NCBI GenBank assembly: GCA_001447805.1 | Contig: CP013099.1 | Span: 248,001 to 312,000 of the forward strand | Direction of reading: 5' to 3' | Length of the DNA stretch: 64,000 nucleotides | Origin: Candidatus Tenderia electrophaga | GTDB lineage: Bacteria > Pseudomonadota > Gammaproteobacteria > Tenderiales > Tenderiaceae | Part shown: positions 1 through 64,000 of the stretch, in pieces | How positions within the stretch are numbered: position 1 is the first letter of the stretch | Layout of the letters: the number at the start of each line of letters is the position of its first letter | The notes under the pieces: generated by a model | Seen by the model: the letters and a program-made list of their open reading frames with translations, nothing else | What the model was told of the DNA's origin: nothing | The model's database searches: none | Program-made: the position numbers and the translations under genes

Positions 1-646
1 ACAGCTTGGCCAGGGCGGAGTTGAATTCTTTAGCATTGTTGATCTGGTGCGACAGACTCGCTTGAATGTGATGAATGTTGTGACGCGTCTTGTCCAGGTT
101 GCAGTACGGCGCATCGGGTGATATGGCGCTACCGCTCTGATGGGCTGCCGGCTGCTCGAGGTCGAATTGATCCGTGTGCGGTGTGGCCGCGGCTTCGTTT
201 TGCAATTGCGCCGTGTCGGCTTCGCGCGGGGTGCCGTGGAGATCATTGAGCAGCGCGTCGATGGTTTCCTGCATGCTTTTTTGTCCCAGCGAACCGTCTT
301 TGCGGGCCTGGCTGATGAGTTGTTGGATATCAAGCTGCAGCTTGTGCAGCTCGGACGAGGTCATGGAGTCCTGCAGGGTCTTCTGCATGATGCGGATCTG
401 CATCCATTGTTCCGTACCGGCGGGAAAATGAACGGCCAGGTTTTCCAGCAGACTCTCGAGCAGATTGAGATATAGCTTTTCGGATTGTTGCTGTGAGGCT
501 TCCAGCTCAACAAAGGAATTTTCGATGTGCCGATACAACGCCGAACCGGCGGATGTGGATTTGAGGTTCTCCAGCAGTGCCAGAATGCGTCCGTATGTTC
601 TCGTTTGTGGATGAGTTGTGGAAACAGCCAACTTCTTATGCCCCAT
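1..646 (-). CDS. Partial protein, probable N-terminal region of a GGDEF diguanylate cyclase
   Basis: An open frame of 215 codons runs from an ATG at 646 off the left edge; an in-frame TAG lies two codons upstream of that ATG, so the start is bounded. The visible part is helical and Glu/Leu/Gln-rich, with a stretch around residues 35-70 (HIENSFVELEASQQQSEKLY, then LNLLESLLENLAVHFP) that I associate with the N-terminal helical region of gammaproteobacterial GGDEF proteins. No GGDEF, transmembrane or signal sequence is visible, because the catalytic part would lie outside the window. The reading frame is well supported by its length and even composition; the diguanylate cyclase assignment is family memory only. 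The ATG has no clear Shine-Dalgarno sequence. It is divergent from glyA. Confidence 0.5.
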   Translation of the reverse strand, partial: MGHKKLAVSTTHPQTRTYGRILALLENLKSTSAGSALYRHIENSFVELEASQQQSEKLYLNLLESLLENLAVHFPAGTEQWMQIRIMQKTLQDSMTSSELHKLQLDIQQLISQARKDGSLGQKSMQETIDALLNDLHGTPREADTAQLQNEAAATPHTDQFDLEQPAAHQSGSAISPDAPYCNLDKTRHNIHHIQASLSHQINNAKEFNSALAKL

Positions 647-983
647 GATCTAGATCTGCAACCGACTTCTCTACCCGTAGCGCGGTCACTTGATCCGAAT
701 TGTACGGTTGGCTTCCTGCCTTGTTTAGTGTTGGAGTTGTGCAGATCTTTTGCAATACCCAAATTGCCTACGCTCAGGAGTATATCACGATTTGCTTGTG
801 GATTAAGAATCAATCACGTGGGACAGGGGTTTTATCGGTACGGTTTGAATGGTCTTTTGCCGGGCTGCGCACCGCTCCCTTGGCGCCGCCGGAATGGCAG
901 GGCAATGCAGAAAGGTGCGGAATCAGGTATCCTTAGGCCCCTTCCAGATTTGAATTTTCAGCAAGCCGGAGAAATCTAACGTT
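647..983. other. Divergent intergenic region between the partial gene and glyA
   Basis: About 337 bases with no convincing gene. It must hold the promoters of both flanking genes. I looked for a tandem glycine riboswitch ahead of glyA and did not find one, nor a clear hairpin-plus-T terminator. The glyA leader ends with GGAGAAA about 8 bases before the ATG. Confidence 0.4.
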
Positions 984-2240
984 ATGTTTAACAAGGATAT
1001 GACCATCAAGGGGTACGACGAGGAACTGTGGTCGGCGATGGAGCACGAGCGCCAGCGCCAAGAGGCACACATCGAGCTCATCGCTTCCGAGAATTACACC
1101 AGTCCGCGCGTGATGGAGGCTCAGGGTTCGGTGCTGACCAACAAATACGCCGAGGGTTATCCGGCCAAGCGCTATTACGGCGGCTGTGAATATGTGGACA
1201 TCGCCGAGCAGTTGGCCATCGACCGGGTCAAGGAGCTGTTTGGCGCCGATTACGCCAATGTTCAGCCCCATTCCGGTTCCCAGGCCAATGCCGCGGTGTT
1301 CATGGCCCTGCTCCAGCCGGGCGACACGGTGCTGGGCATGAGCCTGGCCCATGGCGGTCATCTCACCCACGGTTCCAAGGTCAACTTTTCCGGCAAGATC
1401 TACCACGCCGTGCAATACGGCCTTAACGAAGAGACCGGCGAAATCGACTACGATGAGGTGGAGCGTCTGGCCCAGGAGCACAAGCCCAAGATGGTCATCG
1501 CCGGTTTCAGCGCCTATTCGCGCGTGGTGGACTGGCAGCGTTTCCGCGATATCGCCGACAGCATCGGCGCCTATCTGATGGTGGACATGGCGCACGTCGC
1601 CGGTCTGATCGCCGCCGGGGTCTATCCCAGCCCGGTGAACATCGCCGATGTCACCACCTCCACCACTCACAAGACCCTGCGCGGTCCGCGCGGCGGCATC
1701 ATCCTGGCCAAGTCCAATCCCGAGATCGAGAAGAAGCTGAATTCCGTCGTCTTCCCCGGCATCCAGGGCGGGCCGCTGATGCACGTCATCGCCGCCAAGG
1801 CGGTGGCCTTCAAGGAGGCGCTTGCCCCCGAGTTCAAGGCCTATCAGCAGCAGGTGGTGAAGAACGCCCAGGTCATGGCCGAGGTGTTCATCGAGCGCGG
1901 TTTCGACGTGGTTTCGGGCGGCACCGACGATCACCTGTTTCTGGTCAGTTTCATCAAGCAGGAACTGACCGGCAAGGACGTGGACGCCTGGCTCGGCGCC
2001 GCCCACATCACCGTCAACAAAAACGCCGTGCCCAACGATCCCCAGTCACCTTTCGTGACCTCGGGTATCCGCATCGGCACCCCGGCGGTCACCAGTCGCG
2101 ATTTCGGCGCAACCGAATGTCGCGAACTGGCCGGTTGGATCTGCGACATTATCGATGCACGCGGCGACCAGGCCACCATCGACGGCATCAAAGAGAAGGT
2201 CAGCAAGCTGTGCAAGCGCTTGCCTGTGTATGGCGACTGA
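984..2240 (+). CDS. glyA: Serine hydroxymethyltransferase
   Basis: Interconverts serine and glycine with transfer of a one-carbon unit to tetrahydrofolate; a cytosolic PLP enzyme. The 418-residue length is normal for bacterial GlyA. The N-terminus carries the family block [21 protein letters not shown], and the PLP-lysine segment [15 protein letters not shown] is intact near residue 230. The ATG at 984 follows a GGAGAAA ribosome-binding site. nrdR begins 38 bases downstream, the usual glyA-nrdR-rib order of Gammaproteobacteria. Nothing unusual is seen. Confidence 0.97.
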
Positions 2241-2278
2241 CATAAGCTGAGCACAGTCAAACCAGCGAGATAGACCTA

Positions 2279-2797
2279 ATGCGTTGCCCATTCTGCGGCG
2301 CCGACGAGACCAAGGTGATCGACTCACGTCTCGCCAATGACGGTGACAGCGTGCGCCGCCGGCGCGAGTGCCTGAGCTGCGCCGAGCGCTTTACCACCTT
2401 CGAGATCGCCGAACTGGCCTTGCCGCGCATCGTCAAACAGGACGGGGTACGCGAGGCCTTCGATGAAGACAAGCTGCGCCGCGGCATGCAACGGGCACTG
2501 GAAAAACGGCCGGTGGACACGGAAAAGGTCGAGGCCGCCGTCAGCCGTATCAAACACCAGCTGCGCGCCAGCGGCGATCGCGAACTGCCCTCGCGCCAAC
2601 TGGGCGAATGGGTGATGGAGGCCTTGCGCGAGCTGGACGGCGTGGCCTATGTGCGTTTCGCCTCGGTATACCGCAGTTTCGAGGACGTCAGCGCCTTTCG
2701 TGAAGTGATCGAACGCTATGAAAACGAACCGCCCGCCGAGGTCAAGGCGCAGCAAATCTCTCTGTTGCCCGGTAACGACAAGAAAAAGGGCAACTGA
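2279..2797 (+). CDS. nrdR: Transcriptional repressor NrdR
   Basis: ATP/dATP-sensing repressor of ribonucleotide reductase operons. The N-terminal zinc ribbon has its four cysteines in MRCPFCG (Cys3, Cys6) and CLSCAERF (Cys31, Cys34); an ATP-cone domain follows from about residue 49 ([20 protein letters not shown]). The length of 172 residues is slightly longer than the typical 150-160, from a C-terminal tail. It lies between glyA and ribD, a conserved neighbourhood that reflects shared transcription more than shared function. Confidence 0.96.
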
Positions 2798-2829
2798 GGC
2801 TGCTGCGCAAGTCAGCCCATCTTGGCCTC

Positions 2830-2835
2830 TATAAT
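2830..2835 (+). promoter_or_regulatory. Possible -10 hexamer just upstream of ribD
   Basis: A perfect TATAAT ends 7 bases before the ribD ATG at 2843. No Shine-Dalgarno-like sequence lies before that ATG and no good -35 hexamer is seen at 17 bp. If used, it would give an almost leaderless ribD mRNA. This is only a sequence match. Confidence 0.25.
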
Positions 2836-2842
2836 CTCTGTG

Positions 2843-3931
2843 ATGTTTTCCGTCGACGACCATCGCTACATGGCCCTGGCGCTGCGTTTGGCAGAGCGCG
2901 GCCTGTATACCACCGACCCGAATCCGCGCGTCGGCTGCGTGGTGGTGCGTGACGGGCGCATTGTCGGCCAAGGCTGGCATCGGCGCGCCGGTGAACCCCA
3001 CGCCGAAATCCACGCCCTGCGCGAGGCGGGTGAGCAGGCTCAGGGCGCCACCGTCTATGTAACCTTAGAGCCCTGCAATCATCACGGCCGCACCCCGCCC
3101 TGCGCCGATGCCTTGATCGAGGCCGGCGTGGCACGCGTGGTGGCGGCCATGGAGGACCCGCATGCCCGGGTCGCGGGGCAGGGCATGGCACGCCTGCAGG
3201 CGGCCGGGATCGACGCAGCCACGGGCCTGATGCAGCCCCAGGCCGAGGCGCTCAATCCCGGCTTTGTCGCGCGGCATCGCCGCGCGCGTCCCTATGTGCG
3301 CTGCAAACTCGCCATGAGCCTGGATGGGCGCACCGCCATGGCCAGTGGCGAGAGCAAGTGGATCACCTCGGCAGCGGCGCGTGCCGATGTGCAAACACTG
3401 CGGGCGCGCAGCTCAGTGATCGTCACCGGCATCGAGACCGTGCTGGCCGACGATCCGCGCATGAACGCACGGGTCGATTTTGAGGCGCGCGGGCCGGATC
3501 GGGTTGTGCTGGACAGCACCCTGCGCATGCCGCCCAGCGCGGCCATGTCGGCATCGCCCGGCAGTACCTGGGTGGCGACGCTGAGTCGGGACGAACGCAA
3601 ACGCGATGCGCTGCAACAGGCGGGACTGCGCGTGCTGGACGTGGCAGGCGGTGACGGCCGGATAGACCTGCACGCCCTGCTGAACGCCCTGGCCGATCTT
3701 GAGTACAATGAGGTGCTGGTCGAAGCCGGGCCCACCCTCAGCGGCGCCTTTGTCCTGGCGGGTTTGATCGACGAGCTGATCGTCTATCTGGCGCCCCACT
3801 TGATGGGCCATGCCGGTCGCGCCCTGCTGCATCTGCCCGGCATCGACACCATGCAGCAGCGCATCGGCTTGCGCATGACCGAATTAAAACAGGTGGGCGA
3901 GGATCTGCGCCTGACCTACCGGCCGGCCTGA
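2843..3931 (+). CDS. ribD: Bifunctional riboflavin deaminase/reductase RibD
   Basis: Carries out the second and third steps of riboflavin synthesis: deamination of the pyrimidinone, then NADPH-dependent reduction of the ribose side chain. The N-terminal deaminase half has the zinc motif HAEIHAL and PCNHHGRTPPC; the C-terminal reductase half starts near residue 140 (RPYVRCKLAMSLDGRTA). TTG (2822) and GTG (2840) codons lie upstream in frame, but homologues begin close to MFSVDDHRYM, so I use the ATG at 2843 (362 residues). The spacing to ribE is 17 bases. Confidence 0.95.
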   Translation: MFSVDDHRYMALALRLAERGLYTTDPNPRVGCVVVRDGRIVGQGWHRRAGEPHAEIHALREAGEQAQGATVYVTLEPCNHHGRTPPCADALIEAGVARVVAAMEDPHARVAGQGMARLQAAGIDAATGLMQPQAEALNPGFVARHRRARPYVRCKLAMSLDGRTAMASGESKWITSAAARADVQTLRARSSVIVTGIETVLADDPRMNARVDFEARGPDRVVLDSTLRMPPSAAMSASPGSTWVATLSRDERKRDALQQAGLRVLDVAGGDGRIDLHALLNALADLEYNEVLVEAGPTLSGAFVLAGLIDELIVYLAPHLMGHAGRALLHLPGIDTMQQRIGLRMTELKQVGEDLRLTYRPA

Positions 3932-3948
3932 CAGCAAACGGGAGTTCG

Positions 3949-4611
3949 ATGTTTACAGGAATTATAGAAGCCTCGGGCGACATTGCCGTGCTGGAAAAGC
4001 GCGCCGACGACAGCCGTCTACGCATCAATGCCGGCGGCCTCGACATGGCGGATGTGAAACTGGGCGACAGCATCGCCATCGACGGCGTGTGCCTGACCGT
4101 GGTCGATTTTGATCGCCACGGCTTCAGCGTGGACGTCTCGGCCGAGACCTTGGACAAGACCACCCTGGGCGAATATATGCCCGGCCGCAAGGTCAACCTG
4201 GAAAAGGCTCTGCAGGTCTCGGCCCGGCTCGGCGGCCATCTGGTCAGCGGTCACGTGGATGGCGTCGGCGTGATCGAATCGCGCCAACCGCTGGGCGAGT
4301 CGCTGTGTTTTCAAGTGCGGGTGCCGGACGTGCTGGCCAAGTACATTGCGGTCAAGGGCTCGGTCTGTATTGACGGCGTGAGCCTGACCGTCAACCGCGT
4401 TGAGGGCGCCGTGTTCGAGATCAACATTATCCCCCACACCGCGGCGGTGACCACCATTGGCCGCTATCAGGCCGGCCGCCGGGTCAATATCGAAGTGGAC
4501 ATCATCGCGCGCTATCTGGAACGTTTGTTATTGGGCGAACAGGCCGCTGCCCGTGGCGCCGCCGGTCTGACATTGGAGACCCTGATGCAGCATGGTTTTA
4601 TCAAGTCGTGA
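3949..4611 (+). CDS. ribE: Riboflavin synthase alpha subunit
   Basis: Dismutates two 6,7-dimethyl-8-ribityllumazine molecules to give riboflavin. The diagnostic N-terminus MFTGIIEASG is present, and the protein has two tandem lumazine-binding barrels (about 1-97 and 98-195), each with a GHVDG or SIAIDGVCLTV type motif. The length of 220 residues is normal. The ATG follows a GGGAG ribosome-binding site. Also called ribC in older E. coli usage. ribB follows at once. Confidence 0.96.
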   Translation: MFTGIIEASGDIAVLEKRADDSRLRINAGGLDMADVKLGDSIAIDGVCLTVVDFDRHGFSVDVSAETLDKTTLGEYMPGRKVNLEKALQVSARLGGHLVSGHVDGVGVIESRQPLGESLCFQVRVPDVLAKYIAVKGSVCIDGVSLTVNRVEGAVFEINIIPHTAAVTTIGRYQAGRRVNIEVDIIARYLERLLLGEQAAARGAAGLTLETLMQHGFIKS

Positions 4612-4621
4612 GCATGCAGCC

Positions 4622-5725
4622 ATGGCCTTAAATAGCGCTGAAGAAGTCATTGCGGCTATCCGCCAGGGCGAGATGGTGGTGTTGATGGATGATGAAGATC
4701 GCGAGAACGAAGGCGATCTGATCATGGCGGCCCAGTGCGTGCGTGCCGAGGATATCAACTTCATGGCCCGCTACGCCCGCGGCCTGATCTGCCTGACCCT
4801 GACGCGCGAACGTTGCCAACAGCTGCGCCTGCCGCTCATGGTGGCTGACACCAATGCCAAGCATGCCACCAATTTCACCGTTTCCATCGAGGCGGCGGAA
4901 GGGGTGACCACCGGCATCTCGGCGGCCGACCGCGCCCGCACCGTGCAGGCGGCGGTGGCCGAGGGGGCCGGCGCCGCGGACATCGTCCAGCCCGGTCATA
5001 TCTTTCCGCTCATGGCCCAGCCGGGCGGGGTGTTGTCGCGCGCCGGCCATACCGAGGCGGGCTGCGATCTGGCGCGGCTGGCGGACTTCGAACCGGCCAG
5101 CGTCATTGTCGAGATCCTCAACGAGGACGGCAGCATGGCGCGCCGGCCGCAACTGGAGGTTTTCGCCCAACAACACGGCCTGAAGATCGGCACCGTGGCC
5201 GACCTGATCAGCTATCGCCTGCAGCACGAAACGACTGTGGAGCGGGTGGCCGAGTGCCGCCTGCCCACCGAATACGGCGAGTTCCGCCTAATGGCCTACC
5301 AGGATTACCTCGGTCAAGGGTTGCACTTGGTGCTGCAAAAGGGTGAGATCGATCCTGAACAGGCGCTCTTGGTGCGCGTCCACCTGGCCGATACCTTGAC
5401 CGATCTGCTGGCGCTGCAGCGCGGCGACACCGGCCTGCCCCTGCGGGTGGCTATGCAGCGCATGCAGGCCGAGGCGGCCGGTGTGGTGGTGTTGCTGCAG
5501 CACAAGGACGAGCCGGAGGCGCTGGTCAAGCGCATCCGCGATTATCAGTTGCAGGACCGTGGTGTGAATCTGCCCCGGCCGCCGGATGCCACCGACCTGC
5601 GCGACTACGGCCTCGGCGCCCAGATCCTGTCCGACCTGGGGGTGCGCAAAATGCGCGTCATGGGGGCGCCGCGTAAATTGCACGGCCTGTCCGGTTTCGG
5701 CCTGCAAGTAGTGGAATACGTCTAG
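4622..5725 (+). CDS. ribB: 3,4-DHBP synthase fused to a degenerate GTP cyclohydrolase II domain (RibBX type)
   Basis: The first ~205 residues are 3,4-dihydroxy-2-butanone-4-phosphate synthase (DDEDRENEGD, then GHTEAGCDLARLA), which supplies the four-carbon unit for lumazine. The C-terminal ~160 residues have the fold of GTP cyclohydrolase II but lack the zinc motif CxxxxxxxxRCDCG; I see no cysteine in that half apart from one at its start. It should therefore not hydrolyse GTP, and a separate ribA is expected elsewhere. Such fusions are known in Proteobacteria as RibBX. Upstream ATG 4592 would overlap ribE; MALNSAEE at 4622 matches family starts (367 residues). Confidence 0.92.
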   Translation: MALNSAEEVIAAIRQGEMVVLMDDEDRENEGDLIMAAQCVRAEDINFMARYARGLICLTLTRERCQQLRLPLMVADTNAKHATNFTVSIEAAEGVTTGISAADRARTVQAAVAEGAGAADIVQPGHIFPLMAQPGGVLSRAGHTEAGCDLARLADFEPASVIVEILNEDGSMARRPQLEVFAQQHGLKIGTVADLISYRLQHETTVERVAECRLPTEYGEFRLMAYQDYLGQGLHLVLQKGEIDPEQALLVRVHLADTLTDLLALQRGDTGLPLRVAMQRMQAEAAGVVVLLQHKDEPEALVKRIRDYQLQDRGVNLPRPPDATDLRDYGLGAQILSDLGVRKMRVMGAPRKLHGLSGFGLQVVEYV

Positions 5726-5766
5726 GAAGGCTACAATGCCGGATTAGTAAGAACTAAGGATTCAAA

Positions 5767-6246
5767 ATGAAAGATGTGAATAGAATCGAGGGTGATTTCA
5801 ATGCGGCCGGCGCCCGCGTGGCCATCGTCGCCGGGCGCTTCAACAGCTTCGTGGTGGATCAACTGGTCAACGGCGCGTTGGATTGTCTGCTGCGCCACGG
5901 CGCCAAGGCCAAGGATATCGATATCATTCAGGTCCCCGGTGCCTACGAGTTGCCCTTGGTGGTGCAGCGCGTGGCGGCCAAGAAAAAACACGATGCCATC
6001 ATCGCGGTCGGCGCCGTAATCCGCGGCGGCACGCCCCATTTCGAATACGTCGCCGGCGAATGCTCCAAAGGCTTGGCGACGGTATCCCTGCAACACGATG
6101 TGCCCGTGGCCTTCGGTGTGCTGACCGTGGACACCATTGAACAGGCGGTCGAGCGCTCAGGCACCAAGGCCGGCAACAAGGGTGTGGAAGCGGCCATGTC
6201 GGCCATCGAAATGATCAATGTGCTCAAGGGCGTTGATCAGCTCTAG
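5767..6246 (+). CDS. ribH: 6,7-dimethyl-8-ribityllumazine synthase
   Basis: Condenses the ribitylamino-pyrimidinedione with DHBP to form lumazine; forms icosahedral or pentameric assemblies in the cytosol. Signatures include [10 protein letters not shown], the PGAYELPL loop, [13 protein letters not shown] and the VAFGVLTVD strand. The length of 159 residues is typical. An AAGGA-like ribosome-binding site lies ahead of the ATG. nusB follows after 21 bases, the standard ribH-nusB pairing. Confidence 0.97.
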
Positions 6247-6267
6247 GCTTTTTTAAGGAGAATATTT

Positions 6268-6699
6268 TTGAGTCACGCGCGTACCATGGCACGTCGCTGT
6301 GCCGTCCAGGCACTGTATCAGTGGCAGATCACCGCCCATGACGTGGAAGACATCTATCAGCAGTTCATGCTCGAACGCAACATGACCAAGGTCGATGTGG
6401 CGATGTTCAAGGAGCTGCTGTCCGGCGTGACCCGCGAGCTGGAAAAACTGGATGCAAGCATCCAGCCCTATCTCGATCGCGATATCTCCGAGGTGGACCC
6501 GGTGGAGCGCGCCGTGCTGCGCCTGGGTACCTATGAGCTGATGTACAAGCCCGATGTGCCCTATCGCGTTGTCATCAATGAGGCCCTGGAAGCGGTGAAG
6601 ACCTTCGGCGCCGAGCAGGGCCATCGCTATGTCAACGGTGTGCTCGACAAGGTCGCCCAGCAGCTGCGCCAGCCGGAAGTCCAGCGTCGCCGCAGCTAG
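6268..6699 (+). CDS. nusB: Transcription antitermination factor NusB
   Basis: RNA-binding helical protein that forms the boxA complex with NusE for rRNA antitermination. The family motif near residue 7 (ARRCAVQALYQW) and the C-terminal block VDPVERAVLRLGTYEL followed by VINEALEAVKTFG are present. The start is TTG at 6268, chosen because AAGGAG lies 8 bases upstream at the right spacing; the next ATG (6286) has no ribosome-binding site and would cut the first helix. A terminator follows, so this is probably the end of the rib transcript. Confidence 0.93.
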   Translation: MSHARTMARRCAVQALYQWQITAHDVEDIYQQFMLERNMTKVDVAMFKELLSGVTRELEKLDASIQPYLDRDISEVDPVERAVLRLGTYELMYKPDVPYRVVINEALEAVKTFGAEQGHRYVNGVLDKVAQQLRQPEVQRRRS

Positions 6700-6742
6700 A
6701 AGCAAATGTCGCGCAGCGACAGCTTGTCCCTCTCCCCTTTAT

Positions 6743-6785
6743 GCCCCGTGCGTGCTCCGGGAGCACCCACGGGGCGTTTGTTCTG
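6743..6785 (+). terminator. Rho-independent terminator after nusB
   Basis: GCCCCGTG at 6743-6750 pairs with CACGGGGC at 6768-6775, and the inner GTGCTC/GAGCAC pair extends the stem across one mismatch to a 3-base loop. A short T-rich tail (GTTTGTTCT) follows. It separates the rib-nusB run from thiL-pgpA. Confidence 0.7.
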
Positions 6786-6827
6786 GAAGGGTATAAAAGG
6801 GTGGGGGACATATCCGGTCACCTAATA

Positions 6828-6849
6828 GGACTCCACTTGGGACTCCACT
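6828..6849 (+). repeat. Tandem 10-base repeat touching the thiL start codon
   Basis: GGACTCCACT occurs at 6828-6837 and again at 6840-6849, with a 12-base period; the second copy abuts the thiL ATG. No standard Shine-Dalgarno sequence is seen at normal spacing. It may be a local slippage duplication or a translational control element. Confidence 0.5.
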
Positions 6850-7815
6850 ATGGCACTCTCTGAATTCGAACTCATCGCGCGCTATTTTTATCGCGCCCCG
6901 GCTCACGACGATGTGGAGCTGGGCATCGGTGACGATGCCGCCGTGGTGAGTGTGGCGCCGGATCACTCCCTGGTGATGGCCTTGGATACCCTGGTGGCCG
7001 GGGTCCATTTCCCGGCAGACAGTCGCGCGGATGATATCGCCTACAAGGCCCTGGCCGTGAATCTGAGCGATATGGCGGCCATGGGCGCGCATGCCAACTG
7101 GATGTTGTTGGGACTCACCTTGCCGCAGCTGGACGAGGCATGGCTGGATGCATTCAGTCGCGGCCTGAAATCATTGGCCGATGAGTACGGCGTGGTCTTG
7201 ATCGGCGGTGATACCACCCGCGGTCCGCTGACGGTGACGGTCCAGATCAACGGGCTGGTGCCGCAGGGCCAGGCCTTGAAACGCAGCGGTGCTCAAGCGG
7301 GTGATCTGATCTATGTCAGCGGCCAGCTGGGCGATGCCGGCCTGGGCTTGCAACTGGCGTTGCGACAGATTCAACTGGATTTGCCGCCGGCGCGACGCGA
7401 CTATTTCCTCCAACGCCTGCAGCGTCCCAGCCCGCGACTGGCGCTGGGCCGAGCCTTGGGCGGGGTGGCCAGCGCCGCCATCGATATCTCCGACGGCCTG
7501 CTGGCCGATCTGGGCCATATCCTCGACGCCAGTGGCGTCGGCGCCGAGATTCATCTGGAGCAATTGCCCGTGGCGCCGGAAATTATCGGGCTCGGGCAGC
7601 AGGGCTGGTCCCTGCCGTTGTGCGCCGGTGACGATTACGAGTTGTGTTTCACCGTCCCGCCCGAACGCGGCGCCTTGCTCGAGGCGCGGCTGCGCTCGGT
7701 TGATTGTCCCTGTCGCTGCATCGGCCGCATCGAAACGCACAGCGGCCTTCGGGTGTTGTACAACGGTGAGAAGGTCGAGACTGACAGTTTTAAGGGATAT
7801 CGGCATTTTGACTAA
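6850..7815 (+). CDS. thiL: Thiamine-monophosphate kinase
   Basis: Phosphorylates thiamine monophosphate to the active diphosphate. It has the AIR-synthase-like fold; the N-terminal motif EFELIARYF, the metal-binding GIGDDAAVV, the loop MVALDTLVAGVHF-like DTLVAGVHFP, LIGGDTTRGP, and the C-terminal ISDGLLADLGH and CAGDDYELCF are all intact. The length of 321 residues is normal. The stop codon overlaps the start of pgpA by 8 bases, the conserved thiL-pgpA coupling. Confidence 0.96.
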   Translation: MALSEFELIARYFYRAPAHDDVELGIGDDAAVVSVAPDHSLVMALDTLVAGVHFPADSRADDIAYKALAVNLSDMAAMGAHANWMLLGLTLPQLDEAWLDAFSRGLKSLADEYGVVLIGGDTTRGPLTVTVQINGLVPQGQALKRSGAQAGDLIYVSGQLGDAGLGLQLALRQIQLDLPPARRDYFLQRLQRPSPRLALGRALGGVASAAIDISDGLLADLGHILDASGVGAEIHLEQLPVAPEIIGLGQQGWSLPLCAGDDYELCFTVPPERGALLEARLRSVDCPCRCIGRIETHSGLRVLYNGEKVETDSFKGYRHFD

Positions 7816-8287
7816 GCGTATTCCGGGTCTGAATCTGGCCAACCCCGTTCATCTGTTGGCCTTCGGGTTCGGCAGCGGGGTGATCCCCAAGGCGCCGGGA
7901 ACCTGGGGGACCTTGGTGGCCGTGCCGCTGTATGTGTTGCTGCAGGGCGTGTCGATGGCGGTCTATCTGAGCCTGGTGTTGGCGTTACTGCTGCTGGGTA
8001 TTTGGCTGTGCGACGTGGCGGCGCGGGACCTCGGCGTCCATGACCATCCCGGTATTGTCTGGGACGAAATCGTGGGCTATCTGATCACCATGATCGCGGC
8101 GCCGGCCGGCTGGCCGTGGTGGCTGGCGGGCTTCGTCCTGTTTCGCCTGTTCGACATTCTCAAACCCTGGCCCATCAGCGCCATTGACAAGGGCGTGGCT
8201 GGCGGCTTGGGTATTATGCTTGATGACATCCTGGCCGGCCTGATGGCCTTGGCCTGTCTACAGCTATGCGCCTGGCTGCTGCTCTGA
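7808..8287 (+). CDS. pgpA: Phosphatidylglycerophosphatase A
   Basis: Inner-membrane enzyme that dephosphorylates phosphatidylglycerophosphate in phospholipid synthesis. Conserved blocks HLLAFGFGSG, PKAPGTWGTL, HDHPGIVWDEIVGY and FRLFDILKPWP match PgpA, with about four hydrophobic segments. No ATG is available near the N-terminus; the best start is TTG at 7808 (TKRIPGLNLANPVHLL), inside the thiL stop and preceded by AAGGGA about 9 bases upstream. That gives 159 residues. Its last 24 bases overlap the 3' end of the convergent GGDEF/EAL gene. Confidence 0.93.
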   Translation: MTKRIPGLNLANPVHLLAFGFGSGVIPKAPGTWGTLVAVPLYVLLQGVSMAVYLSLVLALLLLGIWLCDVAARDLGVHDHPGIVWDEIVGYLITMIAAPAGWPWWLAGFVLFRLFDILKPWPISAIDKGVAGGLGIMLDDILAGLMALACLQLCAWLLL

Positions 8288-10690
8288 GCTGAGGCCGGCC
8301 TCGTTGCGCCAACCGGTGTGCAGCAGCCATTGGCGTAAGTCCGTCGCGCGCGCCGGGGGATGGATGTGAAAGCCCTGCGCCAGGTCGCAGCCCATTTCCC
8401 TGAGCAGCTCCAGGGTCGCTTCATTGTCCACCCCTTCGGCGATGACCTGATGGCCCATATTGTGGGCCAGGTCGATGGTGGAGCGCACAATCACCTTGTC
8501 CTCGTTGTGTTCCAGCATGGCCTGGACGAAGGACTGATCGACCTTGATCTCGTTTACCGGCAGCTGTTTCAGATACGCCATGGAGGAATAGCCGGTGCCG
8601 AAATCGTCGATGGAGAGTTTCACGCCCATGTCATGCAGTTGTGACAGGGTCTGCATGGCCTGCATGGGATCGTACATCAAGGCGCGTTCGGTGATTTCCA
8701 GCTGCAGTTGTTCGGCCTCAAGCTGCCAGTGCTGCAGCAGTTCGCCGATATGTTGGCAGAGCTCGGTGTCGTGCAGACTGCGGGCCGACAGGTTGACGGA
8801 AATGCGCAATCTGAGGCCGGCGCTGTTCCATAGCTGCGCTTGCCGCAGCGCCTCGCGCAGCACATAGGCAGTCAATTCACGGATGTGCCCGGTCTGTTCC
8901 GCCAGCAGGATGAAGTCGTCCGGCTGGATCAGGCCTTTGTCCGGGTGCTGCCAGCGTGCCAGGGCCTCGACGCCGATGACCTGGTCGCTGCGCAGATCGA
9001 TGGTGGGTTGGTAGTGCAGCACAAACTCCTCTTGCTGCAGGCCGCGGCGCAACTCGCCCGCCATGGAGAGACGGCTCAGGCTGTGCTCATCCAGATCCGG
9101 TCGGTAAAGGGCGAAATCGATATTGGAGCGCTTGGCCACGTACATGGCCACGTCGGCCTGGCGCATCAGGGTGCTGGCGTCTTCGCTGTTCTGCGGGAAC
9201 AGGGAGATGCCCATGCTGATGCCGATATGTATGTTCTGGTCTTCAAAGATGAAGGGCAGATCGATGGCGGCGGCGATCTTGCTGGCGGCCTGGGTGACCT
9301 GCTCCGGGGCTTCGATATCGGGCAGTAGGATGGCGAATTCGTCGCCGCCCAGGCGCGCCACGGTGTCCGAGTCACGCAATACGCCGCGCAGGCGCACGGC
9401 CACTTGTTGCAGCAACAGATCGCCGAAGTGGTGGCCCAGGGTGTCGTTGATTTCCTTAAACCGGTCCAGGTCGCTGATCATCAGGGCGATGGAGCGGCCC
9501 TCGCGTTTGGCGCCGCGAATGGCCTGGTGCAAGCGGTCATGCAGCAACAGGCGATTGGGTAGGCTGGTAAGGGAATCGTGCAGGGCCTGGTGGCGCAACT
9601 CCTTGTTGGCCTCGGCCAGCTCGCGGGTACGCTTGATGACGCGCCGCTCCAGATCCTCCTGCAGGGACTTGATCTCGGCCTCGGCCTGTTTGCGTTCACT
9701 GATGTCGCGGCAAACGATGATAAAGATCGAGCTGTCCAGCTGGCAGATTTCATTGATCGAGGCCTCGACATAAAAGCGTTCCCCGGTCTTGCGTTTGCCC
9801 AGGGTTTCGTAGGGGGCGGCTTGCTCGATATCGAGCGGCGTATCGTTGTCGCCGCCGGCGAAGATGTCGGTAAATGAATTGCTGAACAACAGGTGGATAT
9901 CTTGGCCCACCACCTCGCTGGCGTTGTAAGCGAAGCTGCGCTCGGCGGCCAGATTGAATGACAGAACGTTGCCGTTCTTGTCCACCGTGATCAAGGCGTC
10001 GGCGACATTGGCCATGATGGTGCTCAGGCGTGCCTCGCGGGTGGCCAAGGCCTCGCTTTGATTCACCAGTTCGGCACGCATGGATTCCAGATCATGGGCC
10101 AGTTGACGGAGCTCGCGAATGCCGCTATGCAGTTCCAGGCGACGTGAATGTTTACCGGCGGCGATATCGCGCGCCGCCTCACGCAGGCGGATCAAGGGAC
10201 GGGTCAATTGCGGCCCCATGATGGCGGCCATCAACACCGCCAAACAGATATAGCCCAGGACGATGTAGAGACCGTAGCGTTGCGCCTGGCCGATGAGGCC
10301 CAGGGTGTCGCGTTCGTCATAGCCAAGCTGAAGGATGTAGTTTTGGCCGCTGATCTTGAGCGGCACGGCGATATGATAGGTGTGATCGTCCTGGTCGCCG
10401 AAGGCAGCATCGGTCTCGATGGCGGTGATGGAACCGTCCTGAATATTCAGATGAATCAGATTGAGCTTGCCCGCGCGGATGTCGGCGAGATCTTGCGGCG
10501 GTCGTGGGTAATGTTCCAAGGTGGCGGCCAGCTGCAGCGCGCTGGTCATGCTGCGATCCAGGAATTGTTGTTGGAAGTGCTGCGCCAGGGCCGGCAGGAT
10601 AAGGACGAAGACCACGGACCCCAACAGGCCGTGTATGAGCAATTCACCCAATACCATCCGGCTGGTGAATCTGTTCAGCAAACCGCCCAT
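8264..10690 (-). CDS. Membrane PAS-GGDEF-EAL protein (c-di-GMP synthesis and/or degradation)
   Basis: An 808-residue signalling protein. The N-terminus has a membrane helix (about 15-36), a periplasmic sensor region to about 138, a second helix (141-158), a HAMP linker, a PAS domain (about 220-335), a GGDEF domain (368-530) and an EAL domain (545-800). The cyclase motif GGDEF is intact at 448-452, with an RxxD inhibitory site (RDSD, 439-442). The phosphodiesterase motifs EALARW (575) and DDFGTGYSS are intact too. Both activities are possible by sequence; which dominates cannot be told. It is convergent with pgpA and overlaps it. Confidence 0.93.
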   Translation of the reverse strand: MGGLLNRFTSRMVLGELLIHGLLGSVVFVLILPALAQHFQQQFLDRSMTSALQLAATLEHYPRPPQDLADIRAGKLNLIHLNIQDGSITAIETDAAFGDQDDHTYHIAVPLKISGQNYILQLGYDERDTLGLIGQAQRYGLYIVLGYICLAVLMAAIMGPQLTRPLIRLREAARDIAAGKHSRRLELHSGIRELRQLAHDLESMRAELVNQSEALATREARLSTIMANVADALITVDKNGNVLSFNLAAERSFAYNASEVVGQDIHLLFSNSFTDIFAGGDNDTPLDIEQAAPYETLGKRKTGERFYVEASINEICQLDSSIFIIVCRDISERKQAEAEIKSLQEDLERRVIKRTRELAEANKELRHQALHDSLTSLPNRLLLHDRLHQAIRGAKREGRSIALMISDLDRFKEINDTLGHHFGDLLLQQVAVRLRGVLRDSDTVARLGGDEFAILLPDIEAPEQVTQAASKIAAAIDLPFIFEDQNIHIGISMGISLFPQNSEDASTLMRQADVAMYVAKRSNIDFALYRPDLDEHSLSRLSMAGELRRGLQQEEFVLHYQPTIDLRSDQVIGVEALARWQHPDKGLIQPDDFILLAEQTGHIRELTAYVLREALRQAQLWNSAGLRLRISVNLSARSLHDTELCQHIGELLQHWQLEAEQLQLEITERALMYDPMQAMQTLSQLHDMGVKLSIDDFGTGYSSMAYLKQLPVNEIKVDQSFVQAMLEHNEDKVIVRSTIDLAHNMGHQVIAEGVDNEATLELLREMGCDLAQGFHIHPPARATDLRQWLLHTGWRNEAGLSSEQQPGA

Positions 10691-10811
10691 GGTGGGTTTC
10701 GCCGCTTCGCCTCCGCTGTCTTCGAGATGGTGGCGGGGGCATACTGACCGTTAGTGTTCGATTACCCCCGGGCTGACAACTCTACCGGTAAGCCGAGGGC
10801 ACCACAAGTGT

Positions 10812-11606
10812 TTAGAGCAGCGTCGCAGTCTTGTCCTGTTCGATCAGGGCATAGGCCGAGTGATTGTGGATGGATTCGAAGTTTTCCGATTCCACGGTGT
10901 AGGCGACGATGCGGTCGTCGGCATTGAGGCTGGCGGCCACGTCGCGCACCATGTCCTCGACGAACTTGGGATTATCATAGGCGCGCTCGGTGACGTATTT
11001 CTCGTCGGGGCGCTTGAGCAGGCCGTAGAGTTCACAGGAGGCCTGGCCCTCGACCAGGTCGATGATGTCCTCGATCCAGACGAAATCGCGGGTGCGCACC
11101 GAGACCGTCACATGGGAGCGCTGGTTATGGGCGCCGCGTTCCGAGATCTGCTTGGAGCAGGGGCACAGGCTGGTCACCGGTACCACCACCTTGATGTCGA
11201 CGCGCGGGGTCGCGTCGCGGATCTCGCCGATCAGGGTGACGTCGTAATCCATCAGGCTCTTCACGCCGGAAACGGGCGCCGGCTTGTCGACGAAATAGGA
11301 AAACGACATTTCTATATGGCCGGCCTCGGCGTCCAGGCGTGTCACCATTTCCTGCAGCATGTGCTCGAAGGATTCCACCGATAGTTCGCGTTCGTAGTTG
11401 TTGAGGATCTCCACGAAGCGCGACATGTGGGTGCCCTTGAAGTTGTGGGGCAGGTTCACATACATGTTGAAATTGGCGATGGTGTGCTGCTCGCCTTCGC
11501 TGCGGTCCTTGACCCGCACCGGGTGGCGGATGTCCTTGATGCCCACCTTGTTGATGGGAATGCGGCGGGTGTCGGCGCTGCTTTGTACGTCGTCGATAGC
11601 GGCCAT
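10812..11606 (-). CDS. folE2: GTP cyclohydrolase FolE2 (type IB)
   Basis: Makes 7,8-dihydroneopterin triphosphate from GTP, the first step of folate and queuosine precursor synthesis. It is the FolE2 family rather than zinc-dependent FolE: the active-site segment [19 protein letters not shown] is intact near residue 150. The length of 264 residues is normal. In many bacteria FolE2 lets the pathway work under zinc limitation, often under Zur control; I see no convincing Zur box upstream. queD lies upstream on the same strand, separated by 167 AT-rich bases that may hold a separate promoter. Confidence 0.95.
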
Positions 11607-11773
11607 AGGTTTATCCTAGAAATAGCGGTTGAATGGGGTGGAGTGTGCGTTTTTCGCGGTGCAATGCGCTCCATAGCGGCGTCAGTAGTAGGGCGATCTC
11701 AAATTTCATCAATAAGTAAAATAAATTCATAAGGTTCAATTTCCAGCGAAGCGGTCAACGGCTATTTTTAGGA

Positions 11774-12154
11774 TCACTCCTCGGTATAACGGACACAGGC
11801 CCGTTCGGTTTCCCAGATGGTGATGGCGCTGACGCGCGCGGAGTCGCCGTTGAGGCGCTCGGCCAGCTGGTGATAGATATAGGCGGCGATGTTTTCCGCC
11901 GTCGGGTTGATCTCGTCGAAGGGGCTGAGTTCATTGAGATAGGTATGATCCAGCCGCTCGCAGATCGCCTTGGTGGCCTGGCGGATCTGTTTGAAATCCA
12001 TGCCCATGCCCACCTCGTTAAGCGCCGTGGCCGTGACCTCCGCCTCCACCTGCCAATTGTGGCCATGCAGATTGGCGCAGTCGCCGGGATATTGGCGCAG
12101 GGAATGGGCCGCGGCAAAATCAGTCACAATCTTGAGGGTATAGCGTGCGGACAT
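11774..12154 (-). CDS. queD: 6-carboxytetrahydropterin synthase QueD
   Basis: Converts dihydroneopterin triphosphate to 6-carboxytetrahydropterin on the way to queuosine. The CxxxHGH zinc/catalytic motif is present (CANLHGHNW, near residue 27), with the first zinc histidine in FAAAHSL and the catalytic Glu in WETERACVRY. The length of 126 residues is normal. It sits between dxs and folE2; the folE2 product is its substrate, so the pairing makes metabolic sense. Confidence 0.94.
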   Translation of the reverse strand: MSARYTLKIVTDFAAAHSLRQYPGDCANLHGHNWQVEAEVTATALNEVGMGMDFKQIRQATKAICERLDHTYLNELSPFDEINPTAENIAAYIYHQLAERLNGDSARVSAITIWETERACVRYTEE

Positions 12155-12178
12155 AATGCTGGGTACACCAAAAAAATA

Positions 12179-14074
12179 CTAAAAGGAATTCGCTTGGACC
12201 ACCGTGGGCGGGGATTGGTTGCCCGCCAGATAGCGATTGACCCGGTCTATTATACCCTGAATCGTCAATCCTGACTCGTTTAGTAAGGATTGGCGGTCGC
12301 CGTGCTGGACGAAATAGTCGGGCAGTCCCATGCGGATCAGCGCCGGGCGTTGCGCCTGGCCGTCGAGCAACCGGGCCACCAGGCCGCCGGCGCCGCCGAT
12401 GACGGCGTTTTCCTCGATGGTCAACAGCAGTTCGTGGCTGGCAGCGAGCTTCAGTACCAAGGGCTCGTCCAGCGGTTTGACGAAGCGCATATTGACCACG
12501 GTGGCGTCCAGTTGCTCGCCCGCGGTTGCGGCAATCTCGACCATGCTGCCGAAGGCCAGCAGGGCCACCCGTTTACCCTGGCGGCGCAGCTCGGCGCGGC
12601 CCAGAGGCAGGGCGGTCATCTCTTTTTCCACTGTCACGCCGGGGCCGCTGCCGCGCGGATAGCGCACCGCCGCCGGACCGTCCAGGTGGAAGCCGGTATA
12701 GAGCATCTGGCGACACTCATTTTCGTCCGCCGGCGCCATGATGGTCAGGTTGGGGATGCAGCTGAGATAACTCAGATCGAAGCTGCCGGCATGGGTGGGG
12801 CCGTCGGGGCCCACCAGGCCGGCACGGTCGATGGCGAACAGCACCGGCAGATTTTGCAGCGCCACATCGTGGATCAGCTGGTCATAGGCGCGTTGCAGAA
12901 AGGTGGAATAGATGGCCACCACCGGCTTCATGCCCTCGCAGGCTAGGCCCGCCGCCAAGGTGACGGCGTGCTGTTCGGCGATGCCCACATCGATGTAGCG
13001 CTTGGGAAATTGTTGCGAAAACTCCACCAGGCCGGAGCCTTCGCGCATGGCCGGGGTGATGCCGATGAGGCGCTCATCGGCCTGTGCCATGTCGCACAGC
13101 CACTGACCGAACACCTGGGTGTAGGTGACGGCCGAACCCTTGGCCAGCGGTTCGCCGTTGTCCGGATCGAACTTGCCCACCCCGTGATAGCTGCAGGGAT
13201 TCTGCTCCGCCGGTTTGAAGCCCTTGCCCTTCTTGGTGACGATGTGGAGAAATTGCGGCCCCTCGATCTTGCGCATGTTCTTTAGGGTGCCGATGAGGGT
13301 GGGCAGGTCGTGGCCGTCGATGGGGCCGATGTAGTTAAAGCCCAGTTCTTCGAACAGGGTGCCGGGCACCACCATGCCCTTCATGTGTTCCTCGGCACGT
13401 TTGGCCAGCTCCCACACCGAGGGCATCTTGCCCAGTACCTTCTTACTGTTTTCGCGCACGGACGAATAAAACTTGCCCGACAGCACCCGCGCCAGGTAGT
13501 TGGACATGCCGCCGACGTTGGGCGAGATGGACATCTCGTTGTCGTTGAGGATGACCAGCAGATTGGCGTCCACGTCGCCGGCGTGATTGAGGGCCTCGAA
13601 GGCCATGCCGGCGGTCAGGGCGCCATCGCCGATGACGGCCACCACCTTGCGCGCGCTGTGTTGTTCCTGGGCCGCCAGCGCCATGCCCAGGGCGGCGCTG
13701 ACGGAGGTGCTGGAGTGGCCTACACCGAAGGTGTCGTAGGGGCTTTCCTCGCGCTTAGGAAACCCCGCCAGGCCGCCCTTCTGGCGCAGCGTCGGCATGC
13801 GCTCGCGGCGGCCGGTGAGGATCTTGTGCGGATAGCTCTGGTGGCCCACGTCCCACACCAGCCGGTCCTCGGGCGTATTGAAGACATAGTGCAGAGCGAT
13901 GGTCAGCTCGATGGTGCCCAGCCCGGCCGACAGGTGACCGCCAGTGTGGCTGACCGACTGGATCAGGAAGCGGCGCAGCTCGTCCGCCAGCGTCGCCAGC
14001 TCGTCCTGCGGCAGGCGGCGCAGGTCGTCCGGGGCGGCGATACTTTCCAGCAGGGTATAGCTTGGGGTGGTCAT
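12179..14074 (-). CDS. dxs: 1-deoxy-D-xylulose-5-phosphate synthase
   Basis: The thiamine diphosphate enzyme that starts the MEP isoprenoid pathway from pyruvate and glyceraldehyde 3-phosphate. The TPP site [18 protein letters not shown] is intact, with the [19 protein letters not shown] block at the N-terminus and [18 protein letters not shown] in the transketolase-like domain. The length of 631 residues is normal. It lies 78 bases downstream of ispA. The ATG has no clear ribosome-binding site. Confidence 0.97.
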
Positions 14075-14126
14075 GTTCTATATAGGTGCGCGCGGGAAAA
14101 CGGTGAATTATGAGCCCCGGGCGGGC

Positions 14127-14140
14127 TGGGCGCAAGCCCA
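14127..14140. other. Small GNRA-type hairpin between ispA and dxs
   Basis: TGGGC-GCAA-GCCCA is a perfect 5-bp stem in the 78-base ispA-dxs gap. There is no T run on either side, so it is not a standard terminator; it may affect mRNA processing or stability. Confidence 0.3.
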
Positions 14141-14152
14141 ACACCATCCGGG

Positions 14153-15052
14153 TTAACTGCTGCGCGAGATGATGTAGCGCGCCATCCAGCGCAGCGGCTC
14201 GGCCGCCGGGCCGAATTCCGCCAGACTGGTCAGGGCCTCGTGATACAACTCCGCGGCGCGCTGCTTGGCGCCGTCCAGGCCCAGCAGGGCGGGATAGGTG
14301 GGTTTGTCCAGGGCCAGATCGGCGCCCCGGGTCTTGCCCAAGGTGGTGGTATCGCCCTCCACGTCAAGGATGTCGTCCTGGATCTGGAAGGCCAGACCGA
14401 TGCACTTGGCGTAGTGGTCCAGCTGTTTCAGCTGCGCCTCGCTGACCGCGGCGCTGCTCAGGGCGCCGAGCATGACGCTGGCGCGGATTAGGGCGCCGGT
14501 CTTGTGGATGTGCATCAGCTCCAGCGCCGGCAGGTCGAGGTGTTTGCCTACCGCTTCCAGGTCGATGGCCTGGCCGCCGGCCATGCCGCGCGAACCCGAG
14601 GCCAGGGCCAGTCGGTCGATCATTTGCAGGCGCCGTTGCGCGTCCACGTGAAGTGCCTCGTCATGAGCCAGCACGTGAAACGCCAGGGCCTGGATGGCAT
14701 CGCCGGCGAGGATGGCGGTGGCCTCGTCGAAGGCGCGGTGACAGGTGGGCTTGCCGCGCCGCAGCGCGTCGTCGTCCATGGCCGGCAGGTCGTCGTGGAT
14801 CAGAGAATAGGCGTGGATCAGTTCCACCGCGCAGGCGGGGGCGTCCAGTTGCGCCGCGGGCACGTCCAGGGCCTGGCCGGCGCTGTAGACCAGAAACGGC
14901 CGCACCCGCTTGCCGCCGTCAAGCACGGCATAGCGCATGGCCTGGTGCAGCCGCTGCGGCGCGATATCCGCCTGTGGCAGCCAGCGCTCGAGGGCCTGTT
15001 CGGTGCGCGCCTGGTGGGCGGCGAGCAATTCCCCTAGCGTATGCTCATTCAT
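14153..15052 (-). CDS. ispA: Farnesyl diphosphate synthase (geranyltranstransferase)
   Basis: Condenses IPP with DMAPP and GPP to farnesyl diphosphate. Both aspartate-rich motifs are present: [10 protein letters not shown] (first) and [13 protein letters not shown] (second), and the chain-length region fits a short-chain synthase. The length is 299 residues. Its start overlaps the end of xseB (ATGAATGA), indicating translational coupling in the conserved xseB-ispA-dxs order. Confidence 0.96.
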
Positions 15053-15281
15053 CGCTGTCGAAGGCCTCGGGCACGCCGTCTTTGTCCATCAGGATTTGTA
15101 CCTTCTGTTCGGCCTGCTGCAGGGCCTGCTGGCAGCTGCGCGTCAGGGTGACGCCGCGCTCGAACAGTTTGAGCGATTCCTCCAGGCTGATGTCGCCCTG
15201 TTCCAGGGTCTCGACCAGGCCTTCCAGTTCGGCCAGGGCGGTTTCAAAGTCGGGTTGTTTTTTTGTCGTCTTTCTAGGCAT
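15045..15281 (-). CDS. xseB: Exodeoxyribonuclease VII small subunit
   Basis: A 78-residue helical protein that partners XseA in exonuclease VII. It matches the family: [19 protein letters not shown] followed by [20 protein letters not shown]. The N-terminus is basic (MPRKTTKKQ). First gene of the xseB-ispA-dxs operon, divergent from parE across 175 bases. Confidence 0.95.
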
Positions 15282-15456
15282 AGGGGTTTAATCGGCGTAG
15301 GGTGCGCAACGCGCAACAATACTATTCGGGTTCATATCGAAGGGCGCGCGCTGCGCCCCCGCCATTGACACTATTATCATCTGGGCATGGTGCGTTTCCA
15401 GGGTCCACATGATACAGTTTCCGCGCATTGAATTAACAGGGAATTTAAGATTTTGT

Positions 15457-17349
15457 ATGAGTAATCAGTACGATGCCTCCGCCATAGAAGTCCTCAGCGG
15501 TCTCGAGCCGGTGCGCAAACGCCCGGGGATGTATACCGACACCACCCGTCCCAACCACTTGGCCCAGGAAGTGATCGACAACTCGGTGGACGAGGCGGTC
15601 GCCGGCCATGCCAAATACGTCTCCATCACCTTGTATAAAGACGGTTCTCTCGAAGTGGAGGACGACGGCCGCGGTATGCCGGTGGATATCCACCCCAAAG
15701 AGGGCGTGCCCGGCATCGAGGTGATCCTCACCAAGCTGCACGCCGGCGGCAAGTTTTCCAACAAGAGTTATCGTTTTTCCGGCGGTCTGCACGGGGTCGG
15801 GGTGTCGGTGGTCAACGCCCTGTCCAAACATCTGGAGGTCTGGGTCAAACGCGGCGGCCAGGAGCACAATATCGCCTTCGCCAACGGCCAGAAGGTCTCG
15901 GATCTGGAGGCGGTGGCTAAGGTGGGCAAGCAAAACACCGGCACCCGGCTGCGCTTTTGGCCCGATCCCCAGTTTTTCGATTCGGCCAAGTTTTCGGTCG
16001 CCAAGCTCAAACACGTGCTGCGCGCCAAGGCGGTGCTGTGCCCCGGCCTGCAGGTCAGCTTTTTCGACGAGCAGGCGGATGAACATGAGGAATGGCATTA
16101 CGAGGACGGCCTGAGTGATTACCTGAGCGGCGCCCTGGAGGGGGTCCCCTTACTGCCGGAGGAATTGTTTACCGGCAGCATGGCCGGCGCTCACGAGGCG
16201 GCCGACTGGGCCGTGGTGTGGCTGCCCGAGGGCGGCGAGCTGATCACCGAGAGCTATGTCAATCTCATCCCCACCGCCCAGGGCGGCACCCATGTCAACG
16301 GCTTGCGCACCGGCCTTACCGACGCCATCCGCGAGTTCTGCGAATTCCGTAATCTGTTGCCGCGCGGCGTCAAGCTCACCCCGGACGATGTCTGGGACAA
16401 ATGCGCCTACGTGCTGTCGGTGAAGCTGGAGGACCCCCAGTTCAGCGGCCAGACCAAGGAGCGCCTGTCCTCGCGCGAATGCGCCCCGTTCGTCTCCGGC
16501 GTGGTCAAGGACGCCTTCAGTCTGTGGCTCAACCAGCACACCGATGCCGGCGAGCAGATCGCCGTGCTGGCCATCAGCAGCGCCCAATCGCGCCTGCGCG
16601 CCGGCAAGAAGGTGGTGCGCAAGAAGGTCACCTCAGGTCCGGCCCTGCCGGGTAAGCTGGCGGATTGTTCCTCCCAGGATCCCGGCCGCGCCGAATTGTT
16701 TCTGGTGGAAGGGGACTCGGCCGGGGGGTCGGCCAAGCAGGCGCGCGATCGCGAATTCCAGGCCATCATGCCGCTGCGCGGCAAGATCCTGAACACCTGG
16801 GAGGTGGACCCGGCCGAGGTGCTGGGCTCGCAGGAGGTGCACGATATCTCAGTGGCCATCGGTGTCGAGCCCGGCTCCGACGAGCTCAAGGGCTTGCGCT
16901 ATGGCAAGGTCTGTATCCTGGCCGATGCCGACTCCGACGGCGCCCACATCGCCACCCTGTTGTGCGCCCTGTTCCTGCGCCACTTCCGCCCGCTGGTGGA
17001 GGCCGGTCATGTTCACGTGGCCATGCCGCCCCTGTTTCGCATCGACGTGGGCAAACAGGTCTTCTATGCCCTGGACGAGGCCGAGCGTGAGGGCGTGCTG
17101 GACCGCATCGCCGCCGAGAAGCTCAAGGGCAAGGTCAATGTGCAGCGCTTCAAGGGCCTGGGCGAGATGAACCCCCTGCAGCTGCGCGAGACCACCATCG
17201 ATCCCGACACCCGCCGGCTGGTGCAGCTCACCCTCGACAGCGGCGACGACACCTACCAGATCATGGACATGCTACTGGCCAAGAAGCGTGCCGCCGACCG
17301 CCGCGCCTGGTTGGAGCGCAAGGGCAACCTGGCGGACGTGGCGCTATAA
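15457..17349 (+). CDS. parE: DNA topoisomerase IV subunit B
   Basis: ATPase subunit of topoisomerase IV, which decatenates replicated chromosomes. It starts MSNQYDASAIEVLSGLEPVR, matching ParE; an upstream in-frame ATG (15409) would add 16 unlike residues. GHKL motifs DNSVDEA and DDGRGMPV, the TOPRIM motifs EGDSAGGSAKQARDR and DADSDGAHI, and the PLRGKILN block are intact. At 630 residues it is the same length as E. coli ParE. Choice of ParE over GyrB rests on the short length and the RPGMYTDTTRPNHL segment. parC is not adjacent. Confidence 0.96.
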   Translation: MSNQYDASAIEVLSGLEPVRKRPGMYTDTTRPNHLAQEVIDNSVDEAVAGHAKYVSITLYKDGSLEVEDDGRGMPVDIHPKEGVPGIEVILTKLHAGGKFSNKSYRFSGGLHGVGVSVVNALSKHLEVWVKRGGQEHNIAFANGQKVSDLEAVAKVGKQNTGTRLRFWPDPQFFDSAKFSVAKLKHVLRAKAVLCPGLQVSFFDEQADEHEEWHYEDGLSDYLSGALEGVPLLPEELFTGSMAGAHEAADWAVVWLPEGGELITESYVNLIPTAQGGTHVNGLRTGLTDAIREFCEFRNLLPRGVKLTPDDVWDKCAYVLSVKLEDPQFSGQTKERLSSRECAPFVSGVVKDAFSLWLNQHTDAGEQIAVLAISSAQSRLRAGKKVVRKKVTSGPALPGKLADCSSQDPGRAELFLVEGDSAGGSAKQARDREFQAIMPLRGKILNTWEVDPAEVLGSQEVHDISVAIGVEPGSDELKGLRYGKVCILADADSDGAHIATLLCALFLRHFRPLVEAGHVHVAMPPLFRIDVGKQVFYALDEAEREGVLDRIAAEKLKGKVNVQRFKGLGEMNPLQLRETTIDPDTRRLVQLTLDSGDDTYQIMDMLLAKKRAADRRAWLERKGNLADVAL

Positions 17350-17358
17350 AGCCGTGGC

Positions 17359-17413
17359 GTTCGCCGGTGATTGCGTGCCGACGGCATCGCGCTGCATCAC
17401 CGAATAGGCGAAC
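17359..17413. other. Nested inverted repeat between convergent parE and tonB
   Basis: GTTCGCC (17359-17365) plus GGTGAT (17366-17371) pair with ATCACC (17396-17401) and GGCGAAC (17407-17413), with five unpaired bases on one side; a small TGCCG-A-CGGCA hairpin sits in the loop. There is no T run. The position between convergent genes suggests a two-way transcription end or RNA-stabilising structure. Confidence 0.4.
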
Positions 17414-17464
17414 TTGGCCGCGGCACCGGCCGGGTATCCCGGTTCCAGGCGGTTGGTTCGCCGC

Positions 17465-18292
17465 TCAGCGCAGCGCGAAGCGCACCGGCACCACCACCTC
17501 CAGCTGCGCCTGCGCCAGCTCTGCCGGCAGCGGTGGTAAAGGCCGGGCGCGTTCCAGCATCTCCCTGACCTCGCGGTCCAGCAGGCGGTGGCCGCTGCTG
17601 CGCTGGATGCGCGCATCGATCACCGTGCCGTCGCGCTCGATGACGAAATACAGCAGCGCCGTGCCTTCCTGACGGCGCAGCTGCGCCCGGCGCGGATACT
17701 GGCGATGCCGTTCCAGCCAGGCCTGCAGGCGCGCGAAGTAGTCCGCCTCCAGGCCGACGGCGCCGCCGCCCTGTTGTTGCGGCGCCGCGGCCTGCGCCGT
17801 TTTCGAGGGTTCTGTCGCCGGCGCCGGCTGGGGATCGCGCGCTGCCGCTGGGGTCTTGGACGGTGCCGGCGCGGATGTGACCTCGGCGGCGGGGGTGGCC
17901 GGCTCGGCTGCGGGCCGCGGCTCGGGTTCGACCAGGGGCTCGACCAGCGGCTCTGGCTCGGCCAGCGGCTCGGGCACGTTCTGTGGTTCCGGTTCGATCT
18001 GCGGTTCAGTCTCGGCGACAGGGGCTTCGGTCGGTTCGGGCTGCGCCGGGGGTTTACGGTCGGCCTGCGCTTCGGGCGCCGCTTGAGCGTCGGGTTCGGC
18101 TTGGGACTCGGCCTGCACGTCGGTCTCGGGCGCTGCCTCGGCCGCCACCGGCGCCAAGGCGATCTCGAGCCCGCCGGCACCGGCGGCGCGGCTGCCGCGC
18201 TCGGGCGGCGCCTGGAGCAGCAGCGTCAGCCCCGCATGGGCCGTGAGGGCCAGGCCCAGCGCGGCGAGCCAGTGGCGTCGCCCCGGTTCCAT
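17465..18292 (-). CDS. tonB: TonB energy transducer
   Basis: Links the inner-membrane ExbB/ExbD motor to outer-membrane receptors. It has one N-terminal membrane helix, a long periplasmic spacer rich in Pro and Glu (about residues 55-170), and a C-terminal TonB domain (about 190-275) with YPRRAQLRRQEGTALLYFVI and the usual DREVREMLERARPLPPLP end. The length is 275 residues. It is the last gene of the receptor-PepSY-exbB-exbD-exbD-tonB run, its start overlapping the preceding exbD stop by one base. Confidence 0.92.
   Translation of the reverse strand: MEPGRRHWLAALGLALTAHAGLTLLLQAPPERGSRAAGAGGLEIALAPVAAEAAPETDVQAESQAEPDAQAAPEAQADRKPPAQPEPTEAPVAETEPQIEPEPQNVPEPLAEPEPLVEPLVEPEPRPAAEPATPAAEVTSAPAPSKTPAAARDPQPAPATEPSKTAQAAAPQQQGGGAVGLEADYFARLQAWLERHRQYPRRAQLRRQEGTALLYFVIERDGTVIDARIQRSSGHRLLDREVREMLERARPLPPLPAELAQAQLEVVVPVRFALR
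17900..18060. repeat. Low-complexity Pro-Glu coding repeat in tonB
   Basis: Repeats of (V/L/A)EPEP-type units, seen as recurring GGCTCGG/GGCTCGACC words on the plus strand. They encode the rigid periplasm-spanning spacer of TonB and are prone to length change by slippage. Confidence 0.6.
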
Positions 18293-18702
18293 CAGTCGCG
18301 CTCCAGGGTGAGCAGCTGGATCGTCTCCACCCCTACCCGGCGCAGCGCTTCCATTACCGCCACCAGCCGGGTGGCCTCGGCGCGACTGTCGGCCTTGATG
18401 CGCAAGCTGGCCGGCGCCGCGCCGTCGGCGCTGAGCCGCGCGCCCAAGCCCGCCAGGGAGACCGTCTCCTGCCCCAGTGCCAACTGGCCGTCAGCGCCGA
18501 TGTGCAGCAGCGGCGCCTCCTCGTCGGCCGGGCCGCCGGCGCTGGCGGCGGGCGGCTCGACCTCGAAGGGGGTCACCTCGGTGAAACTGCCGACGATCAT
18601 GAAGAAGATCAACAGCAGGAACACCACGTTGATCAGCGGCAGGATGCGCTCGTCGTCATCCTGTCCGGCGCGGGCCGGCGGGGTGAACATGGGATGTTTC
18701 AC
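18292..18702 (-). CDS. exbD: ExbD-type biopolymer transport protein (second copy)
   Basis: A 136-residue ExbD/TolR family protein: short cytoplasmic N-terminus, one membrane helix (about 24-44) with the proton-carrying aspartate region ILPLINVVFLLLIFFMI, and a periplasmic domain. In this copy the usual Asp of the helix (LIDVVF) is replaced by Asn (LINVVF), which is seen in one member of paired ExbD proteins. It overlaps the neighbouring exbD by 4 bases (ATGA) and tonB by one base. Confidence 0.9.
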   Translation of the reverse strand: MKHPMFTPPARAGQDDDERILPLINVVFLLLIFFMIVGSFTEVTPFEVEPPAASAGGPADEEAPLLHIGADGQLALGQETVSLAGLGARLSADGAAPASLRIKADSRAEATRLVAVMEALRRVGVETIQLLTLERD

Positions 18703-19118
18703 GGCGCCTCCGGGATCAGGGCGACGCGGCGGGCGCCCGCCGCCTGTAATTGCTCCAGCGCATCGACGGCGGCCTGCAGCGGCACGCCGGCGCCGGGCTG
18801 CACCAGGACGGCCGATTCGGGCCGCTGCGCCAGGTGTTCGGCCACGCGGCGCTGCATGTCCGCGCGGCTGACAGCGGCGCCGTCCAGATACCAGCCGTCA
18901 GGGCGCAGCGCCAGCCGCAGCGGACGCTCGGCATCAGCTACGGCGGCGCCGGGCGCCGGGACATTCACCTCCAGCATGCGCCAGTCGAGAAAGCTCGAGG
19001 CCAGCATGAAGAACACCAGCAGGATGAACACCACGTCGATCAGCGGCGTCAGGCTGACCAGCGGCCGGCGCCGGGCCGGTCTAGTGAGAAACGGCGACGG
19101 CGCGGTCATGGCCGGCAT
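18699..19118 (-). CDS. exbD: ExbD-type biopolymer transport protein (first copy)
   Basis: A second ExbD/TolR family protein, with the classical LTPLIDVVFILLVFF helix and its functional Asp. Several in-frame ATGs exist; I use 19118 (MPAMTAPSPF) because AGGCG lies 7 bases upstream. This start overlaps the end of exbB by 38 bases. With the adjacent second ExbD it would form a heteromeric ExbB-ExbD-ExbD' motor, a known arrangement. The exact start is uncertain. Confidence 0.88.
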   Translation of the reverse strand: MPAMTAPSPFLTRPARRRPLVSLTPLIDVVFILLVFFMLASSFLDWRMLEVNVPAPGAAVADAERPLRLALRPDGWYLDGAAVSRADMQRRVAEHLAQRPESAVLVQPGAGVPLQAAVDALEQLQAAGARRVALIPEAP

Positions 19119-19815
19119 CGGCGGACGCCTGGATAGCGGCGATTGCAGCATCCCGACCCAGATCAACGGTGAACATCTGGGTCACGGCGTCGTTCATGTC
19201 ATGGGCCAGGCGCTCCACCCGGCGCTCGAAGAAACTGGCCAGCGCCACCACCGGGATGGCCACTCCCAGGCCCACGGCGGTGGTGAGCAGGGCCTCCCAG
19301 ATGCCGCCCGACAGCATGGCCGGATCGATGCGCGCACCGGCGTTCTGCAACTGCTGGAAGGCCTTGATCATGCCCATCACCGTGCCCAGCAGGCCGAGCA
19401 GCGGTGCCAGGCTGGCGATCACCTCCAGCGGGCGCTGGTAGGCGCGCAGCCGTTCCAGACAAGCGGCGCCGACGCGGTAGACCTCCTCGCGCACACGCGC
19501 CTCGTCCAGCTCGCGCTGCCGGCCGCGCAGGGTCAGGGCCAGCAGTTGCGCCACCGGGTTGGGCGAATTATCGGCCAGGCGCAGGGCCTCCTGCGCGCGG
19601 CCGCCGCGGTACAGCGCCAACACCTGGCGCGGCAGGCGGCGCTCGCCGATGCGCACGGCGTGGAACTGATACAGCTTCAGCAGCACGATGGCCAGGGCCA
19701 GCACCGACATGGCCAGCAGGATCGCCACCACCGGTCCCCCCACCTCCAGCCATTGCGCCAGCTGCGCCAGGCGACCGTCGAGCGTACCCGGCGCGGCCGG
19801 GAGTGTGTTTTCCAT
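19081..19815 (-). CDS. exbB: ExbB/TolQ/MotA-type proton channel protein
   Basis: Stator-like inner-membrane subunit that uses the proton gradient to drive TonB. Three membrane helices: about 27-47 and the paired C-terminal helices in LEVIASLAPLLGLLGTVMGM and ALLTTAVGLGVAIPVVALAS, the signature of the family. The start is ATG 19815 (MENTLPAAPG); upstream in-frame codons run into the PepSY gene. The length is 244 residues. It lies 14 bases after the PepSY gene. Confidence 0.92.
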   Translation of the reverse strand: MENTLPAAPGTLDGRLAQLAQWLEVGGPVVAILLAMSVLALAIVLLKLYQFHAVRIGERRLPRQVLALYRGGRAQEALRLADNSPNPVAQLLALTLRGRQRELDEARVREEVYRVGAACLERLRAYQRPLEVIASLAPLLGLLGTVMGMIKAFQQLQNAGARIDPAMLSGGIWEALLTTAVGLGVAIPVVALASFFERRVERLAHDMNDAVTQMFTVDLGRDAAIAAIQASADAGHDRAVAVSH

Positions 19816-19829
19816 GGTCGATCCTCTAT

Positions 19830-20948
19830 TTACGATTGCGATTGATATTGCGCTTGAAAGCGCGCCGCCGGGGCGCGCCGCCGGCGCCACCAGACATAGC
19901 CGCCGGTGCCCAGCAGCAGCGCCGGCAGCAGGCCGATGGCCAGCACCAGCAGGCGTCCCGGCAGGCCGAAGGCGGTGCCGATGTGCAGCGGATATTTGTA
20001 ATCCGAGGCGCGCACGCCCAGCCCCGCCGTGCGCCAGTCGTGCACCTTAAGCACGGCGCCGCTGCGGGGATGGATGGCGACGAAGCTGCGCCCGTTGGGG
20101 TGGCTGTTGGCGGCGAAGCGTTGGCGCACCACCGCCGGTTCATCGGCACGTTGCGGAAACTTCACCGAGACCAGGTGCGCCCCGGGCAGGGCCGCGTCGG
20201 CCCGCGCCAGCAGCTGCGACAGCGGCGCCCGGGACGTCGCGGTCACCGTCTCCGCGCCGGGCAGCATCTTGGGCAGATCGGCTCGCGGCCCGCCCAGAGT
20301 GGCGAGCAGGGCGGCGGTGATGGGACCGTGAAACACCAGCATGATGCCGGTCACCACCGGCACCAGCAGCAGCGGCCAGGTCAGCGCCCCCGCCACCCGG
20401 TGCAGGTTATACAGGCGCGGCAGCAGCGGCGCACTCCAGCGCAGCTTGAAACCGCTGGCCATGCGCCCCCGCCCCGGCCACCACAGCACCACGCCGCTGA
20501 TCACCATGCCGAGCAGAAACAGGGCCAGCACGCCGGCCACGGTCTCGCCGAGCTCGCCGGCCAGCAGGTGCACATGCAGGTCCCACAGCAGCCCCATGGC
20601 GCCGCCGTACTGGTCGCGCGTGCCGAGGACCTCGGCCGTGTAGGGATCGACGAAGACATTGAACACGGCGTCATCCTCGCCGACGCGAAACACCAGCGCT
20701 GCATCGGCAGCGTCCGGCAGGCGCAGGGCCTGCAGCGGCGTGTCGGGAAAACGCGCCTGCACCGCGGCCACGGCAGCGTCCACGTCCGGCGGCAGGGCTT
20801 GCGGCGCCACCCGTAGCAGCTGTGGATTGAGCCCGCGGTCGATGGCGTCGCTGAACACCAGCACGCTGCCGCTGAGCCCCGCCAGGGCCGCCCACAGGCC
20901 GACACTCAGCCCCAGCACCTGATGCAAATTGCGCAGCATCCGTTTCAT
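19830..20948 (-). CDS. PepSY-associated membrane protein (iron/siderophore uptake reductase-like)
   Basis: A 372-residue protein of the PepSY-TM family, with about four membrane segments (about 13-34, 139-160, 185-215, 335-352). His residues in the helices (NLHQVLGL, WDLHVHLLAG, YNLHRVAG, PLHIGTAFG) are typical and may bind haem. Members placed beside TonB receptors are thought to act in reduction or release of iron from siderophores; substrate here is unknown. It lies 17 bases after the receptor gene. Confidence 0.85.
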   Translation of the reverse strand: MKRMLRNLHQVLGLSVGLWAALAGLSGSVLVFSDAIDRGLNPQLLRVAPQALPPDVDAAVAAVQARFPDTPLQALRLPDAADAALVFRVGEDDAVFNVFVDPYTAEVLGTRDQYGGAMGLLWDLHVHLLAGELGETVAGVLALFLLGMVISGVVLWWPGRGRMASGFKLRWSAPLLPRLYNLHRVAGALTWPLLLVPVVTGIMLVFHGPITAALLATLGGPRADLPKMLPGAETVTATSRAPLSQLLARADAALPGAHLVSVKFPQRADEPAVVRQRFAANSHPNGRSFVAIHPRSGAVLKVHDWRTAGLGVRASDYKYPLHIGTAFGLPGRLLVLAIGLLPALLLGTGGYVWWRRRRAPAARFQAQYQSQS

Positions 20949-20965
20949 CCCGTCCCGTCCCGGTC

Positions 20966-23149
20966 TCAGAAGCGGTTCTCGTAGCTCAGGGTGAGGGTGC
21001 GGCCGCGCCCGGCGAAATAACGCGCATCCAGGTTGGTGGCGGTCTGCGAGTAATAGGTGATGTACTGCTTGTCGAACAGGTTCTCCACCCCGAGCTGGAA
21101 GTTGCCGACGCCGGTCTGCTTGGCCAGGGCCAGGTCCACCAGACTGTAGCCGTCGAAGTTCTGATCTGCCGGCGTCGCCTCACCCTCGAAGTCGCGGTCG
21201 AAGAAATGGGACAGCTGCAGACGGCCGCTGACCGGCAGGGCGGCCTGCTCGTCCCACTCGACGTAGAGATTGAGGCGATCCGGGTTGATGTTGTTGCCGC
21301 CCAGGTCGGTATCCACGTCGCCGTCGCCGTCGGAGTCGTATTCACCGCGGATGTGGGAATACAGCGCGCCGATGCGGCTGCTGTGCGTCAGCGTGCGGCT
21401 GGCGGCCAGTTCGAAGCCCTGGATCTCGGTGCGTTCGCGGCGCACCTCGAAGATGCCGCCCACGTTCTGCAGCCGCGACCCCAGATCCGAGTCGGACCAG
21501 AAATAGGCCATGTGTAGGTTCAGCGCGCCGTCGTCATAGTCGGCGCCCAGCTCGCGGTTGTCGGAAATCACCGGCTCCAGGGTCAGCAGGTCATCGACGT
21601 TCTGACCGGCGCCGCTGACGCCGCGCAACACCCGGCCCACGTCGGGCATGGTGAAGCCTTCGGAATAGGAGCCGTAGAGCGACCAGTCGGCGCCCACGTC
21701 GACCACCAGACCGATGTTGGGCAGCACCTCGTCGAACTCGGGCGAACCGCCCTGCACCGCGACGCCGCCGGCGCCGGCGATGGTGGTGAAATCGTCCACC
21801 TCCAACTGCGCCTGTTCGTAGCGCAGCCCGCCGCTCAGGGTCGCCCGGCCGTCGGCCAGCTGCTGGTTGAGTTGCACGAAGGGGGCCCAGTTCTTGAAGG
21901 TGGTCTCGGGCACCCATTCGCGGCCGGTCTGGGCCAGCACCTGTTTGGTCTCGTCCTGCAGATAGTCCATGCCGCCGCTGACGTTCAGGCCCTCGAGGCC
22001 GACGTCGTCGTGGCTGTAGCTGAGCTTGACACCGTGCTTGCGCGACTCGTTCTGGGACTGGTCGAACAGGGTGCCGTCGGGGGCGATGGAGGTGTCCTGG
22101 AAGGTGGCGAAGGTGCCGCCGCCGAACAGGGCGGCGAAGTCCTGATAGAACAGCTGGGCACGCAGCTGGCCGCCGCCCAGTGCATCATGGCGGTAGTCCA
22201 GGGTGGCGGTGGTGACATCGTTCTCGGCCGGATCGCCCGCGGGGCTGCCGGACTCCACGGTGGCCGGCCGGCCGCTGGCGCGGTCGCCGTCCACGGAGGC
22301 GTAATCGCCGTTGCCGCGCAGGCGGAAGTCATTGAGCATGAACTGCAGGCGTTGCTGCGGCGCCAGGGCATAGCCCAGCTTGAAGAACAGGTCGCGGCTG
22401 ACGGAATCGGCCAGGTCGCCCTGGGTGGTGTCGATGCCGATCGGGCGGCCTTCGCCGTCGAAATAGAGCCCGCGGCTGTGATAGGTGCCGCCCACGGTCA
22501 GGTCGGTGTCGCCGAAGGTGCGCCCGCCCAGGTAGACGGCCTTGTAGCCCAGCCCGTCGCTGTCGAAATCATCCGGCGCGGTCATGCGCAGCTTGATGCG
22601 GTGGCTCCAGGTGTCGGACTGGGCCATGTCGCGGGTCTGGAGATTGATGATGCCGCCGGCCGCGCCCATGCCCTGGATGGCGTTGGAGCCATTGACCACC
22701 TCGATGCGCTGCAGCAGATCGGGGTCGATGGTGTGGCCGTCACGGGCGCTGTCGCGCAGCGGGTTGCTCTGCGGCACACCGTCGACCATGTAGAGCGGAC
22801 TGCGGCCGCGCAGGGATTCGCCCGCGCTGGTGAGCTTCTGGCGGCTGGGCGAGAAGTTGGGCACCAGATTCCCCAGCACGCCGGACAGGTCATCGCTTAC
22901 CACGGTCTGATTCTCCAGCGCCTGCTGGTCGATGATGGTCACCGTATTGGGCACCGCCGAGGTGGACGGCGGCAGGCGCAGCGCCTCCACCTGCAGGGTA
23001 TCGAGGCGCATCAATTCGCCGGACGCGCCTGCAGCGGCGGCGGAATCGGTCGCGTCCTGACCCTGGGCCGGTCCGGCCAGGGCGGCGGCGACGGCGGCCA
23101 ATACGGTAAGGCGGGGGATGGAAACGGGCTTGGCAATACGATGTGACAT
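20966..23149 (-). CDS. TonB-dependent outer-membrane receptor
   Basis: A 727-residue receptor with a signal peptide (residues about 1-32, ending GPAQGQ), a TonB-box-like region, a plug domain (about 55-165: NTVTIIDQQALENQ, LRGRSPLYMVDGVP, RIEVVNGSNAIQGMGAAGG), and a 22-strand barrel ending in aromatic Phe (LTLSYENRF), as needed for BAM insertion. The start is ATG 23149, with AGGAG 7 bases upstream. A Fur-like site upstream and downstream PepSY/ExbBD/TonB genes point to ferric siderophore uptake. The ligand is not determined. Confidence 0.92.
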   Translation of the reverse strand: MSHRIAKPVSIPRLTVLAAVAAALAGPAQGQDATDSAAAAGASGELMRLDTLQVEALRLPPSTSAVPNTVTIIDQQALENQTVVSDDLSGVLGNLVPNFSPSRQKLTSAGESLRGRSPLYMVDGVPQSNPLRDSARDGHTIDPDLLQRIEVVNGSNAIQGMGAAGGIINLQTRDMAQSDTWSHRIKLRMTAPDDFDSDGLGYKAVYLGGRTFGDTDLTVGGTYHSRGLYFDGEGRPIGIDTTQGDLADSVSRDLFFKLGYALAPQQRLQFMLNDFRLRGNGDYASVDGDRASGRPATVESGSPAGDPAENDVTTATLDYRHDALGGGQLRAQLFYQDFAALFGGGTFATFQDTSIAPDGTLFDQSQNESRKHGVKLSYSHDDVGLEGLNVSGGMDYLQDETKQVLAQTGREWVPETTFKNWAPFVQLNQQLADGRATLSGGLRYEQAQLEVDDFTTIAGAGGVAVQGGSPEFDEVLPNIGLVVDVGADWSLYGSYSEGFTMPDVGRVLRGVSGAGQNVDDLLTLEPVISDNRELGADYDDGALNLHMAYFWSDSDLGSRLQNVGGIFEVRRERTEIQGFELAASRTLTHSSRIGALYSHIRGEYDSDGDGDVDTDLGGNNINPDRLNLYVEWDEQAALPVSGRLQLSHFFDRDFEGEATPADQNFDGYSLVDLALAKQTGVGNFQLGVENLFDKQYITYYSQTATNLDARYFAGRGRTLTLSYENRF

Positions 23150-23343
23150 CAGACGACTCCTGCTATTGTTATGAATCGCGACGCTGTCAGGAGTGGCCGG
23201 GCGCGCAAACGGACCGCGCTCGGCATGGAGAAACCTCCTGCACAGGATAAGCGATGTTTTCAGACGACGGAGCTGGCTACTTGGCCGCGGCGGGCTTAGA
23301 TGGCTGGCGAACAAATCATTACCCGGAAACGTATCCGGTTTAT

Positions 23344-23362
23344 CGTAATGATAACGATTCGT
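23344..23362. promoter_or_regulatory. Fur-box-like site upstream of the TonB receptor operon
   Basis: The core AATGATAACGATT matches 11 of 13 central positions of the Fur consensus (AATGATAATCATT). It lies about 195 bases upstream of the receptor ATG and next to a CCGGA-N6-TCCGG dyad. Iron repression of the operon is the natural inference; the promoter itself is not resolved. Confidence 0.55.
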
Positions 23363-23470
23363 ATTCTAGTTTCGAGGGGGGATGGTGTCAAGCCGTCCCC
23401 GGCCGCCGCGACGGCGACGGCCGGGGACGGGTCGGTCTTTGCGGTCGACTTCGGCGCCGACACGATCTGT

Positions 23471-24136
23471 TTAAATGGAAGCCAACCCGCAGCGATCAAG
23501 AATACACAGCCGGGTGCGGTCGAAATCCACCAGGCGCAGGCGGCGGAAATCTCCCAGCGTGGCAGTAACGGTCTCGCGCGTCGAGGCGATCAGCGTGGCA
23601 AGGTCGTGGTGGGTCAAGCGCACGGGAATGGGGGCCGGCTCCGGCGTGTCCCCGGCGAGCGACAAGAGCACATGGGCCAGCCGAGCCGCGACACTGTGAC
23701 TGGCGATGCGCTGCATTTGCGCCTCGGTCCAGCGCATGCGCAGCGTCAGCCGATGGAGCAGCTGTTCCAGCATCGCTGGATCATCCTTGAGCGCACGCTT
23801 AAACCGGTCTGCGCCGATGCATTGCACCTCGCAGGGGGTGAGCGCGACCAGGGTGTGTTGCCGCCGCATGTCGTAAAGCACCTCCGTCTCGCCGAACATC
23901 TGGCCGGGGCCCAAAATCGCCAGTGTGAGTGCCCGCCCGCTACTGGCATCGAATGATAGACGCGCCCAGCCGCGGTGAATCAGATAGACATGGCTTGCGG
24001 GCGTGCCCGGCGCGCTGATCAGGTCGTGCCTGAAGTAACGCCGTGGACGGGTGGCATCCATATGCCCGCCCATGTCGTACCGAATGGGCGGTGGGGGTGC
24101 CGGGATATCGCTACGATATTCGAAAAAGGCCGCCAT
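23471..24136 (-). CDS. Crp/Fnr family transcriptional regulator
   Basis: A 221-residue regulator: cyclic-nucleotide-binding fold (about 25-140; LGPGQMFGETEVLYD is the conserved loop) and a C-terminal winged helix (about 150-215) with recognition helix in ATLIASTRETVTATLGDFRR. The N-terminal cysteine cluster of FNR is absent, so an Fe-S oxygen sensor is unlikely; the cAMP-binding residues are not clearly kept either. AGGGA lies 9 bases before the ATG. It may control the neighbouring uptake or arsenic genes, but this is a guess. Confidence 0.85.
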   Translation of the reverse strand: MAAFFEYRSDIPAPPPPIRYDMGGHMDATRPRRYFRHDLISAPGTPASHVYLIHRGWARLSFDASSGRALTLAILGPGQMFGETEVLYDMRRQHTLVALTPCEVQCIGADRFKRALKDDPAMLEQLLHRLTLRMRWTEAQMQRIASHSVAARLAHVLLSLAGDTPEPAPIPVRLTHHDLATLIASTRETVTATLGDFRRLRLVDFDRTRLCILDRCGLASI

Positions 24137-24669
24137 GTCGCTTCATCCCTGAAGGATCGTGCATTAATTGGGGCGTGTTGTTACCCCCTCCTTGTTCAGC
24201 ATCACATCAGCATTTCACCCCCGCCGAGTCGTCGCGCGAAAAGTGGGGTGACGCTTCATGATGGCATTCAGTCTCGATGATTGGTCGTTAACCGGTATGT
24301 TTTCTTACAGCGGGGGTATATCTTGTTGTCGCTAGCGCCGGAAAGGTAAGTGGTATGGCCGTGATAGGCCGTTCGCTAAATGTACCGCCGTAGCCGCCTA
24401 CGACTGGAAGCGCCCAGTGTCCTTGTTGAGGTGATGTTTTGCGAAGTCGCCGCTGTCCGAATCGGCGTCGATTCTGATGTTGCTGAATTCGAGCGCTGTC
24501 TCTAAACCGCATTTCTCACCGGGACCGTGGCCGAAGGCTTGGGCTTCCCTCAACGTGCAACTACCGCTACGTTTTACCCTAAAGGGCACAAGCGCCCCCA
24601 GCGCGGCGCCTACGAATCCTTGCGCCTGCTGCCGCGGTCCCGGTGGGAAATGCGGGCTGCATAAGGTTC
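24137..24669. other. Intergenic stretch with no convincing gene
   Basis: About 533 bases between pstB and the Crp/Fnr gene. Short open frames here have poor codon structure and no family resemblance. The right part holds a ~149-base element bounded by inverted repeats (listed separately). The left part may carry the promoter of the Crp/Fnr gene. Confidence 0.4.
24507..24655. repeat. MITE-like element bounded by 21-base inverted repeats
   Basis: The left arm at 24507-24527 (CCGCATTTCTCACCGGGACCG) and the reverse complement of 24635-24655 match at 20 of 21 positions, and weaker similarity extends to about 32 bases on each side. The interior is 107 bases with no gene. I see no target-site duplication at the outer edges. 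It looks like a small non-autonomous transposon remnant or two IS ends; the parent IS family is not recognised. Confidence 0.5.
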
Positions 24670-25503
24670 CTATCCCTGTAGCCCGGACACATAAGCCGCC
24701 GTCAGCGGATGCGCCGGGGTTTCAAACAGTGGGCGGCACTGGCCGAATTCGATCAATTTGCCGACTTGCTCCTTCATCCAGAAAAAGGCGGCGTAGTTGG
24801 CGATGCGCCGCGCCTGGGCGAGGTTATGAGTGACGATAACCACGGTGTAATGCCCGCGCAGCCGTTGAATGAGTTCTTCCACCACGCCCGAAGAAATGGG
24901 GTCGAGGGCACTGCAAGGCTCGTCCATCAGCAGTACCGCGGGTTGCAGCACTAGGGCGCGGGCGATGCAGAGGCGCTGTTGCTGGCCGCCGGAGAGCGCC
25001 AGCGCCGGTCTGTCGAGACGGTCGTTCACCTCTTCCCACAGACCGACATCGCGCAGTGCGGTTTCGATTTTATGCTCTATCACATCGCGACGGCGGATAC
25101 CGTGTTCGCGTAGCGGCAGCTCCAGGTTGCGGCGGATGGAGAGGGGGAACGGGTTGGGTTTCTGGAAGATCATGCCGATGCGCCGCCGCAGTGTCAGCAC
25201 GTCCAGGTCTGGATGAAACAGATCGTCGTCCTCAAATTGTACTTCACCTGTGACCGTCGCCGCCGGTATTAGATCGGTGAGGCGATTAAGCGCACAAAGA
25301 AAGCTGGTCTTGCCGCAGCCCGAAGGGCCGATGAGGGCGGTGATGCAGCCCCGGTAGATGTCGAGTGAGACCTCATCCACAACAGTCGTATTGCCGTAGG
25401 CGATAGAAAGATTGAGAATGCGGAGATGGGGTATCGGTTCGCAGCAAGGTGGCCCCGACTCCATATTGCCAAGGGTATAAATAGTTTTATTTTCGTCGTT
25501 CAT
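24670..25503 (-). CDS. pstB: Phosphate ABC transporter ATP-binding protein
   Basis: ATPase of the Pst system. Walker A GPSGCGKTS, the Q-loop GMIFQKPNPFP, the signature LSGGQQQRLCIARAL and Walker B VLLMDEPCSALDP are intact; the FQKPNPFP segment is typical of PstB. The start is ATG 25503, overlapping the pstA stop (ATGA); an upstream ATG at 25527 would lie inside pstA. That gives 277 residues. Last gene of the arsenic/Pst operon; no phoU follows. Confidence 0.94.
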   Translation of the reverse strand: MNDENKTIYTLGNMESGPPCCEPIPHLRILNLSIAYGNTTVVDEVSLDIYRGCITALIGPSGCGKTSFLCALNRLTDLIPAATVTGEVQFEDDDLFHPDLDVLTLRRRIGMIFQKPNPFPLSIRRNLELPLREHGIRRRDVIEHKIETALRDVGLWEEVNDRLDRPALALSGGQQQRLCIARALVLQPAVLLMDEPCSALDPISSGVVEELIQRLRGHYTVVIVTHNLAQARRIANYAAFFWMKEQVGKLIEFGQCRPLFETPAHPLTAAYVSGLQG

Positions 25504-26331
25504 GTTGTGATCCTTTTCTTTACCCACCGTTCGGAGAGAGCGAGCGCGCCGGCATTGATGACGACGATCAACGCGATCAATACCAGGGCCGACGCATACG
25601 CCGCTTGGTCGCCGCCGGTGACGTTCATGGATAAATCGTAGATGTGGACAGCCAAGGCGCGGCCCGAGTCGGAGAGCGATTCGGGCATCCTGTCCACGTA
25701 ACCGCTGGTGAAGATCAACGCCGCCGTCTCCGCCGTGGCGCGGCCGATGCCAAGCAGCAGTCCGGCGGTAATGGCCGGGGCAGCGGCGGGGAGCAGGATG
25801 TGCCAGAGGGCGGCGGCGCGGGTCATGCCCAGGGCGTGGGCACCGCGGCGCCAGTCGTCGCTGACGGCGGTGAGGCCCGCCTCGCTAGTACGGATCAGGA
25901 TCGGCAGGATCATGCAGGCCAGTGTCAGTCCGCCGGACAGGATGGAGAAGCCGAGTTTGAGATAGACGCAAAAGAAGGTGTAACCAAACAGGCCGAAGAC
26001 GATAGAGGGGACGCCCGCCAGCACATCGAGACTCAAGCGGACGCCGTGAGCGAACCTGCCGCCCTGGCGGGTGTATTCGGCGAGCCAGATGGCCGCACCC
26101 AAACCGAGTGGAATGGCGGCTGCCAATGCCACGGCAAGGATTAACAACGTGGAGACGAGGATCGGCGCAATGCCGCCGGAACGCCCCCGCATTCTCCGGT
26201 TCCGAGATCAGAAACGACCATGAGAGGTGCCCCGCGCCCTGCCAAATCAAATCGCCCAACAGCCACATGAATATCGCGGCCAACAACAGTGCCGCGCTCC
26301 AGACGGCGAGCGTAAACATGCGGTCAGCCAC
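25500..26331 (-). pseudogene. pstA: Phosphate ABC transporter permease PstA, frameshifted
   Basis: The gene is split over two frames. The N-terminal frame starts at ATG 26331 (MADRMFTLAVWSAALLLA), and runs correctly to SFLISEPENAG; the rest, from RSGGIAPILVSTLLILA to KKRITT, is in another frame. The switch falls in a run of five C at 26184-26188 (five G on the coding strand). Removing one base restores ENAGRSGGIAP, as in intact PstA. The permease core (AVSDDWRRGAHALGMTR coupling loop) is undamaged. An ATG at 26192 could make a 230-residue product without the first helix. Sequencing error, recent mutation, or slippage are all possible. Confidence 0.85.
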
Positions 26332-27193
26332 GGCGCTCGCTCCTGGCTGCCAAGCCGGCCAACACCAATACCATCAACGTCAACAATAACCCCGAGGCGA
26401 ACAGCCCGGCGCGGTGGTCGCCGGTGGCGTAGGCCATTTCCAGCGCGATGTTGGCCGTCAGCACGCGCACCGGCTCAAACAGCCCGGTGGGGTTTTGCAC
26501 CACATTGCCCGCCACCATCAACACCGCCATGGTTTCGCCCAGTGCTCGCGCGGTGGCCAGCAACACACCGCCGAGGATGCCGCTGTGCGCCGCCGGAATC
26601 GCCACACCTGTAACGATGCCCTTACGCGTCATGCCCAGTGCGGCCGCACCGTGAAGCAATGCGTCGGGCACGCTGCGCAATGCGGCGCTGCTGGTCAGTG
26701 CAACAGTCGGCAGGATCATCAGCGCCAGAATGACGATGGCGGTGAAGAGGCTCGCGCCCGGCGGTTGCCAGCGGGCGATCAGCGGCACCAGTACGGTCAG
26801 GCCCCAGAGTCCGAAAACTACCGATGGAATGCCGGCGAGCAGCACTACCATCATTCGGTAAACCCTGGCTAACATCGGCGCCGCATAGAAGTATTCGAAT
26901 AGCGCACCGGCCAAGCCGAATGGTGCGGCGATAATAATCGCGCCACAGGCGACGGCGAGTGTTGCCCACACCATGGGCATCAGACCGAAGCTGCCTTCGA
27001 GCGGATGCCAGCTCTGGTCCGATACAAAACGCAGCCAGCCGCCGTTACTTAATACCGGCCACGATTCGCGCAGCAAAAAGATCAGCACCAGCAACAGAAG
27101 CAGCGCTGCGCCCGACGCTGTCAGCGCCAGTAACGGCGTCAGTTTGCGATCAGCGTTGCGGTGCGACAAAGTACTGGGACTCGATAAGATCAT
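26324..27193 (-). CDS. pstC: Phosphate ABC transporter permease PstC
   Basis: Inner-membrane permease of the Pst system, with about six membrane helices and the coupling loop ALLHGAAALGMTRKGIV. The helix pair LLALTASGAALLLLLVLIFLL and the block LAGIPSVVFGLWGL are typical. The start ATG 27193 (MILSSPSTLSHRNADRK) gives 289 residues and overlaps the pstS end by 44 bases; a TTG at 27169 is an alternative. Its stop overlaps the first ATG of pstA by 8 bases. Confidence 0.9.
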   Translation of the reverse strand: MILSSPSTLSHRNADRKLTPLLALTASGAALLLLLVLIFLLRESWPVLSNGGWLRFVSDQSWHPLEGSFGLMPMVWATLAVACGAIIIAAPFGLAGALFEYFYAAPMLARVYRMMVVLLAGIPSVVFGLWGLTVLVPLIARWQPPGASLFTAIVILALMILPTVALTSSAALRSVPDALLHGAAALGMTRKGIVTGVAIPAAHSGILGGVLLATARALGETMAVLMVAGNVVQNPTGLFEPVRVLTANIALEMAYATGDHRAGLFASGLLLTLMVLVLAGLAARSERRG

Positions 27194-27959
27194 CGACGGC
27201 ACCCGATTGGGCGAAATCGATAAAGCGTTGCGCCAAGGCTGAGGGTTTGCCTTTGGTTGCCAGATTGAGCGGACGCGAAAGTGGAAATCTGTGATTGCGT
27301 ACGTTCTCCACGCTGGCAGCAATTCCCGCCATGGGCAGCAGTTTGATGGGTGTGCCGCGCGCCGCCTCGAACTCGGCGGTACCGACGGAGACATAACCGA
27401 TGGCATTGGGATTGCCGGCCACGGTCTTGATCCCCTGCTGGTTGTCACCGATGATGACATGCGGTTTGATGGCGCTATTCTTCAAACGAAAGTGCTGTAG
27501 AAACAGCTCCAGCGTCGAGCGTCCCTCCGCCTTATTCACCACGGTGATGCGAGCATCCTCGCCGCCGGCCTCCTGCCAATTGGTGATGCGGCCGGTGTAG
27601 ATGGCGATCACCTGATCGTCGCTCAACGCGGCAACGGGATTATCTCGATGCAGGATGATGCCGATGCCATCGAGGGCGATGATGTGCGCATCGAGATCCG
27701 CTTCCGTAGGTTTTAGTCCGCGCGATGCCATGCCGATGTCGGCCAGCCCCGAACGGGCGTCGATCACGCCGCGTGTCGAGCCGCCGGTCTGCACGTCCAC
27801 GCGTACGCCGGAATTTTGTTTCTCGAAACGCTTGCCGATCTCCAGCGCCAGGGGCGCAACGGTGCTGGAACCTGTTAGGGTCAGGCGGCTGTCTGCGGCC
27901 AGCGTCCAACCGTTCTGAATTAAACTGATAGCAAAAATGCAGGTGGCGATCAGGCGCAT
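27150..27959 (-). CDS. pstS: Phosphate-binding periplasmic protein PstS-like
   Basis: Periplasmic oxyanion-binding protein for the Pst transporter, 269 residues, with a signal peptide (about 1-22, ending WTLAADS). Phosphate-loop motifs LTGSSTVAP, GGSTRGVIDARSG and AEGRSTLELF are intact. It belongs to the shorter PstS group (COG0226). Its ATG lies inside the end of arsC (10-base overlap), so it is translated as part of the arsenic operon. Whether it discriminates against arsenate cannot be read from the sequence. Confidence 0.92.
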   Translation of the reverse strand: MRLIATCIFAISLIQNGWTLAADSRLTLTGSSTVAPLALEIGKRFEKQNSGVRVDVQTGGSTRGVIDARSGLADIGMASRGLKPTEADLDAHIIALDGIGIILHRDNPVAALSDDQVIAIYTGRITNWQEAGGEDARITVVNKAEGRSTLELFLQHFRLKNSAIKPHVIIGDNQQGIKTVAGNPNAIGYVSVGTAEFEAARGTPIKLLPMAGIAASVENVRNHRFPLSRPLNLATKGKPSALAQRFIDFAQSGAVDDLIESQYFVAPQR

Positions 27960-28465
27960 AACTCCTCCTGGTTGTTAACGTTCGCCAGGGATCTCATGAA
28001 TTCAGCCAGCTGTTCGCGGTCCTGCGCATTATAGTTGGCCACCGCTTCAATGCGCGCTTTTAAGGTCTCAAACGTTGCCGCGAAAGCAGCGCGTGTTGCG
28101 TCTTCTGAATCGGTAACCGCCGCGGGATCAGGCAGTCCCCAATGGATATGATGGGGCGCGCCGGGAAAACGGGGGCAGGTTTCGTTGGCTGCATTGCCGC
28201 ATACGGTGATGACAAAGTCCAACTCAGGGGCTTGTTGCCCCTCAAATTCATCCCAGCTTTTGCTGCGAAACCGGCTTGTGTCTGTATCAAGCCGGGCAAT
28301 CTGTTCCAAAGCAAACGGATTGACCTTGCCCACGGGATGACTGCCTGCACTGTAAGCGCGGAAGCGCCCGTTGCCTGCATGATTAAACAAGGCCTCGCCG
28401 AGAATGCTGCGGGCCGAATTGCCGGTGCATAAGATCAAGACGGAGCAGGGTCTGTTTAGCAGCAT
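27950..28465 (-). CDS. arsC: Arsenate reductase ArsC, low-molecular-weight phosphatase type
   Basis: Reduces arsenate to arsenite. The nucleophile loop CTGNSAR (Cys13 to Arg19) is the CX5R motif of this fold, and two further cysteines, Cys89 and Cys97 (VCGNAANETCP), form the redox relay. The acid loop is LPDPAAV near residue 110. The length is 171 residues, with a C-terminal helical extension. It overlaps arsM and pstS by 10 bases on each side. The reductant (thioredoxin or glutaredoxin) is not decided by sequence. Confidence 0.94.
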   Translation of the reverse strand: MLLNRPCSVLILCTGNSARSILGEALFNHAGNGRFRAYSAGSHPVGKVNPFALEQIARLDTDTSRFRSKSWDEFEGQQAPELDFVITVCGNAANETCPRFPGAPHHIHWGLPDPAAVTDSEDATRAAFAATFETLKARIEAVANYNAQDREQLAEFMRSLANVNNQEELCA

Positions 28466-29499
28466 GATGAACCCTCGCTGTTGTGATCGCCATCGCGGTC
28501 AAACGGTATGTTGTCGCCACAGCCTTCAAAAAGTCCGTAGTGACGGCTGAAGTCGCCGATGAAATCGAAATGGTCGGCGAAGCGGGTATCGTGCAACATG
28601 CGCCAGGTGTTGCCGCAGACGGGAAAGACCCGATCGGTTTCGATGGTGTGGTGTTTGTCTAGCACAAAGCGGTGCGGATGGTGGGGCACCGTGCCCCGGT
28701 AGATCACAGCCTGACCGTAGTCTTCGCAGGCGCTCTCAAGGCCATCGAGTTTGAATAGCCGATAAGTGGCCGAGTAAAAACGGAGGTTGCCCGTGTGCGC
28801 CGCCAGTTGCACATCGGTGACGGCCAGCGGCCGATCCTCCACCAGGCGCGAATCGATGAAACCGTGGCGCTGCGCCAGGCGCAGGAAATCATTCCAGTAG
28901 AGCGCGCCACCCAGGCATTCGCCATAAAGCACCGGATCATTGCGCACCGCCTCCGGCACGCGGCGGTCGGCGTAGACATCGGAAAAGTAAAACTCGCCGC
29001 CGGGCGCAAGCAATCGCTGGATACCCTGCAACACTGCATCCTTGTCCGGCGACAGGTTAATCACGCAGTTGGAGACGATAACATCGAAGCTTTCCGGTTC
29101 AAGATCAAGTTCATGCAAGCGTTCAATATAGCCATGTAGAAAACGCACGTTGTCATAGCCGAATGTTTCGACATGATAAGGGCGATGCGCCTCGGCCACG
29201 GCCAGTTGTTCCGGCGTCATATCCACGCCGACCACTTCGCCGCCGCTGCCGACAAGCTGCGCCAGCGCATAGACATCGCGCCCCGAGCCGCAACCGAGAT
29301 CGAGCACCCGGCACCCTTCCAGCAGCGGCGGGCAGACCAGACCGCAACCGTAGTAACGCGACAGCACCTCGGGGTGGATGCGGGCGAGCAGCGGCTTGAG
29401 CCAATCGGGCATTTGGGAGGCGTCGCAACAGGCGCTGGTTTTCAGGTCGCCCGAATGCTGTAGTTGCTTGCCGTAATAGTCTTGTACGAGATCATGCAT
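28456..29499 (-). CDS. arsM: Arsenite S-adenosylmethionine methyltransferase ArsM
   Basis: Methylates arsenite to methylated and volatile arsenicals. The SAM motif VLDLGCGSGRDVYALAQLVG lies near residue 70, followed by GVDMTPEQL and SNCVINLSPDK, the latter an ArsM hallmark with a conserved Cys. Other candidate As(III)-binding cysteines are the CC pair near residue 24 and a terminal SSCC. The start ATG 29499 has AAGGAG 8 bases upstream; the length is 347 residues. It is followed at once by arsC. Confidence 0.94.
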   Translation of the reverse strand: MHDLVQDYYGKQLQHSGDLKTSACCDASQMPDWLKPLLARIHPEVLSRYYGCGLVCPPLLEGCRVLDLGCGSGRDVYALAQLVGSGGEVVGVDMTPEQLAVAEAHRPYHVETFGYDNVRFLHGYIERLHELDLEPESFDVIVSNCVINLSPDKDAVLQGIQRLLAPGGEFYFSDVYADRRVPEAVRNDPVLYGECLGGALYWNDFLRLAQRHGFIDSRLVEDRPLAVTDVQLAAHTGNLRFYSATYRLFKLDGLESACEDYGQAVIYRGTVPHHPHRFVLDKHHTIETDRVFPVCGNTWRMLHDTRFADHFDFIGDFSRHYGLFEGCGDNIPFDRDGDHNSEGSSCC

Positions 29500-29575
29500 G
29501 GTGGTGACTCCTTGATGCACTTCGCGGTAGCGGGCTAAGGGGGTGGATGCGTGATAATAAATAACGTTTCATAGC

Positions 29576-31738
29576 TTATCCCCGCTTCCAGGTGTGATAA
29601 CGCTCCAGCCACGCCAGCAGCCGTTGCGGCGCATGGGCGCGCTTCCACTCACCGGCGGCATATTTATTCGCCTCCGCCAGCGTGGGATAGATATGAATAG
29701 TACCGAGGATCTTGTTGAGGCCCAGGCCGTGTTTCATCGCCAGCACGAACTCCGCCAGCAGGTCGCCGGCATGTTCCCCGACGATGGTCACGCCGAGGAT
29801 TCTGTCTTTACCGGGAACGGTGAGCACCTTGACGAAGCCGTAGGCCGCGCCGTCGGCGATGGCACGGTCAAGCTCGTCGATGCCGTACTTTGTGACCTCA
29901 TAGGCGATACCTTTGCGCTGTGCATCCTGTTCGTTGAAACCGACGCGTGCCACCTCCGGGTCGATGAAAGTGGACCAGGGGATGACGGAATAGTCGGCCT
30001 TGAATCGTTTCAAGTCGCCGAACAGTCCATTGACCGCGGCGAACCACGCCTGATGGGAGGCGGTGTGGGTGAACTGGTACGGCCCGGCGACATCGCCTGC
30101 GGCGAGGATGTTGGGATAGAGCGTCTCCAGATAGTCATTGGTGACCACGGTACGCTGCGTTTCGATGCCCAACTCCTCCAGGCCGTAGCCTTGCAGGCGC
30201 GCAACGCGGCCGACGGCACAGAGCAGGGCATCGAACTCGATGCGCTGTTCAACCTCGTTGTGCTGGACAACGATGAATTTGCGCGCGTCCCCGTTCGCGG
30301 TCGAGCGTTCACAGCGCACCGCCTCATGGTGGGTGAGTACGTTGACACCACTCTCTTCCAGGGCAGCCTTGGCAAGCCTGGACACCTCTTCGTCCTCATT
30401 GGGCATGATGCGCGGGCCGCGCTGGATTTGCGTCACCTGGGATCCGAGGCGGGCGAAGCTCTGCGCCAGCTCACAGCCGATGGGGCCGCCGCCCAGCACC
30501 ACCAGTCGGGCAGGGGCGTGATCCAGCTTGGCAAACGCCTCCCATACGGTATCGCTGGTGAGGTAGCCGACCTCTTCGATCCCTGGCAGCGGCGGTACGA
30601 AGGGACGCGCGCCGGTGGCGATGACGATGCTGCGGGTGGTGAGCCGCTGCGTGCCGCCGTCCTTGAGTTTGATCTCGACCGTCCAGGGGTCGAGCAGGCG
30701 GGCATAACCCTGCAACACCTCGACGCCGAGTTTGGTGTAGCGCTCCACGCTGTCGTGGGGTTCCACCGCGTGAATCACTTTTTGCACACGGGCCATCACC
30801 TGGCGGAAGCTGAATCGCGCTTCGCCGCGCTCCAAACCGTAGTGATCGGCGCTGCGGATCTGCTGCGCCAATTTGGCGCTTTTGATAAGGGCCTTGCTTG
30901 GGACGCAACCATAGTTCAAGCAGTCGCCGCCCATCTTGTGTGCTTCGATCAAGGTGACTTTCGCCTTCACCGCGGCGGCGATGTAGGCACTGACCAGCCC
31001 CGCCGCACCGGCACCGATGACGATCAAGTTGCGATCATAGCGTTTCGGGCGCTGCCACTTGGCGTAAACCCGGCGGCGCCGAATACGGCGTACCACGCTG
31101 CGGGCGATCAGCGGGAAGAGCCCGAGCAGGGCGAAGGAGAGTACCAGCTCGGGCGAGAGAATGCCGGAGGGGCTTTCCAGCTGACCCAGCTGGGTGCCGG
31201 CATTGACGTAGACCAGGGTGCCCGGCAGCATGCCGATCTGGCTGACCCAATAAAACGTTACGGTGCGCAACGGCGTCAGCCCCATCACCAGGTTGATCAG
31301 AAAGAAGGGGAACACGGGTACCAGCCGCAGGGTGAAGAGATAAAATGCGCCGTCCCTGGCGATACCGTCGTTGATCGTCTTGAGCTTGTCGCCGAAGCGT
31401 TGTTGCACCGTGTCACGCAATAGATAACGTGATACCAGAAAGGCGAAGGTGGCGCCGATGCTGGACGCGAACGACACCAGCACGGTACCGAAAGTCAGGC
31501 CGAACAGGGCGCCCGCGGCCAGCGTCATCACCGCCGCCCCGGGCAGCGACAGTGCCGTGACGACGATATACAGGGCGAAAAAGCTGCCCGCCACCAGCCA
31601 GGGTGACGCCGTGAACAAGGCGTCGAAACGCGCCTGGCTCTGCTTCAGCGTCTCGAAGCTCAGCCACTGGTGGAGATCGAAGGCGAAGAAGGCGATGATG
31701 AGTGTTGCCAGAAGGAATAGCAGTCCGATTCTTTTCAT
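29576..31738 (-). CDS. Fusion of a VTT/DedA-type membrane domain with a disulfide oxidoreductase
   Basis: Residues about 1-225 form a TVP38/TMEM64 (SNARE-associated, VTT) membrane domain with several helices and the VSRYLLRD and LRLVPVFPFFLINLVMGLTP blocks. Residues about 235-720 form a flavin pyridine-nucleotide disulfide oxidoreductase: FAD site IVIGAGAAGLVSA, redox pair GGDCLNYGCVPSK (Cys273/Cys278), NAD site LVVLGGGPIGCELAQ, and a C-terminal dimerisation domain. It resembles mercuric reductase but lacks the N-terminal metal-binding domain and the C-terminal Cys pair of MerA. First large gene of the arsenic operon. Confidence 0.88.
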   Translation of the reverse strand: MKRIGLLFLLATLIIAFFAFDLHQWLSFETLKQSQARFDALFTASPWLVAGSFFALYIVVTALSLPGAAVMTLAAGALFGLTFGTVLVSFASSIGATFAFLVSRYLLRDTVQQRFGDKLKTINDGIARDGAFYLFTLRLVPVFPFFLINLVMGLTPLRTVTFYWVSQIGMLPGTLVYVNAGTQLGQLESPSGILSPELVLSFALLGLFPLIARSVVRRIRRRRVYAKWQRPKRYDRNLIVIGAGAAGLVSAYIAAAVKAKVTLIEAHKMGGDCLNYGCVPSKALIKSAKLAQQIRSADHYGLERGEARFSFRQVMARVQKVIHAVEPHDSVERYTKLGVEVLQGYARLLDPWTVEIKLKDGGTQRLTTRSIVIATGARPFVPPLPGIEEVGYLTSDTVWEAFAKLDHAPARLVVLGGGPIGCELAQSFARLGSQVTQIQRGPRIMPNEDEEVSRLAKAALEESGVNVLTHHEAVRCERSTANGDARKFIVVQHNEVEQRIEFDALLCAVGRVARLQGYGLEELGIETQRTVVTNDYLETLYPNILAAGDVAGPYQFTHTASHQAWFAAVNGLFGDLKRFKADYSVIPWSTFIDPEVARVGFNEQDAQRKGIAYEVTKYGIDELDRAIADGAAYGFVKVLTVPGKDRILGVTIVGEHAGDLLAEFVLAMKHGLGLNKILGTIHIYPTLAEANKYAAGEWKRAHAPQRLLAWLERYHTWKRG

Positions 31739-31836
31739 TGTTTTACCCGGTTCGTGATGGCGTCGTTCTGTTGTTCAATGCGCCGCCGCAAGGCCGGGAG
31801 CTCGGTCTGTTGAAGCAGGGGTCGGGTTGCATGCAT
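31735..31836 (-). CDS. Candidate small protein, 33 residues, heading the arsenic/Pst operon
   Basis: An ATG at 31836 opens a 33-codon frame (MHATRPLLQQ... ending NRVKQ) whose TGA overlaps the start of the VTT-reductase gene as ATGA. GAGGAA lies about 11 bases upstream. The product is basic and probably one amphipathic helix. Support is the ribosome-binding site plus the stop/start overlap that recurs in this operon; no homologue is recognised. It could instead be a leader peptide. Confidence 0.4.
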   Translation of the reverse strand: MHATRPLLQQTELPALRRRIEQQNDAITNRVKQ

Positions 31837-31861
31837 GGTGATTCTGATTCCTCAAACATCG

Positions 31862-31912
31862 CAATTGTAATAGCCAGTAGTCGCGCGCACGACTCTTACC
31901 TTACAACAATTG
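31862..31912. promoter_or_regulatory. Nested dyad upstream of the arsenic/Pst operon
   Basis: The outer arms CAATTGTAA (31862-31870) and TTACAACAATTG (31901-31912) face each other, and an inner pair AGTCG (31879-31883) / CGACT (31890-31894) is centred in the same interval. It lies 26 bases upstream of the small ORF. It is a good candidate operator or promoter region; no arsR-like gene is adjacent. Confidence 0.4.
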
Positions 31913-31919
31913 TTTTTAA

Positions 31920-32099
31920 TCGGCGCTAAACACTTGCGCATCCGGATGGAAAGCCATCCAGGCGAACCAGAAGCCGGCGCTGTTGGCCAAGATCCTGATG
32001 AATGGTGTCTTCGGCTTGCGCGTCAGTGGAAGGACCTATAGGGGAAATCGGGAGGCGCGCAGGGTGGTCGACGGTTTGTTATCGCTGCTGCGGGGATAA
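31920..32099 (+). other. Short open frame without a start, possible gene remnant
   Basis: Sixty codons including the stop, open between two stops, with an orderly basic/hydrophobic sequence (KPALLAKILMNGVFGLRVSG). There is no usable start codon apart from an internal ATG and no recognised family. It may be the 3' end of a lost gene. The rest of 31837-32312 holds the arsenic-operon and glgX promoters and nothing else I can name. Confidence 0.2.
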
Positions 32100-32312
32100 G
32101 CTGTTTGTGCTCATGCGCGGCAATGTTCCCGGCCGGTGTCGAGTTGAAAGCTAATGCGGCAGTGTCGGGCCTTGCCGCTACACTGTGAGCGCGGCGCCGG
32201 GAAGCCGCGTGGATTGATTACAGTATGGCGCGGCTGTAGTACAGTAGTGGGGTGACGCCGCGCCCCGTTTGGGCTGCGGCGGCGAGTGCCTGGATGAGCA
32301 AAGGACCGTGCC

Positions 32313-34481
32313 ATGCCGCTGAGCAAAAACCCCTTGGCCGTCTGGCCGGGCCATCCCTATCCCCTGGGGGCCACCTGGGACGGGGAGGGTGTCAATTTCG
32401 CCCTCTTCTCCGAGCACGCAGAGAAGGTGGAGCTGTGTCTGTTCGATCCCAACGGGCGGCGCAACACGCACAGCGTCGATATGCGCTGGCAGACCGACCA
32501 GGTGTGGCACTGCTATCTGCCCGAGGCGCGTCCCGGCACGCTCTACGGCTATCGTGTCTACGGTCCTTATGACCCCGCCAGCGGTCATCGTTTCAATCCC
32601 AAGAAGTTATTGCTCGACCCCTACGCCAAGGATTTGTCCGGCCAGCTGCGTTGGAGCGATGCCTTGTTCGGCTACCGCGTCGGTCATACCGACCAGGATC
32701 TGTCCATCGACCGGCGCGACAGCGCCGCCGGCATGTTCAAGTCGTGCGTCATCGATCCCGCCTTCACCTGGGGCGATGACAAACCCTTGCGCACGCCCTG
32801 GCACGACACGGTGATCTACGAGATGCACGTCAAGGGTTTTACCGCGCGCCATCCCGATATCCCGCCGCAGCTGCGCGGCACCTATGCCGCCCTGGCCACG
32901 GCCCCGGCTATCGAATACCTGAAGCGCCTGGGGGTGACGGCGGTGGAATTGATGCCCACCCATGCCTTCATCGACGACCGCCACTTGCTGCAAAAGGGGT
33001 TGAGCAATTACTGGGGCTACAACTCGATCGGCTTCTTCGCGCCGGAGCCGCGCTACAACGCCAGCGGCAACATCAAGGAATTCAAGACCATGGTCAAGCG
33101 CCTCCATTCCGAGGGTATCGAGGTGATCCTGGACGTGGTCTATAACCATACCGCCGAGGGCAACCACATGGGCCCGACGCTATGTTTTCGCGGTATTGAT
33201 AACTGTGCCTACTATCGCTTGAATCACGACGATCGGCGCTACTACATGGACTATACCGGCTGCGGTAATACCCTCAACATGCGCCATCCGCGTGTGCTGC
33301 AGTTGATCATGGACAGCCTGCGTTATTGGGTGCAGGAGATGCACATCGACGGCTTTCGTTTCGATCTGGCCTCGGCCCTGGCACGTGAACTGCACGCCGT
33401 GGACCGGCTCGGTGCCTTCTTCGACATCATTCACCAGGACCCGGTGCTGTCCCAGGTCAAGCTCATCGCCGAACCCTGGGATCTGGGCGAGGGTGGTTAC
33501 CAGGTGGGTAATTTCCCCGTGGGTTGGACCGAGTGGAACGGCAAGTACCGCGACACCATGCGCGCCTATTGGAAAGGCGACGGCGGTTTGATCGGCGATC
33601 TGGCCTATCGGCTGACCGGTTCCAGCGATCTCTATGAGCGAGGCGGCCGGCGTCCCTATGCCAGTATCAACTTCGTTACCTGTCATGACGGCTTCACCCT
33701 GCGCGACCTGGTGAGCTATAACGATAAGCACAATCAAGCCAACGGCGAGGACAACCGCGACGGCGAAAGCCATAATCTGAGTTGGAACTGCGGCGAGGAG
33801 GGGGCCACCAACAATCAACACATCAACACGCTGCGGGCGCGCCAGCAGCGCAATTTTCTCGCCACCCTGTTGTTGTCTCAGGGAGTGCCCATGATCACCG
33901 CCGGTGATGAGCTGGGCCGCAGCCAACAGGGCAATAACAACGCCTATTGCCAAGACAATGAGTTGGCCTGGATCGACTGGTCACTGAACAAAGAGCAGCG
34001 GCAGCTGTTCAAGTTCGTGCAAAGGCTCATCCGGCTGCGCAAAAAGCATCCGGCCTTTCGTCGCCGTTATTTTTTCCAGGGCCGCGACATCTTCGGCGTT
34101 GGCGTCAAGGACATCACCTGGCTCAGCCCCAGCGGGGGCGAGATGACCGACAAGGAATGGCACCAGGCCTTTGGCCGCTGTCTGGGCTTATTCCTGGCCG
34201 GCGATGCCATCGGTGAGCATGACGAGCGCGGCCGCAAGATCTCGGATGCCAACTTTATCCTGCTGTTCAATTCTCACCACGAGGACCTCCCCTTCCTGCT
34301 GCCCGTCGATCCGGCCCTGGCGCGCTGGGAGGTGCTTATCGATACCGGCAGCCTGAATAACGAATCCGTCTCCAGACGGCTTTATCACGCCAAGGAAAAA
34401 TTTCCCCTGCAGCGCCGTTCCTTCGTGCTGATGAAACAGCTGATCAGTGCGCCCTTGCGGTCCGGCTCCCCGCGCGACTGA
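32313..34481 (+). CDS. glgX: Glycogen debranching enzyme GlgX (isoamylase type)
   Basis: Hydrolyses alpha-1,6 branches of glycogen limit dextrin. The N-terminal CBM48 domain ([23 protein letters not shown]) is followed by a GH13 barrel with [10 protein letters not shown], the nucleophile region [12 protein letters not shown], the acid LIAEPWDLG and [13 protein letters not shown]. The length of 722 residues is normal. AAGGA precedes the ATG. It stands alone, without glgB, glgC or glgP in the window. Confidence 0.95.
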
Positions 34482-34500
34482 ATCCCGTCCGACAGTCTGC

Positions 34501-34519
34501 CGCTTCAGGTTATGAAGCG
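34501..34519. other. Perfect hairpin after glgX
   Basis: CGCTTCA-GGTTA-TGAAGCG is a 7-bp perfect stem 19 bases after the glgX stop. No T run follows directly, so it is a weak terminator candidate at best. Confidence 0.35.
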
Positions 34520-34610
34520 CTGCGGCGCTTGGCGCCCTGATTCTTCTCGCCTCATAACGGCACGCGCCAATCCCAATTTTTTATCTGGTTGTTTTGTAAG
34601 GCGGTGCCTC

Positions 34611-34637
34611 TAAAGCATTCGCTCCATGTGACGTTAT
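34611..34637 (+). promoter_or_regulatory. Possible sigma-28 (FliA) promoter ahead of the chemoreceptor gene
   Basis: TAAAGCAT, an exact 11-base spacer, then GACGTTAT. Against the FliA consensus TAAAGTTT-N11-GCCGATAA this is 6/8 and 5/8 matches. It lies about 100 bases before the receptor ATG, and chemoreceptor genes are often FliA-controlled. Confidence 0.35.
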
Positions 34638-34736
34638 TTCAATGCGAGCGGTAGGGGATCAGGGGGTCGTCAAGTTTTTGAATCCAGTTGCCGTAATCGC
34701 AATGTGGAATCGGTGGATTAACCAAGGTCGGTAACA

Positions 34737-36368
34737 ATGATCAATAAATTTGAAAAGCTCCTGGGGAGATTCAGTTGGCGCACCAAGATATTGGCGCTTA
34801 CGGGCATTCTGGCGATCGGAACCATCGCGGTCGGCGCCATGGGGGCCTACTCGATCCAGAAACTCAGCAAGGAAGTCAATGAGGCCAATGCGCGTTCTGC
34901 GGTGCGCATCAATACGGTGGAAGACGCCCAGTTTGCCCTGTTGCGCATGGGCGTCGCCCAGGCCGAGGTCATCGCCCGCGTCGACACCGGTGAGATCCGC
35001 GCGGCGTCCATCGCGGCCATCAAGGCCGCCAGCCACCTCGACGAGCAGATCGCCAAACTGCGCGAGGTCTTGCCCGAGAGCAAGGAGGTGGTGGAGCTTC
35101 AGGAACTGGTTAAGGAGATCAACCCCAAGCGCATGGAGGTGATCAAGCTGGCACGCAAGGACCGAGACCTGGAGGCGCTGCGCGCGCTGGAGGTGATGCG
35201 GCCCCTGTTTAACCGTGTCGACGAGCTGTCGGAAGCGATTATCAACGGTCAGCGCGAATCTATGAAGCAACAGCTGGTGGAAATCCAGAACACCGGCAAA
35301 CGGACCATCTATATCCTGATGATGTTCGTCGCCGTGGGTTTGATCATAAGCGTGGCCCTGAGCCTGATACTGGCCCGCTTCGCCGTCAAGCCCATGTTCG
35401 CCCTGGAGCAGGCCATGGTGGCCCTGTCGCAGGGTGATCTGCGCGTCAAGCTGGATCAGCCCGGCAAGGACGAGGTCGGCACCATCATCAAGGCCATGAA
35501 CAGCACGGTCTCGGACCTGCATTCCATCATTACCAAGGTACACGGCGGCACCGCCACCTTGAGCAGCCAGGCCGAAAGCGTGGCCCAAAGCGCCGATGAT
35601 ATCCACGGTGTTTCCACCCGCCTGCACGGCAGTGTCAAGGGCATCAAGGAAGATGCCGAGATCGTCATGTCCACCACCAACGGCGCGGTGAGCGAACTCG
35701 AGGGTGCGGCGGTCAAGGCGCAGCAATCGGCCGACACCTCCGCGAACATGGCGCACAAGATCAATGATACCGCCGTCAGTTTCGAACGCTTCCAGGAGCA
35801 CATGGAACACACCGCCCAGGTGACACGCGAACTGTCCCGCACCGCCGAGACCATCACCGCCATTACCAAGACCATTCGCGACATCTCATCCCAGACCAAT
35901 CTGTTGGCCCTCAACGCCGCCATCGAGGCGGCCCGTGCCGGGGAGCAGGGCCGCGGCTTCGCCGTCGTCGCCGACGAAGTGCGTCAGCTGGCGTCGCGGA
36001 CCGAAGACGCGACCTCGGAAATCTCCGGTCTGGTGGAGACCATTTCCACCAGCGTCGGCAACGCGGTGCAGCTGCTCGAGAGCTCGGTCAGCGAATCGCG
36101 CGAAAACATCGGCCGGCTGAAAGAGGTGTCGGAAGAGACATCAATGAGCCGCGACCAGGCGGTGCATCTGCGCGATGTGATGCATGAAGTGGTGCAGATG
36201 ATCGGCGAGCAGGAGCGCGCCGTACAGGGTATCAACGAGGCCGTCAACTCACTGCTGGAATTGAGCGGTGAGACTAACAGCCAGACCGAGCTGCTGCACG
36301 GCCTGTCGGGCGATCTGAACGCCGCCGCTGCAGATTTAGGGCATGTTGTCGATAAGTTTAAGTTGTAA
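34737..36368 (+). CDS. Methyl-accepting chemotaxis protein
   Basis: A 543-residue chemoreceptor: membrane helix 1 (about 18-38), a periplasmic helical bundle (39-188), helix 2 (about 190-211), HAMP, and the signalling hairpin whose tip is [21 protein letters not shown] followed by [20 protein letters not shown]. The periplasmic region is all-helical with no haem or PAS motif, so the ligand is unknown. It has no C-terminal CheR-docking pentapeptide. Only 52 bases separate it from the peroxidase gene, which may place it in the electron-transfer operon. Confidence 0.94.
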
Positions 36369-36420
36369 TCAATGCATTAAATTCCGGTTTATCCGGCCAT
36401 AACATTATGAGGAGGAACTC

Positions 36421-37473
36421 ATGAAAACAGGTGCCTTGCGTCAGAAAAGTCTGACAGGGAAAATTGCCGCCGCGCTGTTCGGGATGTCGGTGGTTCTGGG
36501 TGTAACCGCCGCCAATGCGGCACCCATGGAACCCAGCGCCGAGGATATCAAGAAATATTTGCGTCCCATGGAAGTGCCGCAACCGAAAAAGAACCTCAGC
36601 ACACCCGAACGCGTCGAGCTGGGCAAGTTTTTGTTTTTCGATCCGCGCCTGTCCGGTTCCAATTTCATCAGCTGCGCCACCTGCCATAACCCCGCCATGG
36701 GTTGGTCGGATGCCCAGCCCACCGCGGTGGGTCACGGTATGGACACCCTCGATCGGTCAACACCGACCATTCTGAATACCGCTTATCAGCGCTTCCAGTT
36801 CTGGGACGGTCGGGCGCGCACACTTGAACAACAGGCCCTGGGGCCGATCGTCGCCGGCGGTGAAATGGCTCAGGAAATGGGTTCGCTGCTTGAAGAGCTG
36901 AAGGGGATTCCGGGCTATATCGAGATGTTCGAGGCCGCCTATCCGGGTGAGGGCATCAAGGAAGATACCATCGGCAAGGCCATCGCCGCCTACGAACGCA
37001 CCATCGTGTCAACCGATGCCCCCTTCGATCGCTGGCTGAAAGGGGTGGATGGCGCCATGAGCAAATCCGCTATCCGCGGCTTCGAAGTCTTCAAGGGTAA
37101 GGCCAATTGCACCGCCTGCCATGACGGTTTCAATTTCACCGATAACGGCTTTCACAATATCGGCCTGCCCGACAACGCCGACGAAGGCCGTTTTGGCATC
37201 GTGCCGGTGAAAGTATTGAAAGGCGCATTCAAGACGCCGACGCTGCGCGATGTAGCGCTGACCGCGCCTTATATGCATAACGGCCAATACGCCACGCTCG
37301 AAGAAGTGGTGGAGCACTACAACAGTGGTGGTAAGCCGACCTTCGATAACCTTGATCCGAATATGAAACCGCTTAATCTTACCAAGCAGGAAAAGCAGGA
37401 TCTGGTGAACTTTTTGAAAGCGTTGACCGGCGATCCGATGCAGGTCACTGTGCCCCAGTTGCCGGTCAAATAA
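36421..37473 (+). CDS. Diheme cytochrome c peroxidase (CcpA/MauG family)
   Basis: A periplasmic 350-residue protein with a signal peptide (1-33, ending ANAA). Two haem c motifs: CATCH (Cys85, Cys88, His89) and CTACH (Cys230, Cys233, His234). Family markers LGKFLFFDPRLSGSN, RSTPTILNTAYQRFQFWDGRA and APYMHNGQYATLEEVV, the last holding the Met ligand, fit bacterial diheme peroxidases, which reduce hydrogen peroxide with electrons from small cytochromes or cupredoxins. GAGGAGG precedes the ATG. The cupredoxin and cytochromes just downstream are natural donors. Confidence 0.93.
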   Translation: MKTGALRQKSLTGKIAAALFGMSVVLGVTAANAAPMEPSAEDIKKYLRPMEVPQPKKNLSTPERVELGKFLFFDPRLSGSNFISCATCHNPAMGWSDAQPTAVGHGMDTLDRSTPTILNTAYQRFQFWDGRARTLEQQALGPIVAGGEMAQEMGSLLEELKGIPGYIEMFEAAYPGEGIKEDTIGKAIAAYERTIVSTDAPFDRWLKGVDGAMSKSAIRGFEVFKGKANCTACHDGFNFTDNGFHNIGLPDNADEGRFGIVPVKVLKGAFKTPTLRDVALTAPYMHNGQYATLEEVVEHYNSGGKPTFDNLDPNMKPLNLTKQEKQDLVNFLKALTGDPMQVTVPQLPVK

Positions 37474-37507
37474 TGCCAGTTATTCAAGGATAGAAAGGAG
37501 AAATTTT

Positions 37508-37843
37508 ATGTTAAGCAAGAAAACGGTTGCTGTAGGTCTGGTCACCATGTTGTTGTCGGCTACAGCAAGTGCGGCGGATTACACCGTCGCGCAGAACAAC
37601 AAGACCTTCAAGAAAGGCGGTGAGAAGGTTGAGAATATGACGATTCAGGCGGGGGATACGGTTCATTTCAAGAATGAAGACCCCTTCTTTCACAACATCT
37701 TTTCATTGTCTGACCTCAAGACGTTCGACCTGGGCTCCTATCCGGCTGGCGAGTCAAAGGCGGTGACCTTTGACGAGCCCGGCGAAGCCGAGATCGAATG
37801 CGCCATTCATCCGGAAATGTATATGGTGATCGAGGTCCAATAA
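37508..37843 (+). CDS. Periplasmic type-1 copper protein (cupredoxin)
   Basis: A 111-residue protein with a signal peptide (about 1-22). The type-1 copper ligands are all visible: His62 (FFHNIF), Cys98, His101 and Met104 (ECAIHPEM). Such plastocyanin-like proteins shuttle single electrons in the periplasm. AAGGAG lies ahead of the ATG. Its stop overlaps the start of the next cytochrome (TAATG), so the two are co-translated. A function as electron donor to the peroxidase or to the multihaem proteins is inferred from position. Confidence 0.92.
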   Translation: MLSKKTVAVGLVTMLLSATASAADYTVAQNNKTFKKGGEKVENMTIQAGDTVHFKNEDPFFHNIFSLSDLKTFDLGSYPAGESKAVTFDEPGEAEIECAIHPEMYMVIEVQ

Positions 37844-38523
37844 TGAAGTCATCATGGATGATCGTAGGGATGGCGGTACTGGCTATGTTGGTCGGTACCG
37901 CCGGTCCGGCGCAGGCAGACGGGCGGGATTCGCGTAAGGATATTCGGGCCGCCAAATCCAATCCGCAGATCAGGGGCGCGATTGTCTATAAGAGCTACTG
38001 CGTGCTTTGTCACGGCCATCGTGGCGACGGCATGGCCCGGGCGACCAAGCTCTATGGTCAGGGCAACCTGATGATTGCGATGCGTGATCATGACCTCGCG
38101 TTTTACGAAAAAATGGTGCGCCAGGGCGGTCCTGCCGTAGGACGATCCGAGTTTATGCCCGCCTGGGAGGATGAACTGTCGGAAGAACAGATCACCGACG
38201 TGATGGCGTATTTGCAGGTGTTGACCGATCCGGTGGTGCGCGGTAGGGCGGTGTTTATGACCAATTGCATCCTGTGTCACGGGGTCAAGGGCAATGGTAA
38301 GGGACGCGCTTCCGTGCTCTATGATCCGCCGCCCGCGGATCTGACCCGCAGCGACAAGAATGATATGTATAAAAAAATGATTATCACCATGGGCGGGGCG
38401 GCCATGGGGCGCTCGGAAGTGATGCCCCAGTGGGGCTTGCAGCTCAAGGAAGAAGAGATTGACGATGTAATCCTGTATCTGAGAACCATTCTGGTTGACC
38501 CGAAAAACAGTAATGCCAACTAG
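37843..38523 (+). CDS. Diheme c-type cytochrome, one module
   Basis: A 226-residue periplasmic cytochrome with a signal peptide (1-25, ending AQA). Two haem sites: CVLCH (Cys53, Cys56, His57) and CILCH (Cys142, Cys145, His146). Each is followed about 48 residues later by a GRSE(F/V)MP segment whose Met105 and Met194 are likely sixth ligands. The two halves resemble each other, pointing to an old duplication of a class I cytochrome c. ATG 37843 overlaps the cupredoxin stop; an upstream ATG at 37798 lies inside that gene. Confidence 0.93.
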   Translation: MKSSWMIVGMAVLAMLVGTAGPAQADGRDSRKDIRAAKSNPQIRGAIVYKSYCVLCHGHRGDGMARATKLYGQGNLMIAMRDHDLAFYEKMVRQGGPAVGRSEFMPAWEDELSEEQITDVMAYLQVLTDPVVRGRAVFMTNCILCHGVKGNGKGRASVLYDPPPADLTRSDKNDMYKKMIITMGGAAMGRSEVMPQWGLQLKEEEIDDVILYLRTILVDPKNSNAN

Positions 38524-40647
38524 GACTCACGCATGATAACAGCGGGCTTAAGGGCAAGTATCGTCGCTAAAGTAATTGTGGTTTTTTCCACGGCCTTATT
38601 GCTGGGTGGTCAGAGTATTGCCGCTGACAATGCTGGCGGTCGGGAAAGTCGGAAGGACGTGCGCAGTGTTATGCAGGCTGCCAAGGATAAGGCAAAGCAG
38701 GCCGCGCGCGGTGCGGTGGTGTACAAGGCCTATTGCGTGTTGTGCCACGGTGCGCGAGGCAATGGCAGTTCACGTATGACCAAGTTGCGTAGCGATATCA
38801 GCCTCAAGATCGGCAATAAAGCTCTGGATTATTATGACCAGATTGTACGTAAGGGCGGTCCGGCTGTGGGGCGCTCCGAGTTTATGCCGGCATGGGACAG
38901 TGAACTTACCCACGAACAGATCGACGATGTGGTCGCCTATTTGGCTTTGGTGAACGATCCGGTGCGTCGCGGTGAGGTGGTTTTCAAGACCAACTGTATC
39001 CTATGTCACGGTGTAAATGGTGACGGTAAAGGACGTGCCTCGGAGCTATATGACCCACCGCCGGCCGATCTCACCCGCAGCGAAAAGAACAATGACTATA
39101 AACGTATGATCATCACGAGGGGAGGCGCCGCGATGGGGCGCTCGGCGGTAATGCCCGAGTGGGGCTTGCAGTTGAAAGACCAAGAGATTAACGATGTAGT
39201 CGCCTATCTTGAAACCATTCTGGTTTCGTCCGCGCCGTCGAGGCTGGCACAGGATATCGTCGTGCCGCAACCGAAATCGAACAGGAAAACCAGGGGGTCC
39301 AAGGTCCACAGCGTGGTCCAGGGCGCCAAGGATCAAGCCCATCAGGCGCAGCGCGGCGGTTTGGTATACAAGGCCTACTGTGTGCTGTGCCACGGTGCCC
39401 AAGGTAAAGGCGGATCGCGCATGACGAAACTGCATGGTGATCTGCAATTAGAAATTGGCGTGCAGTCGACCGAACATTATCAGTCCATCATTCGTGCTGG
39501 TGGCGAAGCTGTGGGAAAATCCGAGTTTATGCCCGCCTGGGAAGACGAGCTTACGGATGAGCAGATCGAGGATGTGGTGGCCTACCTATCCCTGTTGAAT
39601 GACCCGGTACGTCGCGGTGAAGTGGTGTTCAAGACCAATTGTATTCTTTGTCACGGCGTGAACGGCGACGGCAAAGGCCGCGCGGCGGTGTTGTTTGACC
39701 CGCCCCCGGCAGACTTGACGCGTAGCGATAAGAACGATGACTACAAGCGCATGATTATCACCATGGGCGGCGCCGCGATGGGGCGTTCTGACGTGATGCC
39801 GCAGTGGGGTTTGCAGCTGAATGACCAGGAAATTCAAGACGTGGTGGCCTATTTGAGAACGATCCTCCTCGTCTCATCGGCCGAGTAACGGCACGTTTCA
39901 GGTATCAAAGAGGGTTTTATGTTTGGCGTAATACATGGCTATAAAGTGAATGGAGTCTTGGCGGCGATGGTGCTGGGCCTGTTCTTTTTCCTTGCACCGC
40001 TTGGTCAGACGTACGGCGCCGACGATCTCGATGCCGAGCAAAAGAAACAGCTCAAGCATGAGATGAGGGAAAGTCGCAAAGAAATCCGCAAGGTGATGAA
40101 ACAGGCCCGGGATAAGTCTCACCGGGCCGTGCGCGGCAGCCTGGTGTATAAGGCCTATTGTGTGTTGTGTCACGGCGCCAAGGGCGACGGCAACGCCAAG
40201 ATGAGAAAGGTCCATGGCGACCTGCCGCTGACAATTACCAAGCGGTCACCCGAGTACTTCCGCAAGATCGTCGTCGGCGGTGGCGAAGCTGTCGGGCGTT
40301 CCAGGTTTATGCCGACCTGGCAGGATGAACTGACCGACGAGCAAATAGAGGATGTGGTGATGTATCTTTCCATGATCACTGACCCGGTGCGTCGCGGTGA
40401 AATCGTCTTTAAGACCAACTGCATTCTCTGTCATGGCGTCAACGGTGACGGCATGGGGCGCGCCTCGGTGTTGTTCGACCCGCCGCCGGCGGATCTGACC
40501 CGCAGCGACAAGAACGACACCTATAAAAAGATGATCATTACCATGGGCGGTGAGGCCATGGGGCGCTCGCCGGTGATGCCCATATGGGGGCAGGAACTAA
40601 GCGAGGCGCAGATCGACGATGTGGTCAATTATCTGCGCCACATCTTG
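37975..40647 (+). repeat. Four copies of a ~515-base diheme cytochrome module
   Basis: The copies are at about 37975-38493, 38710-39222, 39355-39872 and 40135-40647. Each encodes YK(A/S)YCVLCHG, then GRS or GKS with FMP.W, DPV.RG, a CILCHGV.G(D/N)G block, DPPPADLTRS and a GRS..MP.WG..L tail. Protein identity is high across copies, and DNA words such as GACCCGCAGCGACAAGAA recur. Confidence 0.85.
38533..39888 (+). CDS. Tetraheme c-type cytochrome made of two diheme modules
   Basis: A 451-residue periplasmic protein with a signal peptide (about 1-31). The haem motifs alternate CVLCH (Cys68), CILCH (Cys155), CVLCH (Cys283), CILCH (Cys370), each with the GRS/GKSEFMP or GRS(A/D)VMP Met segment downstream. 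Residues 60-230 and 275-446 are near-copies, joined by a linker (about 231-274) that repeats the basic helix seen after the signal peptide. It therefore arose by tandem duplication of the whole diheme unit. It lies 9 bases after the preceding cytochrome. Confidence 0.93.
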   Translation: MITAGLRASIVAKVIVVFSTALLLGGQSIAADNAGGRESRKDVRSVMQAAKDKAKQAARGAVVYKAYCVLCHGARGNGSSRMTKLRSDISLKIGNKALDYYDQIVRKGGPAVGRSEFMPAWDSELTHEQIDDVVAYLALVNDPVRRGEVVFKTNCILCHGVNGDGKGRASELYDPPPADLTRSEKNNDYKRMIITRGGAAMGRSAVMPEWGLQLKDQEINDVVAYLETILVSSAPSRLAQDIVVPQPKSNRKTRGSKVHSVVQGAKDQAHQAQRGGLVYKAYCVLCHGAQGKGGSRMTKLHGDLQLEIGVQSTEHYQSIIRAGGEAVGKSEFMPAWEDELTDEQIEDVVAYLSLLNDPVRRGEVVFKTNCILCHGVNGDGKGRAAVLFDPPPADLTRSDKNDDYKRMIITMGGAAMGRSDVMPQWGLQLNDQEIQDVVAYLRTILLVSSAE

Positions 40648-40668
40648 GTGGTGCCGCCGCCGGAGTGA
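39919..40668 (+). CDS. Diheme c-type cytochrome with N-terminal basic helix
   Basis: A 249-residue periplasmic cytochrome, third of the set. Signal peptide about 1-33 (ending TYGA), then a charged helix (KKQLKHEMRESRKEIRKVMK) longer than in its paralogues, then the diheme module: CVLCH (Cys81, Cys84, His85) and CILCH (Cys168, Cys171, His172), with Met131 and the VMP Met as probable axial ligands. GAGGG precedes the ATG. A strong terminator follows about 80 bases after the stop. Confidence 0.93.
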   Translation: MFGVIHGYKVNGVLAAMVLGLFFFLAPLGQTYGADDLDAEQKKQLKHEMRESRKEIRKVMKQARDKSHRAVRGSLVYKAYCVLCHGAKGDGNAKMRKVHGDLPLTITKRSPEYFRKIVVGGGEAVGRSRFMPTWQDELTDEQIEDVVMYLSMITDPVRRGEIVFKTNCILCHGVNGDGMGRASVLFDPPPADLTRSDKNDTYKKMIITMGGEAMGRSPVMPIWGQELSEAQIDDVVNYLRHILVVPPPE

Positions 40669-40746
40669 AAATAAATTATAGGCGTGCACGCTGACCCGTC
40701 AGGGGCATTTATCCACCTTACATACTACGTTGATTGAATGCAGGAG

Positions 40747-40770
40747 ACCCGGCCCGGCGCCGGGTTTTTT
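40747..40770 (+). terminator. Rho-independent terminator after the cytochrome genes
   Basis: ACCCGG and CCGGGT flank a GC-rich loop (the centre CCCGGCGCCGGG is itself a palindrome), followed by six T. This is the clearest terminator in the window and ends the cytochrome transcript. Confidence 0.85.
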
Positions 40771-40858
40771 GTGCGCGCCCGGCATGTGCGTCCTCCAGGA
40801 GGCGCACGCCCTCCCGTAAGTCGGCCACAACGAATCAGGGGACGCGCCACCACCGGGC

Positions 40859-42136
40859 TTATGTGCGGCTGAACACCAATTCCCCCGCCAGCAAGGTGTG
40901 ACTGACCCGTCCTTTCATATCCCAGTCGCGAAACGGGGTGTTGTGGCCGCGGCTGAGCAGGTTTGCCGGTGTCACGCGCCAGTACTGCTCGGGGTCGACC
41001 ACGGTGACGTCGGCGCTGGCGCCGGGGCTGAGGTTACCGGCCTCGATGCCGATGATTTTGGCCGGCGCCGTGGTAACCCGGGCGATGGCGTCCAGGAGTT
41101 CCATGCGGTTCTCCTCGGCCAGGCGCAGGGTCAGCGGCAGCAGGGTCTCCAGCCCCGAGATGCCGGAGGCGGTCTCGCGGAACGGGCGTAGCTTGGCGTC
41201 GGCCTCGTGGGGCTGGTGATCGGAACAGATGACGCCGACGGTGCCCTTGCGCACCCCTTCGCGCAGGCCCTGTAGATCGCGCTGATGGCGTAGCGGTGGG
41301 CGCACATGGCACTGGCTGTCGAATTCGCCGATGTCCATGTCGGTGAGGAACAGATGGTGGGCGGCCACGTCCACGCTCACCGGCAGGCCGTCGTACTGGG
41401 CCCGGGCGATCATCTGCAGCGCCTTGGCGGTGGAGATCTGGCTGAAGTGGGCACGCACGCCGGTGTCGGCCACCAGCGCCAAGTTGCGCGCCACCGCAAC
41501 GGTCTCGGCCGCCTCCGGGATGCCGGGCAGGCCCAGGCGCGTGCTGATGGCGCCCTCGTGGACACAGCCATTGTGACGCAGGCTGGGGTCCTCGGAGAAC
41601 AGGAACAGGGTCAGATCGAAGGTGGCGGCGTATTCCATGACCCGCTTTTCCACCAGGGGGTTCTTAAACGGCGTCAGGGCATTGCCCACGCCGACGCAGC
41701 CGGCGGCCTTGAGGGCGCCCATTTCGCTGATATGTTCGCCGCCCAATTTTTGTGTGGCGGCGCCGATGCTGTAGACATGGCAATAGCCCGCCAACTGGGC
41801 GGTCTTGCGGATCAGCTTGGCCACCGCCGGGGTGTCGATGACCGGGTCGGTGTCCGGCGGTGTCACCAGGGAGGTGATGCCGGCCGCGGCGGCGGCGCGG
41901 GTCTCGGAGGCGATGGTGCCTTTGTGCTCGAAGCCCGGTTCGCGCAAGCGCGCCGCCAGGTCGACCAGGCCGGGCAATACCAGTCGCCCCTGGGCGTCGA
42001 TGGTGCGTTCGGCCTCGAAACCTTCCAGACTGTCGGCCACGGCCTCAATCCGGCCGCCGGCGATGTAGACGTTGGTGACACGGTCGAGGCGGTTGGCCGG
42101 ATCGATGACACGACCGTTCTTGATCAGGATGCGCAT
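40859..42136 (-). CDS. pyrC': Dihydroorotase-like protein PyrC', probably inactive
   Basis: A 425-residue class I dihydroorotase homologue. The metal motif HxH of active enzymes (DxHVHLREPG) reads DLAARLREPG here, so both histidines are gone; the later His positions are also replaced (LFLFSEDPSL, AHFSQISTA). SDHQPHE is kept. It therefore should not bind the binuclear zinc centre. In Pseudomonas, an inactive PyrC' is a structural partner of aspartate transcarbamoylase, and the one-base overlap with pyrB supports the same role here. A separate active pyrC is expected elsewhere. Confidence 0.92.
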   Translation of the reverse strand: MRILIKNGRVIDPANRLDRVTNVYIAGGRIEAVADSLEGFEAERTIDAQGRLVLPGLVDLAARLREPGFEHKGTIASETRAAAAAGITSLVTPPDTDPVIDTPAVAKLIRKTAQLAGYCHVYSIGAATQKLGGEHISEMGALKAAGCVGVGNALTPFKNPLVEKRVMEYAATFDLTLFLFSEDPSLRHNGCVHEGAISTRLGLPGIPEAAETVAVARNLALVADTGVRAHFSQISTAKALQMIARAQYDGLPVSVDVAAHHLFLTDMDIGEFDSQCHVRPPLRHQRDLQGLREGVRKGTVGVICSDHQPHEADAKLRPFRETASGISGLETLLPLTLRLAEENRMELLDAIARVTTAPAKIIGIEAGNLSPGASADVTVVDPEQYWRVTPANLLSRGHNTPFRDWDMKGRVSHTLLAGELVFSRT

Positions 42137-43122
42137 CAGCCGTCCCCCCCGTCCTTGCCCTCTTTGGCATGGCTGCCCATGCAGATGGACATCACCGCCA
42201 TGCGCACGGCGATGCCGTGGGCCACCTGTTGCAGGATCACCGAGCGCGGCCCGTCGGCGACGCTGGATTCGATCTCCACGCCGCGGTTGATGGGGCCGGG
42301 ATGCATGACGATGGCGTCCGGCTTGGCCTTGGCCAGGCGTTCCTGGGTGAGGCCGTAGAGTTGATAGTATTCGTGCTCGCTGGGCAGCAATTGGCCCTGC
42401 ATGCGTTCGTTCTGCAGGCGCAGCATGATCACCACGTCCACGTCACGCAGGCCCGCGTCCAGATCGTGATAGACATGCACGCCCAGGGCCTCCACATCCT
42501 TGGGCATGAGCGTTTTGGGGCCGATGACGCGCACCTCGGTCACGCCCAGGGTGGTGAGGGCGTGGATCTGGGACCGCGCCACACGCGAGTGCATGATGTC
42601 GCCGACGATGGCGACAATGAGGGGATAGAATTCACCCTTCTTCTGGCGGATGGTGTACATGTCCAGCATGGCCTGGGTGGGGTGGGCGTGGCTGCCGTCG
42701 CCGGCGTTGATGACGCTGATATGGGGCGCCACGTGGTTGGCGATGAAGTGGGCGGCGCCGCTGTCGGCGTGGCGCACCACGAACATGTCGCAGTGCATGG
42801 CTTCCAGATTGTGCAGGGTGTCCAGCAGGGTCTCGCCCTTTTTGGTGGCCGAGGCGTCGATGTTGAGATTGAGCACATCGGCCGACAGGCGCTTGGCGGC
42901 CAGCTCAAAGGTCGTGCGCGTGCGCGTGCTGGCCTCGAAGAACAGATTGACGATGGTCTTGCCGCGCAGCAGCGGCACCTTCTTCACTGTTTGATCGGTG
43001 ACGCCGCTGAGCGAGGCGGCGGTATCCAGAATATCCATCAACAGCTGGCGCTTGAGACCCTCGACAGTCAGAAAGTGGCGCAGGCGGCCCTGTTGGTTGA
43101 GCTGGATATTGCGGCGGATCAT
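42136..43122 (-). CDS. pyrB: Aspartate carbamoyltransferase catalytic subunit
   Basis: Forms carbamoyl aspartate, the committed step of pyrimidine synthesis. The carbamoyl-phosphate site [13 protein letters not shown] and the motifs [14 protein letters not shown] and [10 protein letters not shown] are intact. The length of 328 residues is longer than E. coli PyrB, as in Pseudomonas, where the extended N-terminus helps in nucleotide control without a PyrI subunit. No pyrI is present. It overlaps pyrC' by one base. Confidence 0.96.
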
Positions 43123-43145
43123 ACGGTTCCTTATTGTATTTATCG

Positions 43146-43658
43146 TTATTGACCTTCTTTGCGCGCCACCACCAGCCGCAGCGGGTCGGGGCCCTTCAGC
43201 TTGACGTTTTCGCCGGGCGCCAGCTCCATCTTGAGGCCCGTCACATCGGCGGCAATGGGCAGTTCGCGGTCGCCGCGGTCGACCAGCACCGCCAGGCTCA
43301 CCGCCGCCGGGCGGCCGTAATCGAAGATCTCGTTGAGCGCGGCACGGATGGTGCGGCCGGTATAAAGCACGTCGTCCACCAGGATGACATGGCGATCGTC
43401 CACGTTGAAGGGCAGGTGCGACGGCTTGACCTGGGGATTCATGCCGATACGGCTGAAGTCGTCGCGATAAAAGGAGATGTCCAAGTGGCCGAGCGGCTCC
43501 TTCAGCCCCAGCAGCTCGTGCAGCCGTTGCGCCACCCAGACGCCGCCGGAGTGGATGCCGATCATCAAGGGCTGGTCGATGCCCCGGCGGTCGAGATGCC
43601 GGCGCAGCGCGTCGGCGAGCTGCTTGAGGGTGTTGTCGATATCGACGGCTTGGCTCAT
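43146..43658 (-). CDS. pyrR: PyrR, pyrimidine regulator / uracil phosphoribosyltransferase
   Basis: A 170-residue type I phosphoribosyltransferase with the PRPP loop [18 protein letters not shown]. In Firmicutes PyrR is an attenuation protein; in the pseudomonad-type pyrR-pyrB-pyrC' operon its role is less clear. I did not find an obvious anti-antiterminator in the 157-base leader. It heads the pyr operon, divergent from the glutamate dehydrogenase gene. Confidence 0.93.
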
Positions 43659-43815
43659 GATGGCTTCCTTATCGCTGCGGCCCCATAGGCCCGCGTCACC
43701 GGGGCGTATTGTAGCGCCATCTCGGCGGCTTGGCGATGGGGCGGGACGGGGCGTATGTCCGATGGTCGTGTACTATTATGAATACTCGTATTAGCGCCGC
43801 TGAGTTTGGAGAGCC

Positions 43816-46800
43816 ATGTCGCCGTACAAAAATCACGAACGTCAACACATAATCAAGCGTATTACCGACCTGGTTGAAGAGCGGCTGGCGCCCCGCGAGG
43901 CCGAGCAGGTCCAGCTGTTCGCCCTGCAATACTATGCCGCCAGCGCCATCGAGGATCTGCACCAGCGCTCCATCGACGATCTATACGGTGCCATGCTGGC
44001 GCAATGGCGCTTGGCGCGGCAGCGCCGCCCGGGTCAGGTGCTGGTGCGGGTCTACAATCCCGACTTCGAGCAGCACGGCTGGCAATCCACCCACACCGTC
44101 TTCGAGGTGGTGGCCGACGACATGCCGTTTCTGGTGGATTCACTCAGCATGTTGTGCGTGCGTCTGGAGTTGACCACCCATCTGGTGATCCACCCCGTCA
44201 TCGACGTGCTGCGCGACGGCAACGGATTGATCCAACAGCTGTTGCCGCGGGTGCGCAGCGGCGAGGGACAGAGCGAGGCGATGCTGCATTTTGAAGTCGA
44301 TCGTCAGACCGATGACGCCGCCCTTGCCCTGTTGCAAACGCAGGTCGAACAGGTGCTCGGCGACGTCGGCGTGGTGGTGCAAGACTGGGGTCCCATGCGC
44401 GCCAAGATCGAGGAGATCATCCCCGTGGTTGAGGCCCAGGCCTTGCCGGTGCCGCCGCAGGTGAAGCAGGAGGCGCTCGCCTTTTTGCGCTGGATCGCCA
44501 ATCACCATTTCACCTTCGTCGGCTTTCGTGCCTATGACCTGGTGCAGGAGAACGGCCAGGATGTGCTGCGCCTGGTGCCCGGTTCCGGCCTCGGCATTCT
44601 GCGCGAGAGCGAAGCCGACGGCGGCCGCGCCTCGCACAGCTTCGCCCATATTCCGCCGCCGCTGCGCAAATTGGCGCGCCAACGCACCCTGTTGATTATC
44701 ACCAAATCCACCGCCGTTTCCACCGTGCATCGTCCCGTGCACCTGGATTACATCGGTATCAAGCGCTACAACGGCGCCGACGAGGTGGTCGGCGAGTGGC
44801 GATTTCTCGGCCTCTACGGCTCGGCGGCCTACAGCGCCCGGCCCGCTGACGTTCCGATCTTGCGGCGCAAGTTCGATGCGGTGATGGAAAAGGCTGGCTT
44901 TGCCGTGGCCAGCCATGACCGCAAGGCCCTGCAGCACATTTTAGAAACCTTTCCGCGCGACGAGATGTTCCAGTTCACCGAGGACGAACTGTTGGACGTG
45001 GCCTTGGGCATCCTGCAGGTGCGTGAGCGTCACAAGCTGGGGTTATTTCTGCGCCGTGACCTGTTCGGCCGCTTTGTCACCGCCTTGGTCTATGTGCCGC
45101 GCGATCGCTACGACACCCACCTGCGCCAGCGCATCCAGGAGATCCTGATGCAGGCCCTGGACGGCCAGGGCTGCGAATTCAATATTCAGTTGTCGGAATC
45201 GCCGCTGGCACGGGTGCACTTTATTATCCGCACGCGGCCGGACACGGACGTCAATTATGACGAGGCCGAGCTGCGCGCCCTGATGACCGAGGCCATGGTG
45301 TCGTGGCAGGACGCGCTGCTGAGCGCGCTGCATGAGGAGCTGGGCGAGGCGCGCGCCACCCGCCTGTTCGAGCGCTACGGCGAGGCCTTTCCCCACGCCT
45401 ATCGCGACGACTATCCAGCGCGCACGGCGGTGCATGACATCCAGCGGCTGGAAAGCATCAACGATCGCCAGCCCCTGGCCATGCACCTGTACCGCCCGCC
45501 CGAAAGCGGGGATGAGCTGCTGCGCTTCAAGGTCTTCGGCCGCGAGCAGGCCACGCCGCTGTCCGACATCATGCCCATGCTGGAACGCATGGGGCTGCGC
45601 GTACTGAGCGCCCGCCCCTATCAAATCGAGACCCGCCAGGGAGATTATTACTGGACCATCGAATTCGACATGTTGCCCGCGTTTGATGTCGATGTGGAGG
45701 TGCTGACGGTCAAGGATTTTTTCCAGGAGGCCTTCGCCCGCGTCTGCAGCGGCGAGATGGAGAACGACGGCTTCAACCGTCTGGTACTGGCCGCCGCGCT
45801 CAACTGGCGCGAAGTGGTGCTGCTGCGCGCCATGTGTAAATACCTGTTGCAGACGCGCATGCCCTTCAGTCAGGCCTATATGGAAAACGCCCTGGCCAGC
45901 CATCCCGACATCGCCCGTCAGCTGGTGGCCCTGTTTGCGGCGCGCTTCTCGCCGAGCTCGCAACAGGACGCTGAACGCAGCGTACAACTGACGGGTGCCA
46001 TCAGCGCGGCCCTGGGTCAGGTGGCCAATTTGGATGAAGACCGCATCCTGCGCAGCTTTCTGACCCTGGTGCAGGCCATGCTGCGCAGCAACTATTATCA
46101 GCGCGACGGGCGCGGCCATCCCAAGCCCTATCTGTCCTTCAAGCTCGACTCGCGCGAATTACCCATGCTGCCCCAGCCACGCCCCATGTTCGAGATATTC
46201 ATTTATTCCCCGCGGGTCGAAGGCGTGCATCTGCGCGGCGGCCCGGTGGCGCGCGGTGGGCTGCGCTGGTCCGACCGGCGCGAGGATTTTCGCACTGAGA
46301 TTCTCGGCCTGATGAAGGCGCAGATGGTCAAGAACGCCGTCATCGTGCCGGTCGGGGCCAAGGGCGGTTTCGTGCCCAAGCAACTGCCCGGCACTGAGGA
46401 CCGCGACGCGCTGCAGGTCGAGGTGATCGAGTGTTACAAGACCTTCATCCGCGGCCTGCTGGACATCACCGACAACCTGGTGGACGGCGCAGTGGTCACG
46501 CCCAAGGACGTGGTGCGCCACGACGGTGACGACCCCTACCTGGTGGTGGCGGCGGACAAGGGCACGGCGAGCTTTTCCGACATCGCCAACGGGCTGTCGC
46601 AGGACTACGGTTTCTGGCTTGGGGACGCCTTCGCCTCGGGGGGCTCGGCCGGCTACGATCACAAAAAGATGGGCATCACCGCGCGCGGCGCTTGGGAGTC
46701 GGTCAAACGCCACTTCCGCGAACTCGGCCTCGACACCCAGACCGAACCGTTCAGCGTGGCCGGTATCGGCGACATGGCCGGTGACGTGTTCGGCAACGGC

Positions 46801-48663
46801 ATGCTGCTGTCGCCACAGATCAAACTGGTCGCCGCCTTTAATCATCTGCATATCTTCATTGACCCGGCCCCCGATCCGGCCGCCAGCTTCAGCGAGCGCC
46901 AGCGCCTGTTCAATCTGTCGCGCTCGAGCTGGACCGACTATGACGCCGAGTTGATCTCGGACGGCGGCGGCGTCTACTCGCGGCGCGCCAAGGCCATCCC
47001 GCTGAGCGATGCGGCGCGCAAGGCCTTGGGCACCGATGCCACCACGGTCACCCCGAACGAATTGATACGCATCATCCTTCAGGCCCCCGTGGATCTGCTT
47101 TGGAACGGCGGCATCGGCACCTATGTCAAGGCCTCCTCCGAGCCCCACAGCGCCGCCGACGATCGCAGCAATGACGCGCTGCGCGTCGATGCCGCCGAAC
47201 TGCGCTGCCGCGTGGTGGGCGAGGGCGGCAACCTGGGGTTTACCCAGTCGGGGCGGGTCGAGTACGCCCTCAACGGCGGCCGGATCAACACCGACGCCAT
47301 CGACAATTCCGGCGGCGTGGATTGTTCCGACCATGAGGTGAATATCAAGATCCTGCTGGATCAAGTGGTCAGCGGCGGCGACATGACGCTCAAGCAGCGT
47401 AATCAGTTGCTGGTGGAGATGACCGACGAAGTGGCCCGCCTGGTGTTGAAACACAATTATCTGCAGTCCCAGGCCATCAGCATCGCCGCCATCCAGGCGC
47501 CCTTTCTACTCAGCGATCACGCCCGTTTCATACGGCGCCTGGAAAAAGAGGGACGCCTGCAGCGCACGCTTGAGGCGCTCCCTGATGACGAGCGCATCGC
47601 CGAGCGCGAGGCCCATGAGCACGGCCTGACGCGGCCGGAGATCGCGGTGTTGATCGCCTACAGCAAGGTCCGCCTGTTCGAGGAATTGGTCGCCTCCGAT
47701 GTCACTCGCGACCCCTATCTGTCGCAGGAACTGATCGCCTATTTCCCCGGCCCGGTGCAGCAGCGTTTTGTGCAATCGATGGAACAGCATCCCTTGAAGC
47801 ACGAAATCATCGCCACCCGCATCACCGACAACCTGGTGAACCGTATGGGCGGCAGCTTCTGGACGCGCACCCAGGAGACCACCGGCGACCATGCCGCCGA
47901 CATCGCCCGCGCCTACACCGTGGCGCGCGAGGTGTTTCAGATCGAAGCGCTGTGGGGCGAGATCGAGACCCTGGATAACCAGGTCGGCGCCGATACCCAG
48001 TTGCATATGCTGATCGAGAGCCGCCGCCTGTTGGATCGCGCCACGCTCTGGCTGCTGCGCAACCGCCGACCGCCGCTGGGCATTGCCGAGACCATCGCCC
48101 AATTCCGGCCCGCCGCCGGCGCCATCGCCGAGCAACTCACCAAGCTTTTGCACAGCGATGACCGCAAGGCCCTGCGCGAACGCATACGGCCCTATACCGG
48201 CGCCGGCGTCGCCAAACCCCTGGCCCTGCGCATCGCCGGTCTGGAGACCTGGTATGCCGCCTTGGACATCACCGCAGTGGCCGCCGACACCGACGTCGAT
48301 GTGATGACGGTGGCCGAGTTGTACTTCGCCCTGTCCAGCAAACTGGAGCTGCACTGGCTGGCAGAACAGGTCAAACGCCTGCCGCGCCTCAACCCCTGGC
48401 AGCGCAAGGCCCGCACCGGTCTGTTGGACGAATTGAACAACGAACTGCGTGCCCTGACGCTGCAGGTGTTGAGCCGCACCGACGCTACGGATGGCACGGA
48501 GGCGCGTATCAAGACTTGGTCGCTGCGCAACCGCCTGGCTATCGAGCACTGCCATAACGTGTTTGCCGAGATAAGGGCCGGTGGCAAGGCCGAACTGGCC
48601 ATGCTCACTGTCGCCATGCGCGAGTTGCGGGCCTTGAGTTACGCCAGTGGCGGTACGGAGTAG
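43816..48663 (+). CDS. gdhB: NAD-specific glutamate dehydrogenase, large type
   Basis: A giant (1615-residue) GDH that oxidatively deaminates glutamate to 2-oxoglutarate. The long N-terminal part carries ACT-like regulatory segments; the catalytic core is around residues 800-1250 with GGPVARGGLRWSDR, the lysine loop VPVGAKGGFVPKQ, and GDMAGDVFGNGMLLS. An intact helical C-terminal part follows. The gene is uninterrupted and has GGAG before the ATG. Such enzymes are usually catabolic and allosterically controlled. Confidence 0.95.
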   Translation: MSPYKNHERQHIIKRITDLVEERLAPREAEQVQLFALQYYAASAIEDLHQRSIDDLYGAMLAQWRLARQRRPGQVLVRVYNPDFEQHGWQSTHTVFEVVADDMPFLVDSLSMLCVRLELTTHLVIHPVIDVLRDGNGLIQQLLPRVRSGEGQSEAMLHFEVDRQTDDAALALLQTQVEQVLGDVGVVVQDWGPMRAKIEEIIPVVEAQALPVPPQVKQEALAFLRWIANHHFTFVGFRAYDLVQENGQDVLRLVPGSGLGILRESEADGGRASHSFAHIPPPLRKLARQRTLLIITKSTAVSTVHRPVHLDYIGIKRYNGADEVVGEWRFLGLYGSAAYSARPADVPILRRKFDAVMEKAGFAVASHDRKALQHILETFPRDEMFQFTEDELLDVALGILQVRERHKLGLFLRRDLFGRFVTALVYVPRDRYDTHLRQRIQEILMQALDGQGCEFNIQLSESPLARVHFIIRTRPDTDVNYDEAELRALMTEAMVSWQDALLSALHEELGEARATRLFERYGEAFPHAYRDDYPARTAVHDIQRLESINDRQPLAMHLYRPPESGDELLRFKVFGREQATPLSDIMPMLERMGLRVLSARPYQIETRQGDYYWTIEFDMLPAFDVDVEVLTVKDFFQEAFARVCSGEMENDGFNRLVLAAALNWREVVLLRAMCKYLLQTRMPFSQAYMENALASHPDIARQLVALFAARFSPSSQQDAERSVQLTGAISAALGQVANLDEDRILRSFLTLVQAMLRSNYYQRDGRGHPKPYLSFKLDSRELPMLPQPRPMFEIFIYSPRVEGVHLRGGPVARGGLRWSDRREDFRTEILGLMKAQMVKNAVIVPVGAKGGFVPKQLPGTEDRDALQVEVIECYKTFIRGLLDITDNLVDGAVVTPKDVVRHDGDDPYLVVAADKGTASFSDIANGLSQDYGFWLGDAFASGGSAGYDHKKMGITARGAWESVKRHFRELGLDTQTEPFSVAGIGDMAGDVFGNGMLLSPQIKLVAAFNHLHIFIDPAPDPAASFSERQRLFNLSRSSWTDYDAELISDGGGVYSRRAKAIPLSDAARKALGTDATTVTPNELIRIILQAPVDLLWNGGIGTYVKASSEPHSAADDRSNDALRVDAAELRCRVVGEGGNLGFTQSGRVEYALNGGRINTDAIDNSGGVDCSDHEVNIKILLDQVVSGGDMTLKQRNQLLVEMTDEVARLVLKHNYLQSQAISIAAIQAPFLLSDHARFIRRLEKEGRLQRTLEALPDDERIAEREAHEHGLTRPEIAVLIAYSKVRLFEELVASDVTRDPYLSQELIAYFPGPVQQRFVQSMEQHPLKHEIIATRITDNLVNRMGGSFWTRTQETTGDHAADIARAYTVAREVFQIEALWGEIETLDNQVGADTQLHMLIESRRLLDRATLWLLRNRRPPLGIAETIAQFRPAAGAIAEQLTKLLHSDDRKALRERIRPYTGAGVAKPLALRIAGLETWYAALDITAVAADTDVDVMTVAELYFALSSKLELHWLAEQVKRLPRLNPWQRKARTGLLDELNNELRALTLQVLSRTDATDGTEARIKTWSLRNRLAIEHCHNVFAEIRAGGKAELAMLTVAMRELRALSYASGGTE

Positions 48664-48714
48664 CGAGGGGGCGGTGAATTGCTACGCATGCAATGATAGC
48701 CGCCCGCCTTTCGC

Positions 48715-49938
48715 TTAGGGCTTGTCCGGATATCGGTAAGGGAATTGGATGGTAAATACGGTTCCCCTGCCGAGCTGAGAGTCGCTCGAGAGCCCCGCAT
48801 CCAGCAGCTCGCAAAGCCGTTTCACAATGGTCATGCCGATTCCCTCACCTTTGTAGCAGGCGGATTCCGACACGTCCCCGTCCTCTTCGCTGCGATCAGG
48901 ATCGTCCAACTCTTTCGTGATGGGGGCACCGACGGATTCCCGCATGCCCGGCCCGGTGTCAGCGATACGCAGCGTCCAATGCAGTTCTTGCGCCTCCCAC
49001 TCGACGCGGATTTCGCCATGCTCGGTATATTGCAAGGCATTGACGAGCAGGTTCTGGGCGATGCGCCGGAGTTTGTTCAGATCGGTCTGCACCACGAGCT
49101 CATCCGGCCCTGCGCTGAGCAAGGCCAGGCCTTTCTCGTCGACCGTCGGCCGAAATTCCGAGACAAGCCGCTTGATAACGTCGGCGATATTGATCTCACA
49201 CAGCTCGAGCGTGTCGGCACCGGATTCGAGCCGGGAAAGATCGAGCAATGAATCCAGCATGCCGCGTAGGGATTCGACGCTCTGGTCGAGAGAGGTCAGC
49301 GCCCTGCTTGTCGATGCGTTGCCGCCGTTGGATGTCTTGAGGACATCGGTGAGCAATCTGACGGTGGCAAGGCCGCCGCGAATATCGTGCGCCGCCTCGC
49401 GCAGCATCGCGCCGCGCGTCCGGGTGAGCGTGTCAAATTGACCTTTCATGCTGTTCAGGTCACGTGCCACGCTGGCGGCCTCGGCACGACGGAGTTCGTC
49501 GAAGCGCGCCACGCTGCCGGTGGTGGCCTCCGCCATGAACTCGGCCAGGGTGTCCATGGCGATCGTCCGTTCCTCGGCACTGCCTTGGTGTTGGTGCAGG
49601 TTGAAAAATTCATCGATCACCCCCACGAGCACGCGGTTCAATATGCCCCAGTCGCGAATCAACTGTTTCAGGCTGAAGCCCTGTTTCCAACGGTGGTGCC
49701 CATGCTTGGATACCTCGGATGCGATGGTTCGCAGCGAGAAATCGGTGGATGGCTGTGCCCCTAACGCCCGACAAAACCCATCGAGCGCGGCGGGGAGGTT
49801 GTTGCGGAATTGAGCGCGGGTAAGGCGGCTGACGATCTCCATGGTGTCGTCTTTTTCACACGCCCGCCACCAACGGTCAACGATATCGGATTGCTGTTGC
49901 CCGATATGGTCTGCCAAGGTTGCCAATACACCGCTCAC
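48715..49938 (-). CDS. Orphan sensor histidine kinase with RsbRD-type N-terminal domain
   Basis: A soluble 407-residue kinase without membrane helices. The N-terminal ~150 residues match the RsbRD/RsbR-N helical sensor fold (VDRWWRA, then KQGFSLKQLIRDWGILNRV). The phosphoacceptor is His184 in EAAHDIRGG; the ATPase motifs are NLLVNALQY, DTGPGM and GEGIGMTIVKRL. The start is GTG 49938, because GAGGAG lies 6 bases upstream; the TTG at 49959 lies before that site. No response regulator gene is adjacent, so the partner is unknown. Confidence 0.9.
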   Translation of the reverse strand: MSGVLATLADHIGQQQSDIVDRWWRACEKDDTMEIVSRLTRAQFRNNLPAALDGFCRALGAQPSTDFSLRTIASEVSKHGHHRWKQGFSLKQLIRDWGILNRVLVGVIDEFFNLHQHQGSAEERTIAMDTLAEFMAEATTGSVARFDELRRAEAASVARDLNSMKGQFDTLTRTRGAMLREAAHDIRGGLATVRLLTDVLKTSNGGNASTSRALTSLDQSVESLRGMLDSLLDLSRLESGADTLELCEINIADVIKRLVSEFRPTVDEKGLALLSAGPDELVVQTDLNKLRRIAQNLLVNALQYTEHGEIRVEWEAQELHWTLRIADTGPGMRESVGAPITKELDDPDRSEEDGDVSESACYKGEGIGMTIVKRLCELLDAGLSSDSQLGRGTVFTIQFPYRYPDKP

Positions 49939-50061
49939 GCGAATCTCCTCTGTCCGCAAATAACGATGTCCAGTATAGGCCTATTTCTGCGCCGGTAAAC
50001 CTTGGCCGCGCCGGGCGCCGAGACGCCTCATGCGCGTGTGTGGATTATGAGACGCGTCCCT

Positions 50062-50388
50062 TTAGTCGCGAAACTTCACCAGCCGCGTCACCTGGATGTC
50101 GGAAATGAACACCACCCCCGAGTGTTCGTTATAGAAAGGCGCCAGCCCTTCCAGGATGGGCTTGACCAGTTCTTCCGGGACGGCGGCGATGATCATGATC
50201 AACACATCATCCTCGTTGAACATCAGATGACCTTCGTGGAAACCGTGACTGCCCTTGCCCGACAGGTTGTTGATGATGGTGTAGCCTTTGACCCCGGCGC
50301 GGTCGAGTAAGTCGGTGGCCAGGCCCTGGTGTTCGCCGCTGAGGATGATTTCGAGTTTTTTCAGCGGGCTGAAATTGAGGTTCTTCAT
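50062..50388 (-). CDS. PII-like regulatory protein of the carbon-uptake operon (CPII type)
   Basis: A 108-residue protein with a PII/GlnB-like ferredoxin fold (KKLEIILSGEHQGLATDLLD; HSGVVFISDIQVTRLVKF). It lacks the uridylylation T-loop tyrosine of GlnB. It matches my memory of the CPII proteins found beside bicarbonate transporters and carboxysome genes, which bind adenine nucleotides and bicarbonate. The ATG lies two bases past the dabA stop, with GGGAG inside the dabA end, so it is coupled to dabA. Confidence 0.82.
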   Translation of the reverse strand: MKNLNFSPLKKLEIILSGEHQGLATDLLDRAGVKGYTIINNLSGKGSHGFHEGHLMFNEDDVLIMIIAAVPEELVKPILEGLAPFYNEHSGVVFISDIQVTRLVKFRD

Positions 50389-50389
50389 A

Positions 50390-53300
50390 CTAGGCTGACT
50401 CCCTTTGTTGTGCATGGGTGACGGCGGACAGCGATCGGCGCTGCCAGTCGTCTTTGTCATAGATGTGGGCGGTGTTGCGTTCCGGGTCGATGATCAGCAA
50501 GCGAATCCAGCCGTTGCGCACCAATTGCTTGACCGCGGCCACCCCTTCGATGGCATGCCAGGCATGTTCGAAGGGGGCTTCGATGACGGTCAGCAGCCGG
50601 ATCGGCTGGTGATAGGGGCGTCCCTGCTCAAGGACCGTCTGCGCGGGCAGGCCGGTGCGCAGGTCGCTGAGGTTGCCGGTCATGACACCGAAGCGCCCCG
50701 AGACGTTGTGATAGGCCTTGCTGCCGCTGCCGAAGCGTTCATTGTCGACGGTGGAAAAATAGTGCTCCATGTTGATCCACTGGCCCACCACCAGCGGCCC
50801 GGTGAGAATGCTTTCCAGCAGCCGGTGGCGGGGGTCGGCGTGGTAATCGTAGGAATGCAGAAAGGCGCGCCCGTCCAGCGGCAGTTGCCGGGTAAGATTG
50901 CGCCGACCGATGATGAAATAGGCATTGCCCGACAGGCCCCACTCGGGCCGTACCTGCGACCAGTCCATGGCGTTGCGATGGGCCAGGCGGTGGGCCGCGC
51001 CGGGATCGAGCGGGGCCGGCGTCGATTGCAATTCCGGTATGCGCTCCTGGGCGCACAGGCGCGAGGCGCCGGTCAATCCCTTGCGCAGGCGATCCAGATA
51101 CACCACGTGGGAGGGCGGCAGCAGGTCGAGATCGAACAGCCTGAGTTCGTCGGTGGTGGTGTCGTGCAGCGCCGCTATAAACCAGCTGTCGTCCGGGATC
51201 TCCAGGCCCTGCTCGCGCAGCTTGTTGCGCACCTGGGCCTTGTTGGCCATCTGGGCCAGCGCACGGGCATTGGTCAGGCCGTGATTGCCGCCGCAGGCGC
51301 CGCAGTCCAGGGCCGACTCGTAGGGATTGTTCTCCGAGCGGCTGCCGTGACCGACCAGCAGAACGAAGCGCGAGAAATCCTGTTGCAGGCCGATGGAGCG
51401 CAGCGCCTGGCCGACAAAATTGACCTGCTCGTCCAGGGTAAAGCCGATGCGTCCCAGTTGTTCCATCTGCAGTTGGGCAAAGGCGGGATCAATGCGGTAG
51501 ACCTGGCGCAGGCGGCGGATGAAGGCTTGTTCGTCGTCGGCGAGCTGCGGACAGGCCCGGCGCAGCGCCGGCGTTGCCGCGGCGTGGCCCAGCGCCGCTT
51601 CGCGCAGCTCGCGCACCATGTCGTCGGTAATCGCTTCGGCTTCGAGCCCGCATTCCTGTTCGAGGGCCTTGGCCACCACGGCGCGCTGTACCGCGCGCAC
51701 GATGGAGTCGGCCTGATCGCGATCCAGCTTGTCTAGCAACAGATGGGTGTTCGGTTTGTCGCGGTGCAGGCCCTGACGCCAGCGGTTGTAGCTCTGCGGC
51801 ATGAGCGTCTTGCCCACCATGTCCAGGCCGAACAGCATGCCGATGGCCTCGACGGTGACGTACGGCGTCAGCACCGACTCCTTGAGTTCGTGCAACAGCT
51901 TTTCCAGCGCCGTGAGCGCCTCCACGTCCTGGCGCGGTGCGGCGGCCATTTCCAGCACCAGGTGTTTGGGCTTGAGCAAAACCGGGCAAAGGTGGGTTTC
52001 GCTGCCCTTGCCCAATTCCATGAAGCTGATGGGGACGCCGAAGAAACCGGCGATGCCGAAGGTCTGGTAATCGCCGGCGCTTTCCAGGTGACGGCGAATC
52101 CGCTCCGAGCGTGTGTCGATGCAGAACAGCGCCTGGGCAAAGGGACGTTTGTCGCGCGCGGGCGGCGGCGCCAGGTTGACCCGCTGCAGCAGCGCATCCA
52201 TGGCCTGCGCCTCCATGGCATGCAGCCAGATCATGCCTTCTTCAGCTTCGGCATGTTGCAGGGTGCGTAACAGTTCGGCCAGTTGTCGGCGCGACAATGA
52301 CTCAAGCGCGGCGCCGGCGCCGGCCGTCTCGGCAAGGCGGCGCAGGCGTTGCGCCTGGGCCTCGGCTTCGTGGCGGCGCTTGGCCTGCGCATATTCGGCG
52401 AACAGTTTCTCGACGGCACGGGGGCGTGCGCGTGCCAGTGTCTGTTCGACCCGTTGGGCATAGGCCGGCAAGACGGCGCCGCTGTGCAGTTCATGGCGCA
52501 ACCAGGTTTCCTGCGGGCGCTCGTCGACGGCCGCTTCAATGGCGGTGCGCTCGCTGGGGATGCCTTCGCGTCCGCGTTCGCTGAGCAGCGCCAGGGCCAG
52601 GGTCAGGCGGATGGCCATGAAGTCGACCAGATCGGCCGGATAGCGTCGGCTCCAGTGATAGTGCTTGGCGCTGGCGCGCCAGCGGATGAAACCGGCCCAG
52701 CCGTGCAGGCGCGCCAGCTCGCGTGAAAAGCAGGCGACCCAGCGATCCTCGGGAACGCCCAGGGTTTGCATCACGAAGGCGATCACCGCTTCCGGGCTGT
52801 TGCCCTTGGCCAGCACCTCTTTGATGTGCAAACCGCGCAGGAACAGTCGGCCGTTACGCGTCGCCAGTTCACGCCAGGCGCTAAACAGGCCCTGCTTGCG
52901 CCCCGGCATGCGCCACACCGACTGGCCTTCGTCAAAGAAATCGAGACAGCTTTTGATCACCAGCTCATCCAGCTCGGCGCCGATTTCGGTGCCATAGAGG
53001 GTGTCCACGGTTTCGTAAAATGGCTGGTCACCCAGCAGTGCCTCACGCAGCTTCGTCGTAAGCGCGGCCGGGTCGACGGCGGTATCCATTTCGGCGGGCT
53101 GCCGCTGGAGCGCGGCATGCACGTCGTCGGCTTCGGCCAGGGAACATGGCGACGCTAACGCTTGTTGGCTGCGCGTCAGCAGGGTCATTAACCAGTGCGA
53201 CAGATCGATGCCGGGGATGGAAGCTTGTTGCGCCACGAAGCGCTCGATGTTGTGCGCCAGCGCGTCACGGTCCACCTTGCCCTGGGCCAGATAATGCTGG

Positions 53301-53500
53301 TAATCGCGGCGCGGCAGGAAGCCGCGGCCGTGAAACAGCCGCGCGCCGGTTTCCACCGCCTGGGGAAAGGGCAGGTGCTCCAGGCCGTGCAGCGGGTTGT
53401 GATGAATGAACGAGCGCATGGGCCAGAAAAACGGAATGGCTTCGCCGGCCACATAAATCATAGTGCGGATTTGCAGCGTTTGACCCAGCGGTAAGGTCAT
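50390..53500 (-). CDS. dabA: DabA, zinc-containing subunit of the DAB inorganic carbon pump
   Basis: A 1036-residue member of the former DUF2309 family. Together with DabB it takes up CO2 or bicarbonate, using a beta-carbonic-anhydrase-like zinc site. The four ligand positions can be seen: Cys460 and Asp462 (FCIDTRSE), His718 (VGHGSRSENNPYESALDC) and Cys733 in CGACGG. The start is ATG 53500, overlapping the upstream gene as ATGA with GGAGGA ahead; longer in-frame extension upstream has no family match. Cytoplasmic, membrane-attached through its partner. Confidence 0.94.
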   Translation of the reverse strand: MTLPLGQTLQIRTMIYVAGEAIPFFWPMRSFIHHNPLHGLEHLPFPQAVETGARLFHGRGFLPRRDYQHYLAQGKVDRDALAHNIERFVAQQASIPGIDLSHWLMTLLTRSQQALASPCSLAEADDVHAALQRQPAEMDTAVDPAALTTKLREALLGDQPFYETVDTLYGTEIGAELDELVIKSCLDFFDEGQSVWRMPGRKQGLFSAWRELATRNGRLFLRGLHIKEVLAKGNSPEAVIAFVMQTLGVPEDRWVACFSRELARLHGWAGFIRWRASAKHYHWSRRYPADLVDFMAIRLTLALALLSERGREGIPSERTAIEAAVDERPQETWLRHELHSGAVLPAYAQRVEQTLARARPRAVEKLFAEYAQAKRRHEAEAQAQRLRRLAETAGAGAALESLSRRQLAELLRTLQHAEAEEGMIWLHAMEAQAMDALLQRVNLAPPPARDKRPFAQALFCIDTRSERIRRHLESAGDYQTFGIAGFFGVPISFMELGKGSETHLCPVLLKPKHLVLEMAAAPRQDVEALTALEKLLHELKESVLTPYVTVEAIGMLFGLDMVGKTLMPQSYNRWRQGLHRDKPNTHLLLDKLDRDQADSIVRAVQRAVVAKALEQECGLEAEAITDDMVRELREAALGHAAATPALRRACPQLADDEQAFIRRLRQVYRIDPAFAQLQMEQLGRIGFTLDEQVNFVGQALRSIGLQQDFSRFVLLVGHGSRSENNPYESALDCGACGGNHGLTNARALAQMANKAQVRNKLREQGLEIPDDSWFIAALHDTTTDELRLFDLDLLPPSHVVYLDRLRKGLTGASRLCAQERIPELQSTPAPLDPGAAHRLAHRNAMDWSQVRPEWGLSGNAYFIIGRRNLTRQLPLDGRAFLHSYDYHADPRHRLLESILTGPLVVGQWINMEHYFSTVDNERFGSGSKAYHNVSGRFGVMTGNLSDLRTGLPAQTVLEQGRPYHQPIRLLTVIEAPFEHAWHAIEGVAAVKQLVRNGWIRLLIIDPERNTAHIYDKDDWQRRSLSAVTHAQQRESA

Positions 53501-54255
53501 GACAGTCCTCCGATACCATAGACGCCGGCCGCCAATAGCAACAATAGGGCGAGCGCGTAGCTCCGAGTGGCGGCGTGGCTCAGATCCTCGGGCCAGGGCT
53601 CGGCGGCGGGGCCCGCGATCAGCCCCTGCAGCAGACGGGCGCCGGCCCAACTCCACAATAGCCACACGCCGGCCACGCCGAAGCCGATAGCCGGCATGCT
53701 CGGCACGGCTTCGACGAGGGTGGCGAGCATGATGAAAAAGGTCGGGAACAGGGGCGTGGCGATGATTGCCAGCACCACGAAGACCAGTATGCCCGCAAGG
53801 CGCGGGGTGGACTGAGCGAGGCCGCCATACAGTCCGGTATAGGCTGCGCCGAAGCGGCGTTCCAGACCGCGACCGAGTAGGGCGAGCAGGACCAGCGGGG
53901 CACTGAAACCGAGGGCGTATAATTGCAGGGTGGTGATGGGGGTATCACCCTGCAGCGACACCCAGAGCAAGGCCCAGGCGGAGGTGGCCAGAAAACCGAT
54001 CCACTGCCCCACGTCGCGCAGCACCAGGGCGCGCAGGGCGTATAGGCCCGCGGTGATCAGCGCCAGCGGCACCAGCCAGCCCGGTGGCGGGGTGTTCAGG
54101 CTGGAGACGAGCAGCAGGCCGAGCTGCGGCCAGAGCAGCAATAGTGCCGCGCGCAGCACCACCTGCCGGCAGTGCCCCAGCAGCAGATTGAAGCCCATGC
54201 TCAGGGGAAAGAGGGGCAGGAAGATCCCCGCCATCAGGTAAAGTAAGGCCTCCAT
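53497..54255 (-). CDS. Unassigned polytopic membrane protein of the DAB operon
   Basis: 252 residues with about seven hydrophobic helices (for example YLMAGIFLPLFPLSMGFNLL, ILVFVVLAIIATPLFPTFFI). The pattern weakly recalls the C-terminal half of NuoM/NuoN-type proton-channel subunits (the ATPLFPTFF segment), but I do not see the conserved lysine helices clearly. It sits between dabB (1-base gap) and dabA (ATGA overlap), so it is surely co-translated with them. A third subunit or assembly factor is likely; function unknown. Confidence 0.75.
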   Translation of the reverse strand: MEALLYLMAGIFLPLFPLSMGFNLLLGHCRQVVLRAALLLLWPQLGLLLVSSLNTPPPGWLVPLALITAGLYALRALVLRDVGQWIGFLATSAWALLWVSLQGDTPITTLQLYALGFSAPLVLLALLGRGLERRFGAAYTGLYGGLAQSTPRLAGILVFVVLAIIATPLFPTFFIMLATLVEAVPSMPAIGFGVAGVWLLWSWAGARLLQGLIAGPAAEPWPEDLSHAATRSYALALLLLLAAGVYGIGGLS

Positions 54256-54256
54256 C

Positions 54257-55936
54257 TCAGATCCACCTCAACCAGAGATTGAGCCGTCCCGCGATTGAAA
54301 GCAGGCTGCGGCTCAGGCGGGCATATAGATCGCTGATATAGAATTCGCGCGAGATCAGGGCATAGAAGCTCAGCCACAGCCGGCCGGCGAATTTGCCCTT
54401 GCGATTGCCGTTGCGATCGGTGAAGTAGGCGAGCCCCCAACCGAAGATGATCACCAGCGAAACCAGCACCATCAGCACGTCAAACCAGAACAGATCGATG
54501 TCCGCCGCGGCATATAGCTGTTCACGGAAGGCCGGGTCGGGATAGAGGAACAGATCGAAGGCATGGCTGATTAATACATAGCCGAGGACCACCACGGCAA
54601 AGGAGCAAATGCTCAGGATCACCAGGCGGCGCAGATTCTGTCTGCGCATCCGGTAGGTGGCGAAAATCAGTTGCGCCCCGGTGATCCAGCCGAAGAACAG
54701 CAGCACGATGGCGCTTTGCTTCTGAAAATAATCCTGGGCTACCAGCCAGTGCGCCGTGACCAGGATGATGATGGGCACGGCCAGAGTGATCGCGGCCATC
54801 AGCAACCAGGGCAGGCGTTGACGTGCCAGGCGGCGTTCCACCACGAAGGTATACAAATCCTCCTTGGGTACGCCGTCGTCCTTGCGCGCGGCGTTGATGA
54901 CGCCGCCCGAGCCGAGAAACAGTGTGCCCTTGAACAGGCCGTGGGCGATGAGGTGATAGATGGCCAGCGAGAAGGCGCCGATGCCGCACTCCATGATCAT
55001 GAAGCCCATTTGCCCCATGGTGGAATAGCCCAAGGATTTCTTGATGTCGTTCTGGGTGAGCATCAATACCGAACCGATCACCGCGGTGAACAGGCCCATG
55101 ATGAATACCCAGTGCAACACGTCGGAGCTGTGTACGAAGATTGGTGCGAAGCGGTTGATCAGGAAGCCGCCGGCATTGACGATGCCGGCATGCATCAGGG
55201 CCGAAACCGGTGTCGGCCCGGCCATGGTGTAGGGCAGCCAAGTGTGCAACAGAAACTGCGCCGAGCGGGCGAAGGCGGCCAGGGCGATCAGCCCCGCGAC
55301 TGCATCCGCCAGCGGCATGCCCAGTACTTGGTGCGCGTCCGGCGCGGCGCTGATCTGTTCGAAGATGAGCGGCAGTGACCAGGTGCCATAGGCCTGATAC
55401 AGCAGCACGGCGGCGATAAGCAGCGGCAGGTCGCCGATGCGGTAAGTGATCTTGGTCCAGAAGGCATAACGAAAGGCCGAGGCATCACGGGTGTTATGAC
55501 CCAGCAGAAAGTAGAGCAACACGCCCACCAGGTGCCAGGCGATGAGCAGGGTGAGCAGATCGCCGGCGGCCACCATGATCAGCAGGGTGGCGGTCATGAG
55601 ACCGAGCAGTACGAAAAAGCGCACGTAGCCCGGTTCTTCCGCCATGTAACGTAGCGAGAAGATGTGCACGATCAGGCTGATGCCGGCAATCACCAGCGCC
55701 ATCAGGCTGCTGAGCGGATCGTGCAGCAATGTTAACCAGGTATCGTGCAGGGCGACTGTATGCGCAGCGTGCCCGCTCAGTGTCAGCCAGAGTGCGACCG
55801 CGGCGGCGACGAAGGCGAGCAATGTACCGATCACACTGATGCGTACTACCTGCCGACCCAAACGGCGCGCCAGCAGATAGGTCAACAGCGCCGCGAGCAG
55901 CGGTAGTGTGGGTATCAGTAGGATGATCTTTTCCAT
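54257..55936 (-). CDS. dabB: DabB, NuoL-like cation-coupled membrane subunit
   Basis: A 559-residue proton-conducting membrane protein of the NuoL/MrpA family with about 13 helices (Proton_antipo_M core: HTWLPYTMAGPTPVSALMHAG, then LTQNDIKKSLGYSTMGQMGFM). Beside a DUF2309 gene it is best read as DabB, which couples cation flow to DabA-driven CO2 hydration, rather than a respiratory subunit; no other nuo genes are near. AGGTGA lies before the ATG. First gene of the operon. Confidence 0.92.
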   Translation of the reverse strand: MEKIILLIPTLPLLAALLTYLLARRLGRQVVRISVIGTLLAFVAAAVALWLTLSGHAAHTVALHDTWLTLLHDPLSSLMALVIAGISLIVHIFSLRYMAEEPGYVRFFVLLGLMTATLLIMVAAGDLLTLLIAWHLVGVLLYFLLGHNTRDASAFRYAFWTKITYRIGDLPLLIAAVLLYQAYGTWSLPLIFEQISAAPDAHQVLGMPLADAVAGLIALAAFARSAQFLLHTWLPYTMAGPTPVSALMHAGIVNAGGFLINRFAPIFVHSSDVLHWVFIMGLFTAVIGSVLMLTQNDIKKSLGYSTMGQMGFMIMECGIGAFSLAIYHLIAHGLFKGTLFLGSGGVINAARKDDGVPKEDLYTFVVERRLARQRLPWLLMAAITLAVPIIILVTAHWLVAQDYFQKQSAIVLLFFGWITGAQLIFATYRMRRQNLRRLVILSICSFAVVVLGYVLISHAFDLFLYPDPAFREQLYAAADIDLFWFDVLMVLVSLVIIFGWGLAYFTDRNGNRKGKFAGRLWLSFYALISREFYISDLYARLSRSLLSIAGRLNLWLRWI

Positions 55937-56471
55937 GCTTGTATCACCTGTCGCCAGCAGTGGTGCCGCTGTCTCTCTGATTTTTCAACCCAGCCGAGTA
56001 TATCGGCATAACAGAGTGCGGGTTATCGATAATACGAATGGGCCTCATTGTCTTGAGGCAATGCCTATGCGGCGTCACCGTTATCGGGTTGCTTGCCTTA
56101 TGCGTGCGGGTCAGGGGTACGTGAGGGCTAGAGGCGCAGCCGCCAGTGTCCGCGTTTCTTATTTGAAAATTATTTCGCGGTGAAAAGTGTGTAAAAGACC
56201 TCGCTAAACGATCGACACGTCGTTAATGATGAATGCCCATGTGCCAAAACCGATGGCCGCATGGGTACGGCACCTCATCGAGTATGCAGGGATGTATTCA
56301 CAGCGTGTTGCGGAACGTGACTATGCGTCTTTGCGTCCCGCTAGTAATTGCGGTGGAGAAGGTGTCGTGCCGCGAGCAGGCGATTCTATGTGTTTTATTG
56401 TGGAATGTTTGCGCTTAATGGGCGGCATATAAAAAACAGCACGATATGCATTGGAATTTGAAGCGAGCGCG
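55937..56471. other. Leader and promoter region of the DAB operon
   Basis: About 535 bases, AT-richer than its flanks in the right half. Besides the dyad above it holds GCCTCA-N6-TGAGGC near 56042-56060. Short open frames have no ribosome-binding sites or recognisable products. No tRNA or rRNA is seen. Confidence 0.35.
55993..56007. promoter_or_regulatory. Short dyad over a -10-like sequence upstream of dabB
   Basis: GCCGA-N5-TCGGC is a perfect 5-bp dyad, and on the minus strand it contains TATACT. It lies about 57 bases upstream of the dabB ATG. It could be an operator over the promoter; no -35 hexamer is clear and no LysR-type gene is adjacent. Confidence 0.25.
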
Positions 56472-56918
56472 TTAGGATATACCCGGCCGAGTGTCCTGCC
56501 CGGCGAACCAGGTCCTCAGAATCACTTCCGCCGCTACTTGGTCCACGGCGCGTTTGCTTTGCCCTTTTTTCATGCGGCCATCGCGACGCGATGCGCTGAT
56601 AATGTTTTCCGCTTCGACGGAGCTGAGGCGTTCGTCCACCAGTTCCACCGGCAGTTGATAACGACCGTTGAGTTGATTGGCAAAGCGCCGCGCCGCGCGG
56701 CTCATGTCGTGTTGCGTGCCGTCCATGTTCAGGGGCAGGCCCACCAGCACCAGCTCCGGCTGCCATTCCTGGATCAGGCGACTGATGTGATCCCAGTCCG
56801 GTTTGTTGTGTTTGACGTTGACGGTGTCCAGGGATTGGGTGCTGCCGATGAGTGCTTGGCCGGTTGCCACGCCGATACGTTTTTGGCCATAGTCGAAGGC
56901 CAACAGGGTGCGAATCAT
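56472..56918 (-). CDS. ruvX: Holliday junction resolvase-like RNase YqgF/RuvX
   Basis: A 148-residue RNase H-fold protein needed for 16S rRNA 5' maturation in E. coli. Markers: LLAFDYGQKRIGVATG, LPLNMDGTQ and VDERLSSVEAE. ATG 56918 overlaps the yqgE stop (ATGA). Upstream in-frame sequence lies inside yqgE and is not used. Last gene of the gshA-to-ruvX run. Confidence 0.95.
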   Translation of the reverse strand: MIRTLLAFDYGQKRIGVATGQALIGSTQSLDTVNVKHNKPDWDHISRLIQEWQPELVLVGLPLNMDGTQHDMSRAARRFANQLNGRYQLPVELVDERLSSVEAENIISASRRDGRMKKGQSKRAVDQVAAEVILRTWFAGQDTRPGIS

Positions 56919-57481
56919 GCGTGGCCGATGTCTTCGGAGAGTTGATCGACGTCGATGCCGAGCAGTGCGGTGGCGGCGTGCCAGCGCCGTTCCACCGGAG
57001 TGTCGAAGATGATGTCGGCTGAGGCGGGGACGCTGAGCCAGGCGTTTTGCGCCATTTCCTGTTCCAGTTGACCTTCGCCCCAACCGGCATAGCCCAGCGC
57101 CACCAGGCTCTGGCGCGGGCCGCGATGTTGGGCGATGTCCTTGAGGATGTCGCTGGAGGTGGTGAGGGCGATGTCGTCGGAGACGAACAGGGTGCCCTCC
57201 CAGTTGCGCCGCGGCCGGTGCAGGATAAAGCCGCGATCCTGCTGCACCGGGCCGCCGAAATAGACCGGCTGGGCGCCGAGGGTCTGGTCGTCGTTACCGA
57301 TTTCCAGCTGGGCCAGGATCTCTTCCAGGTTCATCTCCAGCGGCTGGTTGATGATGATGCCCATGGCGCCTTCATCGCTGTGCTGGCAGATGTAGGTGAC
57401 GCTGTGGAAGAAATTCGGGTCCTCCAGCTGCGGCATGGCGATCAGGAAATGGTTGGTCAGGCTGACGGTATCCATACCCAT
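56915..57481 (-). CDS. yqgE: UPF0301 protein YqgE
   Basis: A 188-residue protein of the AlgH/YqgE family: LTNHFLIAMPQLEDPNFFHS, GAMGIIINQPLEMNL, and GGPVQQDRGFILHRP. Its function is not settled, although AlgH was once named an alginate regulator. It is the usual neighbour of ruvX. The start may be ATG 57481 or 57475 (MGMDTVSL). Confidence 0.94.
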   Translation of the reverse strand: MGMDTVSLTNHFLIAMPQLEDPNFFHSVTYICQHSDEGAMGIIINQPLEMNLEEILAQLEIGNDDQTLGAQPVYFGGPVQQDRGFILHRPRRNWEGTLFVSDDIALTTSSDILKDIAQHRGPRQSLVALGYAGWGEGQLEQEMAQNAWLSVPASADIIFDTPVERRWHAATALLGIDVDQLSEDIGHA

Positions 57482-57533
57482 AGTATCGTCGCTGAGACAG
57501 TGGTCAGCAAGGCGCGCGCCGGATTTGCGCGCC

Positions 57534-58418
57534 TCAGTGGGTGCTGAGCTCGTTGCCTGAGTTGAACAGCCAGGTGCGGGTGATGTGCAGTATATCGGTG
57601 TCTTCCAGCATCTCCGGCGGCAGCGGCGCGTAGGGGCCGGCCAGGCGCACGATGCGCTGGGCGGCGTCGTCCAGGATCTTGTGGCCCGAGGGGCGCAGTA
57701 CGGTGATCTGGCGGATGGTGCCGTTGGCGTTGATGGCCACGTCCAGGATCAGGCTGCCCGACAGGCCGCGGCGCTTGGCGGCGTCGGGATAGTTCAGATT
57801 GCCGATGCGCTCGATCTTGCGACGCCAGGCGTCCAGGTAGGCGGCGTCGCGGAAGGACTTGGTGCTGGCCGAGATATAGCGGTGTTTCTCTTTCTGCGAG
57901 TAGATTTCAAAGGATTGCTTGATCTCGGCGGTGAGCCGGGCGATTTCCTGACCACGGCGGATCAATTCCGCCGAGGTGGCCTCTTCGGCCGGCTGCTTAT
58001 CGGTGTTTTCCAGGGTGTAAACCTGGTTGGGGGCGTCGTGGCGGGTGAGCACCTCCTCCTGGGCGGTGGGCACCTGCTCGGCGGTCTGCTCCGGACGCAG
58101 GATGTCGGAACTGCCGTCCACGGGCACGGGCAGCTCCTGGGCCGCCTCCATGGTGCGCGGCGTCTTCTTGTCGCGGGTGTTGCCCATGCCGGTCTGATCC
58201 ACCTGGGCCAGGAATTCGGCGTCCTGCGCTGCGTCCGAATCATTCTTTTCCACCAGGATCACTTCCAGGGTGGGCAGGGGCGATTCTTCATTGATCAGAT
58301 CGTGGAAATCAAAGCCGATCCCCAGGATCACCACCGCGTTCAGGGCCAGGGACAGGAATAGGGTGAAGATCAGCCGGTCGCTGGCGGAAACCTTGGCACT
58401 GGTGATTGCTGCACTCAT
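57534..58418 (-). CDS. TonB-family protein (second copy)
   Basis: A 294-residue TonB/TolA-like protein: one N-terminal membrane helix (about 18-36), a long acidic/coiled periplasmic region (rather than Pro-rich), and a C-terminal TonB domain (about 205-290, NYPDAAKRRGLSGSLILDVAI). The spacer has no Pro-Glu repeat, unlike the copy at 17465. It occupies the place seen in Pseudomonas gene order (tonB-gshB-yqgE-ruvX), and has no ExbB/ExbD beside it. Confidence 0.9.
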   Translation of the reverse strand: MSAAITSAKVSASDRLIFTLFLSLALNAVVILGIGFDFHDLINEESPLPTLEVILVEKNDSDAAQDAEFLAQVDQTGMGNTRDKKTPRTMEAAQELPVPVDGSSDILRPEQTAEQVPTAQEEVLTRHDAPNQVYTLENTDKQPAEEATSAELIRRGQEIARLTAEIKQSFEIYSQKEKHRYISASTKSFRDAAYLDAWRRKIERIGNLNYPDAAKRRGLSGSLILDVAINANGTIRQITVLRPSGHKILDDAAQRIVRLAGPYAPLPPEMLEDTDILHITRTWLFNSGNELSTH

Positions 58419-58930
58419 GTCTCTACCTGTCTGATTCTATTGATCATATGCTGTGCGATTATGCCACTGCCGATGCCCAAGGCAACGGCGATTGTCATTA
58501 GTATCGGCAGCAAATGGAATAATCCTTGATGCGGAATGAACAATGCGTAAGCGGTATAAAACTGCGCCGCCATGTGCGCCATGGCCGCCAGCAGGCTGTA
58601 GCCCACCGGTCCCAGTTGCAGCGGCAGACGGCTGGCCAGCCCCAGCACCGCCACGGCGGCCACGGCGCCGCTCAGGCTGAGGGCGAAGGTGGGCGACAGG
58701 AAGGTGCCGATCAGGATCGAGCCCACCAGCACCCGCAGGATCGCCACCCAGGCGGCGATGCGCCAGCCGTAGTGGATCAGGCAGATGATGGTGATGATAT
58801 TCGCCAGCCCCGGTTTAACGCCCGGAATGGGCGCCGGCAGGGCGCTCTCGGCGATATGGATGGTGATCGCCAGGGCGGTGAGCCAGGCGATGCGCTGGTC
58901 GTCGCGGGTGGTCTGGATGTGAAGCTTCAT
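58415..58930 (-). CDS. Gx-family membrane protein (heptaprenyl diphosphate synthase component I-like)
   Basis: A 171-residue membrane protein with about five helices and the ALPAPIPGVKPGLANIITI motif, characteristic of the Gx/HepPP-synthase component I family (PF07456), which is now thought of as an ECF-type small transporter. The start is ATG 58930 (MKLHIQTTRDDQR); longer starts at 58972 and 58987 would overlap the upstream gene. It overlaps the tonB start by 4 bases. Substrate unknown. Confidence 0.85.
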   Translation of the reverse strand: MKLHIQTTRDDQRIAWLTALAITIHIAESALPAPIPGVKPGLANIITIICLIHYGWRIAAWVAILRVLVGSILIGTFLSPTFALSLSGAVAAVAVLGLASRLPLQLGPVGYSLLAAMAHMAAQFYTAYALFIPHQGLFHLLPILMTIAVALGIGSGIIAQHMINRIRQVET

Positions 58931-58955
58931 GCCCGCCAGTGTATCGGAAAGCGGA

Positions 58956-59315
58956 TTAGAAATTGACCGCATCGTAGCGCTTGTCACGCCCCACCATCTG
59001 TACCGTCACGCCGTTGGGTAGGCAGGCGGCCAGTTCGCCGTCGCGGCGCAGCCAGCCGGTCTGAACGCACTGCTTGCCCTGGCAGGGACTGTGGATGAAG
59101 CGCACCTGACGGTCCTTGATCTCGATGATGCTGTCGCCCAGCGCCCCGCTGACTGTGATCTGTTTGTCCCGATCCAGGGGCAGGGTCAGGTCGTCGCCGC
59201 CCGCCACCCGGATCTGCACGACCTCGCCCGCGGAACTGTTGCCCCAGAACTGGAAATAGAGAACGGGCAGCAGCAGCAGCGCCAGGGCGATGACGAGTGT
59301 GTCGGCCCGGGTCAT
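58956..59315 (-). CDS. NusG domain II-containing protein
   Basis: 119 residues: a membrane anchor (about 6-24) followed by a periplasmic NusG-II domain (PF07009) with the cysteine pair CQGKQC (Cys78, Cys83) and a third Cys near residue 98. ATG 59315 overlaps the apbE stop (ATGA). These proteins recur beside Gx and ApbE genes, and probably take part in periplasmic flavin or redox chemistry, though no activity is established. Confidence 0.88.
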   Translation of the reverse strand: MTRADTLVIALALLLLPVLYFQFWGNSSAGEVVQIRVAGGDDLTLPLDRDKQITVSGALGDSIIEIKDRQVRFIHSPCQGKQCVQTGWLRRDGELAACLPNGVTVQMVGRDKRYDAVNF

Positions 59316-60490
59316 GGGACGATTTCCGTGCGCGGCGGCGGATCGACTTCGAAGTGAACGCGCTCGGCCATGGCCTCGGTCATGTGCACCGTGCCTGCCT
59401 CGTCCACCAGCATTGCCTTGTCGATGCCCATCTGCCGGGCGGTTTCGCGCCAGTGCTTGGGCCCGGCGATGAACACGGCGGTGGCGGCGGCGTCGGCAGT
59501 GGTGGCGTCGGAATGGACGATGGTGACCGACGCGGCGCCGCGTGCCGGACGGCCGCTGCGCGGGTCGATGATGTGGTGATAACGTTGGCCCTGATATTCG
59601 AAATAGCGCTCGTAATCCCCCGAGGTGAAGACGCTTTCGTCGCCCCGGGTCTCGAGCGAGGCCAGTACCCCGGCTTGGCGCGGATGGCGGATGCCGATGC
59701 GCCACGCTGTGCCGCCCTTGCTGCCGATGGCGCGCAGATCGCCGCCGGCGTTGACGATGGCATTGTCGATGCCCATGCGGCGCAGCGCAGCGATGGCCCG
59801 GTCCACGGCGTAGCCCTTGGCATAGCCGCCCACGTCGATCATGACGGCGGGATTGGGGCTGCTGAGGCGGCCGCCCTCCAGCTGCAGCCGGCTCATCTTG
59901 GGCGCGGCCTGCACCAGGGCGGTGATGTCGTCCTCGTTCGGCGGCGCGGCGTCGGGGCGCGCGTCGCTGTGAAAGCCCCACAGGGCGATCAGCGCGCCCA
60001 CCGCCGGGTTGAACAGGTCGTCGCTGGCACGGGCCAGCGCGATCCCGGCCTGGATCAGGCGCTGTTGTTCGGCGTCCAGACTGACACTCTCGCCCTGCGC
60101 CAGGCGTTGGTTAATGTAGGTCAGCTCGCCCGGTTGCCAGGCGTGCCAGTCGTGATGGACGGCCTCCATTTCATTGGTGATCGCGGTGACGGCCTGGGCC
60201 GCCTGTTCCTCGTCCACGTCGTAGAGGGAGATGTCCACCAGGGTGCCCAGGGCCAGGACCTGTTGTTGATGGACCGGGGGGCGTTGCTCGCAGGCGCTGA
60301 GGGTTAGTAGTAGGAGGAGGGGGAGGAGTAGGTGCCTGAAAATCCCCCCTAACCCCCCTTTAAGAAAGGGGGGAACCGAGGGCTTCGCCAGACATCGTTC
60401 TAGCGTCCCCCCCTTTGAAAAAGGGGGGTTAGGGGGGATTTTAAAACTAGAGGGGATTTTGGAGGTGAGCACCGATACGTCTAAATCCAT
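59312..60490 (-). CDS. apbE: FAD:protein FMN transferase ApbE with repeat-encoded N-terminal extension
   Basis: Attaches FMN to Thr/Ser of exported flavoproteins. The body (from about residue 75) has ApbE motifs: VDVGGYAKGYAVDRA, NAGGDLRAIGSK, the HHIIDPRSGRPA block and SDATTADAAATAVF. A lipoprotein signal LLLTLSAC (Cys67) is preceded by about 50 residues, of which 17-51 are encoded by a palindromic repeat (NPPFSKGG; PPFLKGGLGG). No start codon lies between the repeat and the signal peptide, so translation must start at ATG 60490 or within the repeat. Confidence 0.88.
   Translation of the reverse strand: MDLDVSVLTSKIPSSFKIPPNPPFSKGGTLERCLAKPSVPPFLKGGLGGIFRHLLLPLLLLLTLSACEQRPPVHQQQVLALGTLVDISLYDVDEEQAAQAVTAITNEMEAVHHDWHAWQPGELTYINQRLAQGESVSLDAEQQRLIQAGIALARASDDLFNPAVGALIALWGFHSDARPDAAPPNEDDITALVQAAPKMSRLQLEGGRLSSPNPAVMIDVGGYAKGYAVDRAIAALRRMGIDNAIVNAGGDLRAIGSKGGTAWRIGIRHPRQAGVLASLETRGDESVFTSGDYERYFEYQGQRYHHIIDPRSGRPARGAASVTIVHSDATTADAAATAVFIAGPKHWRETARQMGIDKAMLVDEAGTVHMTEAMAERVHFEVDPPPRTEIVP
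60339..60442. repeat. Palindromic repeat element inside the apbE 5' end
   Basis: 104 bases bounded by 23-base perfect inverted repeats (AAAATCCCCCCTAACCCCCC + TTT at 60339-60361, and its complement at 60420-60442). Each half is also a hairpin of C6-7 and G6. This is the widespread family that encodes 'NPPF.KGG' peptides when read in frame. It is probably a mobile, non-autonomous element. Confidence 0.85.
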
Positions 60491-60502
60491 AAACCTGCGT
60501 GA

Positions 60503-61453
60503 CTAAGAATTAAGTTTGGCCTCAATACAGTCCATCAGTTCCCCGGCGATATCCAGCCCGTACTGGGCATCCAGTTCGCGGATGCAGGTGGGGCTGGTGA
60601 CATTGATCTCGGTGAGATAGTCGCCGATCACGTCCAGGCCGACGAACAATAAGCCCTTTTGTTTCAGGGTCGGGCCCACCTGGGCGCAGATCCAACGATC
60701 GCGTTCGCTCAGGGCTATGCCCTTGCCGCGCCCGCCGGCGGCCAGGTTGCCGCGCGTCTCACCTGAGGCCGGGATGCGCGCCAGGGCATAGGGCACGGGT
60801 TCGCCGTCCACCAGCAGGATGCGCTTGTCGCCGGCACTGATCTCGGGGATGAAGCGCTGTGCCATGATGTACTGGCGGCCGTTGCCGGTGAGCATCTCCA
60901 GGGCCACGCTGATATTGGGATCACCGGTTTTGAGACGGAAGATGGAGACGCCGCCCATGCCCTCCAGTGGTTTGATAATGATGTCGCCGTGTTCGCCCAG
61001 AAAGCTGCGCAGTTGGGCCAGGTCGCGGCTCACCAGGGTGGCCGGGCAGCACTGCGGGAACCAGGCGGTGAACAGCTTTTCGTTGGCGTCGCGCAGGGTC
61101 TGGGGCTTGTTCACCACCAGTACGCCGGCGGCCTCGGCCAGTTCCAGCAGATAGGTGGTGTGGATGTACTGCATGTCCAGCGGCGGGTCCTTGCGCATCA
61201 GGATCACGTCCAGCTCGGTCAGCCGGGTGTCGGCCGCCTCGCCCAGCGTGTACCAATTCTGCGCATCGTCGCGCACCTCGACGCGGCGCAGGGCGGCCTG
61301 GATGTGGCCGTCGCGCAGCGAGAGGTCCTCCTGGCGCAGGTAGTGCAACTGCCAGCCGCGCTGTTGCGCCGCCAGCAGCATGGCCAGGGTGCTGTCCTTT
61401 TGCGGCTTGATGGCCGCGATGGGGTCCATCAGCACGCCGAGTTTGATGGCCAT
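60503..61453 (-). CDS. gshB: Glutathione synthetase
   Basis: Joins gamma-glutamylcysteine and glycine with ATP. A 316-residue ATP-grasp protein; MDPIAAIKPQKDSTLAMLLAA at the N-terminus, IIKPLEGMGGVSIFR (ATP loop) and FVGLDVIGDYLTEINVTSPT are all conserved. It lies 3 bases after gshA, so the two steps of glutathione synthesis are co-expressed, and 12 bases before apbE. Confidence 0.97.
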   Translation of the reverse strand: MAIKLGVLMDPIAAIKPQKDSTLAMLLAAQQRGWQLHYLRQEDLSLRDGHIQAALRRVEVRDDAQNWYTLGEAADTRLTELDVILMRKDPPLDMQYIHTTYLLELAEAAGVLVVNKPQTLRDANEKLFTAWFPQCCPATLVSRDLAQLRSFLGEHGDIIIKPLEGMGGVSIFRLKTGDPNISVALEMLTGNGRQYIMAQRFIPEISAGDKRILLVDGEPVPYALARIPASGETRGNLAAGGRGKGIALSERDRWICAQVGPTLKQKGLLFVGLDVIGDYLTEINVTSPTCIRELDAQYGLDIAGELMDCIEAKLNS

Positions 61454-61456
61454 GGT

Positions 61457-62761
61457 TCAGCCTTTGCCGTTTGAGGTGGCGATCTCGCGCGCCGCGGCCA
61501 GCAGCGCCAGGCGGGCGATGACGCCGTAGGCGTAAAAGCGGTTGGGATTGGCGTCCGGTGATTTCTTGTGGTCGGGCGTATTGCAGGGCTCGGCGAAGGC
61601 CAGCGGCTCGAAGTGCATGCCGGGGGCGTTGAGGTTTTCGTTGCGGCCGCGGCCCTTGTGGACGCGGTAAAAGCCGCCGACGACGAAGTGATCCATCATG
61701 TAGACCACCGGCTCGGCCACCGCCTGTTCCGCGCCCCAGGTCTCGAAGGAAAAGACCCCTTCCTGGATGATTACTTGGGTGACCGCCTGACCGCCCTTGG
61801 AGGCGGCCATTTTGTTGCGCTGCTTGCGGTTGAGTTCCTGGATCTCCTCCACCGATTGCACGGTCATGATACCCATTCCATACGTGCCGGCGTCGGCCTT
61901 GACCACCACAAAAGGTTTGTCCTTCAGGCCGTATTCGTCATATTTTTCCTGGATCTGCCACAACAGTTTGGCCACGTGCCGGGCCAGGCAATCGCCGCCT
62001 TCCTGAGTCTTGAAATTGATTTTGCCGCAGTGCAGGAACTTGGGATTGATTAGCCACGGATCGATCTCCACCATGGCGGCGAACTCATCCACCACCTTGT
62101 TGTATTCGCCGAAGTGGTCCGACTTGCGGCGGTGCGCCCAGCCCAGTTCCAGCGGCGGCAGGATGGGCTGTTCGATGTCCTGCAGTATTTCGGGAGTGCC
62201 GGCCGAGAGGTCGTTATTGAGCAGCACCATGCAAGGATCAAAGCCCGGCAGGCAGAGCCGGTCTTCATTGCGTTGTACGGGCTCCAGTCGCACGCACTTG
62301 CCCGAGGGCAGTTCGATGTCCAGGGATTCGTCCAGTTCCGGCAGCAGCGAGCCGATGCGCACGGAATAACCGGCGGTGGCGATCATATCGCGTAGGGTGG
62401 CGATATTGTCCAGGTAGAACATGTTACGGGTGTGGTTCTCCGGGATCAGCAGGATATTGCAGGCCGCCGGCATCTCGCGTTCGATGATGGACTGGATGGC
62501 TTGCACACACAGCGGCATGAAGGCCGGGTTGAGGTTATTGAAACCAGCCGGGAACAGATTGGTATCCACCGGTGCCAACTTGAAACCGGAATTGCGTAGG
62601 TCCACCGAGCCGTAAAACGGTGCCGGGGTCTTGATCCACTGTTGGCGGAACCAGGCTTCGATGTCGGCCTGATGATCGAGGAAGTGGCTTTCGATCTCCA
62701 ACAGGGGGCCCTTCAGCGAGGTGGTGAGGTGGGGTACGGCGTGCAGATGTTCAATGCTCAT
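61457..62761 (-). CDS. gshA: Glutamate-cysteine ligase, ferrooxidans type
   Basis: First enzyme of glutathione synthesis. 434 residues; this is not the E. coli-type GshA but the family first described in Acidithiobacillus and shared with many sulfur-oxidising and other Proteobacteria (KTPAPFYGSVDLRNSGFKLA, PVDTNLFPAGFNNL, PFVVVKADAGTYGMGIM). The start ATG 62761 begins MSIEHLHAV. It heads a run of genes joined by short gaps or overlaps down to ruvX. Confidence 0.94.
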   Translation of the reverse strand: MSIEHLHAVPHLTTSLKGPLLEIESHFLDHQADIEAWFRQQWIKTPAPFYGSVDLRNSGFKLAPVDTNLFPAGFNNLNPAFMPLCVQAIQSIIEREMPAACNILLIPENHTRNMFYLDNIATLRDMIATAGYSVRIGSLLPELDESLDIELPSGKCVRLEPVQRNEDRLCLPGFDPCMVLLNNDLSAGTPEILQDIEQPILPPLELGWAHRRKSDHFGEYNKVVDEFAAMVEIDPWLINPKFLHCGKINFKTQEGGDCLARHVAKLLWQIQEKYDEYGLKDKPFVVVKADAGTYGMGIMTVQSVEEIQELNRKQRNKMAASKGGQAVTQVIIQEGVFSFETWGAEQAVAEPVVYMMDHFVVGGFYRVHKGRGRNENLNAPGMHFEPLAFAEPCNTPDHKKSPDANPNRFYAYGVIARLALLAAAREIATSNGKG

Positions 62762-63086
62762 GGTGATTTACCTGTTTGAGTAGCAAGCATTTTAGCCTAA
62801 ATGGCGGGCGCGGAGAAATGCGCCCCAAACGGCACCGAATGGCGCCACCGGCGCATTCACCTGGTCTAATCGCTGGATTCAAGTGGGCGGGTAAACATCG
62901 AGGTGGCTCAAAAGCAGGGGTGCCGCGCCTTGCCGCGGCAGGATTTTATGAACTGATCGCCGACATCTACCGCCGCGCTCAGGTGATTCGCGCTGCAGCG
63001 CGGCAATAAAGTAGGTCGAGCCCGCGATCGACGCGCGCCATGCTGCGCAACCACGGCGGCAAGCACGTTTTCAAGCCCCGCCCGGC
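62762..63086. other. Intergenic region between gshA and rsmE
   Basis: 325 bases that hold the gshA promoter and the end of the rsmE transcript. Open frames on both strands have no clear starts, ribosome-binding sites or recognised product. No clear terminator is seen. Confidence 0.35.
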
Positions 63087-63818
63087 TTAGCCGAGATCGC
63101 CCCACCGGTGCTGCATTACGCTCAGGGCGGCGACGCCCGCCGTCTCGGTGCGCAGGATGCGAGGTCCCAGCCGCAGCCCGGTAAAGCCGCTGTTGACGGC
63201 TGCATCGAGCTCCGCTTGGGTCAAACCGCCTTCCGGGCCGATCAGCAAGGCCACCTCGCCGTCAGGGTGATCGAGCGCCGCCAATGAATCCGCCGCTGTG
63301 GGATCGAGCACCAGCTTCAGTGAGCTGCTTAGGTGCTCCAGCCATTGATCCAGTCGCATCGCTTCACGCAACCGCGGCAAGCGGTTGCGACCGCATTGTT
63401 CACAAGCGCTGATGATGACCTTGTGCCAATGCTGCAGCCGTTTTTGCTGCCGCTGCTGATTGAGCTTGACCCCGCAGCGCTCGCTGAACAGCGGCACGAT
63501 TTGGTGCACGCCCAGCTCCACCGCCTTCTGGATCGTATAGTCCATCTTCTCGCCACGCGAGATGCACTGGCCGAGGATGATGGGCAGGGGCGACTCGCAG
63601 GTCGTGTCGAGAAAGCGGCCGATGCTGGCGCTGGCGTGCTTCTTTTGCACCTCGATCAGTTCGGCTTCGTATTCACCGCCGCTGCCGTTGAACAGGATGA
63701 TTGAGTCGCCCTGTTTCAGGCGCAGCACCCGCACGGCATGGTTGAAGGCGTCTTCATCCAGCGCGATGGTAGCGCCGTCGGCCAGTGGTGCAGGGGTGTG
63801 AATTCTTGGAATGCGCAT
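63087..63818 (-). CDS. rsmE: 16S rRNA (uracil-1498 N3)-methyltransferase
   Basis: Methylates U1498 of 16S rRNA. 243 residues; an N-terminal PUA-like domain (MRIPRIHTP, DAFNHAVRVLRLKQGD) and a SPOUT methyltransferase knot with LLIGPEGGLTQAELD and LRLGPRILRTETA. I place the start at ATG 63818 (MRIPRIHTPAP), where family proteins begin; the longer in-frame start at 63905 adds an unlike tail. Commonly found next to gshB-type genes. Confidence 0.95.
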   Translation of the reverse strand: MRIPRIHTPAPLADGATIALDEDAFNHAVRVLRLKQGDSIILFNGSGGEYEAELIEVQKKHASASIGRFLDTTCESPLPIILGQCISRGEKMDYTIQKAVELGVHQIVPLFSERCGVKLNQQRQQKRLQHWHKVIISACEQCGRNRLPRLREAMRLDQWLEHLSSSLKLVLDPTAADSLAALDHPDGEVALLIGPEGGLTQAELDAAVNSGFTGLRLGPRILRTETAGVAALSVMQHRWGDLG

Positions 63819-64000
63819 GGATCCTAGGTTTCGTGGTTCAAGCCCCGCCACGGTGTGCAGGCGCGTGGCGCGTGTCCACAGACGCAGCGGCGCGGCGCCG
63901 TCCATGGTCGCTCATCACCGGCCGGTTCGCAGCGAATCATACAGCATATGAGGCGTTGCTTCATGCCGCTGGCGAGCGCGAGCTAAGTTTGGGTGGCAAT
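63819..64000. other. Right edge, upstream of rsmE
   Basis: 182 bases upstream of rsmE. It should contain the rsmE promoter; no gene start or recognised element is visible before the window ends. Confidence 0.3.

Follow-up and report, generated by a model that had tools for sequence, protein, structure and literature searches.

MauG, the di-haem enzyme of methylamine utilisation that is associated with the cupredoxin amicyanin and a mono-haem c-type cytochrome, modifies a protein instead of removing peroxide. The ligation of haem 2, Met/His in canonical peroxidases and Tyr/His in MauG, is a recognised divide between these enzymes, and BthA is a Tyr-ligated bis-Fe(IV) enzyme that is still able to turn over H2O2 (PMC6405878). 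Blue copper proteins and cytochromes also meet in Acidithiobacillus/Acidihalobacter, where rusticyanin occurs with periplasmic di-haem cytochromes in the Cyc1 relay (PMC5216662). For ‘Candidatus Tenderia electrophaga’, the main text of Eddie et al. 2017 describes a cupredoxin, a tetraheme and two diheme genes as a ‘putative electron transfer complex’ whose three haem proteins are differentially expressed and responsive to electrode potential; as presented there, expression of the set is greater at 470 mV and falls into one cluster with that of cyc2 and of a hexahaem lipoprotein (PMC5371394).

We analysed a window of 64,000 nucleotides (C1:248001-312000) from the genome of this bacterium, which comprises two replicons and 3,763,866 bases (the 2017 paper lists two accessions, CP013099.1 and CP013100.1, that would correspond to them), and confirmed the run of six genes on one strand at 34737-40668 that an initial annotation had described. 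The features are as follows.

34737..36368, + strand: methyl-accepting chemoreceptor, 543 amino acids (Pfam 4HB_MCP_1 1.1e-10, HAMP 3.6e-9, MCPsignal 2.4e-35)
36421..37473, + strand: di-haem CCP_MauG enzyme, 350 amino acids (PF03150 1.5e-57)
37508..37843, + strand: amicyanin-like blue-copper cupredoxin, 111 amino acids, exported (PF00127 5.3e-7)
37843..38523, + strand: cytochrome A, two haems, two class I domains, exported (PF13442/PF00034)
38533..39888, + strand: cytochrome B, four haems, two fused di-haem modules, exported (four stretches of PF13442)
39919..40668, + strand: cytochrome C, two haems, exported (PF13442/PF00034)
40751..40772, + strand: probable intrinsic terminator closing the operon; its GC-rich hairpin and T run occupy 40751-40766

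The genes are spaced by 52, 34, -1 (the TAATG overlap), 9 and 30 bases, an operon-like arrangement, and the open reading frames and Pfam domains agree with the layout first reported, including the cytochrome haem counts of 2, 4 and 2. A terminator had been placed near 40747; the hairpin found at that end of the operon is graded as probable, having been singled out by its position in a scan that was overall barely above chance (8 versus 5.8 +/- 2.5). Signal peptides had been ascribed to all six products. Judged by eye, the enzyme, the cupredoxin and the three cytochromes do carry export signals, whereas the receptor has a membrane anchor in place of a cleavable signal peptide.

Elsewhere in the window, the minus strand encodes a 720-aa protein (29576-31738) in which a VTT membrane domain is fused to a pyridine nucleotide-disulphide oxidoreductase. 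A DabA-family inorganic carbon transporter subunit (50390-53665) and a proton-antiporter-like protein (54257-55936), also on the minus strand, together span 50390-55936 and are probably a DAB carbon uptake pair, in keeping with an autotroph. A large bacterial NAD-glutamate dehydrogenase of 1615 aa lies on the plus strand at 43816-48663.

The cupredoxin and cytochromes of the window are very probably the set published in 2017, because only one PF00127 protein was found in the genome and the cytochrome family is complete only here. The locus had been put forward as undescribed, and for these four genes the claim very probably does not hold. The words ‘peroxidase’ and ‘chemotaxis’ appear nowhere in the main text of that paper, which mentions neither the enzyme and the receptor nor the wider conservation (PMC5371394), and our literature search returned no paper joining a chemoreceptor, a cytochrome c peroxidase and a cupredoxin. 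The membership of enzyme and receptor, the spread of the conserved unit over at least 11 families, the Tyr ligand and the di-haem duplication in Tenderiales seem undescribed.

The operon is not part of the triheme/undecaheme electron uptake cluster of Tenderia, which sits at G000:C1:3601545-3610222 (L058). That locus encodes, in order, two triheme proteins, a 509-aa protein, a third triheme protein, the products of two further genes and an undecahaem cytochrome, matching Tel_16515-16545 (PMC5371394); the TPR identity of the 509-aa protein was assigned from gene position. By eye, the N-terminal half of this protein seems to contain a cupredoxin-like stretch, and the two genes before the undecahaem cytochrome encode beta-propeller-like proteins.

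The enzyme, with haem motifs CATCH at residue 85 and CTACH at residue 230, had been called a CcpA/MauG-type peroxidase. Its assignment as a di-haem CCP_MauG protein stands, but the predicted ligation of haem 2 is that of MauG and not of canonical CcpA. Among proteins of solved structure it matches MacA and CcpA best, sharing with them the overall fold and the catalytic residues W128, Q138, P142 and E148, which are invariant in 35/35 orthologs. The haem-2 Met ligand of MacA/CcpA, however, is replaced by Y300, and Tyr holds this position in all 35 orthologs as well; the distal His of CcpA (H93 of MacA) is present as H105 and is kept in only 20 of the 35. Y300 also aligns with the Tyr of MbnH, and ungapped coordinates put it at position 294 of the MauG chain (Tyr294). 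We predict from these alignments that haem 2 is Tyr/His-ligated as in MauG and MbnH, which sets the enzyme apart from a classical CcpA. A plain peroxidase operon of the CcpA type, its neighbours being there by chance, would agree with the best overall match to MacA/CcpA and with the retained H105, but the invariant Tyr and the co-inheritance of the neighbours across families make it very improbable.

Alternatively, the enzyme may act in the manner of MauG or MbnH and oxidise residues of a partner (the cupredoxin, a cytochrome or the receptor), with the carriers removing the electrons of the product. The invariant Tyr and the amicyanin-like neighbour argue for protein modification, as does the best NCBIfam model, MauG (TIGR03791). 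The score of 331.1 bits is nevertheless under the cut-off of 443.85, the MbnH model TIGR04039 likewise falls short (221 bits against 362.85), the methylamine dehydrogenase (MADH) light chain, PF02975, was absent from the whole source genome, and no substrate-like gene besides the four members is conserved nearby. We consider such a role unlikely. Alongside these departures from the MauG-amicyanin system, the unit includes a di-haem instead of a mono-haem cytochrome and a chemoreceptor, while the haem-2 Tyr ligand, the amicyanin-like cupredoxin and a c-type cytochrome partner are common to both. With BthA and MbnH the enzyme shares the CCP_MauG fold and the conserved Tyr ligand (PMC6405878), but its partners are different. 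Peroxide removal is an unsafe default for an enzyme with a predicted MauG-type Tyr/His haem 2; turnover of H2O2 is likely yet not to be assumed, because the Tyr ligand is MauG-like but BthA reduces peroxide.

Several homologues depart from the common pattern. In L081 (G062, 7531-8350) two ORFs take the place of a single enzyme gene, owing either to pseudogene formation or to faulty assembly, with cupredoxin, di-haem and receptor genes intact. A 449-aa homologue in L136 (G146, 8089-9435) has three haem motifs and adjoins a cupredoxin, with no separate di-haem protein, and may have gained a cytochrome domain by fusion. Homologues of 60-62% in L143, L144 and L145 (G007, G081 and G210) have no such cupredoxin, di-haem protein or receptor nearby, and these stand-alone enzymes could reveal the role of the enzyme by itself.

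The cupredoxin is the His-Cys-His-Met copper protein that had been recognised. Its ligands H62, C98, H101 and M104 all fall within the set conserved at 90% or more in 31 orthologs, the loop C-x2-H-x2-M is of the amicyanin type, PF00127 scores above its cut-off, and the nine best PDB matches in Foldseek are amicyanin. These features identify it as an amicyanin-like type 1 copper protein.

Both CxxCH motifs are kept in the di-haem modules and an axial Met is present in 42/43 and 43/43 of them, from which His/Met haem ligation may be inferred. In a tree of the 43 modules, cytochrome C belongs to a paralogue lineage specific to Tenderiales that arose there (97/92), and the N and C halves of cytochrome B group with this lineage (98/97), indicating a later tandem fusion. 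Outside Tenderiales, the loci examined have a single di-haem gene per unit, which makes the 2-4-2 pattern an elaboration peculiar to this group; the ‘three modular cytochromes’ of the initial annotation are present in the window but are not a trait of the unit. The cytochromes (60, 142 and 71 bits) do not reach the cut-off of 179.95 of TIGR00782, the model for CcoP (subunit III of cbb3 oxidase). For the di-haem cytochrome, AlphaFold with 12 sequences yielded a poor model (pLDDT 62) that had no fold match at E<=0.001; fold placement stops at class I cytochrome c domains.

The genes do travel together, contrary to the outcome that had been named as refuting the proposal. Of 369 gammaproteobacterial genomes sampled blind, 20 were picked out by possession of the di-haem cytochrome alone; the cupredoxin is present in every one of them and the enzyme in 19 (E<=1e-95), while the twentieth (G062) has the enzyme as two adjacent ORFs. 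In all 25 loci examined outside the source genome that carry a close di-haem homologue, the enzyme and cupredoxin genes lie directly upstream of it on the same strand, a recurrence far above chance. Pairwise co-occurrence among the 369 genomes gives Fisher p values of 1e-23 to 6e-31, which ignore phylogeny and overstate significance. Recurrence across families with changes of order stands apart from this problem: the unit, mostly with an upstream receptor, is found in at least 11 families, and L133 and L137 have the rearranged order receptor, cupredoxin, di-haem, enzyme. The cupredoxin lies immediately beside the enzyme in nearly all loci, and pairs of the two also occur without the di-haem gene (L131, L135, L136 and L139), making them, rather than the cytochrome, the most constant members.

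Looser cupredoxin relatives reveal more loci, in which the di-haem protein is only distantly related. A sample of 398 genomes from outside Gammaproteobacteria contained no close di-haem relative, cupredoxin matches elsewhere in the phylum were weak, a contig search returned only three relatives, and a plasmid search gave only generic ccoP-like matches. The neighbourhoods of the loci contain no further conserved genes beyond ordinary neighbours, such as those for topoisomerase IV. The gene set stays together in many carbon-fixing gammaproteobacteria; the RuBisCO large chain was found in 30/32 holders and 10/24 others, a difference confounded by phylogeny and obtained with a model that also takes RuBisCO-like proteins.

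The receptor consists of a 4HB periplasmic sensor, a HAMP domain and an MCP signalling domain, the composition of a methyl-accepting chemoreceptor, and CheW is encoded in all 36 holder genomes tested, so signalling is possible. Its sensor domain can be aligned outside the family at 26-37% identity; E103 and D144 are invariant in 26 sequences, among which there is no invariant haem or copper ligand. PADLOC returned only weak matches to the receptor. Enzyme, cupredoxin and di-haem genes occur together in 32 loci, and in 27 of these a receptor gene is adjacent or close by, a tally that counts the window and includes a divergent receptor gene in L089 and one 1.7 kb off on the other strand in L142. 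It is absent from the four loci that have only the enzyme-cupredoxin pair. The unit has a core of three proteins, the MauG-type enzyme, the amicyanin-like cupredoxin and the di-haem cytochrome with inferred His/Met ligation, which a receptor accompanies almost without exception. The blind co-occurrence and co-inheritance support the original idea of a periplasmic redox unit that is dedicated and has a receptor to itself.

The reading that we favour, tentatively and with somewhat less than even confidence, is a conserved periplasmic redox operon in which electrons pass from the di-haem cytochromes through the cupredoxin and the MauG-type enzyme to H2O2 while the receptor monitors the pathway. 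The di-haem cytochromes would take electrons from the periplasmic cytochrome pool, whose supply in Tenderia would come from the cathode or from an insoluble donor, and hand them to the cupredoxin, which would reduce the enzyme. The enzyme would use H2O2 as acceptor via a high-valent, bis-Fe(IV)-like intermediate, and the receptor may steer the cell by the oxidant or redox state that the pathway meets. The make-up and order of the genes, their co-inheritance, the intact catalytic residues, the position of the Tyr and the lack of a MADH light chain are results of this analysis; the direction of flow, peroxide as the substrate and the receptor signal are what we infer. The recurrence of the gene order in many families, including its rearranged versions, the strong co-occurrence, the invariant catalytic residues, the constant position of the cupredoxin beside the enzyme, the presence of CheW and the RuBisCO distribution are consistent with this path, for which BthA offers a precedent (PMC6405878). 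On the other side, the frequent loss of the distal His and the role of MauG itself as a protein modifier count against it. Transcripts, moreover, are up at 470 mV, where cathode peroxide is expected, by inference from the main text of the 2017 study, to be lower than at 310 mV (PMC5371394), which speaks mildly against a system that simply clears peroxide made at the cathode.

Higher expression at 470 mV and the clustering with cyc2 and the hexahaem lipoprotein reported there (PMC5371394) would also suit a donor-side relay, in which the di-haem cytochromes and the cupredoxin bring electrons inward from a donor pathway in the outer membrane, involving Cyc2 or a similar protein, and leave the MauG-type protein to mature or protect a partner. 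The relay of rusticyanin and Cyc1 in acidophilic iron oxidisers would be the model, a likeness in putative function only: blue copper protein and periplasmic di-haem cytochromes are common to both, but the window unit has a cupredoxin of the amicyanin type, and its operon adds the di-haem enzyme and the receptor. No PF00127 protein besides the cupredoxin of this unit turned up in the genome, and the di-haem expansion is restricted to Tenderiales, the order of the electroautotroph. The greater constancy of enzyme and cupredoxin than of the cytochrome, the pairs that occur without a di-haem gene and the presence of the unit in many families without established solid-donor use speak against the relay, which we judge possible but on the unlikely side. 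We give rather little credence to a chemoreceptor-coupled MauG-type system in which the enzyme is wired to the cupredoxin/di-haem relay, the receptor senses its state for taxis along electron flow, and the relay was duplicated in Tenderiales for solid donors.

Further work could usefully turn to the predicted Tyr ligand of the enzyme and to the conserved receptor. The locus adds a MauG-type di-haem enzyme with obvious partner proteins and without methylamine dehydrogenase, connects one particular redox pathway of the periplasm with a chemoreceptor, and carries an electrode-responsive gene set of an uncultured electroautotroph over to relatives in many families.

Follow-up and report, generated by a model that had tools for sequence, protein, structure and literature searches.

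Within the 64,000 nucleotides of contig CP013099.1 from Candidatus Tenderia electrophaga analyzed here (the window), four genes, described in an earlier note as a coupled run of dabB, a third membrane gene, dabA and a PII-like gene, raise the question of what the third membrane protein is and of what the PII-like protein controls. The run itself is borne out: all four genes lie on the minus strand, separated by single nucleotides or overlapping. The first, dabB (54257-55936; ORF list and Pfam), encodes a NuoL-like membrane subunit of 559 aa, DabB1. One nucleotide after its stop the third gene begins (53497-54255, 252 aa; ORF list, profile and fold comparison), whose product is called here DabT, a name coined for this work; its stop overlaps the start of dabA (ATGA). 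dabA (50390-53500) encodes DabA1, of 1036 aa, and one further nucleotide separates its stop from cpII (50062-50388; Pfam and PDB match), encoding a PII-like regulator of 108 aa. The dabA ORF opens with a GTG at 53665; the ATG at 53500 gives the 1036 aa product and the residue numbering of the earlier note, and with this start Cys460, Asp462, His718 and Cys733, all claimed there, are each found. The PII-like ORF spans 50062-50460, the most likely start of the gene being at 50388.

Pfam assigns DabA to PF10070 (E 2.5e-261), the adjoining DabB to Proton_antipo_M (E 7.1e-50) and the PII-like protein to P-II (E 2.7e-21), and finds no family for the third gene at E 0.001. A scan for promoters gave 1 site, against 2.2 in shuffled sequences, and one for terminators gave 7, against 5.3, neither number being informative. 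A histidine kinase gene (48715-49959) was considered as a further member of the operon and rejected: the matches listed for 52 related loci include none to it better than E 1e-30. The order dabB, third gene, dabA is kept far beyond chance, since the three are adjacent in it at 28 of the 29 further loci where the third gene has a homologue; in the exception, L105, the end of the contig falls inside dabA. By its sequence the operon is identified as a three-subunit DAB1-type CO2-capture system, of an already known kind.

In Halothiobacillus neapolitanus the DAB1 gene order was reported in 2015 (PMC4633670). According to PMC4633670 and PMC13144422, the system comprises hneap_0907 (DabA1), hneap_0908 and hneap_0909 (DabB1), plus a PII/SbtB homologue, and shares with the present operon the order nuoL-like gene, transmembrane hypothetical gene, DUF2309 gene, PII gene; the DUF2309 protein is 1046 aa long there and 1036 aa here. 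The same four genes are found at L143, a locus labelled H. neapolitanus. In that organism cbbO and cbbQ flank the genes (PMC4633670); here, roughly 66 kb lie between the operon and one RuBisCO gene, and roughly 415 kb between it and the carboxysome cluster.

The catalytic residues of DabA are in place. The zinc site (C460, H718, C733) and the D462-R464 dyad of DabA are accompanied by S465 and by E551 of the membrane finger. C460, D462, R464, S465 and E551 align with C351, D353, R355, S356 and E444 of DabA2 from H. neapolitanus DAB2 (PDB 9rd0), and H718 and C733 with its H524 and C539, the positions being counted by eye; the functional roles of the zinc-site, Asp-Arg and finger residues in DabA2 are described in PMC13144422. 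In an alignment of 22 DAB1 DabA sequences, all 22 have the same residue at each of these seven positions. The two systems also share the proton-path positions of DabB. DAB2, in contrast, has two subunits, while a third subunit and CPII are added here; the present DabA is longer between the finger and the second zinc motif, and the present DabB has His and Arg at the positions of DabB2 Ile151 and Lys235.

The third protein, described as hypothetical in the papers cited here, matches the C-terminal half of a NuoM/ND4-type antiporter subunit, an identity which is new here and which is supported by a confident structural model together with sequence profiles. The AF2 model of DabT (pLDDT 95.8, pTM 0.92) superposes on residues 223-487 of E. 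coli NuoM over 251 of 252 residues, with Z 26.0 and rmsd 2.3, so that the whole length of DabT is covered. The modelled fold is a complete C-terminal antiporter half with two interrupted helices; unlike NuoM, DabT, beginning at the equivalent of residue 223, is devoid of about 220 N-terminal residues, corresponding to the N-terminal half (TM1-6), and of the ionisable residues of the proton path. The DabT profile matches NuoM/NuoN/Mrp-type proteins with E 4e-11 and a probability of 97%; for the longer DabT forms (411-439 aa) the match to this set extends over 334 columns, with E 2e-14. An unrelated membrane protein is ruled out by the profile and fold comparisons, and a copy of part of DabB by hhalign, which gives 2.4% probability against the DabB profile versus 97% for the NuoM/NuoN/Mrp set; a joint alignment of DabB and DabT, which set the DabT rows onto DabB, was left out. 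Searches in Pfam at E up to 10 returned two chance viral families, and a PDB sequence search one chance match.

Related loci show how the subunit varies. The scan kept the best 80 matches, corresponding to 77 loci, and its tallies are not frequencies; counts across the two collections are not independent, because three locus pairs (L079/L150, L085/L136, L087/L160) appear to be the same contigs present in both. In the DabT/CPII tally, L161 is counted as short, though its stretch is cut, L142 as none, its second dabA copy having been used, L189 and L190 were classed manually as long, and four fusions were assigned by name. Phyla outside Pseudomonadota carry a longer DabT, or a DabT fused to DabB, the fusion being to the DabB C-terminus at 4 loci among the matches listed. 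Among the same matches, L158, L164, L166, L167, L180 and L181 have a long DabA and CPII with no DabT within the examined stretch, and L183, L184, L188, L192, L193 and L197 have a short DabT with no CPII: with six loci of each kind, both links have exceptions outside the class.

The TM5 position of DabB (H135 here, Glu144 in the NuoL counterpart) varies with the neighbouring genes. Glu is kept at long-DabA loci with further antiporter-type genes; Gln is found with long DabT (Nitrospirota/Nitrospinota), mostly His with half-form DabT, and mostly Ile, Leu or Val in two-gene DAB2. In this comparison two L110 rows owe their DabT250 label solely to an antiporter fragment of 137 aa that lies at the start of the contig, and in the L097, L121, L134 and L135 rows a short DabA is matched with DabB from the neighbouring DAB1 operon. 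L190 is an exception, having a DabT-like neighbour and yet retaining the Glu. In a quick DabA tree (82 of 126 rows, with one in three DabT250 rows taken and the window's own row kept, after removal of sequences below 700 aa and of repeats of residues 301-600), L120, the second copy of L142, L182 and L201, which bear a DAB2 label by default, cluster with the long-DabA sequences; of these four, L182 and L201 come from cut contigs.

The PII-like protein is, by sequence, close to CPII rather than to GlnB or SbtB. It matches PDB 5d4n/5d4l over 105 residues with E 4e-49, and SbtB (slr1513) weakly, with E 7e-5; a model built from 28 CPII sequences finds the window gene with E 9e-68 and the next PII protein of the genome with E 6.5e-9. 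The 5d4n/5d4l entries are CPII of Thiomonas intermedia, which is reported to be regulated by bicarbonate and to bind adenylate and bicarbonate. Because of this match, control of DAB by bicarbonate and adenylates through CPII may fairly be inferred. Among 274 genomes of the class (Gammaproteobacteria), 31 have CPII, in all 31 beside DabA, and 36 further genomes bear DabA and lack CPII. This tight link suggests that the regulator is part of the pump, and not of the carboxysome alone.

The earlier note took the operon as the main sign of autotrophy, and called for a search for RuBisCO, carboxysome and CbbR genes. Autotrophy stands on gene content, two RuBisCO large subunits being present; the absence of any carbon-fixation pathway, which the note held would, together with the lack of a CO2-dependent phenotype, speak against its reading, is not what the genome shows. 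One RuBisCO gene is accompanied by a LysR gene, cbbQ and a gene for a VWA-domain, CbbO-like protein. The other is followed by genes for CsoS2, CsoSCA, an EutN/CcmL shell protein, a PCD-like protein, SbtA and a PII-family protein, and by a LysR gene, with three BMC-domain matches nearby; the separate PII-family gene beside SbtA distinguishes this genome from the CPII and SbtB systems. The LysR genes beside both clusters are inferred to be CbbR. A DAB locus that includes CPII or the third subunit does not on its own point to the Calvin cycle: 16 of 26 genomes with such loci, among the matches listed, have no RuBisCO match (5 have a weak and 5 a strong one). No strong match is present in the 19 non-proteobacterial genomes with such loci among these matches, many of them MAGs of uncertain completeness.

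Taken together, the locus probably encodes a carbonic anhydrase of DAB1 type that works in one direction, draws on the membrane potential, and comes with a PII-type regulator of its own and with DabT as a half-antiporter brace. By homology with DAB2, DabA would hydrate CO2 at its buried zinc site, DabB would conduct protons and the DabA transmembrane finger (E551) would complete the proton path; the bicarbonate formed in the cytoplasm most likely feeds the carboxysome of this RuBisCO-bearing cell. DabT would most likely lie against the TM5 face of DabB, at the site of the neighbouring antiporter subunit in complex I, as a proton-inert brace and not a second pump; the AF2 model of a natural DabB-DabT fusion (L177; mean pLDDT 72.9) is too weak to place the DabT domain. 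CPII would most likely sense bicarbonate and adenylates and throttle the pump by touching it directly, in the way that SbtB acts on SbtA. For DAB2, the proton-motive drive is a published hypothesis, and the purified complex does not spontaneously hydrate CO2: both points were counted against the model.

The brace may not be inert, because position 75 of DabT retains Arg or Lys in 42 of 45 sequences. If Arg75 paired with the C-terminal helices of DabB or with the DabA finger, DabT, whose fold as the second antiporter half is complete, would be an active second ion path, adding a half-channel and giving an ion-to-CO2 ratio different from that of DAB2. We consider this improbable: the NuoM TM7 Lys, TM8 Lys and TM12 Glu, which map by eye to positions 12/13, 44 and 176, have no ionisable counterpart in DabT. 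All 45 sequences lack one at 12, 13 and 176, and 44 of the 45 lack one at 44. Another alternative would make the complex a sodium-bicarbonate symporter and not a carbonic anhydrase, as proposed for MpsAB, which belongs to the same gene families and is argued to use sodium (PMC13144422). This is very improbable, as the zinc-site and Asp-Arg residues needed by DAB2 in vivo are all kept, DAB2 is active without sodium (PMC13144422), and the genome has a separate SbtA.

A rather unlikely reading, though less so than these two, is that CPII is merely co-transcribed, its target being the carboxysome, the RuBisCO activase or transcription. A CsoSCA match in 27 of the 31 CPII genomes agrees with it. 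The other four (G043, G048, G163, G184) have no CsoSCA match, however, and CPII adjoins DAB in non-proteobacterial genomes devoid of a strong RuBisCO match. The apparent loss of CPII at L079/L150 was ruled out: there an in-frame fusion joins DabA and CPII (contig JAKACW010000025), the one case of this kind, which may be an assembly error and otherwise speaks for the pump as target. DAB1 may tentatively be seen, with chances slightly short of even, as an 'antiporter-and-a-half' CO2 pump, whose complex-I-like neighbours form a series, present in full, reduced to one proton-dead subunit (long or half) or absent; DabT would be a remnant, retained because of the half that faces DabB, and the assembly, not the carboxysome, would be what CPII regulates.

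The operon type being already known, what is new here is a testable subunit assignment for the third DAB1 protein. Many chemolithoautotrophs obtain inorganic carbon through DAB systems, which are also under discussion as components for engineering CO2 concentration. The assignment of DabT as a stripped NuoM-type half tells what to co-express and where DabT may sit, and indicates in what way a proton pump of modular build can be reduced to its docking half.

The operon, which lies on the minus strand, has four genes: dabB (54257-55936), dabT (53497-54255; a membrane gene encoding 252 aa, named here), dabA (50390-53500; 1036 aa, counted from the ATG) and the PII-like gene cpII (50062-50388). The first two genes are 1 nt apart, dabT and dabA overlap by ATGA, and dabA and cpII are again 1 nt apart; the four genes are coupled. 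Alignment to DabA2, from the two-subunit DAB2 system of H. neapolitanus (PDB 9rd0; numbering from PMC13144422), shows that the DabA residues singled out in the earlier note, Cys460, Asp462, His718 and Cys733, correspond indeed to C351, D353, H524 and C539; Arg464, Ser465 and Glu551 correspond to R355, S356 and the finger residue E444. All seven are invariant in the 22 aligned DAB1 DabA sequences (22/22). DabB is identical to the genome's own NuoL at R166, D169, H249, K299, H328, H332 and K336, while His135 replaces a Glu and Arg224 a Lys. The reading as a DAB operon was correct: this is a well-formed DAB1, i.e. three-subunit, operon, of an already known kind, in a genome with carboxysome genes. 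Directly 3' of cpII, on the same strand, lies a histidine kinase gene with an RsbRD_N-type sensor domain (48715-49959), for which conservation in related loci was not found.

The genome contains one match to DabA, two copies of the RuBisCO large subunit, three BMC matches and six PII-family matches. One RuBisCO copy is flanked by a LysR gene, cbbQ and a VWA protein; the other is followed by CsoS2, CsoSCA, an EutN/CcmL protein, a PCD-like protein, SbtA, a PII-family protein and a LysR gene, the SbtA and PII-family genes being located, after the carboxysome genes, at L015:17224-18624. The earlier note would have abandoned its proposal had any carbon-fixation pathway been absent together with a CO2-dependent phenotype; since RuBisCO and carboxysome genes are present, gene content leaves it standing. 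The genome encodes two uptake systems for inorganic carbon, and a PII-like gene accompanies each of them. In G128 and G242, both sampled members of the same family, DabA was not found, though RuBisCO is present in both (and CsoSCA in G128): DAB1 is patchy in the family.

In PMC4633670 (2015), the H. neapolitanus order is nuoL-like, transmembrane hypothetical, 1046-aa DUF2309, PII/SbtB; in the 2026 DAB2 structure paper (PMC13144422), DAB1 is a three-subunit system including a 'small hypothetical transmembrane protein', and in a 2026 carboxysome review (PMC12918739) the transporter is given as DabA plus DabB. In the literature searched, no assignment of the third protein was found; one may exist in print.

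No Pfam family matches DabT at E 0.001, and its single NCBIfam match, to NuoM (344-487), is weak (E 5.5e-5; 22 bits, where the cut-off is 550). The AF2 model, built from 45 sequences (mean pLDDT 95.8, pTM 0.92), features interrupted helices at residues 12-19 and 164-171. In VIA-align, 251 of its 252 residues align with E. coli NuoM 223-487 (Z 26.0, rmsd 2.3, 15% identity) and with bovine ND4 195-459 (Z 30.1, rmsd 2.4). These spans are TM7-TM14, TM7 and TM12 being the interrupted helices of an antiporter subunit. Foldseek ranks complex I chains first (best E 3.1e-8), and the DabT profile matches a set of seven NuoM/NuoN/Mrp-type proteins encoded by this genome (E 4.3e-11, probability 97%). Positions 12/13, 44 and 176, mapped by eye from the profile alignment to the TM7 Lys, TM8 Lys and TM12 Glu of NuoM, are ionisable in none of the 45 sequences, except for one at position 44; 42 of the 45 have Arg or Lys at residue 75. 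Fold, profile matches and emptied ionisable positions identify DabT as an antiporter subunit's second half, stripped down. The gene adjoining dabA in records from Nitrospirota and Nitrospinota mostly encodes 411-439 aa and carries the DabT part at the C-terminus; the alignment of these long forms to the antiporter set spans 334 columns (E 2e-14). DabB and DabT form a single chain, with DabT last, in four records, titled as Thermocrinis (L177), Aquificota (L199), Planctomycetaceae (L204) and Acidobacteria (L205).

In a quick, unrooted DabA tree, 17 rows from two-gene DAB2 loci fall together on one side, the 13 from multi-antiporter loci share one branch (100), and DabT loci form a separate set (92). 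Homology to a full-length family suggests that the half-form arose by truncation.

The interface facing NuoL is formed by the C-terminal half of NuoM. In NuoL, the pairs Glu144/Arg175 and Asp178/Lys229 are close to the surface that contacts the adjacent subunit (PMC13144422, section 11). DabT may sit at the matching face of DabB. DabB 135, the counterpart of Glu144, varies in a pattern, which is no test, the rows being related and partly duplicated. It is Glu in every row of L107-L118. Among the two-gene loci L121-L129, nine in number, eight have Ile, Leu or Val and one has Ser. All 14 readable long-DabT rows have Gln, while the 67 short-DabT rows, two mislabelled L110 rows excluded, have His (45), Tyr (7), Phe (6), Gln (6) or Asn (3). 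The four fusions have His, Gln, Gln and Ser. The L107-L118 loci are a different, larger DAB type within the same class, with long DabA, without CPII and, in 8 of 12, with at least two antiporter-type neighbours. Counter-cases exist: His occurs in Nitrospira paralogues lacking DabT (L158, L164, L166, L167, L181), and L190 keeps Glu despite a DabT-like neighbour. The model of a natural DabB-DabT fusion was too weak for placing DabT. The five Nitrospira records carry a DabB-DabA-CPII operon; as L181 and L165 are titled as the same isolate, operon types with and without DabT can coexist.

Among the 274 sampled genomes of the class, DabA is found in 67, DabT in 30 and a CPII match (E 1e-10) in 32, with 76-100% identity in 31 and 30% in one (G051). 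This group of 31 comprises all 30 DabT genomes and G163, whose contig begins within dabA. By coordinates, CPII adjoins DabA in all 31, within about 1 kb, and in G036 it lies within DabA's reading frame; the remaining 36 DabA genomes have no such CPII. CsoSCA is present in 27 of the 31 and RuBisCO in 30, the exception being G048 (88% complete). On one MAG contig (L079:4241-7576, the same as L150:6935-10270), CPII follows DabA in a single frame, replacing its last ~45 residues; this arrangement is either genuine or an artefact of assembly.

A wider scan covered 77 loci from the best 80 matches listed, 14 of them cut on one side. Among these matches, CPII accompanies short DabT in 30 loci, long DabT in 12 and fused DabT in one; in nine, including two from Legionella and L142, CPII is present and DabT was not found beside the dabA taken (the second copy, in L142). 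Short DabT without a separate CPII occurs in seven, including the fusion L150, fused DabT without CPII in two, and neither in two. L142, a Nitrosomonas eutropha Nm 57 record, features dabA and cpII twice in succession (2392-10440). In the Legionella records L202 and L206 the DAB is short and has two genes, followed downstream by a CPII-like gene; a RuBisCO match is absent from one genome and weak in the other. In 26 genomes from these loci, 19 of them from non-Proteobacteria phyla by title, RuBisCO is absent from 16, weak in five and strong in five, all proteobacterial; the absences are soft, as MAGs among these genomes may be incomplete.

For specialists, the interest lies in what the third subunit is and in how tightly DabA and CPII are linked.
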